A DNA stretch of 64,000 bases from Patiria pectinifera (lineage: Eukaryota > Echinodermata > Asteroidea > Valvatida > Asterinidae), in NCBI GenBank assembly GCA_029964075.1, contig CM057135.1:28385366-28449365 (forward strand), in the 5' to 3' direction. Made by a program: the position numbers and the translations under genes. Positions 1 through 64,000 of the stretch are shown here, one piece after another. The notes beneath the pieces were generated by a model that saw only the letters and a list, made by a program, of their open reading frames with translations, did not search any database and had not been told where the DNA came from. Numbering within the stretch: position 1 is the stretch's first letter; the number at the start of each line of letters is the position of its first letter.

Positions 1-866
1 CATACTTCCTATCCTCTATTCAAGCAAAGTATTCTCAGTGAGGCCGCACGTGGACCCATTGTAATACACGTAGTAATAGGCGAGGACAAACGGTGAAGCC
101 TTGATTAAAGACTACGCTTTCTAAAATTTGTTACATTTTCGTGACACCGTATTTGACTATGAATAAAGTAGGTCTTCGTAGCTGCATCTGTTAAATTCTG
201 CACAGGATAGTCCCGCGCATGGGCGCCGAAAATGAGGCCTACTCTTCAACTTTGTTTACCCCTAGATTTTATTTTCTTTAGTTGCATTGTTTCTTCTTTT
301 CTTTATTTCCGCTGATTTTACAACGATCCACTGTAGTTTTTTTCCAATCATTTAGAATAAATAATGATTATGCCAACCATCATGATGAACGTGATGATGA
401 TTTCAAGCATCTAAAATACCAGTGTTGCGTACTACAAACGTCCCCGTGCGCATTAATTTTATGCGATAGCTGATGATCTTTTAATTAGCTGTTGATAACT
501 TTAATTAAAATTCACCCAAGAATATAGCCTACCAACAATCTTGGAAGCTATGATAAATATTTGCAAGCATAATGTTTTTAATGAACGTGACGTGTGAATT
601 GGGAAGGCGGGCGCTTTATAACAAGCCGGATTCCAAATGGAACATACAATTTATACAAAGTATACATTTCAAGTATTGTATACATTTCGTTCCTAACTTC
701 GGTTGATTGATTGCAATGGGTTGCTCGCGTGACCCACCGCGGATTGATATACGCGCATAAATCTCAACATAAACTTTAGCGCGTAACTGAGTACTGGGTG
801 CGGCGACGGAGCATGTGTGTATGATTTTATGATAAGTATAGTAGACTGCGGTTTTTGTACGCGTGG
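1..866. other. Upstream intergenic sequence, no gene recognised
   Basis: No ORF here has family resemblance or a convincing splice context, and I see no repeat copy shared with the rest of the window. The last part is more CpG-rich than the flanks, as expected just upstream of the TATA box at 867-875, so it probably holds proximal promoter elements of the thymosin locus; I cannot name any of them. Confidence 0.4.
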
Positions 867-875
867 TATAAAAAG
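867..875 (+). promoter_or_regulatory. TATA box of the beta-thymosin locus
   Basis: TATAAAAAG stands about 30 bp upstream of a stretch (about 897-967) that ends in a good donor, CTAG|GTAAAT, and carries no long ORF. This is the layout expected for a Pol II promoter followed by a non-coding first exon. The first acceptor downstream on this strand that leads into a recognised gene is at 4049/4050, two bases after which the beta-thymosin leader begins. The link is inferred; no transcript data are available. Confidence 0.6.
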
Positions 876-896
876 CTGTCCGCTGAGTCGATCTAT

Positions 897-967
897 CGCA
901 CACGAGTTGATTTCACTTTCTCAGAAGGAGATACCCTTGCTTTGTCCGGAGCACACAAGCCAACTAG
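897..967 (+). other. Probable non-coding exon 1 (5' UTR) of beta-thymosin gene 1
   Basis: The start is estimated 30 bp after the TATA box. The end is set by the donor at 968 (GTAAAT). Vertebrate beta-thymosin genes have the same three-exon design: an untranslated first exon, a second exon with most of the coding sequence, and a short third exon. The exact start could move by several bases. Confidence 0.5.
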
Positions 968-4933
<3,966 letters not shown>

Positions 4934-6200
4934 CATGGCATTCTCCTACTTGTATTTAGTACCTGTAGTTAGCTAATTATTTCATATTTTATACGTTGGT
5001 TAAAGGGTCTGGTTTTTGTTAAACACTGTTTGACAGGAGGCAAGTCAATCACACTGTTTTGTTCATCGTATATGCAGAGAATGTTTTGACGTTGTTACGC
5101 CTGTTCTTGTTAACTTCCAAAGTACTTGGTAATTCAACAACGAGTAGCATGTACCATAAACAGTGGACTACCAATATACCAATTTTATTATAGGAACCTT
5201 ATAATTTTCTAATTTAATACTGCAATGCTACGCATGGGTTATTTGGCATTTCGTCATTGGATTTTGTAGTGTGGAGTAATGCACTATTTTGGTGTAATAA
5301 AGTCGGAAACCATCTTTGAGAGACTTTTTTAGTCTTTGCAGAACCGATGACAAGCCAGTTATCTAACATGTTTAGTTGCCTTACTTGCTCAGAATAAGCA
5401 AAGCTCTAACAGCTGTAACCATTGTACAAATTAACAAACAAAAATTATAGCTTATACAATTGAAGAATGGAGTATGCCATGTTAGAAACGCCAAGTCCGC
5501 ATGGTGCAAGGCACCCCGGCCACGCTTCCTGTCGCCCAACATCCCACCACAAAACCGAGGAGGGGCACAACTTCCTTGGACCGACGGTTCTCGACAGAAT
5601 CAACGTCGTCGTCATCCAGTGCCTTCCGCAACCAGGATATGCTGTGGTCTTCCAAGATTTAAAGAGAGCTGACTTTAGTGTCTCTGGTTATGATTGACCA
5701 AGTTTACTGAGACTGCTCGCAGAGACTGGTTAGTTGAGCAATATTAAAACAGCAAAAAAATGAAACCAAAAAAAAACGATCGACGGATCCACTTGTTTGC
5801 TGCACCCTTGCATTGAGTTTGGCTGAAACAGTTCATGACAATATGGTTATTTTTCTGACATCTTGTAATATTTTACAAATTTTGAGAGAACTTGACTGTT
5901 TTTTTGTAACGATTGGATCTTGAGTGCTCGCCAGCCGAGGTTAATGTGTACATGTATATCATTTGGTTCTGGTCACTCAATGCTCGTGCGGTAGTGGGAT
6001 ACAATGCAGAACTTTTTTGCAATTGTTGGATGCGCACAGTTGGTCCATGTTCATGAAAGCGACACTAGCGCTGGTGCAGGAAAACAACTCAAATTGTACT
6101 ATCTGTAAAGGAGTCGATCAATCCCACTACCAGTACACTTGAAATTTTTGAAGCTGAAAGCCCGTTTATCAAGTTCAGTAATAAAATCTGGAAAAAGTGA
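4934..6200 (+). other. Beta-thymosin 1 3' UTR with two candidate poly(A) signals
   Basis: AATAAA occurs at 5296-5301 and again at 6180-6185 (context TTCAGTAATAAAATCTGG). The second signal is matched by the same context after gene 2 (10306-10311, TAATAAAATTTGG), which suggests the long 3' UTR was duplicated with the gene. An ORF of about 70 codons at 5460-5672 lies inside this UTR and has no family resemblance. Confidence 0.6.
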
Positions 6201-7039
6201 ATCTGTTTCTTTGCAATGTTTTTGTTTTCAGTGGTTTATATATACCAGGCATGCAACTTTTCCTCGGATCAGCTGATTTCCTCTTTTTTGACTTCATATA
6301 TGCAAAATATAGAAAAAAATAGAAAAACACTGTACAAAGTCTGGGAAAAATTTGAATTTCCTCTTTTTTTTGGTGAATTCCCAGTTGCATGCCTGATTAA
6401 ACACGTATTCTTTGTTGCCCATTTCCCTACCCCCGAAGTTACTGTAAAATGTTAGATCCAACTCTAAATTTTCCATTTAATAATTGACCCGTTTCTACAG
6501 CGATGAATGCTTAAAGTGGTATCTCTAATGCATGCAATAACGTACCGAAGTGTGACGTCGGCTGTCTTTGTTCAGGTTCACGCGCTGATGAATATGCATG
6601 AACCAGAATACGTGGCACACTTCGGTACTCTTTACAGCTCTAAATTGCTTTGTCAATTGAGAACACAATTCTACAATTAAGCATGAAATAAGTGCAGTAT
6701 TCTCGAGTTGAAATTGCGTATTTAAAAACAAAAAATCCAAAATTGGGGTGTTATTTTGTTAATCCCCTAGGGACTTGAGGCTTTCGAACTGATGGATGAT
6801 TCAAAATATTACTTGTTTTTGTGGGCATGTGCATTCCCAGCGAGGAACATGATTGCTTTCCGCATTCTCCCCTGGAGACTGTTGTGTCATTAATCTTTAT
6901 AAGGAAAATTAATCAGTAGCAGTCCCTATAAAAGTGAAGCGACTCCTATAATTATTATATTATACTCCTTCCTTGATATACATAAAAGACATTTATTTTA
7001 AAATGGTGTAGAAGAGCCCTCCCAATACAAAGAAATATT
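6201..7039. other. Spacer between the thymosin genes
   Basis: No gene recognised. A second TATAAAAG at 6927-6934 could serve gene 2, but no convincing donor follows before the first MITE at 7040. Confidence 0.3.
6927..6934 (+). promoter_or_regulatory. Possible TATA box for beta-thymosin 2
   Basis: TATAAAAG lies about 1 kb upstream of the coding exon acceptor of gene 2. Support is weak: no good 5' splice donor is visible just downstream, so gene 2 might instead be spliced from the promoter at 867. Confidence 0.25.
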
Positions 7040-7233
7040 GGAAAAAATGTTGGAACCTGACGCCACTTCCGCGATTGTGTACGAAGTCTTTGGAAAATTT
7101 TCTAAGTATTTCCTTACAAAATTGGAAATGTTTCTCAGTCCCAGATTCATGTCTTGTCATTTTTGCAATGACCGACCTTCATTGAGATGATATATGACGA
7201 AAAAAGTGGCGTCAGGTTGCAACATTTTTTTCC
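7040..7233. repeat. hAT-like MITE copy 1
   Basis: 194 bp element starting GGAAAAAATGTTGGAACC and ending in the inverted form (GGTTGCAACATTTTTTTCC). The inner TIR continues as TGACGCCACT / AGTGGCGTCA. The flanks carry GAAATATT at 7032-7039 and 7235-7242, an 8-bp direct repeat offset by one extra T. An 8-bp duplication is typical of the hAT superfamily. A diverged copy lies at 7623-7832. Confidence 0.75.
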
Positions 7234-7622
7234 TGAAATATTGATGAGAGCAATATAACGGAACTTCAAAGCAAGCTTTGGTGATAAAGAACTTGAACTG
7301 TTAAAGCACTGTACGACGTTGTCTATTCGTCCCTACTGAATCCATACAATACAGTGCTGGGCAATGTTTGGGGGGAAGTATATGTACATGAACTTGTAGC
7401 ATGGAGGAAGGAATAGTAGGGAGAAGCAAGTGGTTTCTGGTGTGACATGGAGCTATGATTAAAAGCTTTGAGCTAGCCCCAAGTCAGGTTAAAGGCGCGG
7501 TTCATACTTCACGCGAAAGCGAAAGGGAATTTCACGACGTCAAGAGAAATTTCAGTGTGACTTTCTCCATTTCCGTAACCAATTTCGCTTCCCGCTGTCA
7601 ATCGCATGAAGTATGAACTGGC

Positions 7623-8741
<1,119 letters not shown>

Positions 8742-10330
8742 CATGGCAGCCTCCATGGACGTGTATTTAGCGCCTGTAGTTTTCTGAATAATTCTTCAAG
8801 TAGTTGTTTTTTTTTATATAAGAAGCTCTTAAAAGTGTTTTATTGCATAACATGTTGGCTTAAATTTCAAGTGTTGGGGCCATGGGCTATAAAGTACTCA
8901 TTCTGTAATTAACACAGGAACGTTCAACACACTGGGGCGCATTCTACTTGCAAGAACACTTGAATGCACTTGCTGTACAACTTTTGCAGAACTTTTTCCC
9001 ACTGCACGTTCACAAAACTACTGCAAACTTGCTCAAAGCTTTGAGCTCAAGTGAGTGGAACCACCCCAATTTCTCTGCCTTGACAGATTTACGACTGTCT
9101 ACGAAATGCAGTATATGCAAACCCTGTATAATGGACATTATCTCAAGTACAGGAATTAGTAGCATTTAAAAAAAGCTAATCCAAATTACAAAGGAAGTTG
9201 CCTGTTTATGGTATACGTTACTAGAGGCTCAATTGTGAAAAAGGCTTCCAACTCTCTTGTTTAAATATGTTCAACAGTAACCGATTTCCACAATTGCGTC
9301 AACTGTATCGAATTGAAGTTGGTTAATGTAGTTTTCCTGTTTTATATTGTATTTCTGAGAACAGTGCATTTTGTGATTATCGTTTGTTGTGCCCAGCAAA
9401 TTGTGTTGCATATTTCCGTGGCTTTTAGTTCTGTCTGAAATGTGTCAACGGCAATATGTTGGGCTCAAGAAATGAACAGTTACTAATTACCAAAGAGTTG
9501 TCTAAATTGTTCTAAAAAATTATTACCAAATAGTAGGTTGTGCATCACTTGTACGTTAGTATGTTTTGGATGTAGCAAATGTTATGATGGAAACATTCCG
9601 CACACTGCAAGGACGATGTGGCCACGGGTTCATTCACCCCTAACATCCCACCACTTCAAGGGGAATGTGGGCCTCTTTGTGGGAGCACCATGCACCGGGT
9701 GTTTGGACATGATGTGACTTCGACATCTACACACCGGGACAGACACCACAGTTGTATATCAAGAGCTGTAACCAGTGCTAGGTTGTATCACGGAGTTCAT
9801 GTACACAAAGACTGGTTCATTGCCAACAACAATTTGAAGCTGGGGAAAACACAATCTTGCTTCAAACCAAGGACGATACAGCTTAATGCCTAACAAACAA
9901 GCACCAGAACAACTTTCCCTCTCGTGTGACAATCAGTAGAACAACGACTGGCATCATAACTTCCCTTCCAGGGATGAACGAATACGGAAATGCAAAACAT
10001 TTTCATGTGCAGTTAATGTGTTCAATGTTTACAGACAGCTATGCAAATTGTACATTGTACTGGCCTTGAAAAAAGTTTTCCGCCTGCTTTTTGTAAAAAT
10101 CACAGAATTCTTTTTGGGATGGAATAGAAACTTTTATTTGCCAACAACAGACTGAAAGTATCGAAGTGTACATTGTACAAGCTTGATTGTGTGCAAGCAG
10201 TTTTTCGAATGAGGGAAAGTGCTGAACAAGTTAGTGTTTCTAATTCATCCCACTAACTATATAAAAATTGTGAAATGCCAAGCCTGCTTATTTGGTTCAG
10301 TTACTAATAAAATTTGGAAAAGAACCCTGT
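8742..10330 (+). other. Beta-thymosin 2 3' UTR
   Basis: Runs from the TAA to the AATAAA at 10306-10311. It shares scattered words with the 3' UTR of gene 1 (for example ACATCCCACCAC and the poly(A) context), consistent with duplication. The ~90-codon ORF at 9618-9893 lies in this UTR and resembles nothing I know. Confidence 0.6.
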
Positions 10331-10399
10331 ATTTCTCTCCCTTTTCTTAATTGCTAAAGGGACTCAAAGGTTAAAAGGGAAAAATACTGAATAGGCAAT

Positions 10400-11035
10400 G
10401 TCGAATTCAAGTCTCTGTTTCATTTTATTCATTCCCCACAATTGAGAAATTTGCATTTATCACAGATAAAAATTAACGACGCTTGATGTCTGGATAAGCT
10501 CCATACTTTTAAAAGTAAAAGACACTAGTTGATTTGATATGCGCATATAAAAAATATGTTAATCAAAAATTACCTCAATTTTTAGCAGGAAAAAAGAAAA
10601 AAATATTTAAAACTGGAAGATTGAAGATGAGCGCAACCTCATATCCATCAAATCTGGAATATCGGAATGAGATTGGTTTTGAACAACCAAGGTCATTTTT
10701 GTCAGTCATCTGCCCTAAACTGTCATCTTCTTTGAGCATTATCCTCACCAAACGGACCAAGAAATTGAACAATATTGATCAGGACAACAGTGTGGCAAAA
10801 CTCAAGTTGGTCATACTCGGTCACTGGATATTCTTGTTCAGCATCAGTGGTCATCAATTCGATCTTCAACTTTGGCTTGTAAAAAACACTGAACAGACGT
10901 TTCTGCTTCGCAACTGTATGTAGCTGATACTGATAAACTCCGCTTATTCTTGACCTATTTGCAAAGGAATTTCAGCCGTGTTACCACAATCTTGTTCCGT
11001 AAGCCAGACAGACTCTCTAGTTTTTAGGTTCCCAT
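10400..11035 (-). other. DIS3 3' UTR and candidate poly(A) signal
   Basis: The DIS3 stop codon is at 11036-11038. The first AATAAA on this strand that fits a transcript end is at 10424-10429, giving a 3' UTR of about 0.6 kb. It ends roughly 100 bp from the poly(A) signal of thymosin 2, so the two genes are tail to tail. The plus-strand ORF at 10534-10923 is taken as chance. Confidence 0.5.
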
Positions 11036-14000
11036 CTAGGGACCGTCCCGCCTTTGTTTCTTCGTTGGTGGGGGCTGTGGCTCCACCTCCACCTCTCTGG
11101 TGGGCTCCGCTGGTTGAGGGTCGACACTAAAACCTGAAACCTAAAATTTGCACAAAAGGGGAGAAACATCAAAGTGAAATGGTCAAAAATGATGGGGAAA
11201 TAGGGAATCAATACAAAACTGAAGCGACGTTTGAAATTCATTCCTGCATCCAAAACAGTCAAAACAAACTTTTGTTTGCAATTATATGCTTAAAGAATCA
11301 TCATTATAGTTCCCTGGATGCGATATTTTTCCTGATTCAGTGAGATTTTACTGCATTATTGTTAATATTTTTTTCAAAATAGTTATCAAAAAAGAAGAAA
11401 AAGAGTACTGGGCAGGTTTTTATGAAACAAACTATTATATCAAGTATAGTGAATGATAAACCTCTCTATGCCTTCACATGGTAAAATTTTTATGGAAATT
11501 TGTAAAAAAAAAATAAAAATTTGTGGAAAGGCTATAGATGCACCAAAATAATCATTGCATGTGCAAGGGTATGTTGCGCATCTTCTCAGTCCTTCACTAT
11601 ATTTAGTTGTCCAATTATAAAACCTACTGCGGTATTTATGTCTGGAAATTCCTGTTTGACTAATCGCGCGTCTGCCATCAGAGTCATCTGTTGGAATGGT
11701 TAACTCCCAACCGATCCTGGTCCGCAACATTTCAGGCATTTTTTATGTGGCATCTTAAAGGTATGTCTGGACATTTATTTTTAAGTCTAGTGCGGTAGAG
11801 ATAAATAAGGAGGACTTTAACCTGACACGGGAAAAATCTTCAAACGATTTTTGGCGCGTAAACATGATAAGATCGTCCAGAATGTCATCAATCATTGACA
11901 GCATTTTTTTATGGTTTGTTTTACAAAGTTAAAGATGTGTTCCCTGTTCTAAACTCGAAAAATAGATTTGTTTTATCAATTTCTATTTTCCTAGATTTTG
12001 AATGAGACAAACGAAAAAATCAAACAACGTTTACTAGTTGTTGAATTATTTCTTCATAAGATTGACTTTGCGTCGGGTGATGTGAATTAATATTAGATTT
12101 TGCCTTTCACCGATGTATAAACACTGAATACTCAGTGCGAATTATTCTTCACAAAATTTGAATTGGCTGCGCAGGGCGGGTTCATTTGTGAGAAGAGGGT
12201 TGCAGATGCCAAAACTTGCAATAAAGTATTGTTTTTGTTCATTTAAAACAAAACATTCAAATTGAAAATTCATTAGGAGAAAAAAAATTAAAAATTTGGG
12301 GAAAAACAAAAAAACAACACAACTCTCCTGATTAAAAGATTAAAGCACATGGCATAATCTTGAATGAAGTTATGGAAAAGACATGTAATTGCATTTTAAA
12401 AACAAAATTTCTTATTTAATGATTCACTTCATTTTACCTTAGTGCCCAACGTTGTTTATTATGCGATCCTTTTTTTGTTTAATTACCATCCTTGAAAACA
12501 TTTCACCCTTTGAGGGTAACAAAAATCCATGTCTCGGGTAACATGGACCATTTTTTATTCCTCCATGCATCGACACACACACTAGACTCACCTTGGGCTC
12601 CACAAGTTTCATTCGCAGCTTTTGGTGCTGGATGTTGGAGGTCTCTGCACTGATCTGAACTCTGACCTTGTCAAAACCTCGCAGGGTGACGTCCCCTGCT
12701 GACTGAGTGCATTCCTGAAAAAAATGACAAAAATATAAGTGTTGTGGAGAAACCTCCAAATTCAAGTTCGGTGCAGAGTTGTTTGAACTTTCTCATTCTG
12801 GAAACAAAAATCTTGAACTTGAAGGGAAATTAAATAAGCTGCATTTTACAGGCATGAGATTTTTCAGACTTGAGTCTGGTATCAGACTTTTTGAATCTGA
12901 GAATAAGATATCAGTAAAGAAAAAAATGCATTTTAACCAGATCACGTTGGATGACGTGTATACACGCAAAGGTTTTGCGGTATTCGTAACGGATGGCGGA
13001 TAAACAAGCAACGAGTGAGGCTGGAAATATCTGTCTGCGACCCGCTCGCAGCAAGCGAGGCCGGAAATATCAGGGTGTGCTACCCGCAGATGACGGCCTG
13101 AACCCGTCTGGCATCGTGAAAACAATCTCGTGCCTGGGTCCGGTCGATGTCAAAATAATCACTGCGTTAAGACCTTTCATTTTCAGACTTTTTAAAATCG
13201 ACAGTCTCAATCAGCATCTTAGAAGAGATGAAAAAGATAGAACTGGCATATAGGAAGTGAGATTTGGAAATCTCAAGGAACTCCTACAAACATACAAAGT
13301 TATCTTCATCTATTTTAAAAAAACAACCAAAACTTTAAAGCTGCTAAAGTTTGCAGGGCTAAAGAATTAATTGTTTTATATTCCATGACATTATTGCTTA
13401 ATGTTGCCCTGGGTCATTGGAGAAAAAAGTCCTTTCTATGTGCCAAGAGCAAGAAAAAACATGCACACACAATTCAAGGAAATAAATAATAGTCAAAGTA
13501 AAAATGGACAACAATTTAATTGCTCTTTTCCCGCTGGTGTATCAAGGGGGAGGGGGTATTCAGGAAATGTTTGCATTTTTTGTCGTTGACAGATCTCCAT
13601 GAAGATATTAATAATAGATCCGTAAGGAAATTACCAGAAATTCAGACAGTTTCAACAATCATGCCTGCATATTTGATCACTATAATGATACACAGTTCCT
13701 CAGTAAACATAATTTCATTATGATGGTTTTTAATATTTATCACAACGGAACTCAATTCACAAAGGCTTTTCAAAAACTGCAAGAGAAACATTGAACAGAC
13801 AATGTCATGTATACAGAATAAGCACCCATTGCCAAAGGCTTAGGGAAATAATGTAAACAAAACAAGCAGGAGACAGATGGTATGGGGGGAAAAAAGCAAA
13901 TTTCTACAATAAAAGGCAGACACTAAGGAAAATCATGTAATGCTTCGCTTGGATGCACAATATTATTGCTTGACTTATTTCCGAGACACCACGGACTAAA

Positions 14001-17000
14001 TGATGTGTCGGGGACCACCATCTGCCATTAAATGTCATATGACAGCCTCTGCATTGAGCAAAACTGAAAAAAATATCTGGGACACGGTTTTCTTGCCAGC
14101 TAGGGAAAAAACCTGGTTCCCCTGTATTTAATCAGAATTGTAGGTTCAGCCTCATTAACCGTTCCCTGTTAAATTCACATGATTGCACTCAATAACTGCA
14201 CTGCCAAAGTAAACTTTGGGGAAATAAAATGAATATACCTAATACAGTTGAAACTGCTATCTTGCTTTCGTTAAGGTAACCCAGCTAAATTTGAGCAAGG
14301 ATGATGCATTGTACAATATAACCATTTATTGCATTATGTTTCAGACCCAAACCCTACTGAATCCACTAATATTCAATAATGTGATATTTTTTGCTGGATA
14401 TATTGATCTGTGTAGAATCCAACAAATTGTGTTCTAGCCGTTGGATTCTGATGGATTCAGCTGTCTTCACTTCTATCTTTGTAAGATTCTGTTAGATTCA
14501 GCCTGTGCCAGGAAAATACTGGGGTAGGTTTCAAGGACAAAACTGCGAGGGAAACTCAAGGGGAACAGAGGGGGAAAAGGAAGGAAAATCCCCAATTTTA
14601 CAAACAAACAATTTGTTCCCTGAAAATGGATTTTGCCAGGGCGCAAATTATCGGACTGTTGAAACTCTATAAACTAAAAAGATTAAGGATTGTTTGTCAA
14701 TTTTTTTAATAATAAGAATCAGAAATACACAAGGAAGTAAAAAGCCAGTGATGATGTGGCATTCTACGGTCACTGCTTTCCACTCGAGCATGAAGCAAGC
14801 TGTACAATAAAAAGTATGTTTCATTCAGATATAATAAAACAGGTGAATTCTATGGACCCTGGCGGTAAAAATATGGGGATTTTTCCCCGCTGAGAATACA
14901 GAGCAGTGACAATAAAAGAGTTTGTCATCCAATTATTAAGCATAGCATGTTATTGAATAATTCTGTTTACGTAAGGTTGTTTTGGACATTGAAAAAAAAA
15001 AATCCACTACCTTTTTTGGAAGTTGTCCTCAACGAATTTCTCATTTAAAAAAAAAAAAATCTTCCAGCTGAAGTTAAAAACGTGACGAACTTTTTGGGGG
15101 GAGTGTGGCCTACTAGTGGTTAGGGTTTGTGACTCATGATCAGAGGGTCAGGGGTTCGAATCCAGCCGCTGGCCATATGTTGTGTCCTTGGGCAAGCCAC
15201 TTCATCCCCACTTGCCTCTCTCCACCCAGGAGTATAAATGGGTACTGGCATTAGTTGGGGAGTAACCTGCAATGGACTGGCAGCCCGTCCAGGGGGAATA
15301 GAAATATTCTCAGACTTTTCATGCTACTGAAACCGGAGATAAACGCCGGCCTGATGGGCCACATTGGCTCATGACAGTCTTTACTTTATTTTTACTTTTT
15401 TACTTACCTCACTGAATGTATAGTTCTTTTTAAAACATTTCCGGCTGAGCTTTAATTTTTTTTTTTTTTGAGCAGATACATTTTGGGCCCTTTGGAATAA
15501 ACTTCTGAAACGGTGACATTTGAATGAAGAGCTGCCATTCCAAGAAGGGAACGGAAAGTGCACTTTCATTACGCACTCAAGTTCATATTACAAATGCACT
15601 ATCACGCTGGCCCAGGGCAATGGAAACAATTCCTCTGGTTTCCTCCCGAGTTTAAAGATGGAATATCCGCCCTGCTGAAAGATAAATTACACTTAATGGA
15701 TTTCTCCCTGGTAACCACTTAAAAAGGAAACAAGCATCTTAGATCAAAAAGCCCTTACTACACATATTCTGCAGTCTATTTGGTTTCTACATTGTGAATA
15801 ACGCATGCAGACTCTGGGAACTAGGATGGATACAATTCAAAATTGAAAATTTATTTCATCTGTATTTTTTTTATCATGGGATGATTTTTTTGGTTTGATG
15901 GCTCATAAGAAAACTCACAACTTAGATAAATGCTAAAAAGAAAAAAATAGTTTTCATTTTGAAAATTATTGTTGGCGGAGTTGCCTGTCCAAAAGGCACA
16001 GGTAGTTTATCTCTATTTCCAAAGAGTGAAGCCAGACAGAGACCAGACGATTTAGAATGAAAATCACTCAAATTTTGATTAAAAATTCTCTGAAAAAAAA
16101 TCTGTGGAAAATCGACTGAAAACTCAATCTAATGGAATGAATGAATTTTAATCTTTGACTTAAATATCTGGTCCCTAGGTTTCAACTGTGGGAGTGAGTG
16201 TTCACTCGAATGAAGGGAATTTTCACTCATTCGGTAAAAAGGAGTCCGCTGTTTGTGCTCAGAAACAAAATTTTGAATGCTCCTATTACAGTACATCTTA
16301 ATTGCAGGCAGCATAAATAGACTCTCTGAAATATTACTGTTTATTTACACTGTTAATCTTTGATCAAGATAAATAAATTGCCACAAGTTAATTTAACTGA
16401 AATCTGTCAAAGGTAAAATCTAGATAATGTGGGACAATTTAAACAAACGCTGGTGAGTCATCACAGCTACACATGCAAGAATTTTATGTTAAACACTGAT
16501 AGAAAATAAACACCAGACCGACTAGGGATGTGCCTTGGCACCGGGTACCCGAATACCCGACCGCTGTCAGGAACCGGTTCCAGATTATGGGATCGAGTAC
16601 CCTAAGTCGTAACCAACCTTACAAATAACTCAGTAACTTCTCAGACAATGAAAAAGAAAGGTTTTGAATGCTATTTGTGGGGAATTTTCAAAAAGAAGAC
16701 CAGGCTACATGCATGGAACGCCAAAACAGATGTATGTGTATTACGCACGACAGATGACGTTGGAGAAAGTTGCAGTTTACATTGTAAAGCTGTAAAAACT
16801 CTTCAGACAATCTTTAAGGACTAGAGTTTCTGATAATAGAGGGAATTTACCACGTTGCTGGGTTGTTTTTTCCCCTCTAGAGTTGGGATACTTTAATAGG
16901 GTATCCAGTTTCCATACTACCACTATAAGTACACCACTAAGACTAACTAACAGATTACAAAAAAAAGTGCATCTGGCTTTCATAAATATACCTAAATAAC

Positions 17001-20000
17001 GATCAAAGCAAGTAAGAGAAAACCTTCCTTTCCTACAAAAAAAATTGGCCATTATATCACTGGATAATAAGAACCAAGTCTCTTAAATGTGGTCCAGACA
17101 TGTCCAGCAAAGCAAGAAGCAGGAAGTCATTTAATCAAGAGAACAAAATAAAGACAATGAATTGAGTGCCACGGTCAGTTCACAGTCTCATTTATTCCTA
17201 TCAGGACAATTTGTCAAACTAGACACCTTGTTAAATGGCACAGGCCTGATGTGTTGGTAATCAGGGGTCCTCTCATGCATTTAATGGTACCCTGGACAGT
17301 ACTGACTGTGATGTGGCATATCAATATAAGGACAAAAATGGGAACTCATTATGCGGGAAGTTCCTTCTTTTTCTTTTAGCTGGAGGAAGGAAGTTACCTT
17401 CTTTGGAACTAGAGTTATTGGAGGAGCAAACTGAAGGACTTTTTCATTAAATTTTCCATCATTCTATACCTCGAAACTGCCAATATTAAAACACCCCCCT
17501 CCCCTGATTAATCTAACTGAAGGTTTTGGGGATTTTCTATTTTTTGTTTAGGAGGGAAGAGAAGCCTACCACTGTTTCTTAACACAGGGATTCAAGCTCT
17601 TTTTGAAAGTGAAAAGAACTTTGAAAAAGTGGGGAATTTTAGAGGCTTTAGAAAAGTTCGTAGCAAGAAAATGGGGAGATCAGGTCAAGATACATGAAAT
17701 TACAGGAGGATCAGATAATAGTGATGGAATTTAAGATGTTCAGTTTGAAATCTATTTTTTGATTGAATTATTTCCCCGAAGGGAGTGGGCCGAATCCCGG
17801 ATGTAGTGCTATACCGGGCCAACCCGTGGCCGGGACGAGGCAAGCCCCTATTCCACGGCCCAGATCCAAAAATCAGTTTAATATACTGGCTGCTCGATGA
17901 GCAGCGTTTCAGATATTAAGCTGAAAAGAACAGATACTACACATGATCTTAGCCAAAAGGCCGAGAAGCGATACCGAACAGGAATTTCGGACGCCTAGAC
18001 TATGCCGGGACCGTTCACAGCAATCACAGTGCGGCAAATTCAACTGCCGTTTTGTGTCTCTTTCCAATAAGCCAGCCCCTTCAAAAATTGTACAACAGTT
18101 ACCTGACCAAATTCTAACTCGAAGCACTTTCCACCTTTAAAAATAAGCATTTCTCTTTCCATTTAAAAGCATTTTTTAGAGGAACTTGGCAAAAATGAAT
18201 ATGCAGTTGTAAAAAGTGAATATGCAGCGGCTGGAGGTCAGGGCGTTTGCGCAAAACGCAATCTGCATTGATAACGGAACAAAGGTCATAGTACCAGCTC
18301 TATGCTCAGTGTGTGCACACAGCTCAGCGCCACACACACAGAGGTTTCAGGGTCGCTAACGAAGCCTTTCAGGAAATGCAAATCCAAAATCCATACACAA
18401 GCCCAGGCATGGACAATCTGTGTACAATGTACATGTACATGTACAAGCATGGTGCAAGTGACTTCACAATGTGTGCAGACACATTACACCCCATGACTTT
18501 ATTTACTAACGAATCATCTCTGCACAGCCAAAACACAATCTGTAAAAGTTCATTCATGTGACTTCTCTTTACACTGTAACTTGTCAGACCCTCAGGCTGC
18601 ATAAGTAGACATGAACAGTTGACAGCTGACTTCATATACAGCTGTACATGTACATCATGAAGTGGTGTAAAATAAACACTGCTACATGTACATGTATGTT
18701 AACACAGACTTGTACACAAACATCATCTAGCCATTCCACAAACATAAGTACATGTGCATGCTGGCTACATGCAAACTACTGTCTTTCTTTCTACCTATCA
18801 AAAGTTTCCCCATAGTTTTCCAAAAGAGACCTGTCTGAGAAAACAAATATTTTGTGCATGTACATGTACATGTACATGTACATGTATGTGCAATGTGCAT
18901 GTCTGAAGTCCATCACTGCAATGAAGCACTAGCCCTAATGTCCTAGCCATTACTTTTGGATAAAGAACTGAGTACTACCGAATACTATGAGTGTTGGGCA
19001 CAATATGCTGAAATGTTTCATACTACAGTTTACTACTACATGTAGTCTTATTCCTCCATGGTAGAACTAGTATTGCACCTTTAGGTGAGGTTAATCCATA
19101 ACACCTCTCAGTTTTAGAAGGAAATCAACAACTTCAACTCAAAATGTAACTTTTGTTTTAAAAACTTCAGGCTGTTAGCTGGACTATATGTGTTGAGGTT
19201 AAATGAGGTGATCCTGGCCATTTTTAGCTCAGTAATGACAGAACTCCCGAGAGAGTCCTTGGGCAGAGTGGCTATATTTGTGGCACACTTGATTCAATCT
19301 GCCAGCACTATGACCCCCACAGAAGGTGTACCATTTCACTTCCTTGTTTGTGTGGTCAGTTTCCAAGTTGGAAACCGCAAAACATGAATGGAACTGTGGA
19401 GACATTGGAAAACTTTCCAGTGAAGTTTGGACACAATGAAGTACAATTTCATTAAAATCCTAATACTGCATGAATGACATCAGCAACTTGTATGGTACCT
19501 GTCAGGATTTCAGTACAAATTGCAGCATGCTACATAATCATTGAAGACTATAGTGAGTTGGGCCCGAAAGTCCCAGTCAGGATTATTTTACTCAATGACT
19601 CGGGGAGACAGTCAGTCAGTAAGTCAGTCATTGACTCAAACAGTAGGTTGGCCTATAAATGAAGACCCCAAAACAAGAGTACACAGATGGGTCCTTCTAC
19701 AAAAAAGTTGGGTCCACTTTTTTTTCTGTCCCTGTTACATCTGACTTCTATGATTTTATAATTCTGATGTTCTCCTTAATAACCCTCCTGCTATTTAAGA
19801 GGTCACAAATGGTCAAAATTACCTTCCACTCCCCCTAGCATACTGTTAACAAACCAATGGGGGTCTTGACCAATATTGACCCAAGTAATAACATGGCTCA
19901 GAATGCATGTTTTCATGGGAGGGTTTTTAATGCAGTCTAGTGATTACGAATATCAAAGAACCTACCAAACAAAATAAAACACAGTTTAAAGTCATACTTA

Positions 20001-20268
20001 ATGATACTTGAATGGCAAATAACAAAGTATCAAAGTAACAGGGGCAGGACAAATGTCACACTTTGGATCCTAGATTTACAGAACGACCCGTATTTTTGAA
20101 TTGTCCTACCTCTTCGTTGTACTTGAAGAGTCCATCTTTGTCCTTGTCCGGTCCTCTCAGGAATAGGGTTCCCTCAAATCCGTACTTGGGAATGAAGACC
20201 TGCACAGCATTCTTACGGACGAAGATGATGAAGCCGTCCTCATCCAGTATCTTGTCCTTCAGGAAGAT
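11036..20268 (-). CDS. DIS3 exons 20-22: S1-type domain and C-terminal tail
   Basis: Exons: 20110-20268, 12592-12714, 11036-11140. Exon 20 encodes [20 protein letters not shown], exon 21 [20 protein letters not shown], and exon 22 VSGFSVDPQ through a Pro/Glu stretch to a basic KKQRRDGP end. For exon 22 the acceptor TTTTAG|GTTTCAGG was chosen over a second TTTTAG seven bases on because only it keeps phase 0 and yields VEPKVSGFSV, like human VEPQIPGISI. Repeat B1 abuts exon 20, its right end 21 bp from the donor. Confidence 0.93.
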
Positions 20269-23200
20269 CTGAAGCAGATGGGAAGAATTGAAATTTGTTT
20301 TCACAAAGAGACCGAAACTGATACAGGACCCTGGAAAGGCAGGAAATTGGGATATTTGTCTTCGCCCTTGACCAATATAATTTAGTGAACATTATTTTTT
20401 CAAAGCTGTCTGAGAACTTGTTAAGTTGTGACCAAAAAATGCTTACTTAGGTGGGAATCGAACCCACAACCTCCTGTGAAAAATAGCCCTGGTTTTAAGA
20501 AAAGGTAATGACAGTAATAAAGGCAAGGATATTTTAGTGGTTCTGAAAAGGGGTTGCAGGTACCACGGGAAGAGCACTGTGAAATGTTTCAATTAAATCA
20601 CAAAATCTTTCAATCAGAATTATTTAGGACATGTTGGGAAATTTTTTTCAGTGGGGTATGTAAGTTTTTTAAAACATCTACCAAATTCACCATGAACTCA
20701 GCTTGCCCATGCACTCTTGTTTTACTATACTCCCGAGGACAATGCTTTGTGTTTTCCTTTGTCTCTGTAATATAACACTCTCCCATACACTAAGCACACA
20801 AACCTTCTCAAGGACCGTTTTGAATAAAAGACCCAACGCCCCAGGACTGAAAGGATCTGTTGTTCTCCCTTTGTGTGTCGGTCCTCGGGGGTTATGTAGA
20901 ACAATACACACATTCCAACCATACACAGAAAAAAAGTATTTACACCTTGGAAAATTAGAATTTTATTACTGGTAGTACATTTAAAATAAGCTGGGATTAT
21001 TGGATTATTGTGATGGGATACCTGTTTATGCACATGGTCTTTCCATTTTTATTTCTGTGCCATATGTTAAATGAATCTCATTTGTTAAACTGTTTTTCAT
21101 TTCCTCGATACCAACAGGATTTCCTGAACTCCAAAAGAATATGAGCCATCAAAAGTAGGAAAGCACTGCAATTAAGGCTTTCTATGAACACCGAGAAAGT
21201 ACAAAGTGTAGAGAAGTTCCCTTGCTCTTTGGTTCAAGTTACCTGCTTGCAATGTGAGAGTTGTCCTTGAAATAACAACCCAGGCCCTTGTCAACATTAC
21301 ACGGCTATGACTGGCCATCACACATGTGCGTGTCTATGGATAGTGGCTTCCACTGCTTCCATACACGCATGCATTACTGCTAGCCGTAGCCAGAGTGATT
21401 CGAACACAGCCACACATTGTCTATCTGGAGACTCTATTATTTGTTGTGTCAGTGGGAGGTTTGGAAGGCTTGTAGGGTCTTTGAGGTCAATCCCTGTCTA
21501 GCTTGGGCTGGGCTGGGGCAGGGTGATAAGAAATACTGCAAATAGGATTAGCATTTAACAGGGCCATCAGGGACTGCATTATTTGTGTTGTTAAAGTCTT
21601 GAGTAGATGGGGGCATGGTGTGATATTCAGAAATGCATTTTAGTGTACAAATGCGTGTCCGGACTGAACTGCTCAAGTTGTCAGTTGGAGGATCCCTACT
21701 GGGCCTTCAGTTGAAACTGTTTTTCAAAAGTTTTGCATTCAGAATTTCAGATTTTAGTGTTTCACTATAGTTACAAATTTGATTTTTTTTTAAATTTAAT
21801 AATTTTGTTCTACATTAAAAATGCCTTTCATACTGCATTTGGTTAGATGTAATTAAGACCCTATATGATTAAATATTTGAAAATTTGGACTGACGACAAA
21901 TGCAATTTCAATAGTGCAACATACTTTAGGCGAAGGCTTTACATGTAATTGCATGCACATTTTCTCAATTTTTACTACCATTTTAATAAAAATGGAAAGT
22001 TTTCTTTATTTCCGAGTGACCTTAACCCTAACCTGACCTAAAGCTACGAAATACTACTGAGTAGTAACCTGTAGTATGCATTTCTTTCCATACAAGTGTG
22101 CACAACACATGAAGTATTCTGTGGTATTTGGTCCTTGACCCACAAAGAGCCCTTAGGACTTAGGGTTAAGAAAGTTTATAACTACGCAACTATAAAAATG
22201 CATGAGCCCTGGTCATCGCATATTTAGGCTAGATAGTTTTAATCTGTCAAGTTCACTAATAATTCTTGTACACTGCAGTTGAATATTCTATAAAAATTGG
22301 CATGTGTGTTATACCTTTTCTATGCTGTACTATGCTGTAGGCGGTCACTGCATATTTCTGCTCCATATTTGTTCCTTAATTCTGATCAAACTTTTAATCA
22401 AAATATATGCAACTTTTTTACCACACCAAATATGGAGGCAACAAAATCTAAAGGCTAAACAAGGAAACGTAGGTGAATATAAGTGTGTAGTGACTCACAC
22501 TTCCAAATATGGTTACTGTCAACGACAATGACATCATAAAGAAAGGCAAATAGCCAAACTTGAAAGCTAGTAATAAAAGAACCACTTGTAGTTGTACACA
22601 AAAGCGCTTTGAAATACCAGTAGATAAGGAAAAATGCCTGGTTGAAAAAGCAAAGGGCAAGCAAGGTCAAACCCCGGCCCCTAGCCCTGTGCAACTATGG
22701 TAGTAGCAAAGGCCATGGAGCTTTTTATAATGCAAATATGTTGTCAGAGAATGTCTCACGGACATACCCTTGTGCACGGCTAATGCAATTGAAATGTCTA
22801 GACCAATGTTCAACCTTTATGGTGGGTAGCATTCGGGGAGGAACTTTCTGGAAAGACAATGACAAGCACATTGGCATGTGGGTTCGAGTTCTGTGCATAA
22901 AGAATTGCATGGATACAGAGAGTTGCTGAATTAAACGCTCACACACATATACATGAATAGTGCCTGGACTTTTGTCCTGCAGGGATCCACAGTAAAATTG
23001 AGCAGGGAATAAATTCTGCAGTGAGCATTCGAAAAGTGACTGGAGCGAAGTTAATAAAGCGATTCAACCTTGCATGAGTGAGGACGTGGAATGGGGAAAA
23101 ATAACAAATTTTGCAATCTTTTATACATGTACTGACCTGCTGAACACAAAAACTAATAGGACTTGTGTAAACCATGGAACTGACCTACATGTACATGTAT

Positions 23201-26200
23201 GTGGCCTTGGTTCTAGCTTTTTTCCTCCTTGAATTAAGGCCAAAGGCTGTTGAGGTATCAGAGGGGGAACTTTCAAATATTCCATGTTCAGAGGGAGAAT
23301 TTTAAAGGGCCAATTTTTAATCCTTGAATTGAAATGCAACTTTGGATCCGATTTAACCTTAATTTCAATTTTCATTTTGCCATTTTTTAAGGGCATTTTA
23401 TACCTTTTTGGTTTGTATGTTAATACGAAATTCCATATTCGTGAGCAAAAGTGTGATGTCATTTCAGGCAGAAACCTCAATGCCATAGCTATTCTAGCGC
23501 CAAAATTTGCCAGAATTTTGGATATCTTGCTTTCGCAATTTTTTTTTTCTTTGGTAATTCATTCGTTGTTGTTTTGATACATGATAGCATGGAGGTAGCC
23601 TCCATGATGGCAGTAAGCCAATGAGCAAAGTTTTTTCACAAATGTTTTTAATGAGCAAATTTTGGGTTCACAATTTGAACAGAAAACCCCAAAAGCGAAA
23701 AGTGTCTTCCTTAATTGACATCACAGCAACAGCGTCCTCATTTGTCAGGAAAAGCATGGCCAATTTCAAATGTTTTTAAAAAGTGCCCTTCTCCATAAAA
23801 TTAACCCCAAAAAAGGGGTGTCAAATAGATTTCATACATTTTAAGAGTAAAAAGTTGCACAAAATATGTTCCCAAGTAAGATCCATGTCATGGGCCTTCT
23901 GAAGTTATTTCATGTTCAGAAAAAAAAATCTGATCTCGTATTGGAATGATCTATTCCTGTCGATAAGGGGTAAAGTATTCAACTTCAAACAAAATCTAAT
24001 GGAGTGCTTTTGTCTAAGAAACCATGTGGAATATGCAATGCAGCATGTAATATAAAGATAGAAAAATGTACATCTAAAGATTATTGCCATGCAACATGAG
24101 TAAAAAAAAACTACATGTAGTCTTATAGGATGCATTATTGTGATCTATTGTACATGTAACGTAATTAAGGCCATGCAGTGTTTTGGTTAATTAAAGATAT
24201 ATGTGGTACAATGCAATGTAACTTTAGATGCATGGTACCATGGTACCCAACCTATACCCCTTGCTCAATTATGCACGTGCAACATCGATATCTGAGGTGT
24301 CTACTCTACTCCAGTGATCTGAAGTGTCAAGAATATCGGTGCAGTGAACTTTCAAAAGAACCTGGTCTGGAACTCGCCAGGGGCTGTCTGTGATTGGTTA
24401 ATGACTGTCTGGGAATAAAAATAAATCTATTTATAGATTGTATGTCTTCACCCAACGCAGCCTATAAAAGAACGCACGGCATCCACCCAATCAAATAGGA
24501 GATACAGTTCATTACCAGCACAAGTAGGAAACTATAAAAAAAAAGTTGGCAGACTGGTCTCTTATTTCAATGATTAAAATAGCACACATGTATGTATCTG
24601 GGACAAAGGCCAACTGGGGTCATTCCACAATGACCTGTCTCATTTGAATATGAATTCAGAATTCCGGCAGTCTGGAGTCTGTGTAAGTGCTTATAGTATT
24701 TGTACATGTATCGTGACCTCGCCTTTTTCATTGTTGTGTTTTTCGGTATGCTACTGGGTCCACCATTCTATGCCTTATACGTTGTGTTGAGTTTGTTTGA
24801 TGTAGGCATTGATGGGAGAGGTATCGATGTTTGATGTCGGAGCAAGTTTTCAAGAGCGTACTCAAAAGAATACCCCAAAAAGGAGCCGCAAAAGACGCTT
24901 TCAGGGCCAAAAGATTATGGACTCCAGTTATTTGTTTGCACTTTGTACTCGTCAAATGTCAAATCTCAAACGTTAACCAAAAAATAGTCTGCTTTAACTC
25001 TAAACTCACAACCCAATTTTTTCATTGTCCTGTAAACTGAAGCCATTTCCAACAAATATTCCTTAAGCCATTACAAATAGTCCCTCTTTTGCCACTGCAA
25101 AAAAGTTTTCGTTTCAGTTTTAGTTTCAATGTGAGTGCCTCCATGGATAGCGAGTTGGTTATGAGCTCGCAAACTTTTGAACTCCCCCTTACAATGGGTA
25201 GTAACTACATAGATGTAAGCAAATCTTGGGCTTTCAAAGTTGCCTTTCTTAGACCATAGGGCAAGGAAATACCATGAAAATACCTTCCTCTAAATGAAGT
25301 CAAGAGTGCAATGAGAGACCACTCCACAAAGTTAAAGAACAATTTTTATGTGCAACAGTCATTTAAAAAGTGGGAGAGTGAACAGACTTTACAACATGAC
25401 AAGGGTTATTTTGACAATTTTTTGACAGGTAACATTTCATGAACCTGAGGGGGCGGAGTGGAGGCGGATCTATTTTTGACTTAGAACTTCTAGACCGTGA
25501 TTTATTAGCTCAGAGATCAATAGATTAGTAGATCGGAGAACAGTGACCTGAATTCCCTCCGAGTGACAATGCTGAAAGTGTTTTGTAAAAAAATATAAAA
25601 ATTAAAGGGTTTGGGTTCTTTTTTTTAGAGAAATGGATATTTGCTACAAATATGCTCCAGTGAAATTAAACCCAGCACATTCCAACTGCACATTCAGTGC
25701 ACTATTGGAGCAGGGCAGTAATTATGAACATGTAGTTTCCTGGTTTTGAAAGTTCTTGTGGTCGTGTAATTCCATCTGTCCAGAAGGTATTGGAATTGGT
25801 CCTGGTTTATCCGATTTCACATCCGTCTTCCTGGCACTAAGCCAACAAACGGGAACCAGAAACGAGGAAATGGACAGAGCTGCAAACAAACAGATAAGCT
25901 ATCAGGAAAGACTGGGCTTCCTTGAACGGGATACCAGTGATGTGATAGTCTATCCCAGTGACACCGGTCCCTCCTGATCAAAATCTTTTGCGGTTTAAAT
26001 CAGCCTATGAGGATTTGCGAAACCTCGGTTTGGATTCCAGCTGTGGCTTCAGACTCTAGATTTATGAGTTTACTGATTTGAGGGACTTTTTGTTGTTGTA
26101 AATATTGCTTTTTCTACTTCAAGAATATCAAATCATATAATAATATATTAGTAATTTGTTAAAGAGTATTCTAATGTTGTTTGAGCATGGAAGGCTTCCA

Positions 26201-29200
26201 AATGAATCTGGAGCCAGAGACAAAGTCAATGCTGGAGTCAAAGCCTAAGTTTCGTAAACGTCTGACATTCATAACCTGGTTGTTCTTATTTGCATGTAGT
26301 GTGAACATATGGACAATAATACGTGTTATACTTAGAAATTAATTGTGTTTTAGAGTCCAACTGCATAGCATTAAGATTTGTTTGTATGATCACCATATCT
26401 ACATGTAAATTAACGGTGTGGAACCAATTAATACATCTCCAACGTTCCATGATGTTCATATACAGTGTAGCTTGTCAGGCAAAGACCCAATAGACCGTTA
26501 TCATGTTGTCAGGGTTGGCTGATTTAAATCACGTTGATTTAAATCACTGATTTAAATCGCGATTTAAATCAAATGATTTTTTTTATAAAAAATCACTGAT
26601 TTAAATCACTTTTTTGTAAAAAATCTTATTTTTGGCAAAATCAATTGATTGAGGGTCATTTTAATCATTTAAATCAACTGATTCCACTTAATTACAAAGT
26701 GTAAGATGTTGTTAACACATTCAAACACCCCTACTTCATCACCATCGACTCAATTTAGGTTTTGCATAATTACACAAAATTGTTGTTTTGATTAAGTCAA
26801 GAGCTTAAAAGTTTATGTTCAAGGTTTTTAATTTTAAGGAGAGCACATTCACGTTTGCCTTAATCATTCTTTGATCTGTTTACATTAATATTGTGAATCA
26901 ATTGTGCTGGTGTAGGCTGACATGAACCATCAAAAGGTGTATTAAAAGTCCCAATTGATAGTCTTATTCCTAACATTTCTCCCTAACGTTTAAAACCTTT
27001 TAAAGGTGCAAGGCCTGATTTCTGTTCTCCACCTTGGACTGATTCAACATGCCCATGGAGAACTGTTGTATTTTTTTTGTATACCATGTACAGGTGCCAT
27101 AAATCAAGTTTTTATTCATATCCACACACAACGTATCTCAGCTGTATCAATCAAGCAATGCACCTTTAAAGTGTCTTCAGTATTAATGTACCATTGAACC
27201 ATGTTGTAGACTACATGTAGAAGAAATTAAGTGATTTTTTTAAATCACTGATTCAATACAATTTTTTTCAAAAGCATTTATCAATTTATTGAGTTTTGTG
27301 GATGATGGGTATTATAGGAACCTGTAAACTCCTTTGTGATGGGTGTGAGGGTGCATGGGGAGATTTAGACACATGTTTAGACATATCAATATTTTAAAAG
27401 TTAAAAAAATATAAAAAAATCTGATTTAAATTTAAAAAAAATCAGATTTAAATCGAATAAATCGGATTTTTTTGGATTTTTTTTTTAAAAATCAAAAAAA
27501 TCGCCAACCCTGGATGCCATCTTGATTTTTTTCCCATTCAAATCAACATTACCATAGCGAGGCTGAAAGATGAAAAAATGGTCTGGTTCCTTTTTGCACC
27601 AAAAACATTATCATTGAGTACTGTTAATTGAATACAGGGAACATGACCGAAATGGTTGCAGCATGATTGATAAAGGTCCATAGACTGATTCATTTAGCCC
27701 CTCCCACTCTGAATGTGGGCAACAAGTTCATAATAATGCGGTGCTCATATAGCACTTTATACCACAGGTCTCAAAGCGCTTTACGATTATTACCCCTGTC
27801 CATCAGGTCATGAGACCAGTTTTTGCAGCAGCTCGAGATCAGCGCATTCTGGTCTCTACCGTCACAGGTACCCATTTATACACCTGGGTGGAGAGAGGCA
27901 ATTGTAGTAAAGTGTCTTGCCCAAGAACACAAGCATCAGCACATTCTAGTCTCTACCGTCACAGGTACCCATTTATACACCTGGGTGGAGAGAGGCAATT
28001 GTAGTAAAGTGTCTTGTCCAAGAACACAAGCATCAGCACATTCTAGTCTCTACCTTCACAGGTGCCCATTTATACACCTGGGTGGAGCGAGGCAGTTGCA
28101 GTAAAGTGTCTTGCCCAAGAACACGAGCATCATGTCAGGGTTTGACCCATGTGCACCAAGGCATGTGAGTCGAACACCTTAACCATTGGACCACAGTGCT
28201 CCACATACACGCTTCTTCAATGCCACAATGTATGTTCTAGTCACGTGCATCGTACACGCGTGCACGCATGTTGGATATATATTTGGGCTGCGACTAGTTT
28301 TTGGTCAAAAAACACCATCGGGCGGGTTTAGGGAATCGGTCTATTTGTGGACCTGCCAGAGAGAAAATATTGTCAATCAAATTTTTGTACTAAGCAGATT
28401 ATTCACCAAAAACTAGTCACAAGCACATTGCATTTTGGCTGTTGATCTCTTATTTTGCCAAGTAAATATTTTTGTGCTTTGCTAAGAACAACTTCTGTGC
28501 TTAAATGACCTAAATTTGCAATTTCCTCACTTAACATAACAGCTCAACAAATACGGATATGCTCTCTGTTGAACTTGAAGTGTAATTTGTAAGGTATTCA
28601 AATGTAGTCGCAAGTGCTACACACATACAAAATTGCTTTTCGGTTGTTAATCTCTTATTCTGCCGACATTTTTGGGAGGCTAAATGCAACTTCTGTGCTT
28701 AAAGGGAAGATACAACATTTGCAAACATCAAAAAACGAAACGATCAAATTATCACGAAATATCTTACTGGATTGTTAGGGAATGACAGCCTAAATCATCC
28801 TTTAAAGTTGCGGCTCCTGGTGTGCTGACATTTTCAAGAAAAAGTGTATCTTTCCAACGCTGGTCGGCCGACCAGCGTTGGAGAAAACTGGCTTTTTTTC
28901 AAAAAGTGCTCCTAATTTTTCATATTTAGTTCGTCTGCGTTTTCTTTGCAATTCATTACAAACCTGTGAAAACTACAAGCCTGCTAGACTGATTCTCATG
29001 ATCTTAAAATTCCCCGAAGTCTATAAATTGCTCCGGTTCATCTTAAGTGGCGTCGGGGAACCAGACCACGAGAACATGATTGGTTTTCTTGGTTTTTCCA
29101 CCATCTACGAACCCAAAACGTGAAACAAGTCAGTGTAACAATATTTGCTATAACGTACTAATCCTCCAAATCCATTTATTTCTGAAAAGTGCAGCAAAAG

Positions 29201-32200
29201 CAAATGTTGTACTTTGCCTTTAAATGAACTAAATTTGCAATTTCCTCACTTAACATCCCAGCTCAACAAATATGGATATAATGCTTTCTGTTGAATTTGA
29301 AGTCTTATTTGTAAGGTATTCAAATGTAGTCACAAGCGCTACACACATACAAAATTGCTTTTTGGTTGTTAATCTCTTATTTTGCCGAACATTTTTGGGA
29401 GGCTAAATGCAACTTCTGTGCTTAAATGCTCAATGAAATTCAAGACCTGAGACCCAAATTTCCATTTTCTTACAAACATCCCGCTCAACTAATACCAATA
29501 AATTGCTTTCTGTTGATTTTCATTTTCAATGTAAATGAACACCTATAAATCCGCTCAAGTATATCTCATTTTCCTTATAAATTGCATTTTGTAATCCATT
29601 CCGTGGGTGGGAAGGGGGGGGGGGGGGAAGGTTGCGAAAAGTAATGGCATTTCAATGTGTGCTTCGTGCATTGTGGCTGAACTCCTCATCAGATAGTTGA
29701 ATGGCCGACATGAAACATTATCTCCTTGAAATGCGAACGGTATCTCAATATTTAAAGGGCAGTCGCAATAAATATTGATGTGATTCCTGCGGTGGGGATC
29801 TTTTCAACAGAAACAGTGAGACCAAACATTCCACTGCTGTATTTGGAAAATCTAGGAATCAAAGCGACTCAGACAAAATCAAAACGAGATTTCCATTTTG
29901 AAGTTGAGGACTATGGGCTTCGTGCACAAGTACCCCCTCAACGGTAGGAAAGGGAGAGTTGGAGGAGACCACTAGGAGAGACATTCAAACGCATTCCTGA
30001 TGACGTCTGACGCTCGCGTGAAGATGCTATGGCTTTGTGCATATATATTCGGAATAAGCATGAGCCGTGCGTACTTCGCGCCATACGTGCGTGAACCAGT
30101 CCGCGCACGTGGTGTGTCCTATCCACAGGGCTCTCAAAAGCGGTCTTAAGCGCCCTCTCTTGTTTGCGCACGGAGTCCATATGCCATGGAATTACTGTAA
30201 AATGGAACTTGCAATGCAGTCAGCTGAAATGTAAACATGCAAATGTATAGAGGGAGCAAGACACTAGTGCAAACTGCACATCATACTCAAGCTTTCTGTG
30301 ATCTCAATTATCTTGAGAAGTTGGCTTCACCTCAAGTCCAGGAAAAGGAATATTTTTCCTCTGGGAGTCAAATAGCTAGAGGGGTACAATGGGGGGTAAG
30401 GTGTCTGAACGGAAATACTCATATCCTGGATCTGAAGAGTCCTGTCACCATGAATTGGTTCATTGTAGGCAAACGAGACCACTTAGGGACCTTCTCGTGT
30501 GAGCAGTAGGGATGCAGGCAGACGTTGGTTCAATATTCTCTGACCCAGAAAAGATGCTCAACTTTCACGCAGTGTAAACGGAAATAGCTAAATGAGACAA
30601 ACTGGCAACAAAGTTACTTTCAGTTATGTTGTATATCCAATGAATCAACGTACGATGCATGTCATGATCAGCTTTCGCTAAGTGAGAAGGAAATTGCTCC
30701 AAATTGAGATAAACAAGCAGAAATATGACTTTCAGTTACATATACATGTTATCATTTCACAATGCATGTCACATTCAAAACCGCAGGGCACTGTGGTCAC
30801 CAAGGAAAGTCTTTTACATGTGGGTTATTTTATAAATTTGGGGTCTAATTTTTCCTGTCCAGCCCTGTTACTTCTATGATTTTAAAATTCCGGATGCACT
30901 CCTCAAAAACCTTTCTTTTGTTTAATCAGTCACAGACAGTCAAAAAATTCAATCCTGTTCCCTTGCCATGCCTTTTACACAGGCTAGTCACCAACAGTCA
31001 GATCATATTTCAACAAGCACTATGAAAGTCAAATTCCATCAACAGACAAAAGCAGCTGACTGGAAGAAGGCACAGCTGGCTTATCAAGTTCATACAGTCA
31101 AAGCATATCAGGTTTGATAAAAATCACAGCCAGTCAATCCTTCTTTATCAAGGCAGGGTTAAGAACAGTCACTTGATTTATTTTGACTGCCGGGCTGGCC
31201 TTGTTGAAACTGCCAGCCCGAGAGGGGGGGTTAATGAATACATTCATTCTCCGAGAGTGATTATGAATATCAAACTACCTACCCAACAAATAAATAAATC
31301 CTTTGAAGTCATTCTTAATGATACTTGAATGACAAATTACAAAGTTCAGAGGTGACAGGGACAGGATAAATGTCACACTTTAACTCTTTGGACCCTAAGT
31401 TTATAGAATGACCAGTGTGATACATGCAGGCTTACCACAGAACAAATTAGGCCCACATTTTGAATTGAGACGGTCTGCGTTTTCAGACGCATTATCTATT
31501 CCAAGATGTGACTCTGCGATGAGTCATATTGGATAGAATGACAAACCGCGAGCGACCTTTATAAATACCAAACGAGCTTGTTAAAAGGCTTGACGTATTG
31601 AATTACTTGATATTCTGGCTCATTAGTTTTGCTGGACATCTAATGTTCCTCATCTGAATTACACACATCGGCACATACCCATACTCCAGAATGACTGGAA
31701 AAAAAGTTGACTATCATAACTTACAGTTGGCCTACATTTTAGGCCAAATAAAAAAAACATGTTTAGCGTCCCGCCTGCTTCCTTTTTGGAGGTTGCCTAC
31801 TTTTCTTTTCTTTTTTTGAAAAAAAAACCCCAAAATGATAAATTTTAAACAGTGACATCATTTTGGCCTCTCTGTCTGTTGCATCTAGCCCATAAAGCTG
31901 GTACATGTGTATGTCATTTTCTGAGTCCAAGTTGCGGCCATTTTAGAAAAAGCTGGCGGCCATCTTGAAAAAATAGCCGGGCTGGTCGTTTTGGAAATGG
32001 GTCGGGTGGCCATTTAAAAAAAAAAAAGGGCCTCCTCCTTCCTTTTTTCCAAAAGGGCAGGATGCTTAACATGTTTTTTTTTTATTTGGCCTTACAGCTA
32101 GGTCAACTATCACATTGACCTGGTTTCTGAGAAATTTGCATGTTTAAGAGGGAAACAATCAAACCCGGATGTACAAAAAAAACAGGGCAAAATCATGTAT

Positions 32201-35200
32201 ATTTTACTTTCCCCTTTACTTTGTATTTTCCATGTAACTTCCCTCCTGCAGCACAAATCACCTGCTTTGCAGCTTCTGTGCATAATTGACAGGTGTTCAT
32301 TTGTTCACAGGGAAAAATTCCAAGTGTTACTGAAATTTAAAAAAAACATACACGTGCAAAATGACGCGATGCTCCTTATTTTAAAATGGGTCAACCATTT
32401 TAATCAAATCAAATGAACTGCCAATTCCAGTTGGGTTGAAAAGGCCTTTTCCAAAAAAAATATACCTCAAACTTGTGAAGAAAACATTGCAAAAGGGGTC
32501 TCGTTAATATGTTGACCGCAGAACATCAGGCCAGGCGTGCACGTGGCATTGATGTATGCCTTTGTGTAGATAGCAGTAACATACTGCGGTAGACATCGCC
32601 AGACATGAGTCACGATTAGGTCATGTGAGAAATATGCACAGACTGAGGGGAACACATGGGGAGTTGTGCAGAACACAGGGAACATTTGTGTAAACAGTCC
32701 CAAGGTGCTTGGCTGGATGGCTTGGCTGGCTGGCTTGGCTGGCTGGGCTGGCTGCTGTTCTCCCTTGTTCATTTAGTACACTCCATTACATCTTGATAAT
32801 CAGTGGTATTGAAAATATCCAGGTGGGGCACAGAATTTGATCAAGGGTTAACACCTTCAAACAGTTTATGAACACAGAATGCACTGCATAAACTTCAGTC
32901 ATTGTGGACTTAGGGTAACGATACATCCTGTACTTTACGAGATGGAATTCATATAAAGTTTAAAACATTTCAAGCTATCTTAGAAGGGTTTTTCTCATTT
33001 CTAATTCTTTCAAGAGCCGACCCAGCAAGCTTGATTGTTTGGTAAAACATTTGAACAAGTATACGTGAAATTGTATTTTCTCATACGGTGGCGGATCCAG
33101 CATTTACGAAAAAGTGGGGGGGGGGGCAAAAAAATGGAGGCGAAACCTGAACACACAAGCATATTTGCTCTTATGAATGTGATTTGAAACAAAAGGGAAA
33201 AAGGACACGACATCCCTCCTTTAAAAAAAATAAATAAATAAAAAATAGGAACGAGGGGTGGGGGGGGGGGGGTTGCAAGCCACACCCTCTTCTGGATCCA
33301 CATAACCATTTATGACTATGCAGTGCTTTAAATATCTGTGAAGGTCAAAACCCAGCATTGAATCTCTGCATTTGTAGAGTATAAAATACCTTACATCAAC
33401 ACCATGGTGGTATAAGTTCTGAATGCACATGGCCTATCATATTCATAGAGAGATATCCCCATCAAGGTTGCATCAACAACACAGTCTAAAAAGTGTTTGT
33501 GCCAACCATGCCAAAAACAATGTCATTTTGTGCATTCAAGTATTTTCTCAGTTTTTTAGGTTATGATATTTGACCCTCAAAAAGAAAATTGGAAAACGTG
33601 TCCTGCAGAATAATTATAGGAAACAAACGGAGAACACAATCGGAATTCATATTAAAACGAGGACAACCTTCATGCCTGGTTTTGAGAATTATACAGAGAA
33701 ATATGATTGATTTATGATAATGTTCAGATTTTTCAAACTTTCATGGCATGCTCAATGCATTTTCTAGCACTAATGCCCTGGATTCCGGCCGCCACTCCCT
33801 GTGCCACAACTATTGACATTTCCTTGTTGTTGGACCATACAGGATCTACACTTTGCCTTCCTGTACAGAGAGGCTGGATCACGCCATGAGGTTACAGCCT
33901 GCAAGGTATGCGGTACGCAATTAGACAATACACCTGTTTTTTCTAGGCATGTGTTCTGCACTGAGAGAGCCTTTAAAAGAGGGATTGTCAAACATGGGCT
34001 TCCGTGCATAGCTACCGGTAGCTATCTTGTTTTGTGTGTGTGCAATGTGCATCATCCTTGAGCAACAAAGAAGTGGCCGAGAGAGGTTTATTTTGAGAAA
34101 CTTTTAGGGTATTGAGGACAGTTGGCACTTTGATGTTTGTGAAGAGAATTCCCATGAATAATGCCGAGGATGAAGCAGGTGAAAGGGGACTTTCTAAATC
34201 AACTCCCTCCTCCCACACACATTCCAAATACCAATTTAAAGACCACTGTCATGATTCTTCAAATCGCAGGAACCTGGAATTTTCAGCCATCACCCCAAAT
34301 CAATCAACATGTTTTCCCCTCAAATGAATCGAAATGCTAACCTTTCTTTACCAAGCAAATATTTTGATCTGTGCTTAGAAAATTTCTGTTCTGAACAACT
34401 CAATTGAATATTTACAAATGATGGGGATATTAACATGCTGTATCGTGCAGCATTTTCCATCAGCCATAACCCATAAAGAAGTGCCATAAAAATGTGCCAA
34501 GCGTGCCATAAATTTCTTTCATATCATTAGGCCTATAGGTTTTTGGCAAACAAAATCACATGAGGAATAAATTGCATGTTTGACCTTGTGCCAGTAAAAA
34601 CAGACAAGTATATGCCATATGGGAACACTGGCCCATGTGCAAAATTGCATGCACATGTGCTGTATTTATTGCCCAATACATTAGAACAAAAACATAGCAG
34701 AGTGGTACCCCCCCCCCTGTCCCTATACCTTATACACACTGTAGACTATTATTACCCAACATATCCCCCCAGATATCTCAAAAGAATTTCTGAGATTCCC
34801 GGAACACAACAACCGACGTATCTACGTACATGTATGTCTGGATGTCTATGGGCTCTTTTCAAGCTCCAGAGTGCATGTGAACCAATCCTGAATGAAGGAC
34901 ACTTATAATCAATATGTCTACTTATATTTGTCTTCCATGGTCATGCAAAATAACAGCCAGCACTAAGCGCCCAAGGACAGCACAGGCAAAATGGCACCGG
35001 ATCCTTTTATTCACAGATGAATGACACATGTACATAACTTATTCTCTACAATGGTCATGGGAATGTACACGCCTATTGCTCTATGGCCAAACAATACTGT
35101 ACAACCATAATGTCTCAATAATGATACTTGTCATACCTCTGTCTTTATACTGTATTTTCATTGGCCCAGGACGATCACCTGACCGGGCGATAAATATGCA

Positions 35201-38200
35201 TGGCACACTCCCGTTGTATATCACATTGTGATATCACATTATAGTGTAGACCGCCCCCGCCCCAGCCCCCAGCGCGCGGGCGCGCTAAACCAGACACTTA
35301 ACTTGTACTTGTACTCACTATGTACATGTATGCACATTTCTCACACATACAGACAATGCATTTCAATGATAGAGTCATAGACAAACTTTCCAGAAACAAT
35401 TCCTAGTTAGTTTTTTTCATTGGAAGCTCGTTAGATTTATCCACATGAACATCATGGGGATGCTGCCAGCATACTGTACAATCTAACTGTATACCATGTA
35501 CATTTGTTTTGTAAATGTACATGTACATGTGTACATGTTATTCAGACTTATTTCTCCATGTTTAGACATACATGCAGAATGCATGCGTGTACCAATGGTG
35601 AAGTCATGGATACATTTCCTGGAAACAATACAATCATAGTTTTTCTTCTTTGAACGCTCATGAGATGCTCCGTAACAGGAGGGCTTTACCTCCTCTGGAT
35701 GTAACCCCCATTTGTACTTATTTAATTTTATCGATTGAATTTATCAACTTCTCATTGTCTTTCGGTTGTACAAATGGAAATAAACAAACAAACAAACAAA
35801 CAACCCCAACAAACAAACAAACAAGGTGCGAGAATATTTAGAAGGGAAATACCCCTTTTTCAGGGCCCCAAGATGCTATGCAAATTACAAACATGTACAC
35901 CTGTTCTGCACTACAAGGAAAAGCTATGAACAAAATATATGTGCGTGTAAATAATACGATTTGATGTTTGTGCAAAACCCTTACCAGGAAGTAAAGTGCA
36001 CACTGTCCACTGTACGTAAATACATCGTGCATGCAAACTGAATGCGAGTAGGACCTTCAGCCTTTTGAATAGCATTCTCATAAAAACTCTAGTGACTATG
36101 TGAGGGCCCAAATTCAATAACATATTTCCATGAATGGAAACAAATGCGAGGGACTAGGCCATTCAATATGGCCAGGTGTGTGTGACATCCAGATCAATAA
36201 ATTCTGCATTATTATTCTATCAGGAGATGTGCATGTACTTGTACAATGTTATGTCTACTTGAATTTGAAACAGAATTAGCTAGCTTGCCAAAATCTGCAT
36301 GAAGCGTTTTTTGGAGAGCAAGTGCGTGGGTGGGCAAGTGTGTGTGGGGAGGGGTGGAGGGGGTGTGTATATGTGGAGGGGGTGTGTGGAGGAGGGGTGG
36401 AGGAGGGGTGGAGGGGGTGTATACACGTATGTGGAGGGGGTGTATACACGTATGTGGAGGGGGTATATGGGAGGAGGGGTGTATTGGAGGAGGGAATGTA
36501 CGGGAGGAGGGGGTGTATGTGTGGAGGGGTACGGTGGGGGGGGGGGTTCAGTTGGGGATGGTCTAATTTGGGGTAAACCCCGATGTAAATTGCCAATCAA
36601 AACCTTATTACAGACTGAATGATTTTCACCAAAATATTCTAATCAAGCATGACTAAAACTTCTCATCAATAACCTCCAGTTCTGTTGAGGAGCAAAAATT
36701 TACAGTGATACAAAAACAGAGAGTAATTCACAGACTCTGTAATCTTAAGATTTTTTTAAAGGAAAGGACGGTTCTTGTTAATTTTTATGAAAAGGCTTGC
36801 AGTTTTGTTTCTCAACTGTGGCTTGTGAAAAGCTCAACAAACTATTTATCTTAATTACAACAAACTATTAATCTTAGTTTGAGTAAAAGTGATGGCGTTT
36901 TTAAGAATTAAGATGAAATATAATTTTTGCAGTCACCTGGAAGTATTGAGTGTTTGAAAATATAATCTTGAATTTGGCCATTTTTTAAAGTAATTCTTTC
37001 AACAGTCCTGAATCCTTCAATTTCAATACGATTTTGCATACCCCCTAGGGAGTTAGGGTTAACCCTAACCATCCTGACCCTTCAAAATCCAACTGCATGT
37101 TTTGTTTGATTCTGTTGGAGTGAGGACTGCCTGCTAAACTGAATATGCTTTACATGGGGTCAGGCATACCACCGTAATCAGAGTCCAACAGTTTGGGTGT
37201 TGAGTTTATGGGTTGGATTTTGCAAGAGTGAGGAAGGGTTCCTAGTATTTCACTTAAGGGATTAGGGTTAATAATTCATGTCAGAACAGAATGGTGGCAA
37301 AAGCCTACATCATCAATCAAACTAACTGAAAGAGTAATTTGTTGATATCCTGTATTCTAAACGAAACAAGGATGAGCTGCTAAAATAACTACAATGTATT
37401 TGTCTTCCTTGTTTTGTTTTCTTTTCTGGGAGTTTCGGTGTATAAACACCCTATAACAATTGATTCCACTGTTTGCCAGATAAAATAGATTATCATTACA
37501 ACAAATTCACAGAAACGCAATTCAAGTTGTTTTGTTGATCCAAAGAAGGACACATTTTTTTTGTCTTAAGAAATCCCTGAGAAATAAATTGTACTGTAAA
37601 CAGATGTACGTGGAAAAAGGTTGTTGAAGGCAGTGACATGTCCACACAGTGTGAGTTCCCAAGGCTGGCTTGGACCCTACCAATAACATAAGGAATGTCT
37701 AAAGAACAATATGCCACACCCACGCTGTAAAAATGTACTCACTATCAGTATCGGTTGCTGAGTAAATAGAGGCTTGGCGTCAAGCTCCATAAATTCCACT
37801 GCCAGTTCTCATGAATATACTGCTCTAACAATATGCTGTCAAGTTTTGAGCGAGTTAAAACAACCAAAAAACCAAAGAGTGCCGACTGGCAAATCATATT
37901 GTTAATGACGCGAAGGTTAAAAAGCAACCGTTGAATGTTTTCAATAATTTATCTCCATTTGTCAATACACTGTTCGTGGCCTAGGTTAGGAACAATGAAT
38001 CACAAGGCTGTGGTCTTAATTGCTTAAAATGCCTGAAAAATTCTAGGTTTTTTTTCCTGTTCTTTGCCTTTCTCGTAAACAATTTGAAAATCCCTAAACA
38101 GCAACTAATATTCTACTGTCAACATATGCTGCAAGAGTATAGTTAAATCAACCCGTTACAGAGTCTAGTGAATTTTTATGATTTTATGACGCTGGCAACG

Positions 38201-41200
38201 ATTTTATGACGGAAAAATAAACGTTGACATTTAACCATAACAATTTTGCATTGGACTTGCACCTTGAATAGCTATCAGTTTTATCTGCCCGAGCTCTGTT
38301 TATTGGAGCCTGGGTCTATGTGTAAATACAAAATATCAGACAAAGCTACAACTGTAGTACTAGTATCTTGGCAATGGCCTCAAGGTTTGGTGTCCAGGCA
38401 GAGCCTTGGGAAAAAAAAGTGACTTTAGGTTTCAGAAATCAATAACCTATAACTTCATCTTGGATACAAAAATGAACAGGCTTGAGTATTGGACTGCTGT
38501 GGGTTGAGCCAACAGGAAAAGTGTTCACTTGGCAATGTTGTGTGGGCGTGAAGAGGTCATATTGTAATTGTTTATTTGTCCCTATGGCTTGAGGTTATTC
38601 CCAGGGGCACTAAATAATGAATAGAAGTCAACATATATCAGGCCACTTTGGAATCGGCTGGTATATATTTGAAATACTCACCATTGGAATAGTTTACTTA
38701 TGTGCCCCTTGTATTATTGTAATTGTTCTTTTGCCTGTATGGCTTGAGGTTATTCCCAGGGGAACTAAATAATGAATAGAAGTCAACATATATCAGGCCA
38801 CTTTGGAATCGGCTGGTACATATTTGAAATACTCACCATTGGAATAGTTTACCTATGTGCCCTTGCATTATTGTAATTGTTCATTTGTCTGTATGGCTTG
38901 AGGTCATTCCCAGGGGTAGAATAAAATAAATAGAGGTCTACATTATACTTTGGCACCAGCTGCTATGATATATTGGAGATCACCAGAATAATCCCATAGA
39001 ATAAAAAAAAATTGTGTGGTGCATATTCATATTGTCAATTGTTTTATGATGAAAACATGTTTGTCAAGCCACCACACAAGGTGTGGTGTTTCAAGGGATT
39101 TACTCACTACCGCTTTGTATGATATTCGTGTCTGGTAATTCACAGAATTGGTTTCAAAATCATTAAACTGGGCTTGATGCTGTATGAACTATGAACAAAA
39201 AAAATAGTTTATACATTAAAACCCTAACTCCCCAGCCTAATTTACTAGGAACCATACCCATTCAGGCAAATTCCAACACCCACATGGGAAATTGTACACA
39301 CACACTGTTGGACTTAGTTTCTGGAGGTATGCCAACCCCAGTGTAAAAGACCATCTGTTTAGGGGTACTGTACCTATTCCAACAGATTTAAACACAAACC
39401 TGCTGTTGAACTTTGATGGGTTGTGCACAAGTATAGATATTGTAGCAGGTTGAAATTCTGCATAACTTGGGTTGCACTGAACATATGCAACTATAGCCAA
39501 ACATGTATGTACATTGTAGGTTAACTGAGAAAACCTCCATTAGGGAACCCTCCCAGCTTTGCTGTGGAAGAATTCTTCCACAGAATTGTGATAGTTGTAC
39601 CATGGAGCTATAATTATAGCTCCATGGTTTGTACCATGGCTGTACATACTGTACAACTACCACGGAGTCTTGTGTGAGCACAACCACACCCCTGTACATG
39701 TACATTCCTGCCGATGAAATCTCAAACAGAAATCCTACCATTTTCCTTTCCCACTTCCCTGTTTGATGCTAAAAAACCACCTTTCTAAAGATGAATGGGC
39801 CCCTACTTGGAAAAGGTCGCACTTAAGACCTCCATTTGGAATGACAATAAAGTTGAATTTATTTCCCAGGAAAAAGTGTCCTTGAGATAATGAATGTAAA
39901 TAACCAGTGCACAAACTGTACATGTTAACATGTACAGCTTTCATGCACACCTACTGAAGTATAAGTGATCTTTGAATACATTTGTAAGCATTTAACCATC
40001 TTTGAAATGTTAAAATCATTCCACTAGAAGAGGTACATGTCAATGCACGACCCAAAATTGAAATTTTCCTTCCTCCATGGGCCCTTGTGGTGAAGGCCTT
40101 ATCAAAACCTGTCCTTGAAACTTTATGCTAGGTTAAATTTGCTGAAGAGTCAAAGTTTGTTTTGAACAATGCATACTTCCTCGATGAGCTAGCCCCACTG
40201 GTTCAATACAATACCAAAGCTATACCAAGGCTGCAAAGCGCAACCAGGCACCAGGAAGTAATAAGTGCAAAAAAATACAGAACACCGCCGGAACTACTTT
40301 AATTCTTTCAACCAATCAAAACTGGCCAAGTATGGGTGTGTTCAGCAGGTCAGATTTTTTTGGTCCCACAGAGTGTTGGTGACTTGGGGGCACTATTTTT
40401 TAATTAAAGTGTTGAAAAAATCCTTCCAAGAATACAAGAACACAGCATGGGAATTTGAAAGTGATACATAAATATGCTAATTTATGTATGTTCTATAATA
40501 AAGTTAAACGGATTAAGCTGAAACAGTTTCAGGGATTACTTTTTAACGAGAACTTGGCCTTCGTGCAACTTTTTATGAAAACAGTGACATTAACATATTT
40601 GCCGGAACTACTTTAAATCACCAACTCGATGACATCATGCATTTTTGGGGGGTCTATAAGTCCATGTCCGAATTACTTGACTATGGCTGCAGGTAACACA
40701 CGGGTCTATGGGAAAGGGCTGCAGCTGCTTCCATTGGCGCGTGTGTAATCTCCAGCTGTAGCCAAGCAAGTCAGACGCGGCTTTTAAGTACCTTGTACTG
40801 CACTAGGAAATCAAGGCTATCTGAAGGCAAGATTTGTTACATTGTTTTCCAGGAAAAAAACCTTGAAAATGTTGAAATAAAAGTTAACAAGGGGAAATAT
40901 AATCCTTATTTAATTTATAAGTTCAAGGCAATAATATCTTTAAATTGGCACAGACGTGTCTTTTAATGAAATTGGAGTATAGCAGCTTGAACAAAGTGGA
41001 ATAAAAAATGATGTTAAAAAAACTAAACTAAAGGAACACAGCTATGACTTCACCGGTATAGCATGCATCATGCAAATACCATGTATATGGGATGCATCTA
41101 GGTACGTGTAGAATTGATTACATTGCACTCGCTGGAATCAAATTAAATATGCAATGTTATCCAGTGCTGGAATAAGTTTACATCGGATAGAAGATTTTTC

Positions 41201-44200
41201 CCCGAGGCTTTTTACACTTTTCCTCTTCTAAGAAGATAATGAAATTAACATCTTATTTACGTGTACTTGAGTTGCAGAAGTGCCAACCTTTCATGTGTAC
41301 CATATTTTGTGAAGTTTTCTTTCATGTAATCCAGATATTTAGCAGGAGTATTGTCAATAAATATACTTTTTTTTCTCTAGAAATTCTTTTCGGTAGCTTT
41401 GATTTGTTTATTTTTGTTATCATTAAATACATCAGTACATTATATTTTTTTGTAGTTATTCATTCAAATATACTTACTAACTTATTACTTGCTTGGTAAT
41501 CAATTTTGCCTTTGATAAAGATTCTGCTACGAAAATCAAAAGATTAGTTCATCTATTTTTTATTAGTAAAATATTTCATGTAATTTCAAAATTAAAACAG
41601 CTCAGACATTTATTTTTTATTTCATTCATCTTTTTTTTTTTTGGGGGGGGGAAGTTGCATCGCTATGTGAGATGACTCATGAGTTACAAATCCTGGAACT
41701 CAAGGCCCAAGCACATCTTTCAATGGTTTTTACTATCGGTGCAGTGTGCCCTGTCAAACCAGAGAGCAAACCAGAGAACGAACCGCAGAGCAGACTCCCC
41801 AGTGTCTAATTACCTGGACCATGGGGAGACGCCATATGTCACTTAGATCTCGGACAGATACAAATATGCACGAGTGGATCTACAACAACGTTCGCTACAC
41901 TGTGAGTCACCTGATTAGTTTGTCAGAAGTTAACGAGCATAGACAGTGGACTGGCCATGAAGTGATCATTGCAGAAAATTGAATCGTTTGCTGATTAGAA
42001 TAATGCATTGGGCTGCAAAGAGAAATGTCAATTATTATTATTTTGTTTCACTTCAATAGATCTTTTTTTTTCTGTTTTGGGCATAAAACAGCCAAGTTCT
42101 GGGAAGTCACTCAAAATAGGGACAAATCCAAGCTTTACAATTCCCTGCAGTGTTTTTCAATTTTTAATGGCATAAAAGAAAACTTGGGTTTAAAAAAAAA
42201 AGGGGGAAATCTGCTGAACCGAGGAAAAGTTGCATGCCTGAATTAATGTTGCACACCCCATGTGCTTCACAAAATTTGGTTTGTTTTCTCACAACAAGCT
42301 TTCAATTTGTACGTTTTGTTTTCACCTAATGAACGTTCAGTTTGCAAGTTTCGTTTTCATTTAACAAACTTTCAATACTTTCAATGTTCTGTTTTAACTA
42401 AACAAATGATTTATTCCGATTCATACATTTGAAAAATGACTTTCATTTGCGCACAAATTAACCCACACTGCGAGAGCCGAAATATCGTCTAATTTGAAAA
42501 TTGTGAAGAAATAATTTCAATTTTGAACAATTAAAAGTTGGTGGATTTTTTTCGTTCAATATCTCATTCAAAGGTGAATAACTTTTATATTGCTAGGCAA
42601 ACCAGCAATATGAAAAAAAACAACTAATATATTTTTTCAAGGTGAAAAATAGATTTGTATTTTTTAAGGTGAAACTAAAAAAAAACCAAAAAAACATGGG
42701 GAACCCATCTTTAAAACAACTAAATGGCTCACATTGTTTTAGAGAATTCAGGAAGCGACGGAAGATATTTCAAAGATGACAAATATTGACCACAAATATT
42801 AATACAATGGTGTGACTCATGTACTGGTATTGCCAAATGACCACATTAAGGACAGTCCCTATCAGAAGATATATCCTGAGAACAAACAGGCCTTGGATGT
42901 TGTTTTTGTGTATTTTTTTTCTGAGTATTAGTGTTATCAGGAGGGTTTGCTTACATTGTGAGAACAAGGTGATTTGACCGATAAAATGAAGGGAATACAC
43001 AAACTTCAGAACCACAGGATGTTAGTGGCATTGAAAGAGAAAATGAAACATAAAGAAGTCTGCACAGTAACAAAACTTGTAGATAACCTGTATCAAATTT
43101 TGGAAACAAAGTAGTTCCGTGAACACATGACTGGCTTATTAGGCAACATACTGTTATCAGGAGTCGCAACATTGGAGAAATCTGAATTGTTGGGAAAATC
43201 CCTCATTGTTGCAATTTCTTTCCTATAATGAGACAATCTCTTTGAATATCTAGCATTATGAAGATTTAAAAAATGGGTCATTCTACCCAGTTGAGGTCCA
43301 TTTGTTTTTTCACGTTCCTTCGTTTTACATATCTGAAATCTGTGATTTAATCATTCCGATGCACTCCTTAATGCAGTCATTCTCAAATAGAGATTATGAA
43401 TAGCAAACTACCTACCCCCCCCAAAAAAAAATCATTTGAAGTATTCTTAAAGGGAATGCACAACATTTGCTTTTGCTGCAATTTTCAGAAATAAATGGAT
43501 TTGGAAGATTAGTATGTTATAGCAATACTGTTACCCTGACTTGCTTCACCTTTTTGGGTTCGTAGATGCTGGAAAAACCAAGAAACCAATCATATTCTTG
43601 TAGTCTGGTTCCCTGACCCCACTTAGGAAGAAACAGAGCAATTTACAGACTTTGGGGGAATTGTAGGATCAGAGAATCAGTCTAGCAGGCTTGTACCTCT
43701 TCACAGGTGTGTAATCAATTGCAAAGAAAATACAGCACTTTTTGGAAAAAAAAGTCACTATTCTCCAACGCTGGTCGGCCGACCAGCGTAGGAAAAATAC
43801 AATTTTTCTTGAAAATGTCAGCACACCAGGAGCCACAACTTTACAGGATGCTTAAGACTGTCGTTCCCTAACAATCCAGTAAGGTATTTCGTGATAATTT
43901 GATATTTCGTTTTTTTGATGTTTGCAAATGTTGTATCTTCCCTTCAGATCAATGATGCTTGAATGGCAAATTACAAAGTACCAAGCTAACAGGGACAAGA
44001 GAACGTGTCATCCTTTGGACTCTACATTTATAGAAAGACCCAAATGCATTAACAATAATCGTTCAACTAATGGCATTATGAAGGAATTATCACAGCCTGA
44101 GGTACTCAGAAAAACTGGGGTAATGGGCTTCACTGCACTGTGCCATCGAGATAATGCACTTCATCATGCTGATAAACTATTAGCAAGACTGAACAGAGCC

Positions 44201-47200
44201 CCTTTTATTCTTAAAGCCTTTCCACTGTGATGCTACAGCTCAAAATCTGTTCACCGCAAGTCTGCAATATGTTGAACTCCAGACGAGTTGAATTACAGTT
44301 TAAGTAGATAAACTTTTGTATTCATACCTAAATTTTGAGGTAACTCCACCTACCCAAAGTTATTTCAACTCAGTTTGTGTTCACACTACAGTCTTTTACC
44401 CAGGTTAAATTTATTCAACAAAAGACCCTTGGTATTTACTTTGTCCATAGTGAACAAAATTAAAGAGCAATTTTTATCTCTGACGGAGATGATGGTTTTC
44501 CTGTGAGAGAGTTATAATTTTCGTTATGAACATGAAGTAATGTGCGTGTTCTACATAACCCCTGTGTGCTTAGTCTATGGGAGAGTGTTACATTACAGGG
44601 ACAAAGGGAAACACAAAGCATTGTCCTCGAGAGTATAGTAAAATAAGAGTGTCTGAGGTATCTTACCTGTGTGTGGAGAGCTACGGAGGCCCGGCCGGCG
44701 TATTGTGCCATGCGGTGACGGACATTCATGTGATTGCACATTGTCTGGGTGAACAAAATAAAACAGTCATGAACTAATCGTCGTTACTCGCAGCAGAAGC
44801 TGAATTGCGAAGGATGCAGCTACAACGTAGTCAAGCCAAAGGCATGTTAAAGGGAATATACATCATTTGCTTTTGCTGTAATTTTCAGAAATGGATGGAA
44901 TTGGGGGGTTGGAAATATATAGCAAATATAGTTACACTGACTTTTTTGAGGTTTTGGGTTCAAAAATGCTATAAAAACCAAGAAAAACAATCATTTTCCT
45001 GTAGTCTGGTTCCCTGACTCCATATAAGAAGAAACAGAGCAGTTTACATACATTGGGGAATTGTAAGGTCAGGGAACCAGTCTAGCTGGCTTGTACCCGT
45101 TCATAGGTGTGTAATCGATTGCAAACAAGTGCGATGGTCAATTGGGGCCAGTATTTGAAAAAAAAGCCAGTTTTTTCCAACGCTGGTCGGCTGACCAGCG
45201 TTGGAAATTGATACAAAAATACCACTTTTCTTGAAAATGACAGTATACCAGGTGCCATTTTACAGGATGCTTTACACTGTCATTCACTAATAGTCCAGCA
45301 AGGTTTTTCAAAATGATTTGGTAGTTTTATTTTTTGATGTTTGCAAATGTTGTATTTTCCCTTTAAGGTGCCTTAGGCAGCCGCCATACACCCTGTCTAG
45401 CCTAAAAAAATCCTCCAAAAGCTTCAGTTGGGTTTGAAGGACTCAGAAGCATAAGGGTAACTGTGACTGGAATGTCAGGCCAGTGCAAGTATTTTGAAAT
45501 TGTCGTGAATCAAATAACTTGTGTCAAAGGTTATGGACTTAAGGTACAGGAGTTGAAAGCTTACCTGTACGTTCTGTTTATCCAATAGTGACGGGTAGGA
45601 CTGGTCTGCATGGATGGCTACAGCCAAAGCTCGATGAACCAAGATATCCGAGTATCTAAACGGATAGAGAGAATGAAAAATTAAGTTGTCAACTTTGGTC
45701 TCCTTTGTTTCAATACCATTAATAGCAATGTTATTATTATGGAAGGCTTAATTCTGAACTAAGGAATAGTGAGTATTTTCAGTAAACCAATTTTCAATTT
45801 GAAAAAGCTGGTTGATTAGCAGTGTTGTAGTCAAGATAAATCAGTCGAGAAATGACAAGTACATCACAAGTAAATCACAAGTCAATTCACAAATTCAGTC
45901 ACAAGAAACAGAGGATGGTCAATAACAAAGGATTACCTTTGTCATATTTAATTTGAACAGCTGGCGAGCTGACGGAATGACTTGTGAGGGACTTGTGAGG
46001 GACTTGTGACGGACTTGTGAGGGACCTGTGAGGGACTTGTGAGGCACATGTGAGGACTTGTGATAGACTTGTGGTTGACTTGTGATGGACTTGTGATGGA
46101 CTTGTGATGGACTTGTGATGGACTTGTGGTGGACTTGTGATGGACTTGTGATGGACTTGTGATGGACTTGTGAGGGACTTGTGAGGGACTTGTGAGGGAC
46201 TTTTGATGGACTTGTGATGGACTTGTGGTGGACTTGTGGTGGACTTGTGGTGGACTTGTGATGGACTTGTGATGGACTTGTGATGGACTTGTGATGACTT
46301 GTGATGGATTTGTGATGGATTTGTGATGGACTTGTGAGGGACTTGTGATGGACTTGTGATGGACTTGTGATGGACTTGTGGGGGACTTGTGATGGACTTG
46401 TGATGGACTTGTGGGGGACTTGTGATGGACTTGTGAGGGACTTGTGAGGGACTTGTGATGACCTGTAATCCATTACAAGTACCTCTGCTGCAACACTGTT
46501 AACTGGAAGAGGCAAAACCAGTTTCTTACCTTCTAATTGGCGAGGTGAAGTGTGTATAGATGGGCGCAGCCAACCCGTAATGGAAGAAATCCTCAAAGGG
46601 GAGGGTGCCGCTGCTGAAGTACAGTGCCTGGGTCATACAGCGGGTCGTCATCATTCGGAGGAGATTGTTGAAGAATGGTTCGTCTGGTATGACCGCCTTG
46701 TCTAAAGATTGGGCCAGGGCATGGCCGCTGTCTACTTGAAGCTCCACGCCCTGCAATTATTAAATTATTTTGAAAGATTTTGACAAACTTCACATTTCTA
46801 TTGTTTTGCTTCTATAGCGCTCTCTCCCTGATAAAATCAAAGATGAAAACTTTCAACATGACAGATCCGATGATACATCAATCTAATGACCATAATTAGG
46901 TCAATAGCTCAGGGTCAAAAGTGCATTCATTTCCCCACTGCACAGGTTGAGTCAAAATAAGCGAAACCCAAATGTCGGGACTGTTATTTTAGTGAAGTTC
47001 TGCATGTAGCACTTTCAAAATCTAGGATATGAAAGCCCAATTCATAATCTTTCTTTCAGTGCAAGAATCATTCAAATCACTCATATACTTTTCAAGTTAT
47101 GGAATTTTAAACACAAACACCGTTTTAAAGTTCTGTCCACGGATCACAAGAAGGCAAGTGTTCTTTCAGTAAAACTAAAACAAATCACATAGGGATGCTT

Positions 47201-50200
47201 GTGAATTGTTTTTATTTCGCTGAAAGAACCGCACCTTTTTTGTGATCCGTGGACAGAACTTTAAAACGGTGGTTTTGTTTAAAATTCTGTAACTTGAAAA
47301 GTACATAAGTGATTTGAATGATTCTTGTACTAAAAGAAAGCTTATGAATTGGGCTTTCATATCCTAGATTTTGAAAGTGCTACATGCAGAACTTCACTAA
47401 AACAATAATCCCGACATTTGGGGTTTGCATTTTTTGACTCTGTACTGCAAAATGAGACTTTCTGACTTTAAGCTCATTTTGTGGTGACAGATTACATATG
47501 TTGAGAAAAAAATCATGGAGGAACCAGTCACTGGCAATACGTTCAGATGGACATTTTGCCTGGTAATCTGTTTTTCGCTAAACAAATCTTTACTGTGCTT
47601 ACCTTAGCCAGAGCTGCTTTGATGACAGGTTCATAGCTGGATGGGGAGGGCGTGGGGTGGCGTCGCAGCGTGGCACATTGAGGGAACTCCTCATGGATCT
47701 TCTTGGCTACCGAGATGTTGGCCAGCAACATGAACTCCTCTACCATGGAGTTGGTCTCTCTGAAACAGAATAAAAAACAGTTCACAATAAATGTAAGAAA
47801 AAAGTTGCTGCAAACTGCTTATCAAGAGAAGTATGTAAATCTTAAATTTCCATGGCCTGGCATTTCGATCACAAAATGCCATTCTGCTATGATCAAAATG
47901 TCAGGCCTCAATTGTTTTACTGAACATGAAAATTGACTTGATTTAGAAAGAAACACCCCCCCCCAAAAAAAGAATAAAGAATACGGAATAAATTTGATTA
48001 ACTCAAGAAGAGTCACAAATAAAACAACACAGAGGAACTGAAGGAGACTGAAGTGAAGTAAACAAATCTTTAAAAGCCATGAGTTTTTGCAACGATCTTG
48101 CCATGACCTAGGGAACAACACGGATGCCAGCTTACCTCAACTCCTTCTGCTGTACTTCGATGGGGTCGTGTGTTTCGCTGTCCATGCTGAAGCGAATCTC
48201 TGGGGATGCTAGAACAAGTGCCCTGGAAAAAAAGACAGGAAATGTACAATAAACACTTTGAACTTAAGGTAATTTATAATGGAATCTGCTTTGAAATGCA
48301 CAAATTATTTAGCAAAATGCACAAACCAATCCTTTGCTGGATAAATAGACCATCTTTGTTTAACACTTGTCAACACTGGTGACCTTTAACGGTAGAGTAC
48401 CTCATTTGTTATTTGTGCATTGTTTTCGTTTGAAGCAACAAAAGTGCTCAAAATCTAAAGAAGGGTGTTTAACAACTAACCTGATGAACTTTTAGCTCAG
48501 TGAATGCTGTATATTCCGAGAAAACAATATTCTAGGATCTCAATTTCAATTTAAAAGATGCTGAGTCATGTTTTGAATTGCGCCCGACATCAGCATCCGG
48601 GACACGTTCTCATTCAGCCGATTGCAGCTACACGATGTCACGCACTGAACCGACGAATTATAGCAAATGCGCTCGCATGTGCGTCATGTCAATGCTTGCG
48701 CGCACCCATTTACGACTTTGCCGAATTAAAAATAAACTACTAACGGAAAGTTCCAAAAATGCATCTTTCACAGGGAGTTTAGCCCCATTACCATCTTGAA
48801 ACCAAGTATGCTTTTCAACAATAATTTGGTCAGTTACTTTTTGGATAGCTACAAATGATCTACTCTACCTTTAAGCTGCAAATGATTTCAGTTAAAAACA
48901 GGTACACATGCATACATTAGTGCACACTTAAAAAATCTGACATAGATTGAGAAAATAGTTGCAAGCTCAGTCGTTAACATTTTGGTCAGATATTGAATTT
49001 AAAAGGGAGAACAGGAAAACACTGACGTTGCAAGGAAAATTGAAAGTCTTCCAAATTTACTCATGATTATTCTAATATCAAAACAGTTGTTATCAGTCAA
49101 ATGTGTCCATACCCGTTGTCCAAGCGCTTCTGTTTGAGTATCTTGGCCAGTCGGTTCAGTCCTCTCAAACCCAGGGTGACGTTGTCATTCATGGACTTGT
49201 CGTCAATCCTCAACTGTGCTTCCTCATAGGTAAACGCTGCCTGCAACATCACAAACCAAATTTAAAATTTTCTCTAAAAATGGTGATAAAAATGTACTCT
49301 TACAGTTTTGTGGCTCACAACGATTAAAAAGAAAGACAACAGTGTTTGACTTTTGATTGCATTTTTAAATATTTAAGGGTAAGGACCAAACCATCGCGCT
49401 TTCAACGGAAACCTATGCTTTCGTGTCAAGAAAAATTAAGATGCATTTTCAGTTTTCTCAAAAAGTATATCTACTGAGCTTAAAACTCTGACAGGTTAGT
49501 TTTTAAAAACCTGCTTTCAATTTATTGTATTGTTATTTGTAAGAAGAACTTGCGTTGGGGTGATGTAAATCAATAATAGGTTTTGCACTTCACCCTTATA
49601 TAAACACTATACACTGTGTGTTACCTACCTCACAAAAAAAGTAAAAAAAAAAAAAACTCGGACTCACCTCCACGACCGACCTCCCCTGCTTTCTAGTGCA
49701 GACGTCTAACCACACAACCACCGAGCTTGTGGGATCGGTTGGCTGGTTCGAATCCGACGTACATGTGGCATCGGGTACCACAATTAAACTATTCATATAG
49801 CATGAATTTGCATCAGGGTGATGTGAATCAATATTAGGCTTTTGCCAGTCACAGACGTATAACACTTTATACTCAGTGTGCTCAGTTATTGCAATGCTGT
49901 TCTTAAGCTAATGAGTGTTGTAACTTAAAAAGCAGCAAAATCACTTCTTCTTATTGTGCAAATGATGACCATTACCAAGTTTACAGTTGCAGCATGTAAC
50001 AAATCTCTTGTGTGAGTTTGTGAGTTTCTGAAAAGAACTGGAGAAACTTCTTCACCCTGCAAATCTTCAAATGTTATCTTCCTTTACTTACCCGTGAGCG
50101 TATGATACTCTTGGTGAACCTAGTGCTGACTATCTCGGCTTTGTGAGTCACCTCCCAGATGCAGGTGAAGGCAAAACGCTCCTCGTTACCCCGCAGTGAG

Positions 50201-53200
50201 CAAAGATTGGAACTCAGCAACTCCGGTACCATGTCAATCCTCTGGGTACAAGAACGATAGTCACAACCTTAGTCCCTGAGATGCACTTTTAATCCTACAC
50301 CGGGTTGCATGACAGACTTAGTAAGGTGACTTGCAAATGATTAACAAACACAACTAAATTTACTAATGCACAACTGCTGGAGATTTTCAAAAGCATTTAT
50401 TTCATTAAAATACCTTGTCTGAGTTGATTTTTTTTCAAGTTTTCTTACTTTATCCACGAGATACACTGTTGTACCTCTGTTGAAGGCTTCATCATCTAAG
50501 GCATTGCCAGGCCGGATGAAATGGGTCACATCGGCAATGTGCACGCCGACCTGAAATATAAAAGTAAACAGGTCGTATAACTGGGTTTTTAAAGCCTGTA
50601 TTTATGGAATCAACAGTACTCTCTACAGTTGTTATCAAATCACTCAAAAGTCAATCATTAGTCGGTCACAGGTTAATCGTAAGTCACTCACAAGTCATTT
50701 ATAAGTCACTCATGATTCACTCATGAGTCAACCACAAATCAATCATTAGTCAGTCACAAGTCACTCCTAAGTTAATTAAAATGTAATTTTAAGTCACTCA
50801 CAAGTCAATCGTAAGTCACTTACAAGTCACTCATGAGTAACAAGTCAATCATAAGTCAGTCGCAAGTCACTCATAAATCACTCACGTCACTCATAAGTCA
50901 CTCACAAGTCACTTATGTGTCAGTAACAAGTCAATCATAAGTCAGTCACAAGTCAATCACAAGTCAATCACAAGTCAGACACAAGTCACTCATGATTCAA
51001 TCACAAGTCAGACACAAGTCAATCACAAGTCAGACACAAGTCAGTCACAAGTCAATCACAAGTCAATCACAAGTCCATCAAAAGTCAATCACAAGTCAAT
51101 CACAAGTCAATCACAAGCCAGTCACAAGTCAGTCACAAGTCAGTCACAAGTCAATTGCAAGGTCACACATAGCAGGTGTATCTGCAGGATCCTTACCTCT
51201 AGGTTTCCATTGTCAAGTTCTCTACAGTGCAACGCATCGTCGATGTCTGTACATCCCGGCGGATCCACACTGCAGATATCCAGATGTCGCAGGTCTTCCC
51301 GAACCTTCACATCCTTCAAGGCACAAAGAATTCTTTTAGTTGAAATAATGTGAAAAGCACTACTATCTCAAAACTCAACGCTTTACTGAAAAGCTTCCGA
51401 AAGGTCAAATATAGACAATTTTGGGGACAGAAGACGGTGAGTTATGGGGGAGTGTCCAATTACTCTCAGTGATTTTTATGATTCTAAGTCTGCGACTTTG
51501 TAAATAATTTGGTTATGGCTTGGAGTTACACGCATGCTTATGGTAGCGGCTACAGCCACTTCCGATAGACGCGCATGTTAGTGAAGCCATAGCCAAGTCA
51601 TTCGGACGCGGCTGTACACGGGATCCTTCACGGCTCTGTCATGTGTGTGAGAGCGCTACAGAAAAAGTACTGAAACAATACTTCAACTGTTTTGAAAAAA
51701 AGGAAAGACTTGAAGGAAAAGTTAAACAAGGAATGTAAAGTTCTCGATCGTTGAGTACCTCTTCCGTGATACCCCATGGCATCTTGGGAAGGAAACTGAG
51801 CACTGACTCGGAGAACGGCAGGTGGGGTACGTCGTGCTCTAGAAGCAGAACTTCATTCTCCGTGTCTCGGTCTCCGATCTCGCCAAGAAGACGGACAAAG
51901 TGACCCTGCGGAAAAAATGGACGTATAAGAATTGAAAAACATAACTCTTCAATGCTCTGTCTCGGACATCACATAACGCTGAAATTGCCCAGATATTTGG
52001 TGATTACTTTTTGTCCCTTTTTGAGTTATGTGTATTAAGTGACTGGACTCACCATGGGATACCTTGAGGTCCTCGGCCAGCTATCGATGCTCACGATGAT
52101 CCTCTGTCCCTGTAGTGATGCAGCCTGGCGGGTCTCGATGCGTATCTTGGGAATCTTCTTCTCTGCTGCCATGAAGAGATGGCGCGTGCCCTGGGAGAAA
52201 AATGACTCGCTTGAATACTAAAATTTCAGTTTGCGAAAAACCTACGGGTGAAATAATATCACAGAGATTTCAATATCAAAGAGCTTTGTATTTAAACAAA
52301 TTCGTAAATACTGGTGAGAACATGCTATTCAATGAATACCTCCATGTTGTTGGACGGTTGTAAAACACCGCAGTAAGGCCTCCAGTTACGCTTGACAATC
52401 CCGACCACTTTCCCAGTCGGCTGCGAGTTTGCGGGTCGGCTGCTGTCCGAGTTCTCAACCTTGAAGGTAACAAAACAAAAAGTAACAAAAAGTAACAATG
52501 TTTAAAAAAGAAAAATGGATCAAATGGATCAAATGGATCATTCTAGAAACTTAAGGGTCCAAGGGGTAACATTTTTCCCGCCCCTGTTACTTTGGTACTT
52601 TGTAATTTGCTATTTAACCCCCCTGCTATTTAAGCAATCACGGACTGTCAGAATTCACTTCCACTTCCCCTGCTATACTTTTAACAAAAGCTAGTCACCA
52701 GCAGTCAGATCATATGTCAAGCAAGCACTGCGACTAGTCAAACTGGGTCAACAGACAAAGCAGGCAAGTTGTGGTCACAGCTGTTTTATCGCTCACCCGG
52801 AGTCAAAGCATAGCTGTATCAAGTAACTTAAACAGTCCAGGTCAGCCAATCCTGCTTTATGTGGGCTGGGAATTCTTAACTGTTGAAAACAGTCACTTGC
52901 TTTTGAGTTTGAACGCAAGGACTACTTGGCACAGACTGTATGTTTGCATAGAAGGTTAATTCACTAAGCAGTATTTTGCGCTATGCAGCTCAAGGAAATT
53001 TGCCCCAAAATGTGAGATTTAAACGATGGAGAGTTATGGATTTCACCTCCTCAAAATCCTTCTCGCCTTCTTCCTCTTTATCCGCCTTGTCGACGGCAAC
53101 GACGGAAGACGGACAGGTCCACTGGTGCTTGGGTAGTATCACTATGGCAACGATGTCCCCATTCACTGCTCGATTCTGATTGGCCAGTCCCTTGATGAAT

Positions 53201-56200
53201 ATCTAACACAACAGAAAGGAAGTTCTAAATTCGAATCCTACAAATCAATTACTTTTCTGTCAACAATTTTGTGCTCATTTAACCCTAACCTTCCCAAATC
53301 CTCCAAACTCTTCTTTGCAAAATGGAGGATTTTGCAGGATTGGGGCTATATGGCAAAAGTGTGTTGCTGATTTCGGAGGATGCACTGTGTCAAGGTCTTA
53401 GGCCTGACCTTGTATTGTTTATGAATTTAGGCCTATATTATACTTGAAATCCTCCACACTGCTACAGAAATTCACTGGCCCTGCCTTAACATATTTACAG
53501 TGATTGCTGGAGGATTTTGCAGGACTGAGGCTGCATGCTTTTTTTACATGGAGGCAGCTGGAGGATTTTGCAGGATTGAGGTTACATCCTAAAAATAAAC
53601 GTACTATGATGGCGAGCCTGTTCAGTCAAAAATTCTCACAATGATTTTACTGTTATATTTTGATTCAATTGAAAAGTTGAACAATGAAATTGACTGAAGC
53701 GGGGCTTGAACCTGCGACCTCCGCATAACCGATCTGGTGCTCTACCAACTGAGCTATCCAGCCCTATGTTGGTGGTTCCCTAATTAGTCAATATCTTTGT
53801 TCAAGGGGCGCGAGTCAGAAGCCATTAAACCCGTATATGCCATACAGCCAGGGATCACGCCCAAATATCCGAAGATCGCAGGTTCAAGCCCCACTCCAGT
53901 CAATTTCTGTGTTCAACTTTCCAATTGTTACAATTCACCTAGTCAGTTTCCCCGTAAGGTTCATTTGGATACTTTGATTCCAAATGATTCTACACTCACC
54001 ATCTGTTCCTCCCCATGGATGCTGACGTTTCCCTCCCTGAAGTTCTCTGAGCTGGCGTGGAACGTCCCCTGCTTGACTGTGCCGTTCTTGACGGCCGACT
54101 GGAGCTGGGTCGCTGACATGTGCTCGGGGAAGAGGACCTTACGCCCTCCGTCGGAGCTGATGTCCGAATCTCGCTATCCCAAGGAGAAAGACAGATCCAA
54201 TTGTTTCACTAATTAGAACCCTCCTATTCTTATAACTATCACAAACTGTCAAAAAAACCTAATCCGTACCTCTCTCAATAGCTTTTGTACAGGCTGGTCA
54301 CCAACTACCAGAAACCCCGATGATTTAACCGTACAACTGTCAAAGGCGGTTGAAGTGGTTTGATAGACAGGGTGACCATTAATACTGTTACAGCTTGTGT
54401 AGCAGCCAATGATGAAGGTGGAACCATACACGACGTGAGTCTTTGGCCCCTTACTTCTACATTCTCAAATAAAATTACCTGAATATTCACCCACCTTTTT
54501 TCTCTCATTCTCAGCCGAGGCAATCTGGGCTAACCTGTCGATCAACTCTGGCTTGGCTATAAGCGACTTCACATACTCGTGAACTGTGAGGGGCAAGAAG
54601 GTGAGACGCCTTGACAGTAAATTCAACATAAAAATACTGAGTATTTTTTGTTTACTTTAAAAAAAAATTGAAAATTACTTCTTTTTTTTAATTCACCTTA
54701 AATCGTTCATAATCTTACCACTCAACCATCGAGCTTGCCAGGGTCAGCTGGCTGGTTCGAATCTCACAACATGCAGAAATTCAAACAAGCCAGATTCAAA
54801 CCATCAGATTCGAACCACCAGATTTGAACCATCAGATTTGAACCACCAGCCAGCCGATCCTGGCAAGCACGATGGTCGAGTGGTAAGAAGACTGCACCAA
54901 TAAGCGGGTCATGGGTTCGAGTCCCACCCGAGTACTTTGCACAATTTTTCTCACAGTATACAGCGTTTATAAAATACATCAGGGAAGGGCAAAACCCAAT
55001 ATTGAATTGAAAAATTTAGTAGACAATGTAAAATTCTCTTTTTCAGGTCGGTGTTGTGGTATTTTCCTCGCCTTCCACCCCTGTTCGATTACCACCTGGG
55101 CCAACATGTGGATTGGGTTTTCAGTCCCTACCTGATTCCGTGGGTTTTCCCCAGAATATCAGTCTGGGGTTTTCCTCCCACCTCTGAAACTGTAATTTCT
55201 TGTCATTGTCTTCTCTCTACAGGTTTCTTCAGGCTTGTGAGCTACAGTGCCCAGGGTCCTTTTGAGGAATCCTTGGTTTCATTACCAGATATAATTAATA
55301 ATAATAATTAATACATTACAACCAATATTCTCTACCAACCTGTATATGCCAACATGCCATCCTCCCTTGCTTTGTCCCGATTAGCCATGTCGTTAGTCAG
55401 CAACACAACGCTGACCCCTCTCTCGTCATCTCCATCCGTGACCTTTGACCCCTGCTTCCTGGCCCTCTCCAGGTGGTCTTTGTACCATTTGGCCGCCTGT
55501 CTGATCAGCCTGTCGCTGTAATCATTAGGTGATTCTCCAGCTTTCCTCTCCGAATACGTCTCCCTTTCGAAAAAAAAACCAAACTTTTTTTTTTCATTCA
55601 AATTTTCAAATACATTAACACTAACCCCCTAGGCCCTTTTTACAAATAAGGGAACCATCCAAAAAATCCTCCAAAATGTTGCATTTATGTTCTAATGAAG
55701 GATACCCAGCGCCTCAATCCTGCAAAATCGTCAGACAGTCGTGCCTCTCAAAATGCAATCATCCTCAATCCTCCAAGATCCTCCCATTCAAACACCATTC
55801 ATCCTTAATCCTCCAAAATAATCCAACAGAATTTTGGAGGATTGAGGAGTAGTATAGGGTTAAAGGACATTTTTTTCAGCAGTTTATCACAAGCATTAGA
55901 AAGTGCATACTCGGCCTTTTCCCATCTTTTGAACTTTGTTACTTTTTAACTTCTTAACCCTAACCCTGCCAGACGCAGCACAGTGCATCAGGTGGAAAAG
56001 TCTGGTGCACTTTGATGGAAAATGCTACCAACACCAGTGCAGAAGACCTGATGGATCTTGCTACACTGGGCAGGCTTGTCACTTTGACAAGTGTTGCATG
56101 TTGCTGCGTTTGGCAGGGTTTCTAGCCAAAATACCCTGGAGGGTTAGGGTTAATGCAGGCACTGCAAATAGTAATAGGTAATTTTCATACAACTCAAGTC

Positions 56201-57106
56201 TATGTTAGACACTTTATTTTTACTTGTGATGTTCATTTGTGAAGACATAGAATTTCTTGTCGGCATTTGCGATGATATCCCTCATTCTCTTGTGGACTGG
56301 CAGACTGCGATGCTTGGCCTGCAGAAAATAATTGAAATATGAACTCAAACTCAAAGATTCATTAATATGTGAAACCAACATAAAATAACGTAATAATGGC
56401 ACTATTGGAACAATAATTTATGAAACCTTGTTTGTGTTGAAGTTAATTCACTTGCCACCTTTCATCTCTAAAAGTGAAACCATGTTTCAAACTTATGAGA
56501 AAACCACATTTCAAAAATGCACTGTCATGACTGTATTGTTCCTGACCATTCAACGGCTTACCTCTTGCAGTACGGTCTGAAGTAGAATAACATTCTTGAT
56601 GATGTTATCCTCTAAAATGTCTATCTGGAAGGAAAATAGAACAGAATACTAGTCGCAATATATCGTCAGACCCTCTAAGGCTACGTGGTCCTATTTTTAC
56701 GCACTCGCATTAAATTTGTGTGTGACAACGAAGTGTCGAGGATACATAACCAAGTTATACAACTTTGCAAGACAGGGCAACCATACAAATTGGAATTTAG
56801 ACAATTCAAAGTTGAAAGTAAGTAACAAAATATCGAATGAAAACTTTTAATGAAAATTAGATCAAACAACATAAATATCAGCCCTACCTGGTGTAAGAGG
56901 ACGTTAGTGTCCGGCAAGACGTAGTGTGGAAAGTCACACAAGTCGCTGTCTATTTGCGGATGCCTTTCCAAGACTGGCGCTTCTTGTAAACAAATGTCAC
57001 ACACTTCTGAACCGCACCAAATATCATCGCGGAGATAATGCTCCCGAACGACCTTGATAACAGAGCCTCTTTTCGTCTTCTTTACGAAACTTTTGGACGT
57101 CAGCAT
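11036..57106 (-). CDS. DIS3 (RRP44), exosome endo/exoribonuclease, 22 coding exons, complete
   Basis: Catalytic subunit of the nuclear RNA exosome, with 3'-5' exonuclease (RNB) and PIN endonuclease activity. Twenty-two exons with GT-AG introns join in frame to 980 codons plus stop; human DIS3 is 958 residues. Order: CR3 cysteines (CGSEVCDIC, residues 31-39), PIN domain with acidic residues D66, E94, D143 and D184, cold-shock-type region (about 231-475), RNB domain with [10 protein letters not shown] at 492-501, and a C-terminal S1-type segment (about 850-946) followed by a basic tail KKQRRDGP. Exon 1 starts at the ATG at 57106, and [10 protein letters not shown] matches the family N-terminus. 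No frameshift or stop was found. Introns 19 (24.4 kb) and 20 (7.4 kb) are far longer than the rest. The family's DIS3L paralogue is less likely because the CR3 and full PIN active site are present. Confidence 0.96.
11141..12591 (-). other. DIS3 intron 21
   Basis: Mostly unremarkable AT-rich sequence. The only piece I recognise is at about 12075-12140, which resembles the 3' tail of the SINE family seen at 49556-49885 and 54860-55010 (GGTGATGTGAATTAATATTAG...GTATAAACACT...ACTCAGTG). Confidence 0.45.
12937..13166. repeat. TTAA-flanked MITE family C copy 1
   Basis: Bounded by TTAA at 12933-12936 and 13167-13170. It shares most of its sequence with 61311-61553: GGATGACGTGTATAC, TTTTGCGGTATT, GACCCGCTCGCA, GAGGC(T/C)GGAAATAT. 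The ends of this copy are more decayed. CpG-richer than its surroundings. Confidence 0.7.
15105..15408 (+). mobile_element. tRNA-derived SINE
   Basis: The Pol III B box GGTTCGAATCC at 15153-15163 and an A-box-like TGGCCTACTAGTGG near the start form a tRNA-like head. They are followed by the central segment CCTTGGGCAAGCCACTTCA...CCACCCAGGAGTATAAATGGG and a T-rich tail. The same central segment occurs in the minus-strand SINE at 27720-28205. Confidence 0.75.
17751..17760 (-). terminator. snRNA 3' box of U2
   Basis: On the minus strand AAAAAATAGA lies about 25 nt after the U2 3' end, preceded by TTCAATC. It fits the core of the metazoan snRNA 3' box (AAA-R-N-N-AGA), the signal for Integrator-dependent 3' processing. 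Its presence argues for a genuine gene rather than a retrocopy. Confidence 0.6.
17785..17972 (-). ncRNA. U2 spliceosomal snRNA (188 nt)
   Basis: Read on the minus strand it starts ATCGCTTCTCGGCCTTTTGG, has the branch-site recognition sequence GTGTAGTATC, the Sm site GATTTTTGG and a 3' stem-loop region. The length matches the 188 nt of human U2. Differences from human U2 are compensated in stems: stem IIa pairs TTTCAG with CTGAAA, and stem IIb pairs CTGCTC with GAGCAG. There is no poly(A) tail, and a 3' box follows. CCAAT occurs about 95 bp upstream (minus-strand ATTGG at about 18065); no PSE consensus could be assigned. It lies within DIS3 intron 20, transcribed in the same direction. U2 binds the intron branch site in the major spliceosome. 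Confidence 0.93.
18420..18890. repeat. TACATG-rich microsatellite region
   Basis: Several runs of the self-complementary hexamer TACATG, the longest at 18856-18890. Shorter runs recur at about 23190, 35515 and 39690. Such tracts can form cruciforms but are a common microsatellite type in this sequence. Confidence 0.7.
19689..20089. repeat. Repeat family B copy 1, adjacent to DIS3 exon 20
   Basis: Inverted ends of about 60-80 bp: GGGTCCTTCTACAAA... at the left and ...TTTACAGAACGACCC at the right, each followed inwards by a CTGT(C/T)CCTGTTAC-like word. Related copies lie at 30822-31412, 43275-44041, 52535-52960 and partly at 54205-54330. No coding capacity; a non-autonomous DNA transposon. Confidence 0.7.
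20433..20475 (-). repeat. tRNA-like 3' half (SINE fragment)
   Basis: On the minus strand GGTTGTGGGTTCGATTCCCA contains a good B box (GGTTCGATTCC) within a T-arm-like hairpin, but no D arm or anticodon arm follows at the right distance. A truncated SINE is more likely than a tRNA gene. Confidence 0.45.
20728..20905. repeat. Repeat family F copy 1
   Basis: Starts ATACTCCCGAGGACAATGC and ends near GGGGTTATGTAGAACAATAC, with an inner AACACTCTCCCATACACTAAGCACACA. An internally deleted copy in reverse orientation lies at 44536-44645, 22 bp from the exon 19 donor. Confidence 0.6.
22022..22169. repeat. Short element bounded by TTAACCCTAA / TTAGGGTTAA
   Basis: 148 bp including the terminal TTAA. Inverted ends of about 10 bp; the interior is unrelated to other members at 37059-37271 and 55954-56153. 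Resembles piggyBac-type ends (TTAA target followed by CCCTA). Confidence 0.5.
26510..27512. mobile_element. ~1.0 kb hAT-like element built of GATTTAAATC motifs
   Basis: Terminal inverted repeats CAGGGTTGGC...GCCAACCCTG, and subterminal regions packed with GATTTAAATC-like palindromes on both sides (26520-26680 and 27220-27500). The middle lacks coding capacity. CAGGG-type ends with such subterminal motifs are typical of non-autonomous hAT elements. No clear 8-bp target duplication is visible, so it is an old copy. Confidence 0.75.
27720..28205 (-). mobile_element. tRNA-derived SINE with a triplicated 97-bp segment
   Basis: Read on the minus strand: tRNA-like head with A box (TGGTCCAATGG) and B box (GGGTCAAACCC) at about 28137-28200, then the central segment TTCTTGGGCAAGACACTTTAC...CCACCCAGGTGTATAAATGGG present three times (period 97 bp, anchor CACAGGTACCCA at 27863, 27960 and 28057), then a tail ending CAAAGCGCTTTGAGACC. 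The 93-codon ORF across it is a translation of the repeat. Confidence 0.8.
28410..29440. repeat. ~200-bp tandem repeat interrupted by a TTAA MITE
   Basis: Unit words such as TTTGGTTGTTAATCTCTTATT, CAACTTCTGTGCTTAAATG and CAATTTCCTCACTTAACAT recur with a period of 198-202 bp once the inserted element at 28703-29219 is removed. The intact units at 28501-28504 and 29422-29425 show the undisturbed TTAA site. Confidence 0.8.
28703..29219. mobile_element. TTAA-inserting MITE family A, copy 1
   Basis: 517 bp flanked by TTAA on both sides (28699-28702, 29220-29223). The ends are inverted (AGGGAAGATACAACATTTGC and GCAAATGTTGTACTTTGCCT). A perfect 30-bp palindrome lies in its interior at 28853-28882 (half: TCCAACGCTGGTCGG). 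No transposase ORF. Other copies at 43451-43943 and 44851-45362 are in opposite orientation. Confidence 0.88.
29912..30180. repeat. MITE family D copy 2
   Basis: Reverse orientation relative to 4368-4675. Ends ATGGGCTTCGTGCAC and GCGCACGGAGTCCATA. Higher CpG content than the surrounding intron. Confidence 0.65.
30822..31412. repeat. Repeat family B copy 2
   Basis: Ends GGGTTATTTTATAAA and TTTATAGAATGACC. It contains an intact ATTCTTAATGATACTTGAATG, which is the unoccupied version of the site into which a MITE inserted in copy 3. Confidence 0.7.
31740..32094. repeat. Palindromic element G
   Basis: About 60-bp inverted arms: TAGGCCAAATAAAAAAAACA at the left, and its reverse complement TGTTTTTTTTTTATTTGGCCT at the right (differing by a few T), continuing with GTTTAGCGTCC / GGATGCTTAAC. 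The middle has CTGGCGGCCATCTTG-type words. Confidence 0.65.
33091..33301. repeat. GGATCCAG-ended element with homopolymers
   Basis: GGCGGATCCAGCATT at the left and TCTGGATCCACA at the right are inverted. Poly-G and poly-A runs lie inside. Similar in style to 8270-8510. Confidence 0.4.
35781..35824. repeat. AAAC microsatellite
   Basis: Tandem AAAC units interrupted once by CCCC. Confidence 0.85.
36346..36552. repeat. G-rich minisatellite (GTGGAGGGGGTGTAT units)
   Basis: Irregular tandem units of GGAGGGGTGGAGGGGGTGTATACACG type on the plus strand. The ~100-codon proline-rich and glycine-rich ORFs found on both strands are translations of the repeat. The G runs could form G-quadruplexes. Confidence 0.8.
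37059..37271. repeat. Element bounded by TTAACCCTAA / TTAGGGTTAA
   Basis: 213 bp including the terminal TTAA, with a CATCCTGACCC / GGGTCAGGC inner pair and two TCCAAC(T/A) words. Same end type as 22022-22169 and 55954-56153. Confidence 0.5.
38561..38985. repeat. 155-bp tandem repeat, three units
   Basis: Units start ATTGTAATTG at 38561, 38716 and 38870. The first two are almost identical (ATGGCTTGAGGTTATTCCCA, CAACATATATCAGGCCACTT); the third is diverged and degrades after about 38985. Confidence 0.9.
39562..39628. repeat. Two adjacent perfect palindromes
   Basis: A 22-bp perfect palindrome at 39562-39583 (half CTGTGGAAGAA) is followed 15 bp later by a 30-bp perfect palindrome at 39599-39628 (half ACCATGGAGCTATAA). 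Confidence 0.85.
43275..44041. repeat. Repeat family B copy 3, split by a MITE
   Basis: Left part GGGTCATTCTACCCAG..., right part ...TTTATAGAAAGACCC. The MITE at 43451-43943 is inserted at the position where copy 2 (30822-31412) reads ATTCTTAATG. Confidence 0.75.
43451..43943. mobile_element. TTAA-inserting MITE family A, copy 2
   Basis: 493 bp, left-flanked by TTAA (43447-43450); the right TTAA has decayed. Reverse orientation to copy 1. The central palindrome at 43764-43793 has one mismatch. Confidence 0.82.
44536..44645. repeat. Repeat family F copy 2, beside DIS3 exon 19
   Basis: Reverse complement of the two ends of 20728-20905 joined, lacking the middle. It ends 22 bp from the exon 19 boundary. 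Confidence 0.6.
44667..51313 (-). CDS. DIS3 exons 11-19: RNB exonuclease domain
   Basis: Exons: 51197-51313, 50449-50550, 50092-50241, 49113-49240, 48136-48222, 47603-47759, 46530-46750, 45565-45655, 44667-44744. Exon 11 has the active-site loop [14 protein letters not shown] (D492, D498, D500, D501), exon 12 [16 protein letters not shown], exon 16 [20 protein letters not shown], and exon 17 [17 protein letters not shown]; exon 18 supplies [10 protein letters not shown]. These match the family almost residue by residue, so the exonuclease should be active. Introns 11 and 17 contain 11-bp arrays in opposite orientation, and intron 16 contains a large foldback. Confidence 0.95.
44851..45362. 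mobile_element. TTAA-inserting MITE family A, copy 3
   Basis: 512 bp, flanked by TTAA on both sides (44847-44850 and 45363-45366). Lies in DIS3 intron 18. The central palindrome at 45176-45205 has a mismatch at its centre. Confidence 0.86.
45979..46468. repeat. 11-bp minisatellite in DIS3 intron 17
   Basis: About 45 tandem units of GGACTTGTGAT (plus strand), with TGAGG and TGTGG variants. The 225-codon minus-strand ORF that crosses it ([11 protein letters not shown] repeats) is a by-product of an 11-bp period with no stops. A few units of opposite orientation lie at 45855-45905. Confidence 0.92.
46939..47449. repeat. Large foldback (inverted repeat) in DIS3 intron 16
   Basis: Two arms of about 235 bp are inverted copies of each other with high identity, separated by about 45 bp near 47171-47214. 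Matching words: CACTTTCAAAATCTAGGATA with TATCCTAGATTTTGAAAGTG, and CTGTCCACGGATCACAA with TTGTGATCCGTGGACAG. No ORF of interest; likely a foldback-type mobile element. Confidence 0.9.
49556..49885 (-). mobile_element. tRNA-derived SINE family E (two tails, one head)
   Basis: Tail words GGTGATGTAAATCAATAATAG (49558) and GGTGATGTGAATCAATATTAG (49817), with TATAAACACTATACACTG and TATAACACTTTATACTCAGTG, flank a tRNA-like head at about 49690-49765 (minus-strand GGTTCGAATCC is visible in rc as GGCTGGTTCGAATCC). Lies in DIS3 intron 13. Confidence 0.6.
50637..51160. repeat. 11-bp minisatellite in DIS3 intron 11
   Basis: Tandem units of TCAATCACAAG with TCAGTCACAAG and TCACTCACAAG variants; degenerate at the left, most regular at 50930-51150. 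It begins about 35 bp downstream of the exon 11 donor. The unit is the reverse complement of the array at 45979-46468 at most positions. Confidence 0.9.
51759..54173 (-). CDS. DIS3 exons 6-10: cold-shock-type RNA-binding region
   Basis: Exons: 54000-54173, 53047-53202, 52340-52459, 52053-52190, 51759-51905, all in phase 0. Diagnostic stretches are [47 protein letters not shown] and [21 protein letters not shown]. An acidic, lysine-rich linker lies at the end of exon 7, at the place where the human protein also has an acidic insert. Intron 6 carries an inverted pair of tRNA-like SINE heads and a CCTCCAAA-rich repeat; intron 7 carries a member of repeat family B. Confidence 0.93.
52535..52960. 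repeat. Repeat family B copy 4
   Basis: Left end TGGATCATTCTAGAAAC, then GCCCCTGTTACTTTG. Internal words AGCTAGTCACCAGCAGTCAGATC match copy 2. The right TIR is not recognisable. Lies in DIS3 intron 7. A further fragment is at about 54205-54330. Confidence 0.6.
53672..53940. repeat. Inverted pair of tRNA-like SINE heads in DIS3 intron 6
   Basis: Minus-strand tRNA-like sequence at 53691-53764 (TAGCTCAGTTGGTAGAGC D-arm and GCAGGTTCAAGCCCCGC T-arm) and a plus-strand T-arm half at about 53876-53915, with further flanking inverted words (AAAGTTGAACAATGAAATTGACT / AGTCAATTTCTGTGTTCAACTTT). The anticodon stem of the fuller copy has two mismatches and position 33 is not T, so a functional tRNA gene is unlikely. 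Confidence 0.6.
54495..57106 (-). CDS. DIS3 exons 1-5: CR3 motif and PIN endonuclease domain
   Basis: Exons: 56888-57106, 56562-56624, 56224-56318, 55340-55563, 54495-54583. They code for residues 1-230. The PIN signature [10 protein letters not shown] closes exon 1, LLQTVLQE is exon 2, TNEHH ends exon 3, and AAKWY plus LLTND lie in exon 4. All four metal-binding acidic residues known from the family are kept, so the endonuclease should be active. Intron 3 holds two short elements bounded by TTAA (55615-55863 and 55954-56153); intron 4 holds an inverted pair of tRNA-like SINE heads. Confidence 0.93.
54715..55010. repeat. Inverted pair of SINE family E heads in DIS3 intron 4
   Basis: Arms of about 50 bp: TTACCACTCAACCATCG... 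at 54717 and ...CGATGGTCGAGTGGTAA at 54869-54886, separated by CAGATTTGAACCAC-type short repeats. The plus-strand copy continues with a B box (GGGTTCGAGTCCC) and the family E tail to about 55010. Confidence 0.65.
55615..55863. repeat. TTAA-bounded element rich in CCTCCAAA/TTTGGAGG
   Basis: TTAACACTAACCCC at the left, TATAGGGTTAA at the right. Internal AATCCTCCAAAAT and TTTGGAGGATTGAGG words also occur in DIS3 intron 6 at 53279-53590, whose left end reads TTAACCCTAACC. Confidence 0.5.
55954..56153. repeat. 200-bp element, TTAACCCTAACCCTGCCA ends
   Basis: Inverted ends TTAACCCTAACCCTGCCA...GGTTAGGGTTAA and an inner pair GACGCAGCA / TGCTGCGTT. It abuts DIS3 exon 3 (its right end is about 70 bp from the exon). 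Confidence 0.6.
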
Positions 57107-59205
57107 GGTGACTACTACAAGCTTTACAAAAAATATTTGTTTGAATTCTCAAAGCTTCTTCCTGAATCATAAAATTTTAAAATTAAAGACTAAACATGCG
57201 CCATGTGTCATGTTGCAAACGAATGGTCTTCACATACAGCGCCCTCTGCTGATATGAATTGCCGACGTTAATAAAAAAAATAATTAACGGTCTCATAATA
57301 GGGCGCCCTCTTTTGACTTTTCATTTGCGCGTTTAAAGTTGGTGTTTTCCTGCTTTTGGGGTGTGGCACACCTTGAAAAATAGATTTTCAAATTGAATTG
57401 ATAATTTTCTAGCATTACATTAGTTATGAACTTTCCAATGAGGCATCGCACGAAAAAAATCGGCTGATAAGTAATCAATAAATTAATTTCAACTTTTGAA
57501 TTAACCTAATAATTCATTCTGAATAGTGCAAAATTTGTGAACTGGAGCGCGCCATTTAAAAACCACATTTTTAAAACTGTATAAGGGCCTGCTAAAACAA
57601 ACAAGTCAATTTATTTGTTACAGGACATAATGTTATATGCATATGTGAAAATCTGATCTTTGTACCCCCACATAAAAACACATATTTTATTTCCCCGTTA
57701 TTTTACTTGCATGGTGCATTATTCAACAATGACATAATATTACCTGCGCCCCAAAGCAGTGACCCAAGCCTATCTTAACATTTCTCATTTTGCAGCACCC
57801 TCTCTGTCTGAACCCCATTTTAAAAAGTTCATCGGAAAAAAAGAAAAATGTCATTAATAAAATGTCATAAATATATATTTTCATTGATAAACAGAATTTA
57901 AATTACAAATATGGACACACAAAAAATCAGAAAGTATTTCTCAAATTCCCCTTTAATTCTGCCTCAATTTTTCATACAAAAGAAATCGATGTAACCAAAA
58001 AATAAAGTACAATTTGCAGGAATGTATACATCAAACAGCATGTATACAAATTTACTCTGAAAGAGAGTGGCTGAATTATGTCACAATTATGAGATTCTGT
58101 CCACATCATTGTCAGCAAATAAAGTAATCAAATTTCATACTAAAAAACTATACATGTAGTACTCATTTACAAAAAAAAATATATACCTCAATTTTTTGGG
58201 TGAAACTGTACAAATTAACTCTTTACTAAGGTCTTGATTTGCTACTACAAAATACCTACACCAGGCCTACTTGAAATCACTATTTTTACACAAAGGACAT
58301 TAAGTACATGAAGTATCAAAAGTAAACCATTTTAGAATGAATTTTAAATCCATGATAAAAACATATATACAATTTTGTATCTATCTAGAATGAAAGTTCA
58401 TTTACAGTCAGGTTATCTGTTGCATTAATCACTCATCAAATGAAACAGAGGTTTAGATTTTTTTGGGTCAATATTCGGCCGAGGAACAAAACTAACTATA
58501 GTGGCTGGGATTTCGAGCATGCTACATCTGTAACACCATTCAAGTCAATTTTCTGTTTCTCAATGGGATATTTCTGACTATTCCAACAGTCACGTAACCA
58601 GGGTTGTTGTTTTCCCTTTGCAACATAAAATTTGTCTCACTTATAAATTCACAGACCATTCGTGGAGAAAGGGAGACAGGATTTTTTCCCGCGGCCATCT
58701 GCAAAATCAAAAATCCAAAAGTGGTGGCGGTTGGGGGGGGGGGGGTGACTATGTTTCAACATTAAAAGTGGACATTCATGGACACTATTGGACAATAGGT
58801 GGCACTCTTCATCCTTGCAAATTTGCAGACGGACACATGATTTTTCCACTAGGCCGATTTTGCCATCCCAATTTTGCTTCTATCAGCGTCAAGAGTTTGC
58901 CTCTAAAATCTCTAGCTCATTGAAATCTGCCACTCTGCACCCCCTAGTTACGCCTCTGTTTTCCAAAAGATAAGGTTCAATGGTTTCACTGTTGGTAACG
59001 ATTCTATAATACTAACCTGTGGACAACTTTGTAAGTTGCAATTCACAGATGCAAAATGGAAATATTTCCTTTGAGACACACTCTGTTTAACAGGGTGCAG
59101 TCATAATAAACAAGGCTACCCTGATGAAATAAAACCAGTATAAACAATCTCCACATTTTACCTGTAAGAAAGACGTATGGTTTTGACCTCTGATAAAGCG
59201 CTGTA
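57107..59205. other. Intergenic region: DIS3 promoter side and GH27 3' UTR
   Basis: DIS3 is read leftwards from 57106, and the GH27 gene ends at 59206 on the same strand, so this holds the GH27 3' UTR and the DIS3 promoter. Candidate minus-strand AATAAA signals lie at about 57609-57614 and 57683-57688. No TATA box is clear near DIS3. A G-run sequence at 58680-58950 looks like a repeat. Confidence 0.4.
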
Positions 59206-62200
59206 CTACTTTTTGATGACTGATTTGTTATTGTTCCCATGGAAACCTTTCTTCACCCGTGTCTTTGGTGTTGCTTTGATCACCACAACACCACTGGGAT
59301 CAACGATAACACTCAATATTTTCTCCGGCTCAAAGAATCCCAGATCTTTCCGGGCGAACAGATCGCGTACGGAGTATCCGCTCGCGTCTGGGAAGCCGAG
59401 GGCTTTCATGGTGGTGGTGCGGTTGTGGGGCATGTCGGTTGCCCGGCTGAAAAAGACCGCCGCATAGGCGTTGCCGACGAGCTCTTTAGTCCAGATTTCG
59501 AACGAAGAGTCCTATGGATGTAAAAAATGTTTGAAATGCCATTAAATAGATGACATTAAAATGGGGGGCGGGGTTGAACCTCATTCATTGAGAAGGGGCT
59601 CCCTTTTCTATAATTTGCATTTTGGCTTTGAAGGCTTGCCTGCTACCTACATTTACAGCGCACGGCGCAATATGATCTTTGCCTACTACATTGTACAATG
59701 TCGACGTTGACTTTCTAGCCCCTGATGAAACCAATATAAAATGCGCCATCTTGTCTCAGAACTGACCTTGTAGATGCGCTGGCCCATCTTGCCCAGCTTG
59801 TCCTGATTGACCGCTAAGACCTCGGGATTCAGGACGATGGCTTTGGCCTCGGGGTCAAGAGTTCGAAGGTCACTGGACAGGAAGAGTTGAGACGTGATCA
59901 TCGTATACAGGGCAAACTGGGACTTGGCTTGAGTTGTGCTTAGGGAGAAATCTCCAGCTATGATCTGAAAGAACAGAACAAAATGGGAAAGTCCAAAACT
60001 GGGAAAATTAAGTTCAAGTCCGGACTGGATTTGAAGCAAGTTATGTGTTGTGTTGGTAATTGTGTTCCTGGAATCTCAGGAATTCTTTTCAGATATTTAG
60101 GGGGATATGTTCAGTAAAAATAGTCAGTAGGGTTTAGGGACACTAGGGGCGGGGCGGGGCGGGACTGGGGCGGGGCGGGGCGGGACTGGGGCGGGGCGGG
60201 GCAGGACGGGGGTGGGGCGGGATCGGGGGAGGAGTGGGGGAGGTCACCCCTCAGTCTCAAGTCATCCATGGTATTTTGACTTTGGCCTTGGCTAAAGCCC
60301 AGACCTAAAATCCTCTGAATCAATTCCAAACCTTAAAAAAAAATATTTAAGAAAGTTTTGCTGTGAGCAAGATTTAAGTTCATACTCAATCCAGGGTTCA
60401 AGTCAAGCTCACACATAATAGGGAGTTTCAATTTTTTAAGTTTAACTGTTTAGCATTCTGGCATCAGAGATAAATCCAGACTTCTCTACAATGCTGAGAA
60501 ATATTCCGTACATTAATTAGTGGATTTGTTTGGAGAATATGACTATATTTGTGTTACACCTACAGAAAGATAAATCTAGAGAGTTTGAAAAGGAATGCCA
60601 AGATTAAGCTGTACAGAAAGTGACAGCATTTTTTTATGCGATTTTCTGAAAACACACAAGCAAACCCCATTATAAGAAAAATCATTCTAGCACAGTGAAT
60701 CATCACAAAACATTTTCTTACGAAGTCAGCATCGTTGTAGCCCCCTGGTCCGGACGCATTGTAGAGCACGGCCTGATTCTCAGCGAACCAGTCAACGATT
60801 TGTAAGATCTTAACCCAACTGTCTTGGATGTCCGTATAGTCTCGGAAGGAGTTGCAGTACTCCGCGATCTGGGTAAAGTTGGGCTGTGAGACAAAATGAC
60901 ACAGAGAAAAACAAACATTTATTGACTCAATTTTATAAGAGAAATGGTTCGGCCGATGACTAACGTGAAAAGAAAGTCAGGTCGGTACTTTGAAAGCCTG
61001 CAGTAATCTAAGTTGTAGAAAGAGAAAAACCAGAATTCCACGACAAAATATTGTATGAATAAGTTTATGGACAGCTGTAGATTAAATAACAAGTTACTTT
61101 AAAAGAATTGGGCATTATTTCAACTGAAAAAGGCTATCAAGTCAAAGTCATGATGAAAACTTCATTTTTCAATTTATCGTGACTTTTCTCAGACTTTCCA
61201 AGTTGCTGTTTGAAAACGTTCATTTTCACTTGCTCAAGTTTGAATACCATAAGGAATATCCATTGAAATGACATGCCTACTTCCAGTTATTACTCTTTTG
61301 ATTTAGTTAACCAGTTTGCGCTGGATGACGTGTATACGCGCAAATGTTTTGCGGTATTTGGAATGGATGACGGATAAAAACGCAGGGAGCGAGGCTGGAT
61401 ATATCTGTCAGCGACCCGCTCGCATTGAGAGAGGCTGGAAATATGAGTGTGCTGCCAGAGGGTGATGGCTTCAACCCGCCTGGCTTGGGGTCGAGCGAAA
61501 ACTAATCCTGCGCCGCGTTCTGTTCTTGTCAAAATAATCCCGGCGCGAACTGGTTAAAGAAATTTTGTCACATAATATTTTGTAAGCTGACGGCAATAGT
61601 TTCCTCACTGAGTCAGCTCACAACAGATTCTCTACTTTATTGGTTTTGAGAAGATTTCCACAACTGATGATACTAAATGCTGTTAGAGAGCAAGAACATT
61701 TGAAAAGAGATATGCATACTAACCCCAGGTTCATGGGCCCACTCACATGAGAAGAGAATGGGTCTTCCACTGCTGTTAAGGGCCTTTGACATATTTATAT
61801 ATCCTGCAAATAAAACACACACCATGAACAAACAATTATTGAAGGGGGGGGTTCTTAAGTTGTGTACTAATTAAGATTTGGCACGGTATCTGTGCCTTAT
61901 TTTTTTAAAGTGAAACTGTAATCTACTGTGACAAAGATCACACAAATATCACAAGACACAATCCTAAAAAAAATATTTTTACGGCACAGATACAGCATGA
62001 GCAAATACAATTTTGACATTTTTAGCTGTTAAAGTGGATATATATGGACACCATAAAACCTGATGATAGAAAACGATAAACAACCGGGGCTCATAACTTT
62101 TATTTCAAGAGGGGCAGGGTACCATAAAACTACAGAATTCCATGGCAGTAAAACACATCAAATGGCACCCATATATCAATGGGTATCAAATATAGCACAA

Positions 62201-63119
62201 CCATCTTTCTTTCAAGAAACATACCTTCTCCCATTTGCTCCTTGCCCAGATTATAGCAGGCGTCCATCTTGACCAAGTCCACGCCCCATTCAGCATAGGT
62301 CTGAGCATCTATGTCAATGTGGCCCCAAATGCCAGGGTACTTCTGGCAGGTGTAAAGGCCCATGGATTGGTACAGTCCGAACTTCAGCCCCAGTGAATGG
62401 ATCTGTTGTACAAAGGGGGCAAAAAGAGTTTCGAGAAATGACAAGAATGACATCTTTAAAAGCAATAACGGAGCGGAGGCACATTTTCCTGCTTGCGACA
62501 CTTGTCTCATGCTGCACCTAGAATGCAAATACAGTTCATCTTTTTTCTTCAAAATAATAAACTAAATGGTCGGCAGATGTCCAAGTTTCACCATTATTTT
62601 AACCCTCTGAATAAGATCTCAGAAAATTAAAGACAGACATTTCAGACGAAGCTACTTGAATTCTTTAAACACTCACAGTGAGTGGTTGATAATGTACCTT
62701 AATCAACAATATATCACTTTCGTGAAAGAAAAAAAATTACTGGAATGTCACCAGTCTCTGTTTAAGTTTTAAGCAAGACGTTTGGAAGAATAAATGACTT
62801 TTGCTTCTATATCATGGAGGTACGGCGCTAATTCTGTACATACAGCACAGAAGTCAAGTCTGTGAAACGGGATGAACAATATCGAGTTTTCCCCGATAAA
62901 TTTCCAAAAGTTGGGGCATAGCAACCACAAAGTCAGTAACATACATAGTTAGCTAGATTCTTCAGCCCGCTAGGGAACCTCTTAGGGTCTGGTTGGAGTC
63001 TTCCCTGGGCATCCCGCGCAGTAGACATCCAGCAGTCGTCCATGCAGACGTACTCATAACCCGCCTCCTTGTAGCCCTCGGTAGCTATGACCTTTGCCAT
63101 CTCTGCATACAGACGCTCA
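59206..63119 (-). CDS. GH27 alpha-galactosidase / alpha-N-acetylgalactosaminidase-like enzyme, 3' six exons (partial)
   Basis: Lysosomal-type glycoside hydrolase that removes terminal alpha-galactose or alpha-GalNAc from glycoconjugates. Exons: 62945-63119, 62225-62402, 61724-61803, 60722-60883, 59767-59964, 59206-59511, joining in frame to the TAG at 59206-59208 (about 365 residues). Visible motifs: YVCMDDCW substrate-binding loop, [12 protein letters not shown] with the catalytic nucleophile Asp, [10 protein letters not shown] specificity loop, [10 protein letters not shown] with the acid/base Asp, [10 protein letters not shown], and [12 protein letters not shown]. The specificity loop has the Glu typical of alpha-galactosidase, while the C-terminal part (FFSRATDMP) is closer to NAGA, so substrate choice is uncertain. 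The signal peptide and first conserved segment are missing; they must lie beyond 64000 because 63120-64000 is repeats. No break is seen in the six exons. Confidence 0.92.
60141..60245. repeat. GGGGC-rich minisatellite in GH27 intron
   Basis: Plus-strand units of GGGGCGGGGCGGGGCGGGACT. The transcribed (minus) strand is C-rich. Many G-runs of four with single-base loops give strong G-quadruplex potential on the template strand. The 72-codon proline-rich ORF is a translation of it. Confidence 0.85.
61311..61553. mobile_element. TTAA-flanked MITE family C copy 2
   Basis: 243 bp, flanked exactly by TTAA (61307-61310 and 61554-61557). Ends CCAGTTTGCGC and GCGCGAACTGG are inverted. Homologous to 12937-13166. 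Lies in a GH27 intron. Confidence 0.82.
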
Positions 63120-63289
63120 CTGGATAGCGAGAAAATAATTTGCATTTGAATTGAAGTTCCGATTTTTCCGTATTTAAACGATAATGTACAATGTTGGACA
63201 AAGAAATTGACTGGAGCAGATGTCGATTTAAGTCGTCTGGTTTCTAATCAAGAGACAAGCTATTCAAATGACCTGAGACAAAGGCATCC

Positions 63290-63715
63290 TATAAACTTGC
63301 ACTTACACTTAGGTTGATGGGTAATATAATAGGCTTGTTTATACCAGTAAGAATCTAGCTTGCTCTTGAATAGATTTGTTGATCTCGCCTTCACACCTTC
63401 AGCAGGGAGACTGTTCCACTCTTTGATGACCCTGCTTGAGAAGAAATTCTTTCTGATGTTTAGTCCCTTCTTTAAGTCTGGTTTAAATAGCTTGTCAGCG
63501 TGACCCCTTTTTCCCAGGTTTTGGCTGCTTTGGAAGAATTTCCTTCTTCTATTCCTTCCAGCCCATTTCGGATCTTAAAGACATCAATTAGGTCTCCTCT
63601 CACCCTTCTTTTCTCTAGGCTGTAAAGTTTTAGCTCCGTTAGTATTTCTGGGTACGGTTTGGACTTGAAACAAGGAATTAGCTTGGCTGCTCTTCTTTGA
63701 ACTTTTTCCATCATC
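63290..63715 (-). pseudogene. LINE reverse-transcriptase C-terminal fragment (CR1/Jockey-like)
   Basis: The minus strand encodes EKVQRRAAKLIPCF, then LYSLEKRRVRGDLIDVFKI, and after a frameshift near 63490 LKKGLNIRKNFFSSRVIKEW and NSLPAEGVKARSTNLFKSKL. This is the region after the RT domain at the 3' end of CR1/Jockey-type LINE ORF2. It is cut off at 63715, as in 5'-truncated insertions, and is frameshifted: a dead copy inside the GH27 gene. Confidence 0.8.
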
Positions 63716-63717
63716 TC

Positions 63718-63960
63718 GATAACTACAGGCTAGTTGGAATGATCCCAGCTACAGTTAGGATCGTCGAAACTATAGTTAGGAATTGCCCAACTATTGTTGG
63801 GACTGCCCAAACAATAGTTGGTACTGTCCCAACTATAGTTGGGACCATTTCTATAGTTGGGACCATTGTCACAGTTGTATTGACTTGTGATTCTAAAGTT
63901 CTCTAGCTGGAACAGCTAACTTGGGACAGTCCAAGTTTAAAGTTGGGAACGTGGTCTAAT
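63718..63960. repeat. Array of imperfect palindromes (CCCAACTATAGTTGGG type)
   Basis: Repeated short palindromes separated by ACTGT/ACCAT spacers; CCCAACTATAGTTGGG at 63828-63843 is perfect and CCCAACTATTGTTGGG at 63786-63801 nearly so. Directly abuts the LINE fragment. The short ORF here (IVGTVPTIVGT) is a repeat translation. Confidence 0.75.
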
Positions 63961-64000
63961 TGGGAGGTAACAATTACAAGTCTAGTTTTAAATGACACAG

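Follow-up and report, generated by a model that had tools for sequence, protein, structure and literature searches.

A probable U2 snRNA gene within a long DIS3 intron of the sea star Patiria pectinifera

Overlap between small RNA genes and larger ones is a familiar arrangement; one survey in mammals reported that roughly half of the ncRNA loci it examined lie within introns of other genes (PMC5967550). Human RNU2-2, inside the 5′ UTR annotated for WDR74, is described as a functional, disease-linked U2 copy that is expressed as a unit of its own (PMC8921233; PMC13083258). Among carriers of RNU2-2 variants, seven of the eight outliers for RNU2-2 expression were flagged for WDR74 as well, which the authors of that study call an artefact (PMC13083258). 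Human RNU4ATAC is another snRNA gene reported to overlap a protein-coding gene, CLASP1 (PMC13400782), and mammalian copies of U1 and U3 are reported inside introns of TEX14, where the authors speculate on retro-insertion (PMC5967550).

The DIS3–U2 arrangement that we describe here is a further example, found in a window of 64,000 nucleotides (the whole stretch of P. pectinifera DNA analysed). Like RNU2-2, it is a U2 copy overlapping a protein-coding gene. RNU2-2, however, overlaps the 5′ end of WDR74, whereas the predicted U2 of the window occupies an internal intron towards the 3′ end of DIS3, an exosome nuclease gene. RNU4ATAC is a minor-spliceosome RNA, and the likeness to its locus is the overlap with a protein-coding gene. 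The TEX14 copies share with the present locus the placement of a U-RNA inside an intron of a protein-coding gene, but no marks of retro-insertion were found at the window U2. Among the matches listed from open-licence literature on DIS3–U2 and on snRNA genes that are nested or intronic, titles and abstract openings contained no report of this arrangement.

The first-pass annotation had described a full-length, structurally sound U2 gene at this site and had proposed a covariance search with the Rfam U2 model. That search bears the description out. RF00004 matched positions 17972–17780 on the minus strand with 184.1 bits, against a gathering cut-off of 46 bits, and the match covers the whole model (positions 1–192 of 192). 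The expected mature RNA occupies 17785..17972 (minus strand), a length of approximately 188 nt; its 3′ end was set by comparison with what we take to be the human U2 sequence. The Rfam alignment contains GUAGUA, which we take to be the sequence that pairs with the branch site, and the element AUUUUUGG, presumably a functional Sm site.

Searching with exact patterns for relatives of this U2 returned no contigs from the viral contig set and two from the genome contig set. One of these, contig L001, measures 5.6 kb and is catalogued as a bacterial MAG. Between positions 118 and 4586 it carries divergent U2 and U1 genes together with a 5S rRNA and three histone 3′ stem-loops, and it is therefore probably eukaryotic DNA. 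The other, contig L002, is filed under an uncultured cyanobacterium (Trichormus) and holds the 5′ part of a U2 at 1762–1838, the sequence ending inside the U2; this piece points to probable eukaryotic contamination. The L001 U2 served as a comparison. It scores 172.1 bits with RF00004, so the window U2 at 184.1 bits is not a low scorer.

The window U2 departs from the Rfam consensus at two conserved positions, with U at position 30 and C at position 53, where the L001 U2 has A and U, respectively. Human U2, in the sequence that we assume for it, likewise has A at 30 and U at 53, in agreement with L001. A three-way alignment of the window, L001 and assumed human sequences is free of gaps before stem IIb, and thus at both of these positions. 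The same alignment seems to misplace the gap in stem IIb, and the pair counts that follow were made against the Rfam consensus.

Read in the Rfam register, 43 of the 45 pairs are standard, and 10 have changed on both sides relative to the consensus. Stems I (7/7), IIa (6/6) and IIb (7/7) are completely paired; the two non-standard pairs fall in stem III (12/13) and stem IV (11/12). When the letters at the paired positions were shuffled 10,000 times, the mean was 19.9 standard pairs and the maximum 33. Changes on both sides number one in stem IIa and four in stem IIb. As a single strand, U2 with its 3′ tail folds with a z of −3.48, and none of 200 shuffles was as stable. In the unconstrained minimum-energy fold of U2 and tail, stem IIa does not form and bases 38–44 pair with the 3′ tail.

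The tail of the putative pre-U2 spans 17765..17784 (minus strand) and is predicted to form a short hairpin with a UUCG loop at 17784–17773. It is followed at 17751..17764 (minus strand) by the element AATC-AA-AAAATAGA. The reported consensus of the 3′ box is GTTYN0-3AARRYAGA (PMC5493778). AAAATAGA, at 17758–17751 and 27 nt beyond the expected RNA end, fits the AARRYAGA half exactly, and AATC fits the GTTY half at two of four positions. One half of the 3′ box claimed by the first-pass annotation is matched in full and the other in part; we call the element 3′-box-like. AARRYAGA occurs 21 times on the minus strand of the window and 18 times on the plus strand. The expectation is approximately 0.012 per 40 nt of one strand, so that chance would produce the half match in about 1.2% of 40-nt stretches. 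The element begins approximately 20 nt past the expected RNA end; the human 3′ box is described as lying 'within 19 bases' of the RNA end (PMC3874203).

For the presumed U2 promoter region (17973..18272, minus strand), we scanned positions −300 to −1 on the sense strand for motifs. Within these 300 bp there is no vertebrate-type PSE, an element to be expected near −55. The 17-position consensus specifies 12 positions, of which the best sites miss 5; among 1000 random 300-mers drawn from the minus strand, 28 gave a match that poor. The poor match counts against a vertebrate-like promoter; an invertebrate PSE may differ from the vertebrate consensus. There is no exact octamer in the 300 bp upstream of U2, and an octamer-like sequence with one mismatch, ATGCAGAT, lies at −296. 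A TATA box at −25 of an snRNA gene would mean Pol III. On the sense strand, TATAAA was not found within one mismatch between −163 and −1, and there is no TATA-like hexamer near −25. Two tandem 21-nt repeats (86% repeat match), each with TGCATATTCA, occupy 18186..18227 on the minus strand, that is, −214 to −255. Vertebrate snRNA enhancers sit in this region, and the repeats have what we take to be a likeness to POU sites. We speculate that they could be a possible enhancer.

The host gene was located by tblastn with a human DIS3 sequence as query. On the minus strand, 20 matches at E below 1e-3 were obtained in colinear order between 57106 and 12574, and one of them covers two exons. Read from these matches, DIS3 would have 21 exons in the window, a count in which small exons could be missed; numbering the introns accordingly puts U2 in intron 20, and it lies on the strand of DIS3, both as previously annotated. 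As found, the gene extends from its start codon to the last identified exon (12592..57106, minus strand; tblastn and splice sites). The last identified exon ends in a donor site, and tblastn did not find the terminal exon in the window. Pfam placed RNB and Rrp44_S1 on two of the DIS3 ORFs; it gave no match on the first-exon ORF or on the ORF of the exon after the U2 intron.

The intron that contains U2 (12715..20109, minus strand) measures 7395 nt, with GT-AG splice sites placed between tblastn exons. The exon upstream of it (20110..20271, minus strand, upstream edge approximate) was found by tblastn and contains the start of the S1 domain (Pfam Rrp44_S1, E 3.6e-06). The exon downstream (12592..12714, minus strand) was also found by tblastn. 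Joined, the two give a peptide that matches human RRP44/DIS3 chains at E 3.1e-20, compared with 2.4e-4 for DIS3L. By sequence similarity, the host is DIS3/RRP44, closer to DIS3 than to DIS3L. U2 starts approximately 2.1 kb into the intron and ends approximately 5.07 kb before the next DIS3 exon. Poly(A)-signal hexamers are present in the intron ahead of U2, ATTAAA at 19931 and AATAAA at 18503.

Several other features of the DIS3 region were observed. The longest DIS3 intron found (20272–44657, approximately 24.4 kb, edges approximate) immediately precedes the exon that leads into the U2 intron. At 27838–28132, a 97-bp unit is present in three tandem copies (94% matches) and is possibly SINE-derived. 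Two minisatellites, at 45979–46460 and 50636–51155, lie in different DIS3 introns and have similar 11-bp units, GACTTGTGATG and CAAGTCAATCA (plus strand). A DIS3 intron also holds a tRNA-like sequence (53691–53763, minus strand; Thr, anticodon GGT, 43.4 bits). GGT is an uncommon anticodon among eukaryotic cytosolic Thr tRNAs, and the sequence may therefore be a tRNA-derived repeat. Upstream of DIS3 and on the same strand, pieces of an alpha-galactosidase gene occupy 59206–63247 (minus strand); of the 10 ORFs scanned with Pfam, 3 match Melibiase models.

We consider it probable that the locus is an ordinary, functional U2 gene that sits within a long DIS3 intron and acts as its own transcription unit. 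The near-intact sequence, the pairing expected from the model, the strand, the host gene, the room in the intron and the 3′-box-like motif are all directly observed. By analogy with other animals, polymerase II would initiate at 17972 under an snRNA promoter located immediately 5′, the 3′ box at about 17751–17764 would be the site of Integrator cleavage, and transcription of U2 would stop inside the DIS3 intron. On the same analogy, polymerase that had started at the DIS3 promoter would pass through both U2 and the box, indifferent to the latter, and the U2 sequence in the DIS3 transcript would be removed together with the intron. The human 3′ box is reported to work solely when polymerase has started at an snRNA promoter; transcripts initiated at protein-coding promoters run on to a poly(A) site (PMC5493778). 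Transcription of human U1 and U2 is reported to end approximately 600 bp past the box, or up to 1 kb for U2 in older data (PMC3874203). Termination over 0.6–1 kb would fit before the next DIS3 exon, since some 5.07 kb is available. Several points speak against a working U2: the upstream region without a vertebrate-like PSE or exact octamer, the half-matched 3′ box and its distance from the RNA end, the bases at positions 30 and 53, the two non-standard pairs and the predicted fold without stem IIa.

Two of these points, the upstream region and positions 30 and 53, would equally suit a silent or weakly used U2, either a recent duplicate or a full-length retrocopy that is just beginning to decay and is not the main locus. 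Pseudogenes of snRNAs are reported from every metazoan studied other than teleosts and birds (PMC5493778), which adds to the case for such a copy. The window holds no second U2 match, either at the gathering threshold or in a permissive scan to E 5, and the 1-kb region surrounding U2 has no further copy in it at E up to 1. No target-site duplication beyond chance was detected: the best exact repeat shared by the flanks has 7 nt, a length reached by 15% of 300 shuffles. The repeat search of the window showed no repeat pair bracketing U2. We accordingly rejected a retrocopy or SINE origin, with flank repeats at chance level and no second 1-kb copy in the window. The full length and paired stems of U2 also weigh against a decaying copy, as does the 3′-box-like motif, which lies outside the RNA and which a retrocopy of mature RNA would lack. 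A silent or weakly used copy thus seems unlikely to us, although it keeps an appreciable chance.

Much less probable is that the nested U2 interferes with its host, whether by Integrator- or U2-linked termination that attenuates DIS3 or by open U2 chromatin that slows DIS3 polymerase. The first-pass annotation had proposed that the 3′ box could compete with DIS3 transcription or end it prematurely, and the arrangement invites the idea: the U2 unit lies between DIS3 exons, on the same strand, and would use the same polymerase class. By analogy with human, we do not find this supported, because the human box requires an snRNA promoter, being ignored by polymerase from protein-coding promoters (PMC5493778), and because about 5 kb separates U2 from the next exon. 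In RNU2-2-variant carriers, reads over WDR74 coding exons are reported not to differ from those of controls (PMC13083258), in a case where the U2 lies at the 5′ end of the host and not in an internal intron. The DIS3 intron, too, already contains poly(A)-signal hexamers before U2 is reached (19931 and 18503).

That U2 is instead transcribed with its host and then processed out of the DIS3 intron, in the manner of an intronic snoRNA, agrees with its intronic, same-strand position but is highly improbable, given a 3′-box-like element of a kind that human transcripts from host promoters are reported not to use (PMC5493778) and an abundance of U2 that would presumably demand host transcription far above normal. 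We give equally little credence to a regulatory pair in which U2 transcription tunes DIS3 output and DIS3, acting as a nuclease on 3′ ends of nuclear RNA, limits U2 precursors, a feedback loop between the supply of spliceosomal RNA and RNA decay. In human cells, depletion of DIS3 is reported to raise U1 variants and, when TOE1 is co-depleted, nascent U1 (PMC7328512); nothing here ties these U1 effects to the present locus, and nothing in our analysis shows an effect of U2 and DIS3 on each other. The fact that the host encodes a nuclease may be fortuitous.

The locus has mainly annotation value, in that a probable U2 gene inside DIS3 could be missed by a gene predictor. It also provides a natural test case, in which an snRNA unit shares the strand of its host and lies in an internal intron, for asking whether host polymerase does disregard the 3′ box of an snRNA gene in situ.
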